Positions 1 to 51,077 of a stretch of 51,077 nt of DNA are shown one piece after another. Position 1 is the first letter of the stretch. Every line of letters starts with the position of its first letter. A program made the translations under genes and the position numbers. The notes under the pieces are model-generated. The model was not told the DNA's origin and did no database searches. It worked only from the letters and a program-made list of their open reading frames with translations. Source of the stretch: a virus; IMG/VR virus record IMGVR_UViG_3300011116_000989, positions 1-51,077 of that record. One strand, 5' to 3'.

Positions 1-1
1 G

Positions 2-871
2 AAAACAGCAAACTTAGAAGTAACTACAGTAATAGGCTGTCCAGTTATGTGTTCTTTTTGCCCACAAACAAGTTTAATTAAAAATTTTAAAGCCCAAAAC
101 TCTTTTGATTATAATAATAAAGTTTTAACTTTTGATAAATATCAAAAAATAATTGATAAAATACCAAATTGGGTTGATATACATTTTTCTGGTATGTCTG
201 AGCCTTACGCTTCTAAAGATTGTTCAAAAATGATTTCATATACTTTAGAAAAAGGTCATAAATTTTGTTTATATTCAACATTAGTGGGTGCAAATAAAGA
301 TGATATTGATTTATTAACCCAAATTAATTTTGATTCAAAGTATAAATTAGTTGTTCACCTCCCAGACGATGAACAAAATTTTAAAGCAAAAATAACAGAT
401 GTTTATATTGATAATTTAAAATATTTTTTAAACAATAGTAATATACAGCAAAAAATATTAGATGGATCAATTGATTTTATGTCAATGAGTAGAAGAGGTT
501 TCACAGATCCAGTTATTAAAGATTTAGTTCCCAAAAAATTATCTTCATTTATAGCTATTTCTAGAGCAGGAAATCTTTCAAATGATAATGAAAAGTTTGA
601 AGGCAAACAAATAACCAAAAGAAAGAATGGTAAAATTATTTGTAGTGTTGCTCCTTATTTAAACCACAATGTTCTATTGCCAAATGGAGATGTAGTGTTA
701 TGTTGTATGGATTATTCTGTACAACATAAAATAGGAAATTTATTAGAACAAAGCTATGAATCATTATTTAATAATGATAGTATTGCACAAATTTTCAAAC
801 AATTAAACGAAGATGATAATACAAACAAGTTGTTGTGTAGAAACTGTGAATTAGCAAAGGAACTTAAATGA
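2..871 (+). CDS. Radical SAM/SPASM-type enzyme, 5' end cut by window edge
   Basis: The reading frame is open to the left edge, so the start lies outside the window; 289 residues are visible. The cluster-binding motif CxxxCxxC is at visible residues 13, 17 and 20, just upstream of and overlapping the first in-frame ATG at 47, so that ATG cannot be the true start. The last ~80 residues look like a SPASM/twitch tail: a Cys in KIICSVAP, then NGDVVLCC, HKIGN and a final LCRNC, able to hold an auxiliary iron-sulfur cluster. Such enzymes generate a 5'-deoxyadenosyl radical to modify peptides, sugars or other small molecules; the substrate is not readable here. The stop overlaps the next start (ATGA), so it belongs to the glycan operon. 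The family call is firm; the role in glycan chemistry is inferred from neighbours. Confidence 0.8.
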   Translation, partial: KTANLEVTTVIGCPVMCSFCPQTSLIKNFKAQNSFDYNNKVLTFDKYQKIIDKIPNWVDIHFSGMSEPYASKDCSKMISYTLEKGHKFCLYSTLVGANKDDIDLLTQINFDSKYKLVVHLPDDEQNFKAKITDVYIDNLKYFLNNSNIQQKILDGSIDFMSMSRRGFTDPVIKDLVPKKLSSFIAISRAGNLSNDNEKFEGKQITKRKNGKIICSVAPYLNHNVLLPNGDVVLCCMDYSVQHKIGNLLEQSYESLFNNDSIAQIFKQLNEDDNTNKLLCRNCELAKELK

Positions 872-1752
872 AAATTAATAAAATTGTTTTTTCTTCGTCA
901 GAAGAGTTTAGCCCATTTTGGAACTTACAATCTTTCATATGGAAAGAAATTTTCAATATAGAACCAGTCTGTATTTTATGGGGAAAAGTTCAAAATACTA
1001 ATATGTCGGATAGATATGGCACTATTATAGAAAAAAAATATAATGAAAATTTAATAAAGTCTTTTCAATTAACCTGGAGTAAATTTCATCATACTATGTC
1101 TGAACCAGACACTACATGGATAATAGGTGATATGGATTTGTACCCATTACAAAAATCACTTTTCACTAATGTAATTAAAGATATTGATGATGATTTTTAT
1201 ACTCATTTAGCATCAAATGTAGTAACTAATCAAAAATATGAGCTAAAAGGCGGATACTTGCCAGCTTATTTTCATGTTGCAAAAGGAAAAACCTTTGAAA
1301 AAGCTTTATCATTAAATGAAGGTACTTTTGAAGAACAAATTCATAATATTATTAATGATGGTAGATTTACTTATAAAAATGAAGTAAATTTAGAAACAGC
1401 AAAAAATATGTTTGGAGCTAATAGTGGCAATAAAGTTTTAATTGATGAAAATGAATATCAATATTGGTTAACAGATGAACGTTATAGTAGTTATAAAATA
1501 TATGATAGTCACACGAAAGGTAACATAACTTTTAAAACAGCAATAGAGTATCAAATAATACCTCACAACTGCAATTCACAAACAAGAATTGATAGAAAAA
1601 GTTTTTATAATGGTACTTATAATAACTACAATGAATTGATGTTGATTAACAATCAAATTATTGATATTCATTGCCATAGACCATTTGATGAACAAAAAGA
1701 CTCGTTATATAAAATTATTGAAAAATGTTTTAAACAAGAAATAAAAATATGA
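868..1752 (+). CDS. Glycosyltransferase-like protein with DxD motif
   Basis: This 294-residue protein has no signal peptide or membrane segment. Residues 84-95 read TWIIGDMDLYPL, with the acidic triad D88-M-D90 after a hydrophobic strand. That is the usual look of the metal and nucleotide-sugar binding DxD motif in GT-A fold glycosyltransferases. A His-rich IDIHCHRPF lies near the C-terminus. It is joined by ATGA overlaps to the radical SAM gene before it and the kinase-aldolase gene after it, so co-translation is likely. I do not recognise the exact family; the glycosyltransferase call rests on the DxD context and the surrounding sugar genes. It could instead be another nucleotide-sugar-binding protein. 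Confidence 0.45.
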   Translation: MKINKIVFSSSEEFSPFWNLQSFIWKEIFNIEPVCILWGKVQNTNMSDRYGTIIEKKYNENLIKSFQLTWSKFHHTMSEPDTTWIIGDMDLYPLQKSLFTNVIKDIDDDFYTHLASNVVTNQKYELKGGYLPAYFHVAKGKTFEKALSLNEGTFEEQIHNIINDGRFTYKNEVNLETAKNMFGANSGNKVLIDENEYQYWLTDERYSSYKIYDSHTKGNITFKTAIEYQIIPHNCNSQTRIDRKSFYNGTYNNYNELMLINNQIIDIHCHRPFDEQKDSLYKIIEKCFKQEIKI

Positions 1753-3095
1753 ATTTTTTAATTAATATTGCAGGACCATCGGGTGTTGGTAAAACAACTA
1801 TGGCTAACATGATTATGTCAGTAAATGAGTTTGATTCATCTGTTATTATTAGCGGTGACGATTCGCATAAATGGCCTAGAGGGCATATTAATTGGGAAAA
1901 ATACACTCACTTAAATCCAAAAGCTAATAATCTTGAAAAAGAATATACACAATTATTAGAATTAAAAAATAACAAACAGATATTTAGAAGTCATTATAAT
2001 CATACTAATGGCATGTTTGACCAAGAAACTTTAATTAATCCAAAAAAAAATATTATATATGAAGGTCTTCATGCTCTTTACAATGAAGAAGTTAGAAATA
2101 TTTCTGATTTAAAAATTTATATTGATACAGATGAAGAATTAAAAATTGCTTGGAAAATAAAAAGAGATCTTAACAAAAGAGGATATTCTGAAGAACAAAT
2201 TCTTGAAACCATTAAACGTCGAATGGAAGATGAAAAAGAATACATTTTACCACAAAAATTATATGCTGATGTTGTAGTTAAGTTTACTTTTGATGAATCA
2301 GAAGGAGTTAATTTTGAATATAATTGTATAAATAAAAAATTTATTAATTTATTTGAAAAAATTAAAAATTTTTATGAGTTAAAAAAACAATTTATAAAAG
2401 TATGCAAACTTTTAAGTGAAGAACAAGATTTAATACAAAATAAAGGCGGCAATGTTTCTGTAAAATATGATAATTCTATGCTAATAACTTCTTCTGGTTT
2501 TCAACTAAGCAACGTTTCAGTTTTTGAAGGATTATGTGTCATAGAAAAAAATAATATAAATAATATTATTTTTAATTATGGACGACCTTCTATGGAATCT
2601 AGAATTCATTCACATTTAGATAAAGCAACAATACATACACATCCAAAACAACTTTTAACTATCTTATGTTCTAAAGAAAGTAAAAAAATAATAAAAAAAC
2701 TTTATAAAAATTATAATTTTGATTATATTAGCTATGCTTCACCTGGATACAGTTTATATAATCAAATAAAAAATAGCCATAGTAAAATTATTTTTTGTGA
2801 AAATCATGGTTTGTTTGTTTCTAGTAATGATTTATATGAATCTTATTTAATAACAAAACAAATTAATGAAATTGCAACAAAGTTTATAATAAACAACACA
2901 AACAAAATAGATCATCATGTTACAGACAAGCCATTATTTCCAGATAGTGTTATATTGACAGAACTTAATAAAAAATTAAATAATGATATTTTCAATAATA
3001 TATTGAATTGTAATTTAAATCCAAAATTTTTAAATAAAAAACAAATTAAAGATGTTTTAAATATGGAAGAAGAAAAATACAGGAGTTCTATATGA
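1749..3095 (+). CDS. Fusion of P-loop small-molecule kinase and class II aldolase
   Basis: The 448-residue protein joins two enzymes. Residues 1-200 start with a Walker A motif (GPSGVGKTT, residues 9-17) and resemble uridine kinase/phosphoribulokinase-type P-loop kinases that phosphorylate small hydroxyl compounds; NIIYEGLHAL fits a substrate-binding strand of that fold. Residues ~205-430 form a class II aldolase/adducin domain: KGGNVSVK, then PSMES with candidate catalytic E283, then HTHP with metal ligands H296 and H298, and NHGLF with H353. All usual metal ligands and the acid are present, so activity is plausible. Such aldolases cleave or form sugar phosphates (fuculose-phosphate aldolase type) or epimerise pentulose phosphates. 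The next gene is a nucleotidyltransferase, so the fusion probably makes a phosphorylated precursor for activation. The exact substrate is unknown. Confidence 0.75.
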   Translation: MNFLINIAGPSGVGKTTMANMIMSVNEFDSSVIISGDDSHKWPRGHINWEKYTHLNPKANNLEKEYTQLLELKNNKQIFRSHYNHTNGMFDQETLINPKKNIIYEGLHALYNEEVRNISDLKIYIDTDEELKIAWKIKRDLNKRGYSEEQILETIKRRMEDEKEYILPQKLYADVVVKFTFDESEGVNFEYNCINKKFINLFEKIKNFYELKKQFIKVCKLLSEEQDLIQNKGGNVSVKYDNSMLITSSGFQLSNVSVFEGLCVIEKNNINNIIFNYGRPSMESRIHSHLDKATIHTHPKQLLTILCSKESKKIIKKLYKNYNFDYISYASPGYSLYNQIKNSHSKIIFCENHGLFVSSNDLYESYLITKQINEIATKFIINNTNKIDHHVTDKPLFPDSVILTELNKKLNNDIFNNILNCNLNPKFLNKKQIKDVLNMEEEKYRSSI

Positions 3096-3919
3096 AAGTA
3101 ATAATTCCTATGGCTGGTACTGGTAACAGATTTGTAGAAAAGGGATACCAAGATCCTAAACCATTAATAAAGATAAACAACAAAAGAATAATAGAATATA
3201 TATTAGATCTTTTTTCTGAAGAAGATGAAATAGTTTTCATTTGTAACGATGTACACCTTAACACAACCAATATGAGGAGTGTTTTATCATCGTTAAGACC
3301 AGATAGTAAGATTGTTTCTATACCACAACACAAGAAAGGCCCAGTATTTACAGTAAAGCCTTATTTTGATTTAATAAAGGATGATGAACAAGTTTTAATT
3401 TGTTATTGTGATAATCCTTTTATTTGGAACAGAGATGAATTTATTAATTATGTAAATGACAAAAATTATGATGGCTGTATATTAACACATTCTGGTATGC
3501 ATCCCCACACTCTTAATTCTACAAAAATGGCTTTTTTAAAAGTAAAAAATGATATTGTTTTAGAAATAAAAGAAAAGGAATGCTATACTGATAATCCTTT
3601 GCAAGAACATGCTTCAACTGGTGCTTATTATTTTAGAAGAGGAGATCAGATGAAAAAATATTTTAATCAACTTATGGAACAAGATATAAATTATAATGGT
3701 GAGTATTATGTCACATTAGTATATAATTTGCTTATAAAAGACTCATTAAAAGTTGGTTTTTTTGATACAAAATTTGTTACAGTTTTTGGCACACCAGAAG
3801 AAGTTAAAAGTTTTGAATCTTGGAATGTTATTTTGAATTCTGGTCAAGTTAAAAATGAGCAACAATTAATTGAATGTTACAGATATTGGAAAGCTTATCA
3901 TGAAAACAATATACGTTGA
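3092..3919 (+). CDS. Sugar (or polyol) phosphate nucleotidyltransferase
   Basis: The 275-residue protein begins with the nucleotide-binding loop of NTP-transferase sugar nucleotidyltransferases: IPMAGTGNRF at residues 5-14, followed by DPKPLIKINNKRIIEY, the standard phosphate-binding lysine region. A Asp in LICYCDNPF near residue 113 matches the metal-binding Asp after the central strand. Its length fits GlmU/RmlA-like catalytic domains without an added hexapeptide domain. It overlaps the kinase-aldolase by ATGA and runs 20 bases into the HAD gene. The order of kinase-aldolase, nucleotidyltransferase and phosphatase suggests a pathway ending in an NDP-activated small sugar or polyol. Neither the nucleotide nor the sugar can be read from the sequence. 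Confidence 0.8.
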   Translation: MKVIIPMAGTGNRFVEKGYQDPKPLIKINNKRIIEYILDLFSEEDEIVFICNDVHLNTTNMRSVLSSLRPDSKIVSIPQHKKGPVFTVKPYFDLIKDDEQVLICYCDNPFIWNRDEFINYVNDKNYDGCILTHSGMHPHTLNSTKMAFLKVKNDIVLEIKEKECYTDNPLQEHASTGAYYFRRGDQMKKYFNQLMEQDINYNGEYYVTLVYNLLIKDSLKVGFFDTKFVTVFGTPEEVKSFESWNVILNSGQVKNEQQLIECYRYWKAYHENNIR

Positions 3920-4214
3920 TATTGACGAAACAATATGCTTTTACGAAACTGAAATACCACTAGATGGTAGTAAAGATTATACTAAAGCAATTCCAAACAA
4001 AGAAAACATTAATAAAATAAATAAATTATTTGATAATGGTAATGTGATTGTATATTGGACCGCAAGAGGAAGTCGAAGTAAGATTGATTGGTATGATTTT
4101 ACAAAAAATCAATTAAATGAATGGGGTGCAAAATATACATATTTAAAATGTGATAAACCATATTATGATTTATTTATTGAAGATAGAAGTATTAAAATTG
4201 AGGAGCTTGAATGA
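3900..4214 (+). CDS. Small HAD-superfamily phosphatase-like protein
   Basis: The 104-residue protein starts MKTIYVDIDETIC. D7 and D9 form the HAD DxD nucleophile and acid, followed by T11. YWTARGSR provides the motif II Thr, and a Lys lies in the KCDKPYYDLF stretch before the IEDRS Asp cluster (motifs III/IV). It is close to small capsule-locus HAD proteins, which lack a cap domain. I chose the ATG at 3900 because residues upstream of it belong to the end of the preceding gene and the HAD motif begins here; the two genes overlap by 20 bases. The likely role is dephosphorylation of a sugar phosphate intermediate in the glycan island. Confidence 0.7.
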   Translation: MKTIYVDIDETICFYETEIPLDGSKDYTKAIPNKENINKINKLFDNGNVIVYWTARGSRSKIDWYDFTKNQLNEWGAKYTYLKCDKPYYDLFIEDRSIKIEELE

Positions 4215-4675
4215 AAATAATTTCTCATAGAGGAAACTTAAATGGTATAGATGAGCAAAGAGAAAATAATCCAATTTTTATAGATGAATGTATTCAATTT
4301 GGATTTGATGTTGAAATAGACTTAAGAGTAAAAAATAAAACACTTTATTTGGGACACGATTATGCACAATACCCTATTTCTATTGAATGGCTATTAGAAA
4401 GAAAACAAAACTTATGGATTCATATAAAAGAATATGAAGCACTAAAAAGTATACTTAAATTTAAAAAAGAATTGAACTTTTTTTGTCACGAATCAGATAA
4501 ATATACTTTATTAAGTAATGGTCTTGTATGGTGTCATGATTTAGAAAATATTATGGATGAAAATTGTATAATTCCTTTGTTATCAATAGAACAAATTAGA
4601 AACTATGACCAAAAAGATTTTTTTGGTGTTTGTACGGATTATGTTTATGATTGCAAAAATAAATTTAAAAAATAG
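4211..4675 (+). CDS. GDPD-like (glycerophosphodiester phosphodiesterase fold) protein
   Basis: The 154-residue protein starts with ISHRGN, the HRG signature of glycerophosphodiester phosphodiesterases. It continues with VEIDLRV (the E-x-D metal ligands) and LGHDYAQ (the second catalytic His). That gives the main metal and catalytic residues, but the protein is shorter than the ~240-residue bacterial enzymes. It therefore looks like the compact GDPD-like form that I recall from polysaccharide loci and phage genomes. It starts inside the stop of the HAD gene (ATGA). It may remove or transfer a phosphodiester-linked substituent on a glycan; that is inference from position. The fold call is fairly safe, the substrate is unknown. 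Confidence 0.65.
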   Translation: MKIISHRGNLNGIDEQRENNPIFIDECIQFGFDVEIDLRVKNKTLYLGHDYAQYPISIEWLLERKQNLWIHIKEYEALKSILKFKKELNFFCHESDKYTLLSNGLVWCHDLENIMDENCIIPLLSIEQIRNYDQKDFFGVCTDYVYDCKNKFKK

Positions 4676-4687
4676 AGTTAACATAAC

Positions 4688-5605
4688 ATGATTTTAGTAA
4701 CTGGCGGATCTGGCATGATAGGAAATGCCTTAAAACATTTAATACCAAATGCATTTTTTGTATCATCAGAAAATTGTGATTTAAAAAATGTTAATGACAC
4801 AAAATATATGTTTAAACATTTAAAACCAAAAAAAGTAATTCACTTAGCAGCAAAAGTTGGAGGCGTAAAAGCCAACTCAGAATATCTAGGAGAATTTTAT
4901 ACAGATAATATACTTATAAACACAAATGTATTACATTACTCTATGGTATACAAAGTTGAGAAAGTTTTATCCTTACTTAGCACTTGTGTATACCCAGATA
5001 AAGTTAGTTATCCTTTAACAGAAGATCAAATACATAATGGTCCACCACACGAATCAAACTATGCTTATGCTTATGCTAAGAGGATGATTGATATACAATC
5101 AAGAGCGTATAGAAAACAATATGGCTGTAATTTTATAACAGTAGTACCAAACAATTTATTTGGTGAACATGACAATTTTGATTTAAATAATTCTCATGTT
5201 ATACCTGCTATAATTAGAAAAATGTACGATGCTAAAGATAAAAATGAAGATGTAATTTTATGGGGTGATGGTTCTCCATTAAGAGAATTTACTTATTCAA
5301 AAGATTTAGCAAAAATTTTATTATTTCTTATTGATTCATATAATGATGAAATACCAATAAATGTTGGTAATACAAATCAGTATAGTATTAAAAATATTGC
5401 AGAATTAATTGCAAATAAAATTCAATTTAATGGAAAAATAATATGGGATACAACAAAACCAAATGGACAGTATAAAAAACCATCTGATAACTCAAGATTA
5501 ATTAATCTTGGTTTTAATAGTGATAGTTATACAAATATTGATACTGCCTTGACAAATGTATGTAATTGGTATACATTAAATTATCCAAATATTAGAGGTA
5601 TTTAA
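4688..5605 (+). CDS. fcl: GDP-L-fucose synthase (GDP-4-keto-6-deoxymannose epimerase-reductase)
   Basis: This 305-residue short-chain dehydrogenase has the Rossmann loop VTGGSGMIG near residue 4 and the HLAAKVGGV segment typical of Fcl/WcaG. LLSTCVYP carries S98 and C100, equivalent to the catalytic Ser and Cys of GDP-fucose synthases. The Y127-x3-K131 pair (YAYAK) follows, then NNLFGEHDNFD. Length matches the family. The enzyme epimerises GDP-4-keto-6-deoxymannose at C3 and C5 and reduces it with NADPH to GDP-L-fucose. Its substrate is made by the next gene, which starts on its stop codon (TAATG), so the two-step pathway is complete here. A 12-base gap precedes it; no clear Shine-Dalgarno sequence was seen. 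Confidence 0.88.
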   Translation: MILVTGGSGMIGNALKHLIPNAFFVSSENCDLKNVNDTKYMFKHLKPKKVIHLAAKVGGVKANSEYLGEFYTDNILINTNVLHYSMVYKVEKVLSLLSTCVYPDKVSYPLTEDQIHNGPPHESNYAYAYAKRMIDIQSRAYRKQYGCNFITVVPNNLFGEHDNFDLNNSHVIPAIIRKMYDAKDKNEDVILWGDGSPLREFTYSKDLAKILLFLIDSYNDEIPINVGNTNQYSIKNIAELIANKIQFNGKIIWDTTKPNGQYKKPSDNSRLINLGFNSDSYTNIDTALTNVCNWYTLNYPNIRGI

Positions 5606-6585
5606 TGAAAACAGCCTTTATTACAGGCGTAACAGGTCAAGATGGCTCATATTTAGCAGAATTGTTATTATCTAAAGGTTATAAAGTAATTGGCTTAAAA
5701 AGAAGAACATCACTTTTGTGTACAGATAGAATAGATAAAATTTATAATCATAATAACTTTGTATTAGAATACTTTGAATTAGATGACACATCTTCTATGT
5801 ATAGGTTACTTTCAAAATATAAACCAGATGAAATATATAATTTAGCTGCCCAATCTCATGTAAGAGTATCTTTTGATATTCCACAAAGTACAGTAAACAC
5901 GATAGTAATGGGTACATTAAACTTGGTAGAAGCCGCCAGAACAATCTGCCCAAATGTAAGATTTTATCAAGCATCTTCGTCAGAAATGTATGGTGATAAT
6001 CCATTTTATCCATACAATGAAGACAGCAAATTTACTCCCGCTTCTCCTTATGCGAATGCCAAAGTTTTTGCTCACAATTTAATGAGAAATTATAGAATAT
6101 CTTATAATATGTTTTGTTGTTCTGGAATTCTTTTTAATCACGAATCGCCAAGAAGAGGAGAAACTTTTGTTACAAGAAAAATCACAATGGCAGCAGCAAG
6201 AATTAAACTTGGTTTACAAGATAAACTTTATTTAGGTAATCTTGATGCTGTAAGGGATTGGGGTTTTGCTGGTGATTATGTTGAAGCTATGTGGTTAATG
6301 TTACAACAAGAAAAACCAGACGATTATGTAATATCAACAGGAAAGTGTTATTCTGTTAAAGAATTTCTAAATCTAGTATTTGATATTGCTGAATTAAATG
6401 TTTCAAAACATGTTGAAATAGATCAAAGACTTTATAGACCACATGAAGTTCCATATTTAGTTGGAGATTCTACTAAAGCAAAAAATATTTTAAATTGGAC
6501 ACCAAAAACTAGTTTAAAAGATTTAGCCAGAATGATGTATGAAGAGGATTATAAAAAATATCATGATTTTAGTAACAGGACATAA
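5605..6585 (+). CDS. gmd: GDP-mannose 4,6-dehydratase
   Basis: The 326-residue protein opens with FITGVTGQDGSYLAE, the extended Rossmann loop peculiar to GDP-mannose dehydratases. KRRTS follows, then the SSSEMYG catalytic segment, Y149-x3-K153 (YANAK) and NHESPRRGETFV, a highly characteristic Gmd motif. DAVRDWGFAGDYVEAMW and a late RPHEVPYLVGD are also diagnostic. Length is slightly shorter than the ~370-residue E. coli enzyme. It removes water from GDP-mannose to give GDP-4-keto-6-deoxymannose, the substrate of the preceding gene. It starts on the TAATG of that gene and its end overlaps the next epimerase by 23 bases. GDP-mannose itself would have to come from the host. Confidence 0.92.
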   Translation: MKTAFITGVTGQDGSYLAELLLSKGYKVIGLKRRTSLLCTDRIDKIYNHNNFVLEYFELDDTSSMYRLLSKYKPDEIYNLAAQSHVRVSFDIPQSTVNTIVMGTLNLVEAARTICPNVRFYQASSSEMYGDNPFYPYNEDSKFTPASPYANAKVFAHNLMRNYRISYNMFCCSGILFNHESPRRGETFVTRKITMAAARIKLGLQDKLYLGNLDAVRDWGFAGDYVEAMWLMLQQEKPDDYVISTGKCYSVKEFLNLVFDIAELNVSKHVEIDQRLYRPHEVPYLVGDSTKAKNILNWTPKTSLKDLARMMYEEDYKKYHDFSNRT

Positions 6586-7393
6586 AGGTTATATAGGTAA
6601 TAAGTTATATAATAAACTTATTCAATTAGGGTACGAAGTATTAGGCTTAGATTTAAAAGAAGGAAATGATATTTTAGATTGCTTACCTAAAAATAAAAAT
6701 TTTGATTATGTTTTTCACTTAGCAGCATTACCAAGTGTAGAATATTCTGTATTAAATCCAAGTTATACATTAAAGCATAATGTGTTGGCAACTTCTAAAT
6801 TATTAGAATGGGCAAAAGATGCAAAAGTGAAAAGAGTTATTTTTTCATCGTCTTCTGCCATTTATGGTGATGGAAATGGACCAAAATCACCATATGGTTT
6901 ACACAAATTAATGTGCGAAATGGAATGTAAGCTATACTCAGAGTTATTTAAATTAGATACCGTATGTTTAAGGTATTTTAATTTATATTCACAAGATCAA
7001 AAATATGGTGGAGCATATTCAACTGCAATTTCTGCTTGGATGGAAATGATTAAGCTTAATAAGCCATTACGTATTGATGGAGATGGTTTACAAACCAGAG
7101 ACTTTATTCATGTTGATGATGTGATTAGTGCAAATATTCAATGTATGAATTATGATGGTAAATTTAATGGAAAAGGTATGGACGTTGGTAGTGGAGAAGC
7201 TGTTTCTCTTAATTATGTAAAAGATTTTATCAATACATACAACAATGTGGAGTGGGTGAATTACCCAGAAAGATTAGGTGATGTTAAACATACAAAATCA
7301 AATATAACAGAAATGTTAAAGATTGGTTGGAAACCTAAAGTGAACATTGATGATGGTCTTGCTTTGTGTTTTAAAAGAGATAAAAATGAATAA
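6563..7393 (+). CDS. NAD-dependent sugar epimerase/dehydratase
   Basis: The 276-residue extended SDR protein starts MILVTGHKGYIGNKL, a GxxGxxG loop at residues 6-12. It then has HLAALPSVEYSV, the SSSSAIYGDG catalytic Ser/Thr segment, Y111-x3-K115 (YGLHK), and RYFNLYS and TRDFIHVDDV, all typical of UDP-glucose/GlcNAc 4-epimerase-type enzymes. It is somewhat short for the family (~310-340). The ATG at 6563 directly precedes the Rossmann strand, so the overlap with gmd is real. A third nucleotide-sugar enzyme after Gmd/Fcl implies either a second sugar or further modification. The exact substrate (UDP-, GDP- or other) cannot be decided. Confidence 0.8.
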   Translation: MILVTGHKGYIGNKLYNKLIQLGYEVLGLDLKEGNDILDCLPKNKNFDYVFHLAALPSVEYSVLNPSYTLKHNVLATSKLLEWAKDAKVKRVIFSSSSAIYGDGNGPKSPYGLHKLMCEMECKLYSELFKLDTVCLRYFNLYSQDQKYGGAYSTAISAWMEMIKLNKPLRIDGDGLQTRDFIHVDDVISANIQCMNYDGKFNGKGMDVGSGEAVSLNYVKDFINTYNNVEWVNYPERLGDVKHTKSNITEMLKIGWKPKVNIDDGLALCFKRDKNE

Positions 7394-8183
7394 TCTTGTT
7401 AATCTCTTTGATGAAACAAAAATATTTATTTATGAAAACTGTAGATGTTGTGGAAACATAGATTTTATAAGTAAAAGTTTAAAACTAAATAAATGTTGGG
7501 AACCAAATATAACTTTTGTTATTTTAAATTTATTAAAAAATAAAAATAATAATATTTTTTTTGATATTGGATGTAATATTGGATATTATAGTTTATTATC
7601 AACAAAATATTGTGAAAAAATTTATGCATTTGATGCAAATATAAAAAATATTAATTTATTACAAAAGTCAATTACAATAAACAATATAAACAATATTATA
7701 CCGACAGTCTGTGCTATTACTGATGATGAAAATAAATTGTTTAAAACAGGCACATTACACGAACATAATGTTGGGTCGCTACAGGTGGAACAAGTTTATA
7801 CACCTAACCATTCAAATATTAAATCTCTAAAGTTAGATAATTTTATTAACACAAACAATATTGATAATATTGATATATTGAAAATTGATATTGAAGGGTC
7901 TGAATTGGATTGTTTAAAAGGTCTTGATCAAACATTAAATACAAATATTATTAAAAATATAATTATTGAAGTGACTCCATTGTGGAATGTGCAAATTGCT
8001 AAAAATATTTTAAATTATTTAAAACTAAAAAATTATATTTTATTTGACATTGGATTAAATGAAGTAGGTACTTATAATGACATTAAAATACAAAATTTAT
8101 TTAATAATGAAATAAATAACATAGATAATTTTGTTATTAATATTAATATACAAACCAACATATTAGCTAAAAAAATAATATGA
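7386..8183 (+). CDS. FkbM-family methyltransferase
   Basis: The 265-residue protein has the SAM-binding motif I FFDIGCNIGYYSLL, an acidic end of strand 2 in YAFDANI, and ILKIDIEGSELDCLKG, the hallmark (KxDxEG) of FkbM methyltransferases. FkbM proteins O-methylate sugars or other hydroxyl groups and are frequent in glycan islands. The start at 7386 is chosen because it overlaps the previous stop by 8 bases and fits the domain. The N-terminus carries an unusual CxCC cluster at residues 19, 21 and 22; a twin CxCC pair occurs two genes downstream. The likely role is capping or decorating the sugar built by this island. Confidence 0.82.
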   Translation: MNNLVNLFDETKIFIYENCRCCGNIDFISKSLKLNKCWEPNITFVILNLLKNKNNNIFFDIGCNIGYYSLLSTKYCEKIYAFDANIKNINLLQKSITINNINNIIPTVCAITDDENKLFKTGTLHEHNVGSLQVEQVYTPNHSNIKSLKLDNFINTNNIDNIDILKIDIEGSELDCLKGLDQTLNTNIIKNIIIEVTPLWNVQIAKNILNYLKLKNYILFDIGLNEVGTYNDIKIQNLFNNEINNIDNFVININIQTNILAKKII

Positions 8184-8857
8184 AATTTGCAATTTTAATC
8201 AATGGTCATGTTAGACATTCATTAGAACATAATAATCTTTTAAAAATTATTGAAGAAATAAGAAAAAAAGGTAATTGTGATCTATATGGAGTTATTTCTA
8301 ATAAAAAAGAACATTCAACAAAAACTTGGTATAATACCGATGAACAATTAAAGAATGAAACAATAACATATGATTTAATTAACAATTTTATTAAATTTGA
8401 AAAATTACACATTTATGAAGAAATTAAATACAACGATAATGAAATAAACAATTTATGGGGTAAATCACCAGTTTCTTATATAGCTATTAAAAATTTTTAT
8501 ACAAATTTACAAAAATGTATAAATATGATAGAAAATAATTATGATATATTTTTTAAATTAAGATTTGATTATTATAAATTTAATTATGCAAACTATACTG
8601 ATCACATCATTGATGTAATAAGAAATACTGATTTTAATAATTACAATAAATTAACTGCTGTAAAAGTAAAAAATGCAAGAGGTGAAGATAGTTTCTTTTT
8701 TTCATATCAAAAAGATTTTATTAAAGTTATTTATTATATAAATAATAATTTTGATTACTTAAATACTTACGCCAAAAATGCACATTTTTATTTTATGCCA
8801 GAAGATTTAATTAAATATTCTTGTGCAACACAACAAATATTGTTTGAGGATAAATAA
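8180..8857 (+). CDS. Putative glycan-synthesis protein, possible WavE-like glycosyltransferase
   Basis: The 225-residue protein begins with a hydrophobic strand (FAILINGHVRH). In the middle it contains FFKLRFDYYKF, similar to the lysine/arginine-Arg-x-Asp strand of WavE/DUF-type LPS glycosyltransferases. EDSFFFSYQKDF follows, resembling the strand after the catalytic core in the same proteins. No membrane segment is seen. It overlaps its upstream neighbour by ATGA and shares a TAATG with the next glycosyltransferase. The assignment is a pattern match by eye and weak; it could be any GT-A-like protein. Base composition is even more AT-rich than the tail genes, as in the rest of the island. Confidence 0.35.
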   Translation: MKFAILINGHVRHSLEHNNLLKIIEEIRKKGNCDLYGVISNKKEHSTKTWYNTDEQLKNETITYDLINNFIKFEKLHIYEEIKYNDNEINNLWGKSPVSYIAIKNFYTNLQKCINMIENNYDIFFKLRFDYYKFNYANYTDHIIDVIRNTDFNNYNKLTAVKVKNARGEDSFFFSYQKDFIKVIYYINNNFDYLNTYAKNAHFYFMPEDLIKYSCATQQILFEDK

Positions 8858-9783
8858 TGATATCAATTGGAATTTTAACATACAATTCTCCATTAACTTT
8901 AAAAAATACTTTAGAATCTTACAAAGTTAATGGATTGTTGGATTATACAGACGATATTAAGTGTCTTATACAACCATCTAACAAATCTAATGAAGAAAAT
9001 AAAATTTGTGAATATTATGGTATACAAACAATCATAGAAAAAACCAATACTATGATGGCTGGCGGAATAAAAAAGTTAGTAGAAAAATCAAAATATGATT
9101 ATTTTCTATTTTTAGAATCTGACTTTAGGTTATATAAAAATAAAGATATAACAAACATAGTTTTAAATTTTGGTTTAAATTTATTACAACAAGAAGATAA
9201 GTTTGATGTAGTAAGGTTACGCAGCTTAAAAAATCCTGGTCACCCTATTCATTGGAATTTACAAAAACAAAATGGCATATTATATAATGAAAATACAGAA
9301 TTATATTTATGTACACATTATCTTGAAAATCCGCACCTTACACATCCAGAATATATAAAAAAAATTTCAACAAATCCTATAGTTTATGAGATAAAATCAA
9401 AAAATTGCGTTTACACTAATAATCCAAATATAACATCAAAAAAGTTTTATTTTGACAATATCTTTCCTCACATTAAAGACGGTTCTCATTTGGAGCCAGA
9501 AATATTTAGTTTTTGGAAACAAAATAGTTTCAAAATTGCAATAACATCTGGTTTATTTACACATGCAAGAATAGATGGACACGACGGAAAAAGTTGTTAT
9601 TGTTGTGAAAGCAAATTTGGAGGTAGGTCAGACAATATAAATTGTGTTTGTTGTACAGTACCATATAAATCATATGAATTTGACAAATCACAAATTTGTG
9701 ATACATTAAATGATAAAGTAGATGAAAATTATTTAAATAATATTTATAACAATTTACAATTTAGTTATTATTCTAACAAATAG
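8857..9783 (+). CDS. Family-2-like glycosyltransferase with twin CxCC cluster
   Basis: The 308-residue protein starts MISIGILTYNSPLTLKNTLES, the nucleotide-binding strand of GT2-type glycosyltransferases. YDYFLFLESDFRLY at about residues 80-95 supplies the acidic DxD-like ESD motif. Residues 247-266 carry a pair of identical cysteine clusters, C247-x-CC and C263-x-CC, separated by 12 residues, which could bind zinc or form disulfides. It ends the glycan island; the next gene starts 11 bases later with a clear AGGAG ribosome site. The transferase role is well supported by the N-terminus; donor and acceptor are unknown. The cysteine cluster is not a standard part of GT2 enzymes. Confidence 0.65.
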   Translation: MISIGILTYNSPLTLKNTLESYKVNGLLDYTDDIKCLIQPSNKSNEENKICEYYGIQTIIEKTNTMMAGGIKKLVEKSKYDYFLFLESDFRLYKNKDITNIVLNFGLNLLQQEDKFDVVRLRSLKNPGHPIHWNLQKQNGILYNENTELYLCTHYLENPHLTHPEYIKKISTNPIVYEIKSKNCVYTNNPNITSKKFYFDNIFPHIKDGSHLEPEIFSFWKQNSFKIAITSGLFTHARIDGHDGKSCYCCESKFGGRSDNINCVCCTVPYKSYEFDKSQICDTLNDKVDENYLNNIYNNLQFSYYSNK

Positions 9784-9794
9784 GAGAAAATAGT

Positions 9795-9968
9795 ATGCAA
9801 CTTTCTAATCAAGCAGTAGGAGCAATAATGATGGCTCTTCAAAAATCACTTATGGAACAATCGGATATTGTACCAGTAATTAAAGATTTTAATCTAATTG
9901 AAACCGATGAAGGTTTAGTTATAACAAATCCACCAGTTATCTCTATGGATTCTGTAGAGCCTAACTAA
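9795..9968 (+). CDS. Small conserved phage protein (57 aa)
   Basis: This short gene has a good ribosome binding site (AGGAG at 9782-9786). It encodes 57 residues and ends in a TAATG shared with the zinc-ribbon gene. The N-terminal half is a predicted helix (NQAVGAIMMALQKSLMEQ); the second half has IVPVIKDFNLIETDEGLVITNPP. I recall similar short proteins next to FmdB-like zinc ribbons in marine T4-like phages, with no known function. The ribosome site, the exact coupling to the next gene and the ordinary codon use support it as a real gene. Confidence 0.7.
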   Translation: MQLSNQAVGAIMMALQKSLMEQSDIVPVIKDFNLIETDEGLVITNPPVISMDSVEPN

Positions 9969-10228
9969 TGCCTAGATACTCTTACACTTGTACAAGTTGT
10001 GGGAGTACAATAGAAGCCTCACATTCACCAAATGAGAGGCTTTTCTATTGTGAAGTATGTGACTCCGACACACTTAAAAAAAACTTATCAATTCCAAATA
10101 TTACAAAATCACAAGAGGTCAATAATTTGACAAATCGTAAAAATGGTGATATAGTTAAAGAGAAAATTGAAGAATTTCGCAAAGATCTTAAAGAACAAAA
10201 ACAAGATCTAAAGAACAGGGGATTATGA
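9968..10228 (+). CDS. FmdB-type zinc-ribbon protein
   Basis: The 86-residue protein starts MPRYSYTCTSCGSTIEASHS and has a second CxxC (YCEVCDSD) about 17 residues later, making a four-cysteine zinc ribbon as in FmdB/regulatory-protein-type domains. NLSIPNITKS follows, and the C-terminal half is a charged helix rich in Lys and Glu. Such proteins are small nucleic-acid or protein-binding modules of unknown role. The gene lies between the glycan island and the late sigma factor, so a role in late gene control is possible but unproven. Its coding sequence contains a strong inverted repeat (10007-10051), listed separately. Confidence 0.7.
   Translation: MPRYSYTCTSCGSTIEASHSPNERLFYCEVCDSDTLKKNLSIPNITKSQEVNNLTNRKNGDIVKEKIEEFRKDLKEQKQDLKNRGL
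10007..10051 (+). promoter_or_regulatory. Terminator-like hairpin inside the zinc-ribbon gene
   Basis: The left arm ACAATAGAAGCCTC (10007-10020) pairs with the right arm GAGGCTTTTCTATTGT (10036-10051). There are 5 upper and 9 lower base pairs, a two-T bulge and a 15-base loop. The upper GC-rich stem is directly followed by TTTTC, the shape of an intrinsic terminator or attenuator. It stands out in a genome this AT-rich and lies wholly inside codons of the FmdB-like gene, upstream of the sigma factor gene. It was found by eye; no folding energy was calculated. Confidence 0.5.
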
Positions 10229-10542
10229 TTACATTATCAATTTTATTTTCATTATCGCTAATTGTAAATGGTTTATTTTTTTGGTATACAAGAAAATTAT
10301 TAGAAAAACTATCTATATTTACTGAAGGCATCATTGAGTTTAGAGTAAAACTACAACAACTAGCTGGTCATTTAGAATCTGTACACCAATTAGAAATGTT
10401 TTATGGAGAACCTGTTTTGCAAAGGCTTATTGAGCATATAAAGATAACTGTAGTTGAAATAAAGATGTTTAGCGATTCCTTCATCATTAGCGAAGGGGAA
10501 CAAAAAGAGGAACCAGTTAATGACGAAGAAAAAACAGAATAA
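10225..10542 (+). CDS. Conserved small membrane protein
   Basis: The 105-residue protein has one N-terminal membrane segment (ITLSILFSLSLIVNGLFFWY, residues ~2-21). A helical cytoplasmic or periplasmic domain follows (LESVHQLEMFYGEPVLQRLIEHIK), then an acidic tail. It starts inside the stop of the zinc-ribbon gene with a purine-rich GGGGA site, and its last 23 bases overlap the sigma factor gene. I recall related proteins next to gp55 in marine T4-like phages. The function is unknown; its position suggests co-expression with the late sigma factor. Confidence 0.6.
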   Translation: MITLSILFSLSLIVNGLFFWYTRKLLEKLSIFTEGIIEFRVKLQQLAGHLESVHQLEMFYGEPVLQRLIEHIKITVVEIKMFSDSFIISEGEQKEEPVNDEEKTE

Positions 10543-11200
10543 TTATTTTACAGATTTACATGAGCAAGCAATTATCAATTATGCTCTAACTAATGATAAT
10601 AAAATTAGAACACAACTTTACGTAACTTACATAGAACCTGCTTTTAATGAAATGGTAGATAAGATTGTGTTTACCTATAAGTTTACTACTCTTCCAAACA
10701 TTGATGATTTAAGGTCAGAATGCAAAACTTGGCTTACAACAATACTTGACAAGTTTGATCCATCTTCTGGTTCAAAAGCTTTTTCGTATTTTTCTGTTAT
10801 TACTAAAAATTGGTTTATTCACAAAGTCAAAAAAACAGCAGAACAGACCAAGCGTGAAGTTGGTATAGAAGAATTAACTAAAATCTCATGCCATGATACA
10901 CTTATAGTAGAACATAACTATTTTCATTCAAGAGAAGATTTTGAGTTTTGGAGAGAATTTTGGTATGAGATCAATAGTTGGGATCATATTGAAATGAAAA
11001 CAAACGAAAGAAGGGTTGTAGAAGCAATTAAAATTCTATTAGAAGATCCAGATAACATTGAAATTTTTAATAAAAAAGCTATTTACCTATACATCAGAGA
11101 AATTACTGGTCTTAATACAAAGCAGATAGTTAATAACTTAACAAAGGTTCGTATTAGGTATAGAGAATTTAAAAACGATTGGGATTCTGGAAACATTTAA
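10520..11200 (+). CDS. T4 gp55-like late sigma factor
   Basis: The 226-residue protein resembles the phage late sigma factor. A central LDKFDPSSGSKAFSYFSVITKNWFIHKVKK (residues ~94-123, read here in pieces: DKFDPSSGSKAF, SYFSVITKNWFI) matches the core-polymerase-binding, region-2-like segment of gp55 from T4 and cyanophages. The basic C-terminus suits DNA contact. Length is near T4 gp55 (185 residues) with additions. It redirects host RNA polymerase to phage late promoters together with the sliding clamp. A ribosome site AGAGGAA precedes the start. The adjacent tail genes are its expected targets; a candidate late-promoter element is reported at several of them. Confidence 0.8.
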   Translation: MTKKKQNNYFTDLHEQAIINYALTNDNKIRTQLYVTYIEPAFNEMVDKIVFTYKFTTLPNIDDLRSECKTWLTTILDKFDPSSGSKAFSYFSVITKNWFIHKVKKTAEQTKREVGIEELTKISCHDTLIVEHNYFHSREDFEFWREFWYEINSWDHIEMKTNERRVVEAIKILLEDPDNIEIFNKKAIYLYIREITGLNTKQIVNNLTKVRIRYREFKNDWDSGNI

Positions 11201-12499
11201 ATGGCAATCGATAAGTCAGTAATAACAATACCACCATTAATGAGTGTTAGTGCTACGGATAAGGTAACTGTTCCTCAGCAAATTACATTCAATAATGGTG
11301 TTTTTATTCTTAATTCATCTTTAGGAAAGCCTTTGACAAAATCACTTTACAAAGTTTGGTCTAAAGGAAATAAAATTTATTTACTTGAAAGAGAAACAAC
11401 GTTAATTGAAAAAATTATGCATTCTCTTTCAAGCCAAGTTGTAAGAAATTTTAAGATAGGTGGATCTGATAGTGATTTTGCTTTTGTGAACGGGGATGGA
11501 ACACAAATAGCAGAAAAGCAAATTGATAGGTTATTGTTAACCAGCGTGTTTAACCAGTATAACAATACTGCCGATAATGCAAATAAAACTTTATCAACTT
11601 ATGAACCATACACAAATGCTTTAGTTTCTTCTAACTTTAATAATTACATTGATAAAACTTTTAATGCTTATTCATTAAAACCAGAGATAGTTACAAATTA
11701 TCTACAATTTGCTAAGCCTACACAAGAGTTAGCATCTCTTGTCAACATGAATTTATTCTTGAGATTAAAATCTTTATTTTCATCAAAAGAGATAAACAAA
11801 GATTATTACAATTATTTTACATACCTTTTCACACATTGGGGTCTTTTTGGAGTAGATGAAGTATCCTTTTCTTCTTTTGAACAAAAACCAAGATCTGATA
11901 CATTAAAACAGAAATTAAAAGCACCATTACTAGAACAAGATTTGATTTTAAGAAATTCAATAAAAGTAACCAATGCCAAACAATTATCATTTAGCACAGC
12001 CAATGTACAAAGATTTGATAATGTGTTTGTTTATGATACTAGTAGATTTAATTCAGAGTTTGCAACCAACACAATTGCTTTAATAGATCAAAATGGTGAA
12101 GAATTGTTTGATGAAGATAACTTTGAAAATTACTTAAATAAAGTATTTGTTTTTGTAAATAATCAAACAAATGAAATAAGTGCTATTAAAAACAAAGTAT
12201 TTTATGATGTTGGTGATACTTACAAAGTTTCATTTAATTATGAACTAGCAAATGTGTATAATTCTCTTGGTGGTCCTTTGTTGTTAACAAATGAATGGAG
12301 CAGAAATACACAAGAAAGAGTTAGAAATCAAAACCCTATAAAAAAATACACAGTATTTGTTTATGACCTTTTTGATTATGTTGACATTCCAGTAAGTATA
12401 AAATTGGATGGTACTACAACCAATGTTTTAGAGTTAGAATTGAATTCAAATTTTAGAACTAATTCTCAAGGCGATTTTTATGTTGTAGAAATTGTGTAA
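11201..12499 (+). CDS. Unknown structural protein, probable baseplate or tail component
   Basis: The 432-residue protein starts on the base after the sigma factor stop. It is rich in Asn, Thr and Phe, without cysteine clusters, signal peptide or membrane segment. It reads as a mixed alpha/beta virion protein: TVPQQITFNNGVFILNSS near the start, a helical middle, and beta-rich strands such as KYTVFVYDLFDYVDIPVSIKL at the end. I do not recognise the family. Its place at the head of the baseplate module and even length suggest a baseplate or tail-tip component. The ribosome site (GGAAAC) is modest. Confidence is high that it is a gene, low on role. Confidence 0.5.
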   Translation: MAIDKSVITIPPLMSVSATDKVTVPQQITFNNGVFILNSSLGKPLTKSLYKVWSKGNKIYLLERETTLIEKIMHSLSSQVVRNFKIGGSDSDFAFVNGDGTQIAEKQIDRLLLTSVFNQYNNTADNANKTLSTYEPYTNALVSSNFNNYIDKTFNAYSLKPEIVTNYLQFAKPTQELASLVNMNLFLRLKSLFSSKEINKDYYNYFTYLFTHWGLFGVDEVSFSSFEQKPRSDTLKQKLKAPLLEQDLILRNSIKVTNAKQLSFSTANVQRFDNVFVYDTSRFNSEFATNTIALIDQNGEELFDEDNFENYLNKVFVFVNNQTNEISAIKNKVFYDVGDTYKVSFNYELANVYNSLGGPLLLTNEWSRNTQERVRNQNPIKKYTVFVYDLFDYVDIPVSIKLDGTTTNVLELELNSNFRTNSQGDFYVVEIV

Positions 12500-12503
12500 C
12501 AGG

Positions 12504-12510
12504 CTAATTA
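12504..12510 (+). promoter_or_regulatory. CTAWTTA element (candidate late promoter), copy 1
   Basis: CTAATTA lies in the 15-base gap before the small gene at 12515, 4 bases from its ATG. It matches the element seen before four other late-region genes. If it is the -10-like box of the gp55-type sigma factor, transcription would begin at or next to the ATG. The gap has no closely placed Shine-Dalgarno sequence. Confidence 0.3.
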
Positions 12511-12514
12511 TTGT

Positions 12515-12802
12515 ATGGATAAAGTAGACAAGTACATAAACAAAGTAATAACAAACATAGAAGAAGATCGTGAAGTAACAAAAGAACTTCTTAATGATGT
12601 TATGGGATACATAGGTAAAGATGCATCTAATCATGCTTCTGTAGGACACGTTGCGGCTAAATACGTTGAATCACTACAACGTTCTAATGAACAGCTTGTA
12701 AAGCTTGTAACATTAATGGCTAAAAAACATGATAGTATTTATGGTGACTTAGACGATAGAGATAAAAACGGAATTTATGACAAACTATCTGAGGACCAGT
12801 AA
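12515..12802 (+). CDS. Small helical conserved phage protein (95 aa)
   Basis: The 95-residue protein is charged and predicted almost wholly helical. Its core reads KELLNDVMGYIGKDASNH and VAAKYVESLQRSNEQLVKL, which I recall from small marine phage proteins in the structural region, without known function. It ends in an overlapping TAATG with the M15 peptidase gene, so translation is coupled. It could be a chaperone or an internal virion protein, but nothing in the sequence decides this. Confidence 0.55.
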   Translation: MDKVDKYINKVITNIEEDREVTKELLNDVMGYIGKDASNHASVGHVAAKYVESLQRSNEQLVKLVTLMAKKHDSIYGDLDDRDKNGIYDKLSEDQ

Positions 12803-13989
12803 TGGCTATTAACAAAGTTGACATAAATTTAACATCTGCTTTAAACGAAGACAAGATAGATGGAACTTATGGTTCTTTTATTCCGAAAAATCGATACACA
12901 GAGTTTTCTGATTATCTAAGTCAAAATTTAAACATTTATGAAAAAGATGTTGGTGTTAAAAACCCTAGATGTAAAGTTGTTGGAATACTTGATCCAACAG
13001 GAACAAAACCACAAGTAGCTAGTTATAGTTGGACTAGAAGCGATACACAAGGTTTGTCTACCGACACAATGAGAATACTACAAGCAAAAGTTATTTGCCC
13101 AAATGGACCAAAAAGTATTCTACCCTATCCAAGTAACGTAGCTGAACCAGATCTTGAAAACCAAGACCCTTTTATAAAATCTCTTCATACAACAGCATTT
13201 ATTGAATTTGATTCGTCCAAAACTCAAGTTCAATTGGGGTTACTAGATGAAGTTGTGATTGAATACGTAGGAAACGACAAGTCAGAAGCAAAAATAATAG
13301 AAATTTTTAGAATAAACAATAGAACCCCACAAAGCAATGAAACAAATCCACAAGGGGCTTTTGATGAATCTGATGGTAGAACTATTTCAGATACAAAGGC
13401 AAATACAACTGGCGATGTTACGCAAGATTTATCTAACAATGCTCTTAGCGATAAGCCAACCAGCAAATGTGGTAATGGTACTAGCTATCCTTTAGAAGAT
13501 TGTAAAACTGCTAAGTTTGATGCTAATGGGCAGACAGCTACATTACATCCAGTATTCTGGAATAATGTTAATAATTTATTAAATAAAATTAAAGAAAATG
13601 AAAAAGTTTCAATACCTCACTCTGAAACTATAAGATCACAACAAAAACAATACGGTTATAGATTACAAAGATGCCCTGCTGCTTCAGAAAAATTAGGAGA
13701 AAAAAGGTTTAGAACTGAGCCTTGGGATGTTTTAAAAGCAAATGGGCCTTGTTTAAATAACGATGATGTTGGAGCGGTCGAAGGAGCTTATGCCAGTAAT
13801 CATTTAAAAGGTTTAGCCATTGATTTTAGACTAGATGTTCCATGTTCTTCTATAGGTAAAGATTTATCTTTGTATGAAAGGTGTAGAGCAACAAGTTTGT
13901 ATTTTAAACTTCTAACAAAATACGCATCAGAATTTTCAGTTATAAATTTAATAAAAGAACCTTGGCATTGGAGTCATAATGGCCGTTAG
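12802..13989 (+). CDS. Baseplate protein with C-terminal M15 (D,D-peptidase) domain
   Basis: The 395-residue protein has two parts. Residues ~1-165 are beta-rich (for example CKVVGILDPTG, TTAFIEFD, EVVIEYVG) and may be an OB-fold-like module as in gp5-type hub proteins; that is inferred. Residues ~225-395 form an M15 (VanY/D-Ala-D-Ala carboxypeptidase-like) zinc peptidase: SNHLKGLAIDF gives H334 and D341, and EPWHWSH at the end gives E386 and H389, the full zinc and catalytic set. Six cysteines in this half could form disulfides outside the cytoplasm. It likely cuts peptidoglycan peptides during tail penetration, replacing the lysozyme of T4 gp5. Its 3' end overlaps the spike-like gene by 11 bases. 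Confidence 0.78.
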   Translation: MAINKVDINLTSALNEDKIDGTYGSFIPKNRYTEFSDYLSQNLNIYEKDVGVKNPRCKVVGILDPTGTKPQVASYSWTRSDTQGLSTDTMRILQAKVICPNGPKSILPYPSNVAEPDLENQDPFIKSLHTTAFIEFDSSKTQVQLGLLDEVVIEYVGNDKSEAKIIEIFRINNRTPQSNETNPQGAFDESDGRTISDTKANTTGDVTQDLSNNALSDKPTSKCGNGTSYPLEDCKTAKFDANGQTATLHPVFWNNVNNLLNKIKENEKVSIPHSETIRSQQKQYGYRLQRCPAASEKLGEKRFRTEPWDVLKANGPCLNNDDVGAVEGAYASNHLKGLAIDFRLDVPCSSIGKDLSLYERCRATSLYFKLLTKYASEFSVINLIKEPWHWSHNGR

Positions 13990-14902
13990 TAACGATACAC
14001 TAAATCTTAATAAAATAAGTGAAGATAGATTAAAAAATGCATCTTCATCTGTAAAAATTTTAGAAACTGGAATTGGTAACACTAAAAGAACGGAAGTAAT
14101 ACCTATTAGAATTCAAGCAGAAGCAGAAACAATTTTTGCTAGTTCAAACTCTAATTGCTTTGTTGTTCTTGGTAACGACAGACCAGGTAATAAAGCATCT
14201 GGTCATGGTGGGTTTGGTGATACTAAGTGTGCAACTATAGACTTGGTTGCTGGTTCAACTTCTCTTTATTTAGCAGAGCAAAATAAAGATGGTAAAAGCG
14301 TGTTTATTAACCCAAATGTTAAAGCAGATGCTGCCAGAATTTACATTAGTCAAATGACAGATGTTGATGATAATTTTGAATTAGTTGATGGATCTATTGG
14401 TAATTCAAAAAATAAATCTGCTATAGCAATGAAAGCAGATGGTATTAGAATAATAGCAAGAGATGGAATCAAACTTGTAACTAAAACAGATTTTGCTAAC
14501 AGTAAAGGCCAAGAAGTATTACAAGATAGTGGTATTAACATAATAGCTTTAAATGACGATTCAAGTTTGCAACCAATGGTTTTGGGTAATAACTTAGCAG
14601 AATGTTTAGATAAATTAATGACTGAAATGGATGCAATACAAAGTAGAATTAATAACTTTATAACAGAACAACAAAAATTTAATGATCAAGTAGCAAGTCA
14701 TGTTCATGTAAGTAATTACCCAGGGAAAGAAACATTACCACCAGTAGCAGTTATGCTTCAAAACATGCAATTAACATTTAGTAAATTAACAAACCAAGAT
14801 ATGGGAATTTATTTACAAAAAACTAACATAGCATCATTAAAAAATAACTATCTATTAAATCCACAAACATCTATTAAAAGTAGATACAATAAGGTAAATT
14901 AA
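13979..14902 (+). CDS. Baseplate spike/hub-like protein
   Basis: The 307-residue protein contains a glycine-rich stretch DRPGNKASGHGGFGDTKCATIDLV at residues ~62-85 (shown in parts as DRPGNKASGHGG and GDTKCATIDLV). I recognise this from phage baseplate-region proteins. It then has repeated short beta turns (ADGIRIIARDGIKLVTK, SGINIIALND) that read like a beta-helix, and LQPMVLGNNLAECLDKLM, a pattern seen at the C-terminal side of spike beta-helices. A helical region with SHVHVSNYPG ends it. It could be the needle half of a split gp5, next to the peptidase half. It starts within the peptidase gene. The function is inferred from pattern and position. Confidence 0.55.
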   Translation: MAVSNDTLNLNKISEDRLKNASSSVKILETGIGNTKRTEVIPIRIQAEAETIFASSNSNCFVVLGNDRPGNKASGHGGFGDTKCATIDLVAGSTSLYLAEQNKDGKSVFINPNVKADAARIYISQMTDVDDNFELVDGSIGNSKNKSAIAMKADGIRIIARDGIKLVTKTDFANSKGQEVLQDSGINIIALNDDSSLQPMVLGNNLAECLDKLMTEMDAIQSRINNFITEQQKFNDQVASHVHVSNYPGKETLPPVAVMLQNMQLTFSKLTNQDMGIYLQKTNIASLKNNYLLNPQTSIKSRYNKVN

Positions 14903-14905
14903 AAA

Positions 14906-17047
14906 ATGGTATCTCATTTTGTTAGTTCTTCTTTGGCAAACGTACAAACATACGTAGCACCATCTTTGTTATCACAACGAACTTTTGCTTTACCAGATAA
15001 TGAGCGTGTGCAAGTTTTAAGTGAATTTGTTGGTAACGATTGTTCATTTGCAAACATAAGTTCAAGTTTTGGTTTAAGTTACATTGAAGTAGAATACCTT
15101 AAACGTTTACCATTGACACCAGAAAGTGCGCCATTTGTATGCCCTACGCAACTACCAAATTTAAATTATGAAGAACCAGAATGGTTCACTTTAGGTGATG
15201 GCGAAGTTTACTTTAACGAAAAAACTCTTAAATACTCAATTGTAATTACAACTTCTTATTTTAATTTTGCTAGTAGAAATGATTTAGAAGCACAAATAAT
15301 TGATAAAGGTATTAGAGGCTTATTGTCTTATTATGACAAACAAAACGATGAAGAAATAATAAGTAAATTAAAAAATTATTTTATCTTTGCCAAAATAGAA
15401 GATACTTATGTTCCTTATAGAAGAATGGCAAGAATAAAAGGTCTATTAACAGTAGACAAAAAGTATTTTGATGCAGTACCAGTTTCACAAACTTCTCAAG
15501 AAACAGCACCTCTTGGAAACGACATAAGTAATGCAAATTTTATTTTAAGAATACCATTTTCTGAATTGGATTCTTTGTTCAAAACTCTTTCAAATACATT
15601 AAAAATTTATAATACTGACATTTATTTTTCAAATTCTAAAATTGGTATTACGTTTGCTCCTACAGACGTTCAAGCATTTAATACTGCTCAGCCTATTTTA
15701 GATGAATTGTCATTAGCAGAAAAAGCAAATGATGTTAATACATTTTTAGATAAACTTAAATCTTTATTAGATAAAAATAATGTTCCATTTATTAACGATG
15801 TAAATGATAGATCAAAATCTGTTATTGAATTTGCTATAAATGATGAATGCAATAAAATTTATGACATTTCTGTTAATCAACAAGGAAATTGTAAAAAATT
15901 AAGAATTGGAATTGACAGATTTTTAAGATCAAGCCCAATTAACGATCCTACTATTGTTGCATTAGTAAAAAACATTTATAGAATTTCTAAAATTGAAAAA
16001 TGCAAAGTACCTTGGCCTGAATTTGTTGAGACTTACATTTATCCTAGAGTTATTGTATGGGGTGTTAGTTTAAATGATGTTGTTCAAAATTTTGAAAAAA
16101 ATAGAAACCAGTATGCTAAAGACATTATACAAATTTTCAATTCGATTCAACAAGAAGGTCAGTATTACCCAGCAAAAACATACGAACAAACTGTTGATGA
16201 AGAAATTAAATTAGGTATAGTAAAAGCTAAAACCGCTGCTTTTACTTTATTACCAAACACAATTCTTCAAAGAGATTTGTATGTAGGAGATAATCTTGTA
16301 TCAAGACAAGGATTAGATACATTTTTTAGTAGTTTAATTAATTCAATTGAAAGCACAACACAATCTACTGATGCTTTTAATGAAAACATAACTATAATGC
16401 CTTTTAGTTTTTTTACTGATGGAACCCTTGACTCTCAGTATCTAGCAGTAAAATTAATTAATGATTATTATGTTAATGATACTGCCAATACTACTGTTTA
16501 TCAAAAAACCCAAGTTAAATTATCTACTCCAAGTAACCCAAACAGAAAATACAGAAGTAATGATGAAAGTGAACCTATCTATTTACCTCTTTATAATCCT
16601 ATTTCTCAACAGTTAAAAGGAGTAAGAACTGTTCAAGAACAGGTAAATAAAGTTTATGATCTTCTAAACAGTTTTGGAATCTGTAGAATGATTGATTACT
16701 CTTTAGGATGTACATTGGCAGTTGCTAAAGATTTGATTGATTTAAGTGGCGTAAATGCTACTATTACAATTGGTGTACTTAATACTTTTAATTCACAAGA
16801 AATGATTGATGAAGTAATACCATTTTTACCACAAGAACAGCAAGAATTGGTTTACAAAGAATTGTTAGATAGAACTGCTTGTTTGAATCTTAATCAATTA
16901 CTATTTATCTTAAAGAGGGTGCTACCAGAAGAAACTTATCAAAGTTATGGTTTTGATACTGATGAATTTTTACAAATTCCAATAGAAGACAAAATCATTA
17001 GAATAAATGAAGCAGTAGCCAAACTAATGTCAACGAGAACACAATAA
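14906..17047 (+). CDS. Large unknown virion protein (baseplate region)
   Basis: The 713-residue protein has no signal peptide or membrane helix. The N-terminal 200 residues are mixed with many aromatic strands (EEPEWFTLGDGEVYFNEK), and the middle has long helical blocks. The N-terminus carries NISSSFGLSYIEVEYL, reminiscent of a short helix-turn-helix or LysM-like pattern, but I cannot confirm either. It lies 3 bases after the spike-like gene with a weak AAGG site and shares a TAATG with the next gene. The run of three large unknown proteins before gp25 suggests hub, tail-tip or tape-measure-associated parts. I do not recognise the family. Confidence 0.5.
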   Translation: MVSHFVSSSLANVQTYVAPSLLSQRTFALPDNERVQVLSEFVGNDCSFANISSSFGLSYIEVEYLKRLPLTPESAPFVCPTQLPNLNYEEPEWFTLGDGEVYFNEKTLKYSIVITTSYFNFASRNDLEAQIIDKGIRGLLSYYDKQNDEEIISKLKNYFIFAKIEDTYVPYRRMARIKGLLTVDKKYFDAVPVSQTSQETAPLGNDISNANFILRIPFSELDSLFKTLSNTLKIYNTDIYFSNSKIGITFAPTDVQAFNTAQPILDELSLAEKANDVNTFLDKLKSLLDKNNVPFINDVNDRSKSVIEFAINDECNKIYDISVNQQGNCKKLRIGIDRFLRSSPINDPTIVALVKNIYRISKIEKCKVPWPEFVETYIYPRVIVWGVSLNDVVQNFEKNRNQYAKDIIQIFNSIQQEGQYYPAKTYEQTVDEEIKLGIVKAKTAAFTLLPNTILQRDLYVGDNLVSRQGLDTFFSSLINSIESTTQSTDAFNENITIMPFSFFTDGTLDSQYLAVKLINDYYVNDTANTTVYQKTQVKLSTPSNPNRKYRSNDESEPIYLPLYNPISQQLKGVRTVQEQVNKVYDLLNSFGICRMIDYSLGCTLAVAKDLIDLSGVNATITIGVLNTFNSQEMIDEVIPFLPQEQQELVYKELLDRTACLNLNQLLFILKRVLPEETYQSYGFDTDEFLQIPIEDKIIRINEAVAKLMSTRTQ

Positions 17048-18837
17048 TGTCTGTATGTTTTGAATTAGCCCAAGAATCTGAAAATGCTTTAGCTATTAAA
17101 TTAAGAGAACAAATTTTAAATAAGATTAAAGAATGTAAAACTGAAGAAGAACTACAACAAACTTTATTAAACATTGGAAGAGATAATGATGAAGAATTGG
17201 ATCTTGAAAAAAATCAAAATGGCGATGAAGTTTCGAGACTATTAAATAATTTCTTAGTTTGTTCTCTAGAAACTACACCAGATAACTTAGATTCTTATCA
17301 AGTTCAACTTGGTAGCTTAATTCAAAACGCTGTAGATTTAGCTTGTAATCCACCAGCATTTTCTATACCTTATCCTTATCCAACAATAGATGATACAAAA
17401 GACTTTACAAATAAGCTTTTATTAGCATTACTCAGATTAGCTATCAACATACTTCTATCAATAATTAAAAAACTTTTAGCTTTAATTGTAGAAATTTGTA
17501 CAAGTGGATTATCCAGATTCAATAGTTATAGTAATTTAAATTTTGCTGATGCCATTACAGATGCAATAGGTGATGAAATAGGTCAAAGTTTTATTGCAGA
17601 CGTATTCAGAGCGTTTGGAATAGATGAAAATGGACACTCTATCGAAATAATACAAGTTGGTGAAGAATGCGAAGATGATGCAGAACCAACAGCAGTATTA
17701 AAAGACATAAATAAATTTTTAGATGATTTATCAATGATGGCTACACCAGTAGAAGTTTGTAGTTTATTAAATAACAAAGCAAATGAAACAACATTTCTAG
17801 TAGTTGAAGAATTGCTAGAATTTGAATACCCAGAAATGAGAAGGAGGCTTAATAACAGAGCTAAAATTTCTGGTCTTTTTAAAACTCTTGGAACTAGAAT
17901 AGATCCAAGTTTTTGTTCTATTATTGAACAAAACTCTGAGCAAATAGTAGCAGCACCAGAATTATGTTTTTCTGAAGATGTTAATTCTGTTAGAGAATCA
18001 TTATTAAGAGAAAAAAACTTAACCAATGAAGAAATTAAAAATGTTTTAGATCAAGAAAGACAAAGAACCAGAAGAAATTTAGAAAAACTTTCTGAGTTAG
18101 CTACTGCTATCAATACAAACCCAAATAAAATACTTGGAGAAACACCAGAAATCTTCTGTAAAGGAAACGAGCCTGGACTTGTATCAATTGATGATATGCC
18201 TTCTTTAAAAGAGGCATTACAACAAACAATTGATAGTACTTTCAATACTTTTGCTTATGTTTATAATTTAAATTCATCAAATTTTGTAAATAACATTTTA
18301 GAAGTTAAAGTGACAGAAAATACTACAGAGCCAATACTTAGAAAGTTTATTGACACAACGATAGTAGATAATAATGGCGATGTTCAAATACTTGAAAATA
18401 ATTTAAATCCAAAATTTATGCAAAGGGTTGCTGCAAATCATTTTACTTTGTGTGACCCATTTGGTAGGACCGATCAAGATAGTTTAATTGATTATTATGA
18501 AGAAATAGAGGTAAATAATAATTCAATTGTTAATGAAAACATAATTGATACACAAACTTTAATAAATACAACTAATTTTTCTGCTTTTGATGGTGGAGAA
18601 GATGGTGTAGTTTACATTAAAAATTTTAATTATCAAGCAAAAGTAACACCAGACGTTCAAGACGTTGTTAACATGGTAGAAAACTACATTTCTCTAGATT
18701 ATGAAAAATTATCAATCAGTATTTCTATTCCGAATAAGTATTTAAGCACAACAAATAATAGTAATGTTGGCAACTTTGATGCGTTACCAAGCACACAAAC
18801 TATTACACTTTACACAATTACTGGATCTACAACATGA
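17047..18837 (+). CDS. Large unknown virion protein with a hydrophobic helical segment
   Basis: The 596-residue protein is mostly acidic and helical. At residues ~125-157 it holds a strongly hydrophobic block (LLLALLRLAINILLSIIKKL and following LLALIVEI), long enough for one or two membrane passes or for an amphipathic pore helix. LVVEELLEFEYPEMRRRLNN and ALLFN-like helical blocks follow; the C-terminal third is beta-rich. It starts on the TAATG of the previous gene and ends in an ATGA overlap. Phage structural proteins with buried hydrophobic helices can enter the membrane during DNA ejection, but that role is only suggested here. The family is otherwise unrecognised. Confidence 0.5.
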   Translation: MSVCFELAQESENALAIKLREQILNKIKECKTEEELQQTLLNIGRDNDEELDLEKNQNGDEVSRLLNNFLVCSLETTPDNLDSYQVQLGSLIQNAVDLACNPPAFSIPYPYPTIDDTKDFTNKLLLALLRLAINILLSIIKKLLALIVEICTSGLSRFNSYSNLNFADAITDAIGDEIGQSFIADVFRAFGIDENGHSIEIIQVGEECEDDAEPTAVLKDINKFLDDLSMMATPVEVCSLLNNKANETTFLVVEELLEFEYPEMRRRLNNRAKISGLFKTLGTRIDPSFCSIIEQNSEQIVAAPELCFSEDVNSVRESLLREKNLTNEEIKNVLDQERQRTRRNLEKLSELATAINTNPNKILGETPEIFCKGNEPGLVSIDDMPSLKEALQQTIDSTFNTFAYVYNLNSSNFVNNILEVKVTENTTEPILRKFIDTTIVDNNGDVQILENNLNPKFMQRVAANHFTLCDPFGRTDQDSLIDYYEEIEVNNNSIVNENIIDTQTLINTTNFSAFDGGEDGVVYIKNFNYQAKVTPDVQDVVNMVENYISLDYEKLSISISIPNKYLSTTNNSNVGNFDALPSTQTITLYTITGSTT

Positions 18838-20579
18838 ATCAAGTTTTAGAAGAAGTTAATTTATCAAATAAAACAGTAGTATTGGATAAATTAACTTACT
18901 ACAATAGTAAAGAGACAATTAATTCTGTTGAAATAAGTCAAGTAACATCGGAAGTAAATCAATTTTTGTCTTTTATAAATTTAATTCCACCAAACTTATT
19001 AGAGAGATTCGATACACAACAAAAAAGAATTGAATTTTTAAGAAAACTTTATTTAGATAGTTATTCCAACTTAATACAAAAATTTATTAAATCTCAAAAC
19101 AATAGTGTATTTTTAAAATCAAAATCTGATTTGAATGCTGATTTTGATGGTGTAACAATACTTGAAAATTTAAATTTTTTTGAAATTATAGATGTTCAGC
19201 AAGTAAAAGATGAAATTTTAAATTCATTGAATAGTAATCCATGTTTGGTAATGAATACGGCTACCCCAACATCTGTTACACCTTTACAAAAAGAAATTAT
19301 TAAATCAAATTTACAAATTGCTTGCAGAACCCACATAGTTGATTTTAAATTAAGAAAAATTAATTTAACTTCTGTATTTGATAATACAGAATTTTATAAA
19401 TTTGATAATACTTTATCAAATTATTTGTTTGACATTTTTGTTGAGAGAATCAAAAATTTATCCAGTTCATACTATCAAAGTTTAATTGAGATTCTTATAG
19501 AAGAAATTGAAACACTATCAGAAAATGGTGAAGAACTAATAGATTCAATTAATAACAAAAAAATTGTATTTCAACTACCAATCACAAATACAAACAAAGA
19601 ACAAAATTTTCTTATTTATTTGAAGTATGTTTTTGATAAAGAGTTCATTGTAATAAGTGATAATTTTAATTCATTTTTTAAAATAAAACTTAGCAAAGGT
19701 GACAAAAAAATAAGTTTGTCAAACACAATAACAACAAAACAATTTTTTGTTGATAGTTTGCCAATTATTTCTGAAGCTGAATTGTCACAAGTTGATAAAT
19801 CAAATTTTATGTTTTATGTAGACATAGATAATCAAGAAACTCAAAGTATTGTAACAATTAAGTTGGCAATAAAAGCAGGACTTACAAGTTTTGATCCACA
19901 AGTTATAACATTAATTAATAGTAGCCCTTTTACTATTAATAATCCAACCGCAACAATTGTGGATGTAACACAAGAACAAATTTTATTAGCAAAAGAACAA
20001 ATACAAAATAACAATAAATTTGTAACATTAATTAATTTTGTTTTTCCATTACAAAAAATACTTAATTTTTCTGCAATAACTACAATTTTAATGTGTTCAA
20101 ATTATTATCAAAATAGTAATTCCTCGTTTGATCCCTCCATCAAAACAATAGCTAACATTCATACAGCAGCAGCAGATGGTACACAACAAAATCTTTGTGA
20201 AGAAATAGAAGACCCTTATTCTTCTTTTGGTTTTGACATAGAAATAGCTAAAATAATAGCACAAACTCCAATTGAAATAATTAAAAGTATTGAAGAAACT
20301 TATGATCCTAACATTGTAATTGCTAATAAAATTAAAAAAGCAGCAGAACTTGTAGGTGCGCCAGACATTTCTATTATTCCTTATTCTGCTTTGCTCATGG
20401 CTCCACCTCCGTTTGGTCCTGCTATTCCTGTCGTTCCCCCTCTTGGTTTTGTTTATTGGGGTATTAGTGCTTTAGAGGCAATTAATAATACTGCCAAAGG
20501 TAATAATAGTTATGGATTTGATTTTGATAGAACAGAATCTGGCTCTCAAAAGAAAAATCCTTTTAATTCTTCTTGTTAA
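18834..20579 (+). CDS. Large unknown virion protein with Pro-rich hydrophobic C-terminus
   Basis: The 581-residue protein is rich in Asn, Lys and Ile and overlaps the previous gene by ATGA. Near residues 508-550 it has an unusual hydrophobic, proline-rich stretch (SALLMAPPPFGPAIPVVPP followed by LGFVYWGISAL) before a polar tail. I recall this pattern from unknown marine phage structural proteins. It may be a membrane-inserting or tail-tip plug segment; the preceding protein also has a hydrophobic block. The rest is a mix of helices and strands with no motif I can name. Confidence 0.5.
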   Translation: MNQVLEEVNLSNKTVVLDKLTYYNSKETINSVEISQVTSEVNQFLSFINLIPPNLLERFDTQQKRIEFLRKLYLDSYSNLIQKFIKSQNNSVFLKSKSDLNADFDGVTILENLNFFEIIDVQQVKDEILNSLNSNPCLVMNTATPTSVTPLQKEIIKSNLQIACRTHIVDFKLRKINLTSVFDNTEFYKFDNTLSNYLFDIFVERIKNLSSSYYQSLIEILIEEIETLSENGEELIDSINNKKIVFQLPITNTNKEQNFLIYLKYVFDKEFIVISDNFNSFFKIKLSKGDKKISLSNTITTKQFFVDSLPIISEAELSQVDKSNFMFYVDIDNQETQSIVTIKLAIKAGLTSFDPQVITLINSSPFTINNPTATIVDVTQEQILLAKEQIQNNNKFVTLINFVFPLQKILNFSAITTILMCSNYYQNSNSSFDPSIKTIANIHTAAADGTQQNLCEEIEDPYSSFGFDIEIAKIIAQTPIEIIKSIEETYDPNIVIANKIKKAAELVGAPDISIIPYSALLMAPPPFGPAIPVVPPLGFVYWGISALEAINNTAKGNNSYGFDFDRTESGSQKKNPFNSSC

Positions 20580-20580
20580 A

Positions 20581-20587
20581 CTAATTA
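20581..20587 (+). promoter_or_regulatory. CTAWTTA element (candidate late promoter), copy 2
   Basis: CTAATTA sits in the 13-base gap between the 18834-20579 gene and gp25, 5 bases before the ATG at 20593. No Shine-Dalgarno sequence is seen in the gap. The spacing to the start codon matches copies 1, 3 and 5. Confidence 0.3.
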
Positions 20588-20592
20588 AAGTT

Positions 20593-20952
20593 ATGGCAAG
20601 TTATTCTGGTAAATTACCGCTTACAAGAGACTCAAATGACGGGTTTCAAATGTTAAAAACAATTAATGAAGTTGCTAAACAAAACTTCAGAATGTTGTTG
20701 TTGACAGAACCTGGAGAAAGGGTATGGGATCAAAATTATGGAGTTGGTTTAAAAAGATTTTTATTTGAACAAAGATCATCTATAGAAAGTCAATTAGTAA
20801 ACAGAATAAATCAACAAATAAGCTCTTATTTACCATACATAATAATAACAGCATTTGATTTCATAATGGATGATAATGAAAATCTTTTACATTTAAGAAT
20901 TAATTTTTATGTTGATGGGTTTAATAATTCTATTCAGCTTATTGAAATTTAG
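20593..20952 (+). CDS. T4 gp25-like baseplate wedge protein (GPW/gp25 family)
   Basis: The 119-residue protein is the size of gp25/P2 gpW. It carries their signatures: LPLTRDSNDGFQMLKTINEV, a helix leading to NFRMLLLTEPGERVWDQNYG, where LLTxPGER is the family hallmark, then GVGLKRFLFE and a last beta-rich part. The ATG at 20593 was chosen because it lies after the upstream stop, and residues before it would be a shadow of the previous gene. gp25 is the sheath-like wedge piece that starts sheath assembly. The gp6-like gene follows 20 bases later, the standard order of contractile-tail loci. Confidence 0.85.
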   Translation: MASYSGKLPLTRDSNDGFQMLKTINEVAKQNFRMLLLTEPGERVWDQNYGVGLKRFLFEQRSSIESQLVNRINQQISSYLPYIIITAFDFIMDDNENLLHLRINFYVDGFNNSIQLIEI

Positions 20953-20960
20953 CATAACAG

Positions 20961-20967
20961 CTATTTA
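20961..20967 (+). promoter_or_regulatory. CTAWTTA element (candidate late promoter), copy 3
   Basis: CTATTTA lies within CTATTTAATAGTATG in the gap before the gp6-like gene, 5 bases from the ATG at 20973. The 15-base string differs by one base from copy 5 before 46224. No Shine-Dalgarno sequence is present between the element and the start codon. Confidence 0.35.
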
Positions 20968-20972
20968 ATAGT

Positions 20973-22766
20973 ATGAAGAAACAAATTCCAATTCGTTATA
21001 CTGCAAGAGACTTTGAATCAATCAAAAGAGAGTTGGTTGATTATTCAAAAAGATACTACCCAGAAACTTTTTCAGATTTTAACAAATCATCTTTTGGCTC
21101 ATTAATACTTGATACCGTAAGCTATGCTGGTGATGTGTTATCGTTTTATTTAGATTATCAATTTAATGAAAGTATGTTAAATACTGCGGTTGAATTTGAT
21201 AACATAATTAAGATCTCTAAACAGTTAGGCTATAAATACAACCCAAGAAGTACAGCTTATGGGTTTATTACATTATTTTTATCAGTACCAGCGGAATCAG
21301 ATGGAATTTCACCAAATACTGATTATTTACCAATTTTAAAACAAGGAAGCACTTTTACTTCAACAGGTGGTCAATTTTTTACTTTAGTTCAAGATGTAGA
21401 TTTTTCAAATCCTTTAAACGAAGTTGTTGTTGCTAATGTAGACCCAACCACAGGTACACCAATTAGTTTTGCTGTTAAAACATTTGGTATTGTTCAATCT
21501 GGTTTCTTCACGCAAAAAGTAGTTCAAATAAATGATTACAAAAGATTTTTAAAACTAGATTTAGAAGATTCACAAGTGTTAGAAATAGTATCAGTAATAG
21601 ATGCTGATGGTAACGAGTATTACGAGGTTGATAATTTATCGCAAGACGTAATCTTCAGAGCAGTAAATAATAATAATGCTCAAGCAGATGGTGTAACATC
21701 AATTTTAAAACCATTTCCAGTACCAAGAAGATTTGTTATTGAAAAAAATTCACAAACTACATTTTTACAATTTGGGTACGGATCGGAAGATGAATTAAGT
21801 ACATCATCAGTAGTAGATCCAGCACAGAGCATACTTCAACTACATGCAAGAAGTTACTTTACTGATCAAGCATTTGATCCAACAAATTTAATTAAGACTG
21901 ATAAATTTGGTGTTGCTCCATCTAATACTAACCTTACCATTACATACAGAAAAGCCAATCCAAATTTCTCTAATGTTGCAGCAGGTACAATAACAAGCGT
22001 TAGAAATACAACTTTTACTTTTCCAAACATAGCAAATACAACTGCTGCTTTAAGAAGTACCGTAAGAAATAGTATTGAAGTAACTAATGAAGAACCATTA
22101 GTTGGAGAAGTTAGAATTGATCAAGCAGAAGAGTTGCGTATGAATACTATAAATTACTATGCAGCACAAAATAGAGCAGTATCATTGTTAGATTATCAAA
22201 GCATTATTTATGCTATGCCATCACAATTTGGTAAAATAAAAAGATGTACAATTATGCAAGATAATTCATCTTTTAAAAGAAATTTAAACGTTTATGTTGT
22301 ATCAGAAAATAATAATGGTTTATTGGTTACTGCAAATAGTATAGTTAAATCTAATCTAAAAACTTGGCTTTCTCAATACAAAATGATTAATGATACAATT
22401 GACATTTTAGATGCAAAAATAATAAACTATGGAATAGATTTTAGCATTGTAGTAGACCCATTTTATGATAGAACAACAGTTTTAAATACAGCATTAACAA
22501 CTTTACAAGTAGCAATGACGCAAAACAAACTTGACATTGGTGAATCTATTTCTATTGCAAACATCTATAATACATTAAATAAAATAGACGGTGTTATTGA
22601 TACAAGAGATGTTACATTAACACAAAAATTTGGTAGTGTTTATTCTGATTTGGTTATAGATCTTAATGCAATGACAACTTTTGATGGTAACTATGTAAAT
22701 GCACCAAAGAATGTAATTTACGAAATTAAATTTCCTTCTATAGACATTAAAGGAACTGTTTCATAA
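20973..22766 (+). CDS. T4 gp6-like baseplate wedge protein (gpJ-like)
   Basis: The 597-residue protein begins IPIRYTARDFESIKRELVDY and continues SSFGSLILDTVSYAGDVLSF, then YLDYQFNESMLNTAVE. This matches the N-terminus of gp6 in T4-like marine phages very well. The middle has RVVS-like strands and LLDYQSIIYAMPSQFGKIKR, the conserved baseplate_J core. Length is close to T4 gp6 (660). gp6 forms the ring that holds baseplate wedges together and links them to gp25, encoded just upstream. It ends with a TAATG into the next gene. Confidence 0.85.
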   Translation: MKKQIPIRYTARDFESIKRELVDYSKRYYPETFSDFNKSSFGSLILDTVSYAGDVLSFYLDYQFNESMLNTAVEFDNIIKISKQLGYKYNPRSTAYGFITLFLSVPAESDGISPNTDYLPILKQGSTFTSTGGQFFTLVQDVDFSNPLNEVVVANVDPTTGTPISFAVKTFGIVQSGFFTQKVVQINDYKRFLKLDLEDSQVLEIVSVIDADGNEYYEVDNLSQDVIFRAVNNNNAQADGVTSILKPFPVPRRFVIEKNSQTTFLQFGYGSEDELSTSSVVDPAQSILQLHARSYFTDQAFDPTNLIKTDKFGVAPSNTNLTITYRKANPNFSNVAAGTITSVRNTTFTFPNIANTTAALRSTVRNSIEVTNEEPLVGEVRIDQAEELRMNTINYYAAQNRAVSLLDYQSIIYAMPSQFGKIKRCTIMQDNSSFKRNLNVYVVSENNNGLLVTANSIVKSNLKTWLSQYKMINDTIDILDAKIINYGIDFSIVVDPFYDRTTVLNTALTTLQVAMTQNKLDIGESISIANIYNTLNKIDGVIDTRDVTLTQKFGSVYSDLVIDLNAMTTFDGNYVNAPKNVIYEIKFPSIDIKGTVS

Positions 22767-24202
22767 TGGCAATAAAAAGATACTTTGCAAATGCTGATAC
22801 AACTATTACAAATGCTTTTAAAGCAAATTTAACCACTAGAGGTGTTAGTGGAAACATGGGCCAATCAGACATACTAGAAATTTTTAGTATCTATGGTCAA
22901 GCTAATCCTTCATCTTCAGAATTATCAAGAGTTTTGGTTCAATTTCCAATAAACGATTTAATAACAGATAGAAGTAGTGGTTTACTACCAGCATCTGGTT
23001 CAGTATCGTGGTTTTTAAAATTGTATAATGCAAAGCACTCAAGTACAATACCAAAAGATTTTACTTTAACAATTTCAGCAGTTTCTCGTTCTTGGGATGA
23101 AGGATATGGTCTTGATATGGAGGAGTATAGCGATTTTGGCTACGCAAATTGGAATTCTGCTGCTTCATCCTCTGATGCTGGTATAACTAACTGGACTTCT
23201 GCTGGTGGTGATTACCATACAACACCAACATCGTCACAATTCTTTAAAGGTACTGAAGATCTTGTTGTTGATGTTTCCAGCATCGTAGAACAATGGATTG
23301 GAGGTACAAAAACAAATTATGGTTTTGGTATTAAACTAACTTCTAGCCAAGAACAAGCTGCTCAATCGTATTATACTAAAAAGTTTTTTGCTAGAGGTAC
23401 AGAATTTTTCTTTAAACGTCCAACATTAGAAGCTAGATGGAATTCAGTACGTCGTGACAATAGAGGTTACTTTTTTGCAAGTAGCTCATTAGCCTCCGCA
23501 ACAGATAATTTAAATACAATTTATTTGTATAATGTTGTGAGAGGTAGATTAGCCAACATACCAGCTATTGGAACTGGAAACATATATGTTAGAATTTATG
23601 ATGATCCATCTGGTAGCAATACAATAACTGCAACACCAAACAATCCTGTTACTGGTGGTTGGGTTTCTACTGGTATTTATTCTGCATCATTTGCTTTAAA
23701 TACAACTGCATCAGAAGTATTTGATCGTTGGTTTAACTCAACACTTACAACTTGTTTTCATACTGGTTCAATAGATGTTTATGATCTAACATCACAAGAC
23801 TACAATCCAACTAATCGTTATGTTGTTTCTTGCACAAATCTTAAACCAATTTATTACTCTGAGGAACAAGCAAGATTTAGATTCTTTGTTCGCAAGAAAG
23901 ATTGGCAACCCACTATTTATACTGTAGCGACTAATTTTATTCCATCGGAGATTATAGAAAGCGCATCGTATAAAGTAGTAAGAATAGCAGACAACCTTGA
24001 AGTAATACCATACGGAACAGGTTCTTTGATGCATACAGGTCTTTCATATGATGTTTCTGGAAGTTATTTTGATTTAGATATGAATACATTAGAAACAGAT
24101 TATTCATACCAAATTAAATTAACATTTTATGATGGTGTAACAAATAGTTGGAAAGAACAGCCAGATACATTTAAATTTAGAGTAGAAAAGAATGAGCCTT
24201 AA
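22766..24202 (+). CDS. DNRLRE-domain-like virion protein
   Basis: The 478-residue protein starts with FANADTTITNAF and LSRVLVQFPINDL. It has SWFLKLYNAK and AVSRSWDEGYGLDMEEYSD, the order of strands and the W-D/E-G motif of DNRLRE-type beta-sandwich domains (residues ~1-230) known in surface carbohydrate-binding proteins. The rest is beta-rich and ends FKFRVEKNEP. It lies between the gp6-like and giant LamG genes; a similar protein in this place is familiar to me from marine phage contigs. It probably decorates the baseplate or helps in glycan binding. The start shares the gp6 stop and the end overlaps the next gene by 11 bases. Confidence 0.5.
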   Translation: MAIKRYFANADTTITNAFKANLTTRGVSGNMGQSDILEIFSIYGQANPSSSELSRVLVQFPINDLITDRSSGLLPASGSVSWFLKLYNAKHSSTIPKDFTLTISAVSRSWDEGYGLDMEEYSDFGYANWNSAASSSDAGITNWTSAGGDYHTTPTSSQFFKGTEDLVVDVSSIVEQWIGGTKTNYGFGIKLTSSQEQAAQSYYTKKFFARGTEFFFKRPTLEARWNSVRRDNRGYFFASSSLASATDNLNTIYLYNVVRGRLANIPAIGTGNIYVRIYDDPSGSNTITATPNNPVTGGWVSTGIYSASFALNTTASEVFDRWFNSTLTTCFHTGSIDVYDLTSQDYNPTNRYVVSCTNLKPIYYSEEQARFRFFVRKKDWQPTIYTVATNFIPSEIIESASYKVVRIADNLEVIPYGTGSLMHTGLSYDVSGSYFDLDMNTLETDYSYQIKLTFYDGVTNSWKEQPDTFKFRVEKNEP

Positions 24203-27200
24203 AGACCTATTTCAAGTAAAAAAAGTATTACCACCAGTTTCTAACGAACAAATAACTGAAGAAATAGAATCAGTTGAGTTGTTAGATTCTTACGAAATAG
24301 AAAAAAACAGAATTCAATTTGCAGTAAATTATGCTACTGCATCTAACTTTGCTGTTTTTGGTTCTGCTAAAAAATACTATCAAGATACAATTAAAAGAAT
24401 TTATGAACAGTATCCTTATGATGGATCTAAAAAAGAAAAATTAGATTGGTATAATTCCTCTTCTTTATTAGATGTTTGGTTTTATGAAAATGCATACCCA
24501 AGAACAACTGGTTATGGAACATTTTCTCCATCTGGTTGGTCTACTCAATTATCATCTATTTCTGGCTATGGCGAACCAACAACTAAAGAATACGTTGTTA
24601 TTAAGTCTGGCCCAAACAAAAGCACAACTGCAACTTCATTAAAAGATGCTTTTAACGATTTAAGTAATCAAAGTCAAAAAGCTAACATTTATAACGCATC
24701 AGATAATAGAACGTCAAATTTAAAATTTGATTTAAGCGGCAGCGGCGTTACGTTAGAATTTTGGTTAAAGAAAAATTCATTTATTACATCTAGTACACAA
24801 AAGGAAGTAATTTTTGATTTGTGGAACGGCGTTGCATCTTCAAGTGCAAACTATGGACGTTTAACATTAGAGCTTTCTGGTAATAATGTGTCTCCATTTT
24901 ATCTTACTGCTCAATCTGGTACTGCTGGTTTTTTTCAACAAAACATAGGTACTTCAACAACAACATCATCAATTGCTTCTGGTTTATGGAACCATTATGC
25001 TGTTTCGTTAGCAAATTCAGCAAGTTCTGTTAATGTTCAATTTTATGTAAACGGCACACTTAATTCGTCTTACGCATTAGGAACATCAATAAACAATGTA
25101 ACAGGCGGATTAGTGGCAAATCTTGGTGCTTTAAGAACTGCTCCGTCTGGTGTTTCTGGTGTTGGTTTAGGATGGGGTAAGCTTTCTGGTTCTATTGATG
25201 AATTTAGATACTGGAAATCAGAAAGAACAGATAGAGAAATAGGTAGAAATTGGTGGACATACGTTGGTGGTGGAACCAATACCGATGATGCAAATACAGA
25301 TTTAGGTGTTTATTATAAATTTAATGAAGGTATAACAACTACATCTTCAATTGATTCTATAGTTTTAGATTATTCTGGTAGAGTATCAAACGGCACTTGG
25401 GTAGGCTATTCTTCTGCGTCAAGAAATACAGGCTCAGCAATTGACGAGTTTACATTAAAAGAATTATCGTTAGAAGAACCAGATCCTATTATTTATTCCA
25501 CACATCCAGACGTTGTTTTGACTCTTGAAGAGTATGAAACAGTTGGTGACAATCACGATAGAGAAAATCCTAATAGTCTTTATTATTCGTTTCCAAATTG
25601 GATAATAGATGAAGATGAAGAAGGAGAACTATTAAATGTTTCCCAAATTGCAGCATCTTATCTTGATAGTTTGTATTTACAAATAAAATACTTCACAACA
25701 CTAAAAGATCATTATACTAACATACAAATTGATGATAAACCTTATCCATTTTCACAAGTATTGTTGGAATCAACTGGTTTAATTGCACCAAATTTATTTG
25801 TTGATGCAAAATTAGTTGAAGAAGTTCTTTCTAGAGATGATGAAAGACAATACGAAGATAAATTAAATGAAGTTAAAAACATAATTTATCAAAACATTTA
25901 TTCTAACATAACAAACATTTTTAAATCAAAAGGTACTGAAAAGTCTTTTAGAAATCTTATTCGTTGTTTTGGTATTGATGATAGTTTAGTAAAATTAAAC
26001 ATTTATTCTAACAACGATTCTTATCAAGTACGAAACAATACATACAATACAACAGTAAAGAAAAAATCAGTAAACTTTAATGATGTTGACAGATTTAATT
26101 CTAGTATTTATCAATTTTATGATAATACAAATGCAAATTCTTTGTCATACTTATCTGGCTCAAGTGTTTACAATTACTTGCCAATAACAGCAGAGGCAGA
26201 GATTGTATTCCCTTACAAGTTTAATCAAACAAATGAAAATTATTTCTTTACACCATTTACAACAACTTCAATTTTTGGTGCTCATGGTGCAACTTCAACT
26301 AATACTGACTTAACTTGGGCAAGCCCAGATTACTTTAATTTTCAAGTTTATGCTGTTAAAACAGAGATAGAATCAAAAGATGTTTACTTTGCATTAAGTT
26401 CATCTTATTTTGGTGTAACTTTAACATCCTCAATTTATTTCAATACGTATAATAATGAGAAATGGAACTTTGCTGTAAGAATTAAGCCAAACGCATTTGA
26501 TGCAGATTTAGTATCTGGTAGTGACTCTTGTAACTATCAACTAGAGTTTTATGGTGTTAACGGAGATGGTGATTCTGTAAAAAATGAATTTTTATTAACA
26601 TCAAGTTTAACTAATACTATTGCTAAAAATGCATTATCTCAAAATAAAAGATTTTATTTAGGAGCAGAACGTACTAATTTTACAGGATCAGTTATAAAAC
26701 AAACAGACATTAAAACTTTAGGATTAAGAGTTTGGTCTAACTATTTGAATAATGATGTGATTAAAACACATGCAGCAGATCCTTATAATTATGGCATCGA
26801 TAATGCATTCCAAAACAGTACTTTAACAGTATTTGATGGTGTATCTATTGCAAAAACAAAAACTTTATTACTAGATTGGGACTTTAATTTAATAACTGGT
26901 TCAAATGCTGGTGGCGGGATTCCAACAGTATCAGATGCATACTTTATTGTTCAAGATTTAACTTCTGGTTCAGTTTCAGATACAACATACAATACTGAAT
27001 TTAATACTTTAGTAAAGTACCAGTACACAGGTAAAGGTGATTTCTTTTTACCAAATAAAACAGATGTTGTTGATACTCAGTATTTATTCACTTCTCGCTT
27101 GACACAGTTTGAAGACATTAAAAATTCAAATCTTATTGAAGTATTAAATTCACAAGACGAAGAATCATTAACAAGGCAAACAAGACCAATAACTTATTTC

Positions 27201-30200
27201 TTTAGTTTTGAAAAAAGTATGTATCAAACAATAAGCGAAGAAATGCTAAAAATGTTTAGTAGCATACTTGACTTTAACAATCTTGTTGGTCAACCTGTCA
27301 ATAAATACAGAAAAGACTATAAATCACTTGGTAAATTAAGACAACTATTTTTTGAAAAAGTCCAAAACGAACCAGACTTAGATAAGTATCTTGATTTTTA
27401 TAAGTGGATAGATTCAGCAATAGGCAAATTTTTATTACAACTTACACCAGCATCAGCAGATACTAGTGAAGGTTTATTAAATGTAATAGAAAGTCATGCT
27501 CTTGAAAGAAATAAAGTACAATACAAATTTCCAACAGCAGAATTTAAAATACCAGTATTAGAAGCTGGTGCTGTGTCTATCAATAAACACCTTTACAATT
27601 GGCGTTTTGGTCATAGACCGCTTTCTAATAATGAAGACGACAATTGTTTTTATTGGAATGAAAGAGCAGAAAGAACAGTATTACCAATCTCTTCTAACAA
27701 CTCTGGTGTTAATAGCAGCAGAAACTTCATTCTATCTGCTTCTCTTCAAGTTCTTAATCGTTCATTTACAACAACATACAAATTTGACGTTAATCAATCT
27801 AAACAGATAAAAGGTGGTGTTAACTTTGAATCAAATAAAAACATAGAATTTGCAAAAACTGCATTAACTCCACATGGTCCATTAGATTCAGATAGTGTTA
27901 TAAGTGTTCCAGCAAACTATCTTATTGCTTTAGTTAAAAATACATCATCATTACTAGTTGATTGTAATGATACAATAAACCCAAATTCTAAAGTAAAGTA
28001 TTATCTAGATACAGTACAAGGTAGAGATTATGTATCTTCATCGCTTGGATACGGTGAAATACTAAATAGTAAAATTGCATTACCTATAAACTTGGTTAGT
28101 GGAAACATTAATACTGGTTATCAAACACAAGTTGCACAAGAATTTATGCCTGGTGTTGTAATCACAAACATTCACAACGATGTTTATGGTGCCATGAATG
28201 AAATACCAGCACAAGGACCATTTACAAATACTTGGGTTGGCGGTAAACAATCTCGCCACGTTCAATTAAATACAGGTGCAGATAATTACTTATCAAGACC
28301 AGAAGCATGGAAAATAACACTTGGAACTTTATTAACTGCTTCATACCAAACAGCAATTGGTTTTGTTGGCGCAGATTACCCTTACCCAGAGGGAAATCCA
28401 TACGAACCATCTTATCCAGTAGTTGCACACAAAAGAGCAACTTATTTTAGAGAAGAAACAGCAAAAAGACCAGTTAATACAAGAAACATTCAAACTACTA
28501 CAGGCTCTGTAGTACTTGGAAATTATCAAAATACTTATGAAATACTAAGTTCGTTTGGTTCTACAAATAACAATAGAGAATTAGTAGATGCTGTTAACCC
28601 AACCAACAATACAGAGCTTTATGGTATTGTTAGAACTGATGTAACAGATGGAAGAGTAGATTTTACTTTACCAACAAGACAAAGATCACAAACAATTGTT
28701 AAAAATTTATTTTCTGCTCCTGGTGATTATAGAACAAATTCAAGAGGTTATCTAAACAGGTACGCTGAAGAATTATCTCCTTATAATTCTTTGCCATTCA
28801 GAAACAAACAAATAATTGGTGATGGTTCAAGAAACGCAGATGTATTAACCACAGATTCTGTACAGTATCCAGAAATTGTTTCTGGTTCAAAATTAGAATT
28901 AAACAATCTTTTAACTATACCAAGTAGTTTTGGCGGTTATGTTTCTGGATCTACAACAGTTGCATCTTTCCACAAAGTCAATAGAAATCGTATCTTTACA
29001 ACACAAAATACATTTAATTATGATAATGGTTTTGTGTCACATCCAATACCACAAAAAGATTCTGGTTACTTATGGATTACATCATCATTAAGTGGAACTG
29101 CTGTAGACAATAATCTTGCGTTTTTTGGAAATTTCAATAGTGACATTACACTTCCAACTGGTTCCACTTCTTATGAACCAACATACTACTTTGTTTCTGC
29201 AAGTGAAATTGGAAGTTATTACGATACTCTTGGATTAACCAGAAAATTCCCAGAAAGTGTCACAGATGCTTCATTAGGTAATAGAAATCAATTTATACCA
29301 ATTGATTTTGTTGGTTTAAATACACTTATTTATGAAACTAGTTCATACACAACTTTAGGTGAAACAACAAATGATTATCAAACTTTGGTTAACATGAGTG
29401 TTGTTGGCACAGTTGATGTAATGCAAAAACCATACATTTTTTCTGCTTTAATGCAACACAGAAATGGTCCATATGGATTTTCATCATTTAAACAAGTAAG
29501 AACTGGTGAACATAGAGTAGTTAGAAATCTTGTTAGAGATAACTATACTTCTTTGTTAGTAGAAAACTCAGATGGTACACAAACATTTATAATTCAAAAA
29601 GAACCAAACGTTTACTTTAACACACCTTTTACAGCAAAAATTAGAGACACTTTAACAAATCAAATTTTAACGTTTAAGTATTCTTATGAAAACTTATTAC
29701 AAACTTTTGAACAACCAGATTTATTTAACAACTTGTCTATTACTAATAATCAAACATTTTATGAAAAGAAAATTGCTTTCTTATTAAATAATTCAAGATA
29801 CAAACTTGTTAATACAAAAGTTGGATTTTCACTTTATCCAAGAAGAAGAAATAAATCTTTATTAGAAAATAACAAGAGAATAAATTATGTATTTACAAGT
29901 TGGAGAGATTCTAGAGAAAATAGAAACATTTCTAATTCTATTTCTCAATTTAATTACACAGTAAATAATAATACTATTTTGATACCAAAACAAAGTATTT
30001 GGCCTATGGATGCTTCCGCTTCAATAGGTGATGGTGGTGTATTGCAAAATAGCTATTCGTTAATACATAATGGTTTAACTTCTAGTATAACCGCTTCAGT
30101 CCTTTATAACTACAAGCACACTTTATTGACTTTAGATAGTTATAAATCTAAATCACCAATTGATGCAGTATTGCAATTTTCACAATCAAGTGTAAACCCT

Positions 30201-32891
30201 TATCTTCAAGTATCAACTGGTTTGTTTGGTGGTACTGCTATTTGGGAGGCAGGACTTTATGGTAATAATCCATACGCAGATTCTTATGATAATTGGTACG
30301 AAAAGATCAGATCAATTGCAAAAGACTATAGTATTATGCCAGAGTATGTTATTTCAGATGATACTAAACTTCTTGCAGCACAACAAAATAAGTTTGATGA
30401 TGAATACTTAAATTCAATTACACTTACTGGTTCACAATTTAATGCTACTGCATCAATGACAGATAGTTTCGTAAATGATCTAGTTAGATCTGATTTCATT
30501 AAAGATGTTGATAAAATCAAAACTGATCTTTCAAGTATAAGCAAAACAATAAAGCTTAAATTAAATTGCGATGCAATAATTAAATTTAATGCAAAACCAG
30601 ATTTGTATCCACAATACAGAACAGTTGACATAGCAGAAAAATTCTTAACAACAACAGAAAATTATTTATCATTTTGGACAGGTTCTGGTCCTATAGCTGC
30701 AAATACTTACACTCAAAAAAATGTTGCTTATAGAAGTGTTTTAACGCCTTTATTTGCTCCTGGTATTCTTTATAATACAATTAAATCTGGTATTGCTGTA
30801 GACTTTCCTATTTTAACTTCTTCTCTTGAAGTAACAGGTGGTGTTTATGAAAGTGGTCTTGATAAAGATCGATTAATAAATAATAGTACATTTAACATTA
30901 GATTGCCATTTGAAACATTAGTACAACCAGAAAATTATTTAACAACTAATTTTATTGATATGGAACCAAACCCATCTGCTTCATTAGGCATTACTGGTTC
31001 ATGGTCTGGTCAATACAGCAACAACCTTTACAAGATGGCAATTAATAACTTCTTAGCAGAAAGTATTAATTTCTTCTTACCAGATGGAAAATTAACAACA
31101 CTTTATTCAAAACCAGAAAGTGAATTTGGTTTAGTAGACCCAACAAAAACTTATCAAGCGTTAGTTAAAATTTATAAAACTGCTGATAATAATAAAATTT
31201 TTGATTATGATTATGGTGATTCATTAGGCAATACTTCTTATGCTACAAGAGGCAAGTATGCAAAACCACAATTACCAAGCACATCTAAAGAGACTATTAC
31301 TATGTACTCAAGACCATCTGCGTTTGGTCCTCCATGTGCTGGTGGTGAAAAAGGAACTACTGGGTTTACTAAAGGCATTGTAGATTCTTCAAATGGGTAC
31401 AATCCAGCATTTACTCCTCCATACTACGACGGTTCATCTTGGGCAATTCTTACATTTAAACCAAGCGGATCTGTTTCATACAAACCAACATTAAATGAAA
31501 TAATAAACAACATTACTGCTTCATACATAAGATTTGAAATGATTAGTGGAACTGTTGGAACTTCTGGTCCGTATTCAAGTGCAAATTTGAATACAAATTC
31601 AATGCAAGTATCAGCATCTTTGAATTTGTTTAACATTGTTAATACAAATCAAGTTGACTTGTCTACAATTGATGCAACAAACGTTCAGCCAAATTCAAGA
31701 CTTTGGGCAATACAAACTAAATTTGAAACACCAATCTTGGACTTCAATCCATCTAATACTGGTGCAACAATAACATCTGGTTCACAAATACCAACAATAG
31801 GTATGTGGCATCAAATAGGTCAAATACCAGAAGATGATAAAGGAATTTATTTACAAATTACTGATGTTCCAAGATCTTACTTGGTATACGGAACAAACGG
31901 TGTATCCTTAGATGTACAAGCCTCAGCAAATACATTTAATACATCACCACAACTAACTGGCTCTCTTTGCGACATTGTTGGATTCTCAAAACAAGAAGTC
32001 AAGTTGGGACAAGTTGCAAACGAAAAAACAATTAAAGAAGCAGTAGTTGCAATTCCTTATGTTAATGTATTAAACCAAAGAAGATTTATTAATTTACCAA
32101 ATAATGCTGTAACTTATGTACAAAATACATTTTTTGGTATGAGCAAAGAAATAGAGCAAACAGAAACCGAAATTCTTTCATCAGTACCAGAAACTGTTAG
32201 AAATCAATTAAGGGCAATGAAAGAATACGTTATTCCTCCAAACTTTGATTTTGTAAATAACGATAAAGTAAATCCAATTGCAATGTACTTCTTTGAATTT
32301 AGTTACAAACTAACACAACAAGATTTGGTAAACATTTGGCAAGGTATGCAACCAAACATTTCAGTTGAATTTGAAAAACAATCTTCAATTATTGAACATG
32401 AAATAAATCAAAATGAATTTATTAATTTAGACAACTTAAGTGAAAAACTTGAATGGTTAGTGTTTAAGGTTAAGCAAAAAGCAAAAACTAATTACTTTGA
32501 TCAAGTATTCCAATCAATAAAAGAAAAGAATAAAGATAAGATCAATAACTTACTTAAACTTGGAAGAAACAATAAATTTAACATTACTTCATTGGAGTCA
32601 ATGCCACAATACACTTACAACTGGCCTTACGATTATTTCTCACTTGTAGAGTTAGCTAAGATTGATGCAAAATTAGAATTTGAAAATCTAGATACAGATC
32701 CTGCTTCAATTACAAATGTAAGCAATAAAACTCTTAAAGAAATTAGTGAGCAACCAAAAAGAAATCTTAATAAGATTGTTGAATCATCTACCGACAATGC
32801 AACTCAATTACTAACTAACGTTTCTACACAAACAATAAGACCAGCATCATCAGCAGGAGATGCTTCAAGATTAAAAAGGAATAGAACATAA
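24192..32891 (+). CDS. Giant baseplate/tail protein with LamG domain (2,899 aa)
   Basis: At 8.7 kb this is the largest gene in the window. Residues ~175-410 are a LamG/concanavalin-like jelly roll: GVTLEFWLKK, GLWNHYAVSLANS, FYVNGTLNSSY, GSIDEFRYWKSERTDREI and VYYKFNEG are its typical strands. At residues ~560-600, IIYQNIYSNITNIFKSKGTE and SFRNLIRCFGI resemble the helix pair of gpI/gp7-like wedge proteins, which fits its place after gp25 and gp6. The remaining 2,300 residues are mostly beta-rich with many Asn/Thr/Ser, plus a helical C-terminus. It is likely a wedge arm fused to receptor-binding parts. No frameshift or internal stop was seen. The LamG call is good; the gpI/gp7 link is inference. 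Confidence 0.65.
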   Translation: MSLKDLFQVKKVLPPVSNEQITEEIESVELLDSYEIEKNRIQFAVNYATASNFAVFGSAKKYYQDTIKRIYEQYPYDGSKKEKLDWYNSSSLLDVWFYENAYPRTTGYGTFSPSGWSTQLSSISGYGEPTTKEYVVIKSGPNKSTTATSLKDAFNDLSNQSQKANIYNASDNRTSNLKFDLSGSGVTLEFWLKKNSFITSSTQKEVIFDLWNGVASSSANYGRLTLELSGNNVSPFYLTAQSGTAGFFQQNIGTSTTTSSIASGLWNHYAVSLANSASSVNVQFYVNGTLNSSYALGTSINNVTGGLVANLGALRTAPSGVSGVGLGWGKLSGSIDEFRYWKSERTDREIGRNWWTYVGGGTNTDDANTDLGVYYKFNEGITTTSSIDSIVLDYSGRVSNGTWVGYSSASRNTGSAIDEFTLKELSLEEPDPIIYSTHPDVVLTLEEYETVGDNHDRENPNSLYYSFPNWIIDEDEEGELLNVSQIAASYLDSLYLQIKYFTTLKDHYTNIQIDDKPYPFSQVLLESTGLIAPNLFVDAKLVEEVLSRDDERQYEDKLNEVKNIIYQNIYSNITNIFKSKGTEKSFRNLIRCFGIDDSLVKLNIYSNNDSYQVRNNTYNTTVKKKSVNFNDVDRFNSSIYQFYDNTNANSLSYLSGSSVYNYLPITAEAEIVFPYKFNQTNENYFFTPFTTTSIFGAHGATSTNTDLTWASPDYFNFQVYAVKTEIESKDVYFALSSSYFGVTLTSSIYFNTYNNEKWNFAVRIKPNAFDADLVSGSDSCNYQLEFYGVNGDGDSVKNEFLLTSSLTNTIAKNALSQNKRFYLGAERTNFTGSVIKQTDIKTLGLRVWSNYLNNDVIKTHAADPYNYGIDNAFQNSTLTVFDGVSIAKTKTLLLDWDFNLITGSNAGGGIPTVSDAYFIVQDLTSGSVSDTTYNTEFNTLVKYQYTGKGDFFLPNKTDVVDTQYLFTSRLTQFEDIKNSNLIEVLNSQDEESLTRQTRPITYFFSFEKSMYQTISEEMLKMFSSILDFNNLVGQPVNKYRKDYKSLGKLRQLFFEKVQNEPDLDKYLDFYKWIDSAIGKFLLQLTPASADTSEGLLNVIESHALERNKVQYKFPTAEFKIPVLEAGAVSINKHLYNWRFGHRPLSNNEDDNCFYWNERAERTVLPISSNNSGVNSSRNFILSASLQVLNRSFTTTYKFDVNQSKQIKGGVNFESNKNIEFAKTALTPHGPLDSDSVISVPANYLIALVKNTSSLLVDCNDTINPNSKVKYYLDTVQGRDYVSSSLGYGEILNSKIALPINLVSGNINTGYQTQVAQEFMPGVVITNIHNDVYGAMNEIPAQGPFTNTWVGGKQSRHVQLNTGADNYLSRPEAWKITLGTLLTASYQTAIGFVGADYPYPEGNPYEPSYPVVAHKRATYFREETAKRPVNTRNIQTTTGSVVLGNYQNTYEILSSFGSTNNNRELVDAVNPTNNTELYGIVRTDVTDGRVDFTLPTRQRSQTIVKNLFSAPGDYRTNSRGYLNRYAEELSPYNSLPFRNKQIIGDGSRNADVLTTDSVQYPEIVSGSKLELNNLLTIPSSFGGYVSGSTTVASFHKVNRNRIFTTQNTFNYDNGFVSHPIPQKDSGYLWITSSLSGTAVDNNLAFFGNFNSDITLPTGSTSYEPTYYFVSASEIGSYYDTLGLTRKFPESVTDASLGNRNQFIPIDFVGLNTLIYETSSYTTLGETTNDYQTLVNMSVVGTVDVMQKPYIFSALMQHRNGPYGFSSFKQVRTGEHRVVRNLVRDNYTSLLVENSDGTQTFIIQKEPNVYFNTPFTAKIRDTLTNQILTFKYSYENLLQTFEQPDLFNNLSITNNQTFYEKKIAFLLNNSRYKLVNTKVGFSLYPRRRNKSLLENNKRINYVFTSWRDSRENRNISNSISQFNYTVNNNTILIPKQSIWPMDASASIGDGGVLQNSYSLIHNGLTSSITASVLYNYKHTLLTLDSYKSKSPIDAVLQFSQSSVNPYLQVSTGLFGGTAIWEAGLYGNNPYADSYDNWYEKIRSIAKDYSIMPEYVISDDTKLLAAQQNKFDDEYLNSITLTGSQFNATASMTDSFVNDLVRSDFIKDVDKIKTDLSSISKTIKLKLNCDAIIKFNAKPDLYPQYRTVDIAEKFLTTTENYLSFWTGSGPIAANTYTQKNVAYRSVLTPLFAPGILYNTIKSGIAVDFPILTSSLEVTGGVYESGLDKDRLINNSTFNIRLPFETLVQPENYLTTNFIDMEPNPSASLGITGSWSGQYSNNLYKMAINNFLAESINFFLPDGKLTTLYSKPESEFGLVDPTKTYQALVKIYKTADNNKIFDYDYGDSLGNTSYATRGKYAKPQLPSTSKETITMYSRPSAFGPPCAGGEKGTTGFTKGIVDSSNGYNPAFTPPYYDGSSWAILTFKPSGSVSYKPTLNEIINNITASYIRFEMISGTVGTSGPYSSANLNTNSMQVSASLNLFNIVNTNQVDLSTIDATNVQPNSRLWAIQTKFETPILDFNPSNTGATITSGSQIPTIGMWHQIGQIPEDDKGIYLQITDVPRSYLVYGTNGVSLDVQASANTFNTSPQLTGSLCDIVGFSKQEVKLGQVANEKTIKEAVVAIPYVNVLNQRRFINLPNNAVTYVQNTFFGMSKEIEQTETEILSSVPETVRNQLRAMKEYVIPPNFDFVNNDKVNPIAMYFFEFSYKLTQQDLVNIWQGMQPNISVEFEKQSSIIEHEINQNEFINLDNLSEKLEWLVFKVKQKAKTNYFDQVFQSIKEKNKDKINNLLKLGRNNKFNITSLESMPQYTYNWPYDYFSLVELAKIDAKLEFENLDTDPASITNVSNKTLKEISEQPKRNLNKIVESSTDNATQLLTNVSTQTIRPASSAGDASRLKRNRT

Positions 32892-33871
32892 TGTCTTTTT
32901 TTGACTCCAAAGAAGAAGTAATAAATCTTGAACTTACAAGTTATGGTAAACTTTTATTATCAAAAGGTCTATTAAAACCAGAGTATTATTCCTTTCATGA
33001 TGAAGACGTACTTTATGATGTATCTTATTCTAATTTGCAAGAAAATGCTGGTGTTGCTGAAGTAAGAATACAAGAACAAACAATTTATGTAAAACCAATT
33101 TATAATTTTGTATCTCCAACGCCTTTAATACAAAAAGCACTAAACCAAGACAATTATTTGAAAAGTATTAATAACCTTAATGAATACAAAGTAGACTATT
33201 TTGATAATTCATTAGGAGTATCAAGTATTTACAATCTTTATGCTCCAGCGTGGAACATAAAAAATCTTTCAACTGTATTTGTTTCGTCAAGTAACAATTT
33301 TTCTAATACAAATCTAAGAATACCACAGTTTGAATGTATTCTAACCGCATCATTTATTAAAACTACAGAAGATAAATTAAACCAAGATCAACAGTTAGCA
33401 GAACTAGTTTCCTCTAAACTTAATGCTGTGTTTCTTGAAGATGGAACTGTTTATTTTAATGATTTTGAAGAGTTAGTAATTAAAATGGAAGAATTAAATA
33501 CTGATGCAGATTTCGATAAATTTGAAATAGAAATTTTTAAAGTTCAAACAAATAATGATGGTACTGAATCGTATGAAATTATGAAACTACCAAAAGAATT
33601 AAATTTTGTTGACGATAATGGATTACTACAAAACTTATCAGCTTTAAACTTACAAGAAATTATAGATGATAGTTATGCGACTAAATTTTTTGATGTTTTG
33701 GTGGACAAAGAAATTAATGATGAGATTGCATGTAAGCACATTTTATTATCTACACAAAATCAAGACGCAATCTTTAATGACATAACTATTTGTGATAATG
33801 TTAATGTTAAATACAAAACAAATGATCTCTACAGAATAATTAATGATAGAGCAACAGGAAGAAACTGCTAA
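32891..33871 (+). CDS. Conserved phage structural protein with tail-fibre-like N-terminus
   Basis: The 326-residue protein begins SFFDSKEEVINLELTSYGKL and LLSKGLLKPEYYSFHDEDVLY. I recall this as a conserved opening in marine phage virion proteins. It parallels the N-terminus of the protein at 38424 (an LTxxG, L-x-KG, then DE-x-x-Y order) and, more loosely, the P2 gpH/tail-collar fibre N-terminus. The rest is acidic and mixed. A SD-like AGGAAT precedes the start, which lies on the stop of the giant gene. It is probably a baseplate-attached appendage or adaptor. Confidence 0.5.
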   Translation: MSFFDSKEEVINLELTSYGKLLLSKGLLKPEYYSFHDEDVLYDVSYSNLQENAGVAEVRIQEQTIYVKPIYNFVSPTPLIQKALNQDNYLKSINNLNEYKVDYFDNSLGVSSIYNLYAPAWNIKNLSTVFVSSSNNFSNTNLRIPQFECILTASFIKTTEDKLNQDQQLAELVSSKLNAVFLEDGTVYFNDFEELVIKMEELNTDADFDKFEIEIFKVQTNNDGTESYEIMKLPKELNFVDDNGLLQNLSALNLQEIIDDSYATKFFDVLVDKEINDEIACKHILLSTQNQDAIFNDITICDNVNVKYKTNDLYRIINDRATGRNC

Positions 33872-33872
33872 A

Positions 33873-35993
33873 ATGCCTTCAATAATAAAAACAGAAAACG
33901 AACTTTTACCACAATTAAAAATAACAAGTTTATTATTGGGTCAAGGCGAAACAAATAATTCTAATTTAGTTAGCGTTTTAGAAGATACTAATAATTTGTA
34001 TTTAGAAGTAAATGTTGAAACTATAAACAATGTAACATCGCTTGATCAAATAGTACAAGATAACGAGTATTATAAATACATTCAAATAAGTGTATCAGTT
34101 GAACCACAACCAGTATCTACTACGCCAATCAGAAAGAATCTATTAAACAGTAGTGGTGAAATAAATTTACAAAACAAGTTTGTGTTAAAAAACATAAACT
34201 CTGATACTTTTTCTTTAAAAATAGAACAAAGTTTTGATTTTGATTCGTTCGCATCAGACAATAAAATTAGTTTAGAACAAAAACAATTATTAATAAACGT
34301 TTACGGACAAACACAATCAATAACTTATCCAATTTTACTAAACAAAAAAATAATTAAAACATTTGATAATGGTGAAAATTCAATTTTAATTGATAAAAGA
34401 TTTTTAGATGGTTTAGACGTATTTCAAGATAATTTACAATTTAATAAAATTGAAAGAACAAACACAAGTTATTTTGGTGATAATTTTTATCAAACACATA
34501 ATAATCAAAATTTAACTTCTTTTATAATTTTTGATTATGAATCTTTTTTAAGAGAAACAAGTTTCTTTACAGAAAATGCATTACAAAATTATTCATACAC
34601 AATTGAAGTAGTAAAGAATAATAGCATAGTTGATGTTATTAGTGTATCTTTTGATAGTAATACTGTTTCTTTCTTTAGTAAGAAATCGGTATCTGTGTTA
34701 CACAAAACAAATCCTTCTTTGTTTATTTCTGTTAATGAGCAAATGGATTCGTTGAGTGAAACAACTACAAATACTTATAAGCTAAACGTAACAAATAAAG
34801 ATAAAACATTTATTAATTTTTATAATAGATTAGATAATACAGGGGAATTTGTTGATCTTAGAAATTCTTACGATCAGTTAAAAAATGTAATCAAGTTTGC
34901 AACAACCAGAATGGATCAAACAAAAAACATTTATTATTTAGATCCAGTAACATTAAAGTTTCAAGAAGATTTTATTTTATTTTATCAACAAAAAGAAAAT
35001 TATTTTAATTCTACATTTAATTCTTTTAAAATAAACATAAACATAAATGAATTTATAACTTCTATTTTTAGAGTTTATAATAAATTTTCTAACAATACAA
35101 TTACTCAAGAGCAAATAGAAGATGTGGTTAATTTACTTGTACTACAAAATACAACTTATGATCTATGGCAAAGAATGTTTAATACCTTAGATAAATTGTT
35201 CAGCACTTTAGAAAATTTTCTATACAACATTACTATAACTCCATCAATTACAAGAAGTAAAAGTTTCATTAAAAAAGTTACAAAAAGCAATTATTATTAT
35301 TCAATAAGTAATTTTAACTCATACGATTTATTTCCAAAAGTTTCATACGAACAAGTTTCTAATTCTTACCTACAAAATGAACCTTCAGGTTTAGCACAAT
35401 TTTTTACATTTAAAACAGTTACTTATAAAAATGAAAACAACATTCAATTTGATAGTCCAACGTATAATGCTATAAATGCTTATTTAAACACAAAATTAAA
35501 AATTAATAGTAAACAAATAAGTGATTCAAGTTTATTAGGATTTACAAACTTAGAACCATTTGGAGTAGATGTTATAGAACAAGATCAGCAAGCAGAAGCA
35601 AACAATCCTATTAAATCTAATTCACTTTTGAATCCAATTTCTACTGCTAAAAATTCTAAAACATCAAACAATTATTTAAATTTAAATAAAATAAAAGATT
35701 TAGATAATAATACAAAATTTGCAATCAGCAATACAAATAAAATGTTACTTGGCTTATCGAGTGGTAAAATTACAGATACATTATCATTAAATTCATTATT
35801 TCCAAAGCTTGCATTTAGTAGGTTTAATTATAGTTTAAATAGATTTGAACTTATTGAAGATTTATCAACACTAATAAACAATGATTTAATAAAATTAGAA
35901 GTTATTCAAGAACCAGAAATCTTTTCAACAAACAATGTAGGTATAGAACAAATAGATTTAGTAAATACTTATTTCATAATAGATGGAGTTTAA
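33873..35993 (+). CDS. Unknown structural protein
   Basis: The 706-residue protein starts at 33873, one base after the previous stop, with AGGAAG about 10 bases upstream. An in-frame ATG at 33843 would add 10 residues inside the upstream gene and has a poorer site. The sequence is rich in Asn, Thr and Phe with alternating beta and helical parts (QNLTSFIIFDYESFLRETSF) and no recognised motif or membrane segment. It belongs to the run of appendage/baseplate genes. I do not recognise its family. Confidence 0.5.
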   Translation: MPSIIKTENELLPQLKITSLLLGQGETNNSNLVSVLEDTNNLYLEVNVETINNVTSLDQIVQDNEYYKYIQISVSVEPQPVSTTPIRKNLLNSSGEINLQNKFVLKNINSDTFSLKIEQSFDFDSFASDNKISLEQKQLLINVYGQTQSITYPILLNKKIIKTFDNGENSILIDKRFLDGLDVFQDNLQFNKIERTNTSYFGDNFYQTHNNQNLTSFIIFDYESFLRETSFFTENALQNYSYTIEVVKNNSIVDVISVSFDSNTVSFFSKKSVSVLHKTNPSLFISVNEQMDSLSETTTNTYKLNVTNKDKTFINFYNRLDNTGEFVDLRNSYDQLKNVIKFATTRMDQTKNIYYLDPVTLKFQEDFILFYQQKENYFNSTFNSFKINININEFITSIFRVYNKFSNNTITQEQIEDVVNLLVLQNTTYDLWQRMFNTLDKLFSTLENFLYNITITPSITRSKSFIKKVTKSNYYYSISNFNSYDLFPKVSYEQVSNSYLQNEPSGLAQFFTFKTVTYKNENNIQFDSPTYNAINAYLNTKLKINSKQISDSSLLGFTNLEPFGVDVIEQDQQAEANNPIKSNSLLNPISTAKNSKTSNNYLNLNKIKDLDNNTKFAISNTNKMLLGLSSGKITDTLSLNSLFPKLAFSRFNYSLNRFELIEDLSTLINNDLIKLEVIQEPEIFSTNNVGIEQIDLVNTYFIIDGV

Positions 35994-35995
35994 TA

Positions 35996-38392
35996 ATGTC
36001 ATTAAAAAGTAAAAATGTTATTAGTAATTTTACTGGAAACTCTGTCACACTTAAAAATCAACAAAGTTTTGATAAATTAGATGAACTAATGTCAAATGTT
36101 GGGTTACCACCTTACACTTTATTAACTGAAATTAATAATCTTCTTAGATCTGGTAATGCTACTACTATTGAGGATCTAGAGTCTACTCTAAATGTTTTAC
36201 CTTTACAAGAAATAGATACAAACATCCAACTAGTTTATGGCCTTACTGGCCTAAATGACGCTGTTTGTATTGCTAATGGCAATTATTTTATAAACAACAT
36301 TGCATCAAACAGACTTGATAAAAACAATCTTTCATCTTATGCGTTTTCATTTTTTGAAGTTAATGTAGAAACCCAAACAACTATTTCAATAAATACTAAT
36401 AAATTTCTTGGATTTATAGAAAAATACTTACCAAAATTAAACCAATTTGTTTTGTTAACTAATAGAAGTGAAGCATTTATTAATTTATTAAAAACACTTT
36501 TTATGTATTCATTAAATAAAATTGCTATAAACAATACTAATGTAAATTATTGTGTATACGAAACAAATTTAAGAGAAAAGAAAAACACAAATAATAATTC
36601 TTATTTCTATGATGTAAAACCACAATACAATTTTTATTTAAAAAATTATGAAAGCGTATTTAATGAAAACTTTTCCTATACCAACATGATACCAAATTAT
36701 TATGCTGTTAACAGTTATTTAATTGATAATAATCAAAATGTTGAAAGTCATTTAAGTTTAGGAAGAAGAGTACCTGTAACAAAGAAAAATGTATTATCAC
36801 AAGAGTATTTTACTAATCTATCTAATAACATTAAAACAAATTTAGGAGATGATGCGTTTTTAAATACATACTCTAGTATCTTTAATAACGTTTTATTAGA
36901 TTCAACTTCTTATTCTACAAATCAAATCTCTACAGAAAACTTTCCATATGTTAATGAATTTACATTTTTTAATGATACTAACCCAATCTCGACTTTTTTA
37001 ATTAACAACAGCCTAGAGTTATTAACGTTAAATAATTGCTATTCTTCTCTTTATGGAATTGGTAGTAACTCAACTTTATTTAGTATACAAACAACAGATG
37101 TTCAGCAAACAGTAGATACAACTGGTCAATTTCTTTCTGTAAATGGTACAAGATACAACAACACTTATACAAATAAATTAGAAAATAAAAATACTCAAAA
37201 CACAACTTTCAACCAAATTTATAATTTTTTAATAACTTCCCCTTATGGATTTGAAGTAAAAAATAATAATGCATTTAAATTCGATAATAATTTCACCAAC
37301 CTAGAGGGTCCAAAAAATTTATTTAGATTTGCAAAGTTAAATAATTTATTTTTTGATTTATACAAAGAGTACAATGATTACACTTATGTTAAAAATTTAC
37401 AAAATTTAAGAGCAGATACCGTATGTTATTTTGTTGAAAAATTATTAGAAACAAATAGTGTATTGCAAACAGTTGGTTTAACAACCGAGCAAAGTGACCA
37501 AATAGTTTATAAAGACACACAAATACCTTATAATAAAAATCTTATTTATAATGTGTATTCAATTGATTCAATACCAACAATTAATTTATCTTACGAAAAT
37601 GTTTTAAATTATTATACAGAATTAAAATTAAACATTATTACTAATGTTGAGTATAAATTTTATAAAAATCTTTTATTTACAACTCAAGCAAAAGTAACAG
37701 ATTCAGCACCAGTTTTTCCATTAGTTAATTTTGTTCCATACAGAAACATTAATTCTGTTGTGACTATTTTATTTAATGCTACAAGTGCGACAATTAGAGA
37801 ACATCCAATACCAATTTTACAAGATGATTTAAATCAATTTATTGAATTACAGAAAAAAGAATCAGAACAAGATGGAAAGATAATTTTTCAAAGTGATGAT
37901 TTAATTGATAGAGTTCAAATTTTTAGAACAACTACCAAACCAACATCATACTCAGATTTTTCTAATTCATTATTTCAAGAAGTATCTTTTAATAATTTAT
38001 CTGCTGCTTCTTATCTTATGAATGTAGAACCAAATCTTAAATACTATTTAACATTTAGAAGTATAGATGTTCATGGACTTTTATCAAATCCAACTGAAGT
38101 TTTTGAATTAGAATCTATTTCTAATAGTGGTGCTAATTATTTTGTAATAAACACTATTAATTTATTTAATAATCAAAATTTTAATTTTAGTAAAAATTTA
38201 AGAAAGTATTTAAGTATCTCTCCATCATTTGATTATTCTCAAGTTAATCTATTAGATAATAATCAAATTAAATTTGGAAATGATGATAAATTATGGGGAC
38301 AAAAATTTAAAATTAGAGTAACATCTAAGAAAAGCGGAAAAGCATTTGATCTAAACATAAAATACATAAAAAATGAAATAGATTTAACATAA
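35996..38392 (+). CDS. Unknown structural protein
   Basis: The 798-residue protein has a GGAG site 8 bases before its ATG. It is extremely rich in Asn and Tyr. Near residues 640-700 it has a stretch that may be a fibronectin-like beta domain (IFRTTTKPTSYSDF, then LKYYLTFRSIDVHGLLSNPT). The last part reads KFGNDDKLWGQKFKIRVTSK, again beta-like. A single fibronectin-type domain in phage tail proteins is common, but this match is weak. Its neighbours suggest a tail or baseplate appendage. Confidence 0.45.
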   Translation: MSLKSKNVISNFTGNSVTLKNQQSFDKLDELMSNVGLPPYTLLTEINNLLRSGNATTIEDLESTLNVLPLQEIDTNIQLVYGLTGLNDAVCIANGNYFINNIASNRLDKNNLSSYAFSFFEVNVETQTTISINTNKFLGFIEKYLPKLNQFVLLTNRSEAFINLLKTLFMYSLNKIAINNTNVNYCVYETNLREKKNTNNNSYFYDVKPQYNFYLKNYESVFNENFSYTNMIPNYYAVNSYLIDNNQNVESHLSLGRRVPVTKKNVLSQEYFTNLSNNIKTNLGDDAFLNTYSSIFNNVLLDSTSYSTNQISTENFPYVNEFTFFNDTNPISTFLINNSLELLTLNNCYSSLYGIGSNSTLFSIQTTDVQQTVDTTGQFLSVNGTRYNNTYTNKLENKNTQNTTFNQIYNFLITSPYGFEVKNNNAFKFDNNFTNLEGPKNLFRFAKLNNLFFDLYKEYNDYTYVKNLQNLRADTVCYFVEKLLETNSVLQTVGLTTEQSDQIVYKDTQIPYNKNLIYNVYSIDSIPTINLSYENVLNYYTELKLNIITNVEYKFYKNLLFTTQAKVTDSAPVFPLVNFVPYRNINSVVTILFNATSATIREHPIPILQDDLNQFIELQKKESEQDGKIIFQSDDLIDRVQIFRTTTKPTSYSDFSNSLFQEVSFNNLSAASYLMNVEPNLKYYLTFRSIDVHGLLSNPTEVFELESISNSGANYFVINTINLFNNQNFNFSKNLRKYLSISPSFDYSQVNLLDNNQIKFGNDDKLWGQKFKIRVTSKKSGKAFDLNIKYIKNEIDLT

Positions 38393-38396
38393 TAAA

Positions 38397-38403
38397 CTAT
38401 TTA
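38397..38403 (+). promoter_or_regulatory. CTAWTTA element (candidate late promoter), copy 4
   Basis: CTATTTA lies in a 31-base gap, 20 bases before the ATG at 38424, with a good ribosome site (AGAGG, then AAAC) in between. If it is a gp55-type box, the transcript would begin near 38410 and carry that ribosome site. This is the most conventional of the five copies and supports a promoter reading. Confidence 0.4.
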
Positions 38404-38423
38404 CAAAAAGAGGAAACTAAACA

Positions 38424-39341
38424 ATGGCGTTTTTGGATAATAGCGGCGACATAATACTTGACGCAGTTTTAACAGATACAGGAAGACTTAGATTAGCAAA
38501 AGGAGATGGTAGTTTTAGAATTACACAATTTGCTTTTGGTGATGATGAAATAAACTATGGTCTTTACAATAAGAATCATCCATCTGGTTCTGCTTATTAT
38601 GATTTAGAAATCCTTCAAAGCCCAATACTTGAAGCTTTTACAAATAATACATCAGTTCTTAAATACCAATTAATTTCTAATAACAGAACAGACTTGTTAT
38701 TCCTCCCAGTAGCAAAATTAAACACTATCTTAAATCCATTTAGTACAGGATACTCAAGTTACTTTGTAGTGTCAAATACTACTACAAGAGATGCAATACA
38801 AAATAGTTCTGTTGGATTCCTAGATGGTGTAACAAATACACCACAATTTTTACCAATTAGTGTAGATCAAGGTTTAGATTCTAATCAAACAGATAGAACA
38901 AAAAATTTAGTAGAAACAGATTCTACATTGTATGAATCCCAATACTCTATTGAAGTTAATTACAATCTTTTAAGATTAAGAATTGGAAATCAACTTCTTG
39001 AACCTACCTCAATTGATGATGATGGGTTTGCAATTTATGTATTAGATGAAAACATAAATACTTCTGCAATCACACAATTACAACCTGGAGAAGTGTATGC
39101 ACCAAATCAATGCTCCACAGTTCTAAATGGCACAGTAGGAAGTAGATTATCATTAAACCTTTTATGTTCAACACAAGTACAAATAGGAACAGAAATTTTC
39201 ACAAGACTTGGTGGAACATTTAACGGAGCAAGTGTAGGACTTAATGCAGCAACCTATTACATAGATACAGCCATAACTGTAAAAGGATTAACTACTGGAG
39301 TATCTACAACAGTACCATTAAAGATAGTTAAAAATCCATAA
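38424..39341 (+). CDS. Conserved structural protein with fibre-like N-terminus
   Basis: The 305-residue protein opens MAFLDNSGDIILDAVLTDTG and RLRLAKGDGSFRITQFAFGDDE. This is a well-conserved marine phage structural family. The LTxxG-x3-LAKG...FGDDE pattern recalls the tail-collar fibre N-terminus of P2 gpH and Mu gpS. Its best-placed motif reads HPSGSAYYDLEIL. The rest is beta-rich and ends in a VPLKIVKNP strand. The gene has its own ribosome site (AGAGGAAA) and a candidate late promoter, so it may be made in quantity. A role as a baseplate appendage or fibre adaptor is likely but unproven. Confidence 0.55.
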   Translation: MAFLDNSGDIILDAVLTDTGRLRLAKGDGSFRITQFAFGDDEINYGLYNKNHPSGSAYYDLEILQSPILEAFTNNTSVLKYQLISNNRTDLLFLPVAKLNTILNPFSTGYSSYFVVSNTTTRDAIQNSSVGFLDGVTNTPQFLPISVDQGLDSNQTDRTKNLVETDSTLYESQYSIEVNYNLLRLRIGNQLLEPTSIDDDGFAIYVLDENINTSAITQLQPGEVYAPNQCSTVLNGTVGSRLSLNLLCSTQVQIGTEIFTRLGGTFNGASVGLNAATYYIDTAITVKGLTTGVSTTVPLKIVKNP

Positions 39342-39359
39342 TTAATTAAGGAATAAAAA

Positions 39360-40385
39360 ATGTCAACTTACAAACCACTTTCATCAAACGATACAGTTTC
39401 AACAAGAACGTTACTAAATGAGGTTATTCCTTTAACTGGTACTATTGTTTCTGGAACATACAACGACAATAACATAAAAAATTATTCACATCAAATGTTC
39501 CAATCTGTTTATGATTATCCTTATTTAAGTTCTTCTGCAAATCACATCTTTGACATAGCAGTAGGGTTTTCAACTGGATCAGCTTTATCAAGTTCAACCG
39601 CTACTCAAGTTGCTAAAAAAGTTAACATTTATAACCAAATGGCTCAATTACTAGTTGGTTATAACACAACAAATGCTATTCAAAGATTTGATCAAGACGG
39701 TGATTTAGGAAGTGGAACAAAAATAGATAATGCATTTTTTCTTTCATTTAGTAGATTATTAACAAAAGATGAAATTAAAAAAGGTTCATTTACTTTACAA
39801 GTTCTTACAGGTGGTGCAAATACTTCTCCATCAAACATACTAACAATTTCTGATTACGGTGCAACCACAGACTACAGAACTAATTCACCAGCGGGAGAAT
39901 ACGGAATACTTTATACTTCTTCAGCCGCTGTAGACGGTACTGGTGTTGGTTTGATTTATTATCAAGCTGGTTTGGTTGTACTAACGTGCTCTGTTTTTAA
40001 CGGTAACTTTGGTCCAAGATCCGATACATCAACCTACACATCTTCTGTAGCAAATTATTTTGTTACTGGTTCAACAACAGGATCGTTTGATGGATTTAGA
40101 AACAGACTTTACAATGTTCAATTCAACAACACAACTGAGTTGAATTCAACAGTATACTTCTGTCGTGCAAATCATAACGAATTTAACTATTCATCAAATC
40201 CAACTTATCTTAGTGGTGGACAAATAACTGTTAAAAATAACGCATCCGACGCTCCAGTTTCTTACATAACTACAGTAGGTTTGTACTCAGCAGACAATGA
40301 GCTTCTTGCTGTTGCTAAACTTAGTGAACCATTAAAGAAAACTGTTGACAACGAACTAACAGTAAGAGTTAGATTGGACTACTAA
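39360..40385 (+). CDS. Structural protein, tandem paralogue A
   Basis: The 341-residue beta-rich protein has an AAGGAA site and follows the fibre-like protein by 18 bases. Its last ~50 residues read YITTVGLYSADNELLAVAKL, then SEPLKKTVDNELTVRVRLDY; the same layout closes the next protein. EYGILYTSS and VGLIYYQAGLVVLTCSVF are shared strand motifs with it too. This family is familiar to me from marine phage structural regions. A role as an outer tail or head decoration is possible; the exact place in the virion is unknown. Confidence 0.55.
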   Translation: MSTYKPLSSNDTVSTRTLLNEVIPLTGTIVSGTYNDNNIKNYSHQMFQSVYDYPYLSSSANHIFDIAVGFSTGSALSSSTATQVAKKVNIYNQMAQLLVGYNTTNAIQRFDQDGDLGSGTKIDNAFFLSFSRLLTKDEIKKGSFTLQVLTGGANTSPSNILTISDYGATTDYRTNSPAGEYGILYTSSAAVDGTGVGLIYYQAGLVVLTCSVFNGNFGPRSDTSTYTSSVANYFVTGSTTGSFDGFRNRLYNVQFNNTTELNSTVYFCRANHNEFNYSSNPTYLSGGQITVKNNASDAPVSYITTVGLYSADNELLAVAKLSEPLKKTVDNELTVRVRLDY

Positions 40386-40392
40386 AAGTGTT

Positions 40393-41565
40393 ATGTCATT
40401 ACATAAAATTAAACCAAACGAAATCTTTATTAATCAAGTAGAATTTAATCCAAAGGTTAATTTTTATGTTTATGATGGAAAAACTTATTATAACCAACAA
40501 TCAGAAATTTCTGGAGCATTTACTAGTAACGTACTAAATGTTCCAGTAGGTCACTTAAGCCTTTATGAATTAAACGTAGACAGAAACCAATCTCAAACTG
40601 GTTTAATTTATCCATTTATTACAAAAGATGGTTCATTAACTTCTTTTAGAACAATAAGCACAACATCATTTAATACCGATTTTGCTTATGGTAACGAAGT
40701 AACAGGCACTTATCCAATGAGTGCTACAATACTACGTGAGTTTTATCAAACAGGTGAAACAAGAACCCACTTAAACGCACTTAAAAATACATTAAATTAT
40801 TATTCTTATGTTTCTAATCACTATTCTTATTCTTCTTCTTTAGGTGATAAATCAAATCAACCATTAAATTTATTAAGTATTCCATCGATCTTTTACGGTT
40901 CTTCTATTAAAAAAGGAACAGTAAAGTTAGACTTTTACATTTCTGGTACATTAATTGGTACGTTAGAAGATTATAATAAAAATGGTGAATTGATACAAAC
41001 TGGTCCATCTGGTTCTACAGGTTCTGGATCGGTTGCTGGAGTCGTTCTTTACACAGAAGGTTTCGTTATTCTTACAGGGTCATGGGGACTTGAAACTGGT
41101 ATTGCAAGAAACTATTTAAACGACATTAGTAATCAAGTAACATCTTCGTGGCTTTATTTTGGTTCTGGTATGTCTGGAACTGAAGCTTATACTTATGGTT
41201 CTTTACCATCATCAAGTTTTAACATACAATTTGATGGAATCAACAAAACACCAGTTATGACATTTTTTGCTCACGCTAAAAGAGGAGAGCTTAACAACTC
41301 ATTAAATCCAACATTTATTGCAAGCTCAAGTTATAAACAACCTTTAATAAATTCAAGTTCTTATGTAGAATACGAATACATGCAACCAACAAATGTTGTA
41401 TCAAGTTCATTTAATACAGAACCATACTTAGAAAAAATTACATTTATTTCATCAATTAAGTTGTATGATAGAAATAAAAATGTTATTGGTATTGCAAAAC
41501 TATCTAAACCAATAAGAAAATCTCAAGAAAGAGATTTAGCATTTAAAATTAAACTTGACTTGTAG
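40393..41565 (+). CDS. Structural protein, tandem paralogue B
   Basis: The 390-residue protein resembles the product of the previous gene, particularly at the end: FISSIKLYDRNKNVIGIAKL, then SKPIRKSQERDLAFKIKLDL. VAGVVLYTEGFVILTGSW corresponds to the paralogue's VGLIYYQAGLVVLTCS strand. It lies 7 bases downstream without a clear Shine-Dalgarno sequence, and ends 6 bases before the resolvase, closing the structural module. Duplication and divergence of an outer virion protein is the simple reading. Membership of the same family is well supported; function is not. Confidence 0.55.
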   Translation: MSLHKIKPNEIFINQVEFNPKVNFYVYDGKTYYNQQSEISGAFTSNVLNVPVGHLSLYELNVDRNQSQTGLIYPFITKDGSLTSFRTISTTSFNTDFAYGNEVTGTYPMSATILREFYQTGETRTHLNALKNTLNYYSYVSNHYSYSSSLGDKSNQPLNLLSIPSIFYGSSIKKGTVKLDFYISGTLIGTLEDYNKNGELIQTGPSGSTGSGSVAGVVLYTEGFVILTGSWGLETGIARNYLNDISNQVTSSWLYFGSGMSGTEAYTYGSLPSSSFNIQFDGINKTPVMTFFAHAKRGELNNSLNPTFIASSSYKQPLINSSSYVEYEYMQPTNVVSSSFNTEPYLEKITFISSIKLYDRNKNVIGIAKLSKPIRKSQERDLAFKIKLDL

Positions 41566-41571
41566 GCAGTA

Positions 41572-42102
41572 ATGAAACCAGCAATAATTGGACTTGATGT
41601 AAGTTCATCTAAAATAGGTGTAGCCGTTTTGGGTGAAGATAGAAAAATACTAACATCAGAAGTTATAAAATTAAAATCTGATGATTCTTTAGAAAATCGT
41701 GCTTTAATGTTAGAAAATAAATTGGAAAAATTAAAAAAGTATTATTTTATTGATAATGTTTTTGTAGAAGAACCATTTATTGCTTTTGGTGGTGGTAAGA
41801 CTACTGCACAAACAATGGCTACTCTACAAAGATTTAATGGAATGTGTTGTTATTCAATTTATCGTGTTTTTGATAAACCACCAAAAATGGTTTCTGTTAG
41901 AAGTGCAAGATCTAAGTTGGGCATAAAAATACCAAAAGGCACCCCACAAAAAGAATCAAAAAAATACATAATTGAGTATGTGGAAAAGAACCATCCAGAA
42001 TTTCAATACACCACAACAGCGCATGGAAATCCACAACCTGGAACAGACGATAGAGCAGACGCTATTGTTATTGCATTATACGGACTTGACCAGACAGAAT
42101 AG
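41572..42102 (+). CDS. RuvC-like Holliday junction resolvase
   Basis: The 176-residue protein begins IIGLDVSSSKIGVAVLGEDR with D9 on the first strand, the RNase H fold signature of RuvC. VFVEEPFIAFGGG carries E66/E67, and GTDDRADAIVIALYGL at the end gives D160 and D163, so the four acidic metal ligands are present. Length equals RuvC. It likely resolves branched recombination or packaging intermediates, as gp49 does by a different fold in T4. It comes directly after the structural module. The promoter of the primase gene overlaps its last codons. Confidence 0.8.
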   Translation: MKPAIIGLDVSSSKIGVAVLGEDRKILTSEVIKLKSDDSLENRALMLENKLEKLKKYYFIDNVFVEEPFIAFGGGKTTAQTMATLQRFNGMCCYSIYRVFDKPPKMVSVRSARSKLGIKIPKGTPQKESKKYIIEYVEKNHPEFQYTTTAHGNPQPGTDDRADAIVIALYGLDQTE

Positions 42103-42114
42103 CCATGCTATGAT
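42086..42114 (+). promoter_or_regulatory. Near-consensus sigma70-type promoter for the primase gene
   Basis: A -35 box TTGACC (42086-42091), a 17-base spacer and a -10 box TATGAT (42109-42114) preceded by TGC (extended -10) lie across the end of the resolvase gene. Five of six bases match consensus in each box, and the spacing is ideal. The start would fall about 7 bases after the -10 box, at or near the A of the primase ATG (42121). No ribosome site lies between, so the message may be leaderless. It is read by eye; host RNA polymerase use is inferred. Confidence 0.6.
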
Positions 42115-42120
42115 CTGAAC

Positions 42121-43050
42121 ATGGCAACCAAAACATCACTACTAAGCTCGGCACTAGGAGACTACAGAAAGTCTGGTGACGAGCTTCTTTTCTTTTGTCC
42201 TTTCTGTCAGCATCACAAAAAGAAATTATCTGTAAATTTAAAAACAAACAACTATAAATGTTGGGTTTGTGACGAGCGTGGTAAAAATGTAAGACGCTTG
42301 TTGAAACCTCGTTTGTCTTATTCTGAATTATACGAATGGGATAAGTTAAATAATTACGTTGACCTTACTCAGCTTGATTCAAACATTTTTGATGATCACT
42401 CAAAAGTTGTTGAAGAAATTATTGAACTACCAGAAGATTTTGTTTCTCTTGCAAATAAAAATCTTCCTATGTCTTCGCGTTTTGCTCTTAAGTATTTGCA
42501 AGACCGTGGTATTACAAAAGAAGACATTTTAATGTGGAAGATTGGTTATTGTAATAAAGGAGAATACAAAGATAGAGTAATTGTTCCATCATTTAATAAT
42601 GATGGTAATGTTAATTATTTTATTGCTCGTTCCTATACAAATAGTTTTCCTAAATACATGAATCCAAAAGTGTCTAAAGACATTGTGTTTAATGAAATCA
42701 ACATCGATTGGGATGAAGACATTGTAATTGTTGAAGGTGTGTTTGATGCTATGAAAGCAGTAAATGCAATACCGCTTTTGGGTTCTACATTAAATCAACA
42801 ATCCAATTTGTTTAATAAGATTGTTTACTATGACCCAAAAGTTTACATTGCACTTGACCCAGATGCAGAGAAAAAAGCTTCTACACTAATCCAAAACTTG
42901 GTTGGGTATGGTATAGAAATTTATAAAATCGACATTTCTGGTTATGATGATGTTGGTGCGATGCCCAAGCACGTTTTTATAAACAGAAAAGTAAGAGCAG
43001 AACTAATTGGCGAAGATTGGGTTTTAGAGCATAATCTTCTTGCTATTTGA
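42121..43050 (+). CDS. DnaG-type primase (zinc finger plus TOPRIM)
   Basis: The 309-residue protein has an N-terminal zinc finger C26-x2-C29...C47-x2-C50 (CPFC, then YKCWVC). It continues with primase-core strands (LQDRGITKEDILMWKIGYC, RVIVPSFNNDGNVNYFIAR). The TOPRIM domain has E205 in IVIVEGVFDAM and D246/D248 in ALDPDAEK. It therefore carries the zinc-binding and catalytic modules of DnaG but is shorter than full DnaG (~580) and has no helicase domain, as in T4 gp61-type primases. It should synthesise RNA primers for lagging-strand replication. Its ATG coincides with the probable transcription start. Confidence 0.88.
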   Translation: MATKTSLLSSALGDYRKSGDELLFFCPFCQHHKKKLSVNLKTNNYKCWVCDERGKNVRRLLKPRLSYSELYEWDKLNNYVDLTQLDSNIFDDHSKVVEEIIELPEDFVSLANKNLPMSSRFALKYLQDRGITKEDILMWKIGYCNKGEYKDRVIVPSFNNDGNVNYFIARSYTNSFPKYMNPKVSKDIVFNEINIDWDEDIVIVEGVFDAMKAVNAIPLLGSTLNQQSNLFNKIVYYDPKVYIALDPDAEKKASTLIQNLVGYGIEIYKIDISGYDDVGAMPKHVFINRKVRAELIGEDWVLEHNLLAI

Positions 43051-43083
43051 TGATTTCTGTAGTACATTGACTTGGGAGACAGT

Positions 43084-46000
43084 ATGAAGTTTGCTCACAT
43101 TGCGGATACGCACATCAAAAACTTAAAATACCATACAGAATACAAAACTGTATTTAGTAAAATGTACGATACCTTGAAAGAAGAAAAGGTAGATTACATA
43201 ATTCATTGTGGAGACATTGCTCACACCAAAACTCAAATCTCACCAGAGTTTGTTGAAATGGCAGCAGATTTTTTTAAAAATCTTTCTGCTATTGCCCCAA
43301 CATACATTATTCTTGGCAATCATGACGGTAACCTTACTAACGACAGTAGACAGGATGCACTTACTCCAATCGTAAATGCTTTGAATCTTAACAATCTTTA
43401 TCTTTTAAAGAAGTCGGGCGAGACTAAACTAAAAGATAATTTTGTTCTTAATGTCTTATCTGTGTTTGATGAAGAAGGTTGGGTAAAACCATCAGATCCA
43501 AATGCAGTTAACATCGCACTTTATCACGGTTCTGTTAATGGAGTAAAAACAGATACAGGGTTTGTTTTGGAAAAAGCAGACCATGATGTTTCTATTTTTG
43601 TAGGTCATGACTACGCATTTCTTGGTGACATTCACAAAACAAACCAAACTCTTGATACAGATGGAAGAATTCGTTACCCAGGCTCTACTCTTCAACAAAA
43701 TCATGGTGAAACAAACGATAAAGGATTTCTTATTTGGGACATTCAAGATAAGCTCTCATTTGATTGCAAACACGTTTTAATTGAAAACCCTAATCCTTTT
43801 ATCACAGTTGAACTTGAAGAGAATGGCGGGCTTCCTAATGGGCTTACAATACCTTTGAATGCAAGGCTTAGACTTCTATCTCGTACCAATCTTCCAGCAG
43901 AAATTATGAAGAATGTTGGTGACGTTGTAAAAGAAAAATGGAAACCAGAAAGTGTATCTTTTTTATCCAAGAACGTCGCCAGATCAAAAGAACTAAAGGA
44001 AAGTGTAGATGGTATTGAGAAAGAAGATCTACGAAATGTAAAAGTTCAAGAACAATTAATTGAAGAGTTTCTTGTCAACTATAAAGTACCAACTGATGTT
44101 TTGCAGAAGGTATTTGAAATTAATAAAAAATTTAATACAGAAGTAGAGTCAAAAGAAGAAGTTGCACGTAACATTAATTGGAAAGTTGAGTCTTTAGAAT
44201 GGGATAATCTTTTTAATTATGGAACAGATAACAAAATTAATTTCAAAAATTTACAAGGTATTGTTGGTATCTTTGGTAAAAACTACTCTGGTAAATCTTC
44301 TGTAATTGATAGTATTCTTTATGCTTTGTATAACACAACTTCAAAGAACGAAAAGAAAGCATCAAACGTAATCAACACAGCAAAGAAAAATGCTGTTGTT
44401 AACTTAAAATTATCAGTAGATGATAGTGAGTATGTTATTGCTCGTAGTTGTGAGAAAGTAATCAAGAAAGATGGTTCTGAAGAAGCTAAAACAACTTTGA
44501 ACTTTATTGGCGATGGTGTTTCTATTAATGGAGATACAAGGGTTCAAACAGACGCAAACATTAAAAAAATGTTTGGCACTATTGATGATTTTATGCTTAC
44601 CTCTATGTCTTCACAACTTGATTCACTTTCTTTTATTCGCGAAGGTTCTACAAAACGCAAAGAGATTCTTGGTCGCTTTTTGGATTTGGAAATCTTTGAT
44701 GCTAAAAATAAACTAGCAAAAGAAGAATCAGCAAGTATCAAAGCTTTAATTAAGAAGCTTGAAGTAACAGATTACGATACTCAAATTTTAAAAACACAAG
44801 ATGAAATAGAAATTCTTAATACTACAACTAATCTATTGAAAGATCTTGTCAGCGATTCTAATAATACTTTGAAGCAGTTGAAGACAGAGATTGATTCATT
44901 AGATGGACAATTAAAATCAATAAACGTTGAGTCAATTGACATTTCAAAAACTATAGAAAGACGGGAGTATCTACTTACTACTTCAGTTAAAGCCTCAACC
45001 GCTAAAGCAGATAAAGTATTAGAATTAGAAAACAAAACAGCAGAGTTTGATAAAATTACAGATTTTCTAAACAACTTTGACATTGTTGGTTTAAACAAAA
45101 AGAAAGAAGAGATAAAGGACTATCAATCTAAACTGTCTGCTATTACTCAAGATCTTCAATTAAACAATAAAGAAACAAAGTATCTAAAAGATAAAATTAA
45201 ATTACTTGGCGAAGTTCCTTGTGGTACACAGTTTCCAACTTGTAAGTTTATAAAAGACGCTATTGATGCTTCAAATAAAATTACAAATCAAGAAAACAAA
45301 ACTAATAACCTTGCAGATGAACACGATAAAGTTGGAGAAGCACTTGCTTTATTAAGTCCAGACGTTGTAGAAAAACAACTAAACAAGTACCAAATGGTTG
45401 TCAATAAACAAACAACAGTCGAAAAAGAAATACTTCAATTAAAGATTGATGTTGAAAAATTTAATACAATTATTTCTAACATTAATAAAGAAATGAATCT
45501 TGTTAAAGAGAAAATAGAACAATACAAAAAGAACGAAGAACTGTTCAAACAAGTTGAATCTTTAACACAAGACAGAAACGATAAACAAATTGAATGGAAT
45601 CAACTTGATAAAGAAACTAAAGCAAATAACGAACAGTTGTTGCAATGTTACATAAAGTATGGGTCACTAGTAGAAAAGATTGCTGCATTAAATGTTACAA
45701 AGCAAGAATTAGAAAATTATAGAAATGAATTTGCTGCTTACGATTACTTTATGAAGGCTACAAGCTCTAATGGTATTTCTTATGAGATTATCAAAAAGAA
45801 ACTTCCAATTATTAACGAAGAGATAGCAACTATTCTTTCTAACATTGTAGATTTTCAAATTTATTTTGAAGATGATGGGTCTAAGTTAAACATCATGATT
45901 CAACATCCTAATAGTGAACCAAGACCTATTGAAATGGGTTCTGGTGCAGAGAAATCAATTGCTGCTATGGCTATAAGACTTTCAATGCTTCAAGTATCTA

Positions 46001-46209
46001 ATCTGCCTAAGTCTAATTTGTTTATTTTAGATGAACCTGGAACTGCATTAGATAGTGAGAACCTTGAAGGCTTTATCAGAATACTTGATATGATTAAAAA
46101 TTATTATGATACTGTTCTTCTTATTTCCCATATGGATGCTTTAAAAGATGTAGCAGATCAAATAATTACAATAGATAATGTAAATGGATTTGCCAAGATT
46201 GTTATTTAA
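43084..46209 (+). CDS. Single-chain Mre11-Rad50 (gp47-gp46 / SbcD-SbcC) fusion
   Basis: The 1,041-residue protein joins both subunits. The first ~340 residues are the Mre11/SbcD nuclease: HIADTH (D8, H10), HCGDIAH, LGNHDG, and GHDYAFLGDIHK with YPGSTLQQNHGE, all metal and catalytic motifs. From ~365 it is Rad50/SbcC: Walker A FGKNYSGKSS (398-406), a long coiled coil, a hook C713-x6-C720 (PCGTQFPTCKF), the ABC signature GSGAEKS (952 on), Walker B FILDEP (D983, E984), and an H-loop ISHMD. I chose ATG 43084 over a TTG upstream because GGGAG precedes it at proper spacing. The enzyme should process DNA ends for recombination-dependent replication. In T4 these are two genes. Confidence 0.9.
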   Translation: MKFAHIADTHIKNLKYHTEYKTVFSKMYDTLKEEKVDYIIHCGDIAHTKTQISPEFVEMAADFFKNLSAIAPTYIILGNHDGNLTNDSRQDALTPIVNALNLNNLYLLKKSGETKLKDNFVLNVLSVFDEEGWVKPSDPNAVNIALYHGSVNGVKTDTGFVLEKADHDVSIFVGHDYAFLGDIHKTNQTLDTDGRIRYPGSTLQQNHGETNDKGFLIWDIQDKLSFDCKHVLIENPNPFITVELEENGGLPNGLTIPLNARLRLLSRTNLPAEIMKNVGDVVKEKWKPESVSFLSKNVARSKELKESVDGIEKEDLRNVKVQEQLIEEFLVNYKVPTDVLQKVFEINKKFNTEVESKEEVARNINWKVESLEWDNLFNYGTDNKINFKNLQGIVGIFGKNYSGKSSVIDSILYALYNTTSKNEKKASNVINTAKKNAVVNLKLSVDDSEYVIARSCEKVIKKDGSEEAKTTLNFIGDGVSINGDTRVQTDANIKKMFGTIDDFMLTSMSSQLDSLSFIREGSTKRKEILGRFLDLEIFDAKNKLAKEESASIKALIKKLEVTDYDTQILKTQDEIEILNTTTNLLKDLVSDSNNTLKQLKTEIDSLDGQLKSINVESIDISKTIERREYLLTTSVKASTAKADKVLELENKTAEFDKITDFLNNFDIVGLNKKKEEIKDYQSKLSAITQDLQLNNKETKYLKDKIKLLGEVPCGTQFPTCKFIKDAIDASNKITNQENKTNNLADEHDKVGEALALLSPDVVEKQLNKYQMVVNKQTTVEKEILQLKIDVEKFNTIISNINKEMNLVKEKIEQYKKNEELFKQVESLTQDRNDKQIEWNQLDKETKANNEQLLQCYIKYGSLVEKIAALNVTKQELENYRNEFAAYDYFMKATSSNGISYEIIKKKLPIINEEIATILSNIVDFQIYFEDDGSKLNIMIQHPNSEPRPIEMGSGAEKSIAAMAIRLSMLQVSNLPKSNLFILDEPGTALDSENLEGFIRILDMIKNYYDTVLLISHMDALKDVADQIITIDNVNGFAKIVI

Positions 46210-46211
46210 AA

Positions 46212-46218
46212 CTATTTA
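46212..46218 (+). promoter_or_regulatory. CTAWTTA element (candidate late promoter), copy 5
   Basis: CTATTTA within CTATTTAATGGTATG lies in the 14-base gap after the Mre11-Rad50 gene, 5 bases before the ATG at 46224. It is nearly identical to copy 3 before the gp6-like gene. No Shine-Dalgarno sequence is present. It would restart late expression after the replication block. Confidence 0.35.
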
Positions 46219-46223
46219 ATGGT

Positions 46224-46772
46224 ATGTTAACAGAACGCAAATTAAGAAACATAATAAAACAAGAATTGCTAGATCTTCTTGAGGCAAGACAGCCAACAGA
46301 GGATCTGGCAATTTTTTATAAGTTACTTAGCCAATTAGGAACTTTTCATTTTGGTGGTGACAAAGAACAACAAACAATGTCATTCTTAAATAACGAAATG
46401 ATACCAACATTAGATTCATTGATAGAAAAAATAGAAAAAATTACATTTAAAAAAGTAAACGAAAGCATCATTGACACTTTGCGTTTGTATGTTGGCAAAG
46501 AAAAAGAAGCACCAGAAGTTTTTACTAAAACTGATTTACAAATTACAATACAAGAAGTAAAAAATAAGTTAAAAGAATTAACAAATTTAATTTTTGATAA
46601 AAGAGCTGGCTTTAACAAAGAATACCAAAAATACCATGATGAATCTGTTTCTCCGATACTTGATCAACTAAAACAAAAATTAGAAGAATTAGTTCAATCT
46701 AATACAAAACATCCTTCGCGATCACAACTTACAAAAAGTGATATCTTAAAAAGAGCGGAAAAAGGTATATGA
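46224..46772 (+). CDS. Unknown helical protein with LxxIIKxE N-terminal peptide
   Basis: The 182-residue protein starts MLTERKLRNIIKQELLDLLE and is predicted mainly helical, with many Lys and Glu and no hydrophobic segment. The opening peptide resembles that of the protein at 49167 (SREELKQIIKEEW). I recall this pattern at the N-terminus of many marine phage proteins. The function is unknown. The gene ends with ATGA into the membrane protein that follows. Confidence 0.5.
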   Translation: MLTERKLRNIIKQELLDLLEARQPTEDLAIFYKLLSQLGTFHFGGDKEQQTMSFLNNEMIPTLDSLIEKIEKITFKKVNESIIDTLRLYVGKEKEAPEVFTKTDLQITIQEVKNKLKELTNLIFDKRAGFNKEYQKYHDESVSPILDQLKQKLEELVQSNTKHPSRSQLTKSDILKRAEKGI

Positions 46773-47137
46773 CTTTTTTATTGACTCATTGGAAATTGAT
46801 ACTAGCTATTGTTTATGGTATAAGTGTGCCTATCTATTTTAGTATTAGTTCTGATAAAGCTGTTAAAAATATGGAATCTGCTTTAGAATCTTCACAAGAA
46901 TCAAATAAAAAACAATTAGAAGTTTTACAAAATTATTTAGAAGATCAGCGTGTAGCATACGATAAAATGTTTAAAGATTACCAAGCAAAAATGGCAAAGC
47001 TTGAAGAAGATTATCAAAAAGATTTAAAAAAAGTAACCGACAAACAAGCTGTGCAACAAAAACAATTAGCAGATAGGTTTACTGATCCTAAAGCAGTAGA
47101 TGAAGAATTAGAAAAAAGGTTTGGATTAAAAAAATGA
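46769..47137 (+). CDS. Membrane-anchored coiled-coil protein, possible inner spanin
   Basis: The 122-residue protein has one N-terminal membrane helix (LILAIVYGISVPIYFSI, residues ~10-27). A long Lys/Glu/Gln-rich coiled coil follows to about residue 105. This is the topology of inner-membrane spanins (Rz-like), which span the periplasm at lysis. It overlaps the next gene by ATGA, as Rz/Rz1 pairs often do. No endolysin or holin was identified nearby, so the spanin call is only a possibility. The alternative is a structural or cell-envelope protein of unknown role. Confidence 0.4.
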   Translation: MTFLLTHWKLILAIVYGISVPIYFSISSDKAVKNMESALESSQESNKKQLEVLQNYLEDQRVAYDKMFKDYQAKMAKLEEDYQKDLKKVTDKQAVQQKQLADRFTDPKAVDEELEKRFGLKK

Positions 47138-47550
47138 TTACACTATTATTACTAGCAAAATTAGCAAATGCACAAGATTACTCACCAATAAAAAAAGGTG
47201 AAGTTTCTCCAATAAGTGGTACGGTATTAACGCCAACCGCTATGGCAACAATAATTGCTAAATGTGATGCAGATGTTGCAACAGAAAAAGTAAAAGCTAA
47301 ATATGAGCTAGAGAAACTACAAACAACTTGTGATTTGAATGAAGAAAAATTACAATATGATTTAGACGCACATATTAAAACAAGCAAAGATATTATAGAA
47401 ATAAAAGATAAAGAATTAGAAAAAGCTTATGAAATTATTAAAAATAATTCTAAGAAAAATACTTCACTTTGGTTGGGAGTAGGATTTACTGCTGGACTTG
47501 TAACTTCATTTAGTATAATATATGGCTATGAAAATTTGACAAATAATTAA
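47134..47550 (+). CDS. Secreted coiled-coil protein with C-terminal membrane segment
   Basis: The 138-residue protein starts with a short signal-like sequence (MITLLLLAKLANAQD, cleavage likely after ANA). It then has a Lys/Glu-rich helical region, and a C-terminal membrane segment (SLWLGVGFTAGLVTSFSIIY, residues ~111-130). This is like a unimolecular spanin in layout but lacks the lipobox cysteine; two cysteines occur in the coiled region (AKCDAD, TTCDLN). It starts within the previous gene. The export and anchor predictions are reasonable by eye; function is inferred only from layout. Confidence 0.45.
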   Translation: MITLLLLAKLANAQDYSPIKKGEVSPISGTVLTPTAMATIIAKCDADVATEKVKAKYELEKLQTTCDLNEEKLQYDLDAHIKTSKDIIEIKDKELEKAYEIIKNNSKKNTSLWLGVGFTAGLVTSFSIIYGYENLTNN

Positions 47551-47581
47551 AACCATAATAAATTATATTAGGATTAATATA

Positions 47582-48289
47582 ATGTCATTTTTAAATACAC
47601 CAATACCAATAGTTGAAGCTTTTATTAGAGGAAATTTTTTACGAAATAATGAAGATTCGCATGATAAAAAATTTCCTTGTTATATATTTGGAATGTGCTC
47701 AATACCATCACAAGCTCCATTATTTCACTTTATTATGGAAGATGGGGGATTATGGTGGAGAATGCCTATACATGCTTTTTGTTGGAAAGATACTGCACCA
47801 CAACAAGAGTTAGACGAATTAGTTCTTTGGGATTCGTTTTCGTATCATGTTGGAGTAACTTCATATCCAATTTTAAAAAATAAAGTTGTTAAGTTTATTT
47901 CTAGACGCAGGGAAAAATACCAAGGTAGATATTTATTTACGTTAGATTGGGCAAGCTCCTCAGATTCATCGGAAACAGATTTTGGACTAAGTGAGTTTCC
48001 ATCTCAACATAAATGTGGTCATTTTATTGCAATGGATAATGGTAATTTTGCTATTCAACCTAACAATCGTCTAACAATACATGATCCTTCTTTTACTGTT
48101 AAAGATAAAGTTGTTATAAATAGAAAATATAATACTACACTTTGGACAGCCGAACGCAATGCTAGGTGGGTAACACCAGATACAGATATTATGAATTATG
48201 ATCATACTGATTTGCAAAATGGCGAATCAAACTCTCAAAGATCAAATCAATACAATAATATAGATAATGAAACTATTAATAAATCATAA
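47582..48289 (+). CDS. Conserved phage protein of unknown function
   Basis: The 235-residue protein is rich in Trp, Phe and His. It has distinctive segments (GLWWRMPIHAFCWKDTAPQQ, WDSFSYHVGVT, SQHKCGHFIAMDNGNFAIQP) that I recall in a widespread uncharacterised phage family. The last ~30 residues are polar and low complexity. AGGATT lies upstream of the ATG, in a 31-base gap with an AT-rich stretch. No catalytic motif is recognised. Its end overlaps the next gene by 23 bases. Confidence 0.6.
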   Translation: MSFLNTPIPIVEAFIRGNFLRNNEDSHDKKFPCYIFGMCSIPSQAPLFHFIMEDGGLWWRMPIHAFCWKDTAPQQELDELVLWDSFSYHVGVTSYPILKNKVVKFISRRREKYQGRYLFTLDWASSSDSSETDFGLSEFPSQHKCGHFIAMDNGNFAIQPNNRLTIHDPSFTVKDKVVINRKYNTTLWTAERNARWVTPDTDIMNYDHTDLQNGESNSQRSNQYNNIDNETINKS

Positions 48290-48803
48290 AAATAGTATTT
48301 TTGATGGTAGCAAACCACTCATACATTTAGAAGCTGTTAAAGAAGATGAAACAGCAAAATATATGTTTGAAAATGGTTGGGTTCCATATGGCGATGTATG
48401 GTATCAAACAATGTCTTCAAGATTAAAATTTGGCAATATTTCTAATTCAAGAAAAAAACAACTAAAAAATATTAATGTATCTTATACAACAAACAATGAT
48501 AATATTATTGTTCCAAACGATATCAGTAATTACAATAACTCTAAATATTTAGATTTTTTCTTTGACGATATATTTTGGGGTAGAATAAATTTTTATGAAG
48601 ACCAAATATTTTATTCTACCATGAATAAAATATATGATAAAAAATCTTATGGAACTTTGTCTTTTTATTATTTACTTGAAAAGTATAAAAATAATTATGA
48701 GTATTTATATATTGCAGATTATTATGAGCAATTTAAGTATAAATCTAAATTACCAAATTTTCAATTTTGGAATGGTTCTAATTGGATAAAAGAGGATATA
48801 TGA
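48267..48803 (+). CDS. Possible GNAT/aminoacyl-tRNA-protein transferase-like protein
   Basis: The 178-residue protein has a C-terminal part reading YGTLSFYYLLEKYKNNYEYL, then YIADYYEQFKYKSKLPNFQF. This resembles the last strands of arginyl/leucyl-tRNA-protein transferases and related GNAT folds (a helix, a YLYxxYY strand, then a Y/KxKxxF segment). The N-terminal FDGSKPLIHL and ENGWVPYGDVWYQ are consistent with a small GNAT-like protein. It overlaps the previous gene by 23 bases and shares an ATGA with the next. This is a weak pattern match; the substrate is unknown. Confidence 0.35.
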   Translation: MKLLINHKNSIFDGSKPLIHLEAVKEDETAKYMFENGWVPYGDVWYQTMSSRLKFGNISNSRKKQLKNINVSYTTNNDNIIVPNDISNYNNSKYLDFFFDDIFWGRINFYEDQIFYSTMNKIYDKKSYGTLSFYYLLEKYKNNYEYLYIADYYEQFKYKSKLPNFQFWNGSNWIKEDI

Positions 48804-49189
48804 AAGATCCAAATGAAATTGTAAAAATAGAAAAAGCTATAGCACAGAAGTATGGCGAAGATACAATAATGAATCCAAAACATTATTGGAACGAAGATAA
48901 AGAAAAAGAATACCTCCAACAAATAAAAGAAGTAACCAAGCAAGAAATAAAAGACAGAGAAAACAATCAAAAGATTGATATTGGTGGTCTTTTTATTTCT
49001 AAAAAACTACTTAATAAAGACAGCAATAGAAGTTGTCCCGTTTGTCATACTTATTCTTTTGATCTTAACGATGATTTATACATGAATCGATACCAATGTT
49101 GTAAAAAATGTTACATACAATGGGTTGAAGGAAGAGAAGAAAGATGGAAAACAGGATGGAGGCCAAATGAAAATAACAGTAAGTCGTGA
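48800..49189 (+). CDS. Zinc-ribbon protein upstream of the terminase
   Basis: The 129-residue protein has a helical, charged first half and then CPVCHTYSFDLNDDLYMNRY followed by QCCKKC, giving a Cys4 zinc ribbon at about residues 77-104. It ends WVEGREERWKTGWRP. The ATG at 48800, with AGAGG upstream, is preferred over one six codons earlier inside the previous gene. The ribbon and position before the packaging gene suggest nucleic acid binding, but no terminase small subunit signature was seen. It overlaps the next gene by 23 bases. Confidence 0.55.
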   Translation: MKDPNEIVKIEKAIAQKYGEDTIMNPKHYWNEDKEKEYLQQIKEVTKQEIKDRENNQKIDIGGLFISKKLLNKDSNRSCPVCHTYSFDLNDDLYMNRYQCCKKCYIQWVEGREERWKTGWRPNENNSKS

Positions 49190-49505
49190 AGAGCTTAAAC
49201 AAATAATTAAAGAAGAGTGGGAGCGTGAGATGCTTCTTGAAATGCATACAGAAGCTGAAGAAATGGCAATGCCACAAGGTTACGATTCAACTGTTGAAGA
49301 CCAAGATCAAGAATTAGATTACGAAGGTTACATGACCAAATCTCAACTTTATAAAATTGGTGAAGCTGCTTTAAAGCTTCACGATATGATAGAAGATGGC
49401 GACAACCTTCCAGAATGGATGCAATCAAAAATTGCACAAGCAGAACAAATGATTCAATCGGCATATAATGCATTAAAATACGACAAAGTAAGAGGGACTG
49501 TATAA
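49167..49505 (+). CDS. Small acidic helical protein with LxxIIKEE N-terminus
   Basis: The 112-residue protein begins MKITVSREELKQIIKEEWER and ends in a helical module (KIGEAALKLHDMIEDGDNLP, WMQSKIAQAEQMIQSAYNAL). I recall this helical tail from many small marine phage proteins and prohead-region proteins. The ATG at 49167 has a strong GGAGG site 4 bases upstream, which decides the start over an ATG 14 codons earlier. It could be a scaffold- or capsid-associated protein. The family is familiar, the function is not. Confidence 0.55.
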   Translation: MKITVSREELKQIIKEEWEREMLLEMHTEAEEMAMPQGYDSTVEDQDQELDYEGYMTKSQLYKIGEAALKLHDMIEDGDNLPEWMQSKIAQAEQMIQSAYNALKYDKVRGTV

Positions 49506-50074
49506 TGGCTACTACTCTTGAAATAGTTCAAGGCATCGCACAAGCAGCAGCAAATGCTTATGATGGTTCACACATTGGTAAATACAATGCTGATGGAGAA
49601 GAAAAGAAAATAGGACTCCGCAGAGAAGAGGGTGATCCAATCCTTGACTCAAGAGTTATTGATGGATTTAAAGTTAAATTTAAAGGTAATAAACTTTGTA
49701 TAACTTACCAAAGTGAAATTCGTTTAAAAGAAGTTCATAAAGGTGCAAAATTTGAATCTGAAATGGAAGGAGTTATGGCAGACATTGTTAAATTCTTAAA
49801 GAAAGAATATAAAATAATTACTGGTAATTCTCTTTCTTTAAAGCCTGTAGGCGAGGTAAACATTTTTGTTCAACCAATTTCAAGAACAAGAACGGATCTT
49901 TCAATGTATCAAGAGTTTGAAATAACTTCTTACGATAGTAAAATTGTTATTGCAGTTGGGCTTCCAAGTGAAGACACAACAAGAGATGCAATTAAAAAAT
50001 TCCTTTCTTTAGGAAGACAAAAAGCTAAAAGACCTTCAAACGATACAAGAAAACAAGAAAAGAAAAAAGATTAA
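49505..50074 (+). CDS. Conserved phage protein next to terminase
   Basis: The 189-residue protein has EGDPILDSRVIDGFKVKFKG, NKLCITYQSEIRLKEVHKG and MADIVKFLKKEYKIITGNS, a pattern that I recall from a widespread marine phage family of unknown role found near packaging and structural genes. It is alpha/beta with a lysine-rich tail (RKQEKKKD). It starts on the TAATG of the previous gene and lies 6 bases before the terminase. A role in packaging or head assembly is suggested only by position. Confidence 0.55.
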   Translation: MATTLEIVQGIAQAAANAYDGSHIGKYNADGEEKKIGLRREEGDPILDSRVIDGFKVKFKGNKLCITYQSEIRLKEVHKGAKFESEMEGVMADIVKFLKKEYKIITGNSLSLKPVGEVNIFVQPISRTRTDLSMYQEFEITSYDSKIVIAVGLPSEDTTRDAIKKFLSLGRQKAKRPSNDTRKQEKKKD

Positions 50075-50080
50075 AATGAA

Positions 50081-51077
50081 ATGGCAGTTTACCGACCAAC
50101 AAAACAGGAAATACAATCTGAAATTTTAAAGTGTGGTAAAGACCCAATTTATTTTTTAAATACTTACGCAAGAATTTCTGATACACAAAAAGGTCCAATA
50201 CCTTTTAGAACTTATGATTTTCAAAATGAAGTTCTAAAGGATATGAAGGACTTTCGTTTTAACGTTGTTTTAAAGGCCCGTCAGCTAGGGTTATCAACAA
50301 TTGTGGCAGGATACATTGCTTGGTTGATGTTATTTCATAGAGATAAGAACGTACTCATCTTAGCAACCAAATTATTATCAGCATCAAACTTGGTAAAGAA
50401 AGTTAAATACATAATCAAAAGTCTTCCAGAATGGTTGATGATTGCTGATGTTAAAATAGACAACAGAAACTCATTTGAATTAACAAACGGTTCACAAATT
50501 AAAGCTTCAGCAACTTCTGGCGATGCTGGTCGTTCTGAGGCTCTTTCTTTGTTGGTTCTGGACGAAGCTGCATTCATTGAGAACATGAAAGACCTTTGGA
50601 CAGGTGTGTATCCTACACTTGCTACAGGTGGTCGTTGTATTGCTATCTCAACCCCTAATGGTGTAGGTAATTGGTTCCACCAAACTTATGTAAATGCCGA
50701 ATCTGGTGAAAATGAATTTCATCCAATAAAACTACATTGGTCTGTGCATCCAAATAGAGATCAATCTTGGTTTGAAAAAGAAACAAAAAATATGTCAAGA
50801 AGAGAGATTGCACAAGAATATGAATGTTCTTTTAATGCATCTGGCGAAACTGTAATTGCTGCTGAGGATTTAGAATACTTACACAACAATTGTAAAGAGC
50901 CAAAACATAGAACAGGTGTTGATAGAAACTATTGGATTTGGAAAGAGTTTAATTCTGAGCATACTTACGTTTTGGTTGCAGACGTAGCTAGAGGTGATGG
51001 TAAGGATAATTCTGTATTTCATATTGTAAACTTAGATACAAATGAAGTTATAGCAGAATATCAAGGCAAAATAACCA
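50081..51077 (+). CDS. terL: Terminase large subunit, 3' end cut by window edge
   Basis: 332 residues are visible and the frame is open at the right edge. The ATG at 50081 is the first good start after the upstream stop. Residues 65-73 read KARQLGLST, the variant Walker A of phage terminases; LLVLDEAAF gives D161/E162 (Walker B and catalytic Glu), and ISTPNGVGNWF is the coupling motif. VADVARGDGKDNS near D301 begins the RNase H-like nuclease domain. The protein drives ATP-dependent DNA packaging and cuts concatemers. Full T4-type proteins are ~550-600 residues, so about 40 percent is missing. No recognisable small subunit gene precedes it. Confidence 0.92.
   Translation, partial: MAVYRPTKQEIQSEILKCGKDPIYFLNTYARISDTQKGPIPFRTYDFQNEVLKDMKDFRFNVVLKARQLGLSTIVAGYIAWLMLFHRDKNVLILATKLLSASNLVKKVKYIIKSLPEWLMIADVKIDNRNSFELTNGSQIKASATSGDAGRSEALSLLVLDEAAFIENMKDLWTGVYPTLATGGRCIAISTPNGVGNWFHQTYVNAESGENEFHPIKLHWSVHPNRDQSWFEKETKNMSRREIAQEYECSFNASGETVIAAEDLEYLHNNCKEPKHRTGVDRNYWIWKEFNSEHTYVLVADVARGDGKDNSVFHIVNLDTNEVIAEYQGKIT

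Follow-up and report, generated by a model that had tools for sequence, protein, structure and literature searches.

The first kilobases of this viral sequence raise the question of what a virus makes with a single polypeptide that joins a P-loop kinase to a class II aldolase. The window, namely the whole virus record of 51,077 bases to which all positions below refer, had been interpreted earlier in a sequence-only reading, which proposed that the fusion, with an adjacent nucleotidyltransferase and HAD phosphatase, may form a compact route to an uncharacterised NDP-activated sugar or polyol, and which held the fusion to be unfamiliar among described phage proteins. We find the fusion to be a real and conserved phage enzyme, probably of single origin, that belongs to a sugar-activation module which recurs among viruses and has its equivalent in bacteria. 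This module probably builds an as yet undescribed activated sugar. In the literature searched, outside which most subscription papers lay, neither a published description of the fusion or the module nor an already characterised equivalent was found.

Domain organisation of the kinase-aldolase fusion

The fusion gene (1749..3095, plus strand) encodes 448 aa from ATG to stop and shares a 4-base overlap with each flanking gene (868-1752 and 3092-3919), arranged as in an operon. The protein comprises a PRK-type kinase (residues ~1-200), a linker helix (~196-224), a class II aldolase (~206-385) and a C-terminal helical tail carrying conserved P-D and E-K-Y-R motifs. Residues 4-178 matched Pfam PRK (PF00485; E 2.8e-42, 145.2 bits versus a cut-off of 22) and residues 214-376 matched Pfam Aldolase_II (PF00596; E 5.4e-16, 59.4 bits versus 22.2), and an AlphaFold2 model computed with 31 homologues as input (mean pLDDT 93.2, pTM 0.89) agreed with this assignment, confirming that one polypeptide holds both enzymes; profile searches of each half, the check set in advance, moved neither into another family. 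By VIA-align, the kinase half superposed on the cyanobacterial phosphoribulokinase 9qkp (Z 25.3, 204 residues aligned, rmsd 1.8) and residues 206-385 on the L-fuculose-1-P aldolase 2opi (Z 19.4, 176 residues, rmsd 2.5), Foldseek and VIA matches being taken as evidence on fold only. The best viral fold matches in BFVD were two giant-virus proteins of 26-27% identity, a class II aldolase and a uridine kinase (entries A0A2H4UUW4 of Bodo saltans virus and A0A2K9V825 of Bandra megavirus), hinting that a comparable kinase/aldolase pair may occur there.

The catalytic residues named by the sequence-only reading were at the right positions. The Walker A motif (residues 9-17, GPSGVGKTT) is encoded at 1773..1799 on the plus strand, and its G9, S11, G14, K15 and T17 are invariant in 31/31 sequences; the catalytic and metal-binding residues E283, H296, H298 and H353 (codon span 2595..2807, plus strand) are equally invariant (31/31) and align with E73, H92, H94 and H155 of FucA.

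With its Walker A and a score above the curated Pfam cut-off, the kinase half is a member of the PF00485 superfamily; this half matched the PDB profiles of phosphoribulokinases at E 1e-57 and those of uridine-cytidine kinases at 1e-23. It fell below the curated cut-offs of both PRK07429 (NCBIfam; 192.5 versus 236 bits) and udk TIGR00235 (95.6 versus 220.3 bits). The PRK motifs D-D-x-H...R, YNH, EGLH and K..RD...RGY/H are kept, and H40 is common to the kinase half and PRK-type proteins, whereas E. coli uridine kinase has no equivalent His. Uridine kinase identity was thus rejected by profile scores and motif alignment. Although the PRK cut-off was missed, the closeness to PRK over uridine kinase, together with H40, points to a sugar phosphate as the likely substrate.

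The aldolase half belongs to the class II aldolase/adducin family PF00596, with the His triad and the catalytic acid complete. At the position of this acid, all 31 viral sequences carry Glu, as do FucA and RhaD, while E. coli AraD has Asp in the alignment; within the family, Glu versus Asp at that column separates aldolase from L-ribulose-5-P 4-epimerase activity, so an AraD-type identity is disfavoured. The FucA-equivalent E/H/H/H residues are accompanied by conserved N, S and G positions, including those of the FucA phosphate site. Together with the FucA/RhaD-type Glu, these positions make aldol chemistry on a phosphorylated sugar the likelier predicted activity than epimerisation. Y329 was considered as the equivalent of FucA Tyr113 and rejected, the conserved Tyr aligning with FucA Tyr128. 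The aldolase half also scored below the FucA equivalog cut-offs (TIGR01086, 25.7 versus 400.25 bits; FucA_Meth, 49 versus 250).

Recurrence, conservation and origin of the fusion

A single-sequence query of the IMG/VR contigs retrieved 2 full-length relatives, and an alignment query retrieved 49 loci including those 2; about 45 ORFs carry the same kinase-aldolase fusion, these contigs being fragments and the pattern-based scans biasing the counts of loci. At the search depths used, neither 50,697 GenBank phage records nor 72,556 plasmids yielded the fusion, both sets giving kinase-only matches, and it was not seen in 395 Bacteroidia genomes. Hence the impression that the fusion is unfamiliar holds for the GenBank phage records searched, but the uniqueness that it implied does not, since environmental viruses commonly carry the fusion and this phage is no special case.

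The 30 non-redundant relatives share 36-47% identity with the window protein and come from many independent contigs. Invariant positions are found throughout, i.e. G9, K15, D37, H40, R44, Y83, H85, K136, R139, D140 and R144 in the kinase half, N235, S249, G250, S281, E283, H287, H296, H298, Y329 and H353 in the aldolase half, and E442 and R445 in the tail. For most informative pairs dN/dS was ~0.05-0.25 in the kinase half as in the aldolase half, and a single pair reached 0.50 in the latter; both halves are under purifying selection. The many independent contigs and the low dN/dS reject chance or an assembly or frameshift artefact as the source of the fusion; in the reverse case, a single additional base splits the fusion in one locus (L046), as comparison with the near-identical L034 shows.

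In a maximum-likelihood tree of the kinase domain, the viral sequences form one clade (100/100) adjoining bacterial kinases. Unfused viral kinases sit within this clade and are explained individually, two by contig ends (L048, L050), one by the frameshift in L046, and one by an apparent loss in L044, a virus that kept the kinase and has no detectable aldolase. Several fusion origins are therefore not needed; that the two genes fused once in viruses is the simplest interpretation and probably the correct one.

Partners of the fusion in a sugar locus

Immediately downstream lie the two genes that had been noticed before, and both are real. The nucleotidyltransferase (3092..3919, plus strand; 275 aa, NTP_transf_3 / GlmU-RmlA-like, PHROG 3980) is present in 44/49 fusion loci; it exceeded the cut-off of NTP_transf_3 (PF12804; 34.2 versus 27 bits), stayed below the cut-off of IspD (PF01128), and reached the equivalog cut-off of no named sugar (best 42.5 versus 292.1 bits). 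The small HAD-type hydrolase (3900..4214, plus strand; 104 aa, motif VDIDET) occurs in 27/49 loci, and its closest solved relative is 9iqw, a 'Capsule biosynthesis protein' (E 6e-16). A PHROG label of 'phosphoheptose isomerase' for this protein was dismissed, as it contradicts both the HAD motif and the best PDB match.

A fourth module gene, which the sequence-only reading did not include, encodes a mini phosphodiesterase with a GDPD-type active site (4211..4675, plus strand; 154 aa) and is as constant as the nucleotidyltransferase (44/49 loci), the loci without these two being mostly contigs that stop within the fusion. It had no Pfam match and matched the GDPD 3i10 by profile (E 1.5e-7), and its active-site residues (H6 R7 ... 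E35xD37 ... H49 D50, K73) are invariant in 28/28 sequences. The best Foldseek matches of its model (pLDDT 96.4) were mainly GDPDs, weak and much longer (1zcc, E 1.8e-3, TM 0.60 by query). A viral scan yielded at least 515 stretches related to it, some in loci that carry the kinase-aldolase and others in loci that lack it.

Upstream, the gene at 868..1752 (plus strand; 294 aa, with an invariant G-D-x-D-x-x-P-L) probably encodes a glycosyltransferase, although it had no Pfam or PHROG match. Roughly every second fusion locus has a member of its family, usually directly upstream of the fusion, and GDxD is invariant in 15/15. The locus starts with a SPASM-domain protein of radical SAM type (47-871, over cut-off) and continues beyond the module, all on the plus strand, with a GDP-L-fucose synthase-like SDR (4688..5605, an accessory NDP-sugar gene), GDP-mannose 4,6-dehydratase (gmd, 5605..6585, above the curated cut-off), an NAD-dependent sugar epimerase-like SDR (6539..7393), an FkbM-family methyltransferase (7386..8183) and a GT2-family glycosyltransferase (8857..9783). 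The stretch 8180-8857 weakly resembles a ~215-aa domain that precedes the kinase in other phages. T4-like baseplate and late-sigma-like genes follow downstream. Elsewhere in the window, the tail/baseplate region holds one ORF of 2,899 aa (24192-32891), and a single ORF at 43072-46209 combines an Mre11-like phosphoesterase with a Rad50-like ATPase, the homologues of gp47 and gp46 usually being separate genes.

Separate kinase and aldolase genes in phages and bacteria

To avoid anchoring on the fusion itself, a viral scan was anchored on the phosphodiesterase, and its best 80 loci were counted; these were not de-duplicated, belong partly to the same contigs as the fusion scan, and are biased by the best-80 rule. 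Among them, the fusion was present in 19, a separate kinase and aldolase within a few kilobases in 14, the aldolase alone in 12, the kinase alone in 2, and neither nearby in 33, and the nucleotidyltransferase was present in 73. In several phages with separate genes (loci L097, L104, L105, L107, L112, L114 and L125), PRK-type kinase ORFs of ~476-488 aa begin with the ~215-aa N-terminal domain, which in L104 gave a weak DUF7796 match. In the cyanophages S-SM2 and Bellamy, genes for a class II aldolase, a tandem nucleotidyltransferase, a HAD and a GDPD-like protein lie near one another, resembling the fusion module, but the aldolase is not fused, and no PRK-type kinase was found genome-wide in either.

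These separate-gene clusters, like the phosphodiesterase, are additions to the sequence-only reading, and they extend to bacteria. Azospirillum brasilense p5, Hirschia baltica pHbal01 and the E. coli plasmid p5-S1-CAM-01-A each hold a homologous kinase, aldolase, nucleotidyltransferase and GDPD-like gene in one cluster, along with HAD, GtrA, GT2 and membrane-protein/export genes. In contrast to the phage fusion, their kinase and aldolase are separate, the kinase making up the C-terminal end of a membrane protein of ~680 aa; the nucleotidyltransferase is in tandem, usually as one protein, and the HAD is of a different, larger type. A characterised member of the bacterial cluster was not found. 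Eudoraea and three other Bacteroidia carry the cluster rearranged or with parts missing (395 genomes of the class examined), and the E. coli plasmid version occurs in 2/5,426 genomes. That plasmid (33 kb, IncR) is essentially identical in E. coli isolates from human stool and bullfrog, with the module near an IS26 copy. Three further loci, on plasmids of Pseudomonas aeruginosa and Rhizobium (L077, L078, L079), hold a related cluster with a GDPD-like gene, nucleotidyltransferase domains and a HAD phosphatase, with no kinase-aldolase pair annotated; the Pseudomonas plasmids of this group also have WavE and GMC oxidoreductase genes in the cluster.

Co-clustering of the separate genes in distant lineages and their fusion elsewhere is strong evidence for one pathway, and kinase and aldolase very likely serve it together.

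Proposed pathway and alternatives

Our main reading, to which we give a probability of about 0.5, is that the fusion acts as a bifunctional enzyme in a phage glycan-precursor pathway. The scheme is built on domain identity, active-site residues, conservation, synteny and the separate-gene equivalents, from which we infer every reaction, their order, the substrates, the nucleotide and the acceptor. The aldolase half, with a divalent metal at H296/H298/H353 and E283 as acid/base, would make or remodel a ketose-phosphate skeleton; the PRK-type half would then phosphorylate a second hydroxyl of the sugar phosphate to give a bisphosphate, the fusion keeping the intermediate local between the two. 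Removal of one phosphate would fall to the neighbouring HAD hydrolase or to some other phosphatase, and the nucleotidyltransferase would join the remaining sugar phosphate to an NTP. Finally, nearby phage glycosyltransferases (in different viruses the GDxD gene, GT61 or GT2) would load the sugar onto a host or virion surface glycan, while the phosphodiesterase may cleave a phosphodiester intermediate or provide a phosphorylated precursor.

The scheme is favoured by the sugar-locus setting around the fusion (gmd, fcl-like, epimerase, FkbM, GT2), by the constancy of the nucleotidyltransferase and phosphodiesterase, and by the co-clustering of kinase and aldolase when unfused. Since the HAD is found in only 27/49 fusion loci and the bacterial one is of another, larger type, dephosphorylation is not tied to one protein; and since many phages keep the nucleotidyltransferase and phosphodiesterase without a kinase, as S-SM2 and Bellamy do, the kinase and aldolase may be suppliers to the pathway and not its defining steps. 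The module is best read, much as proposed before, as a compact route to an uncharacterised activated sugar, with the NDP activation and the product as predictions.

The main rival, which we consider rather unlikely, is activation away from the anomeric position, in which the NTP is coupled to a ketose or polyol in open-chain form through its terminal phosphate and the product is a phosphodiester-linked unit instead of a glycosyl donor. The fusion would make the ketose phosphate, the phosphodiesterase would supply or recycle a polyol phosphate, and kinase and aldolase would still belong to one path, on the model of CDP-6-fructose to CDP-6-glucitol, or of CDP-glycerol. There is a precedent, as a cytidylyltransferase of a capsule cluster turns fructose-6-P into CDP-6-fructose (PMC10918830), and a GDPD-type enzyme as constant beside the fusion as the nucleotidyltransferase fits somewhat better here than in our scheme. 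However, the cytidylyltransferase of that precedent was assigned to PF01128, whereas the window protein is above the cut-off for PF12804 and below that for PF01128, and the GtrA, GT2 and membrane-protein genes of the bacterial cluster are typical of lipid-linked glycosyl donors.

Salvage or catabolism, by which kinase and aldolase would degrade a host sugar and so provide the infected cell with DHAP and an aldehyde, appears improbable. Pairs of a kinase and a class II aldolase are classical in sugar catabolism (the fucose, rhamnose and 5-deoxyribose routes), and the fold of the aldolase half is near that of FucA and of a Bacillus aldolase that serves to dispose of radical-SAM by-products; but the kinases of those routes are, to our knowledge, not PRK-type, neither an isomerase nor a transporter was seen beside the fusion, and the near-constant linkage to the nucleotidyltransferase and phosphodiesterase, with glycosyltransferases nearby, speaks against it.

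Less probable still, the kinase substrate could be a sugar already attached to a glycan or lipid, or the product after its transfer, and not a free sugar phosphate, so that fusions to membrane or transferase-like domains would reflect coupling to glycosyl transfer. The bacterial kinase that ends a ~680-aa membrane protein and the ~215-aa domain ahead of the kinase in other phages (in one of them weakly matching DUF7796) agree with this; in the window family, however, the kinase is fused to an aldolase and its PRK-like site is conserved. That a uridine/cytidine kinase became joined incidentally to an unrelated enzyme, an aldolase or epimerase with which it shares no pathway, is barely credible, because PRK is far closer than uridine kinase and the two genes cluster without fusion in other phages and bacteria, even though PF00485 also covers uridine kinases and the L044 virus has a kinase without a detectable aldolase.

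Returning to the glycan-precursor scheme, we tentatively extend it to an undescribed route, common to phages and scattered bacteria, to an activated and possibly ketose-derived sugar, in which the aldolase would build the skeleton and the PRK-type kinase would ready it for nucleotidyl transfer, the phages having fused both once and the kinase having joined other domains elsewhere. An odd gene thereby becomes a testable pathway of a few soluble proteins, one of them predicted to be bifunctional, in many environmental phages. Its product would be a unit, new or unassigned, of surface glycans that are bacterial or modified by phages, and such glycans control how receptors are recognised and competing phages kept out. 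In the compact form found in phages the system should be easy to express and assay, and its assignment would also annotate a bacterial polysaccharide-type cluster.

Comparison with known systems

The heptose route proceeds by isomerisation, a kinase step to the bisphosphate, a phosphatase and a nucleotidyltransferase (PMC8204981), and the pathway proposed for the fusion follows the same step logic as this ADP-/GDP-heptose pathway (GmhA, HldE or HddA/HddC, GmhB). It differs in having a PRK-type kinase plus an aldolase and a phosphodiesterase, the last of which has no place in the heptose scheme and counts against our own; neither a GmhA-type SIS isomerase nor a heptose kinase was seen among the module genes in window 47-4675 (Pfam, NCBIfam).

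With cyanobacterial and plant phosphoribulokinases (6hzk, 6kev, 9qkp), the kinase half shares the fold, the Walker A and the motifs, but it is only ~200 aa long, the aldolase stands where PRK has its C-terminal part, and there is no sign of a Calvin cycle role. The aldolase half in turn shares its fold and the E/H/H/H residues with FucA and the aldolase part of RhaD/ADH-type proteins (PRK08324; 3m4r), with Z 19.4 and 19.2, respectively. Unlike these, to which it is 18-25% identical, it falls below every equivalog cut-off, adds the P-D/E-K-Y-R tail and is joined to a kinase.
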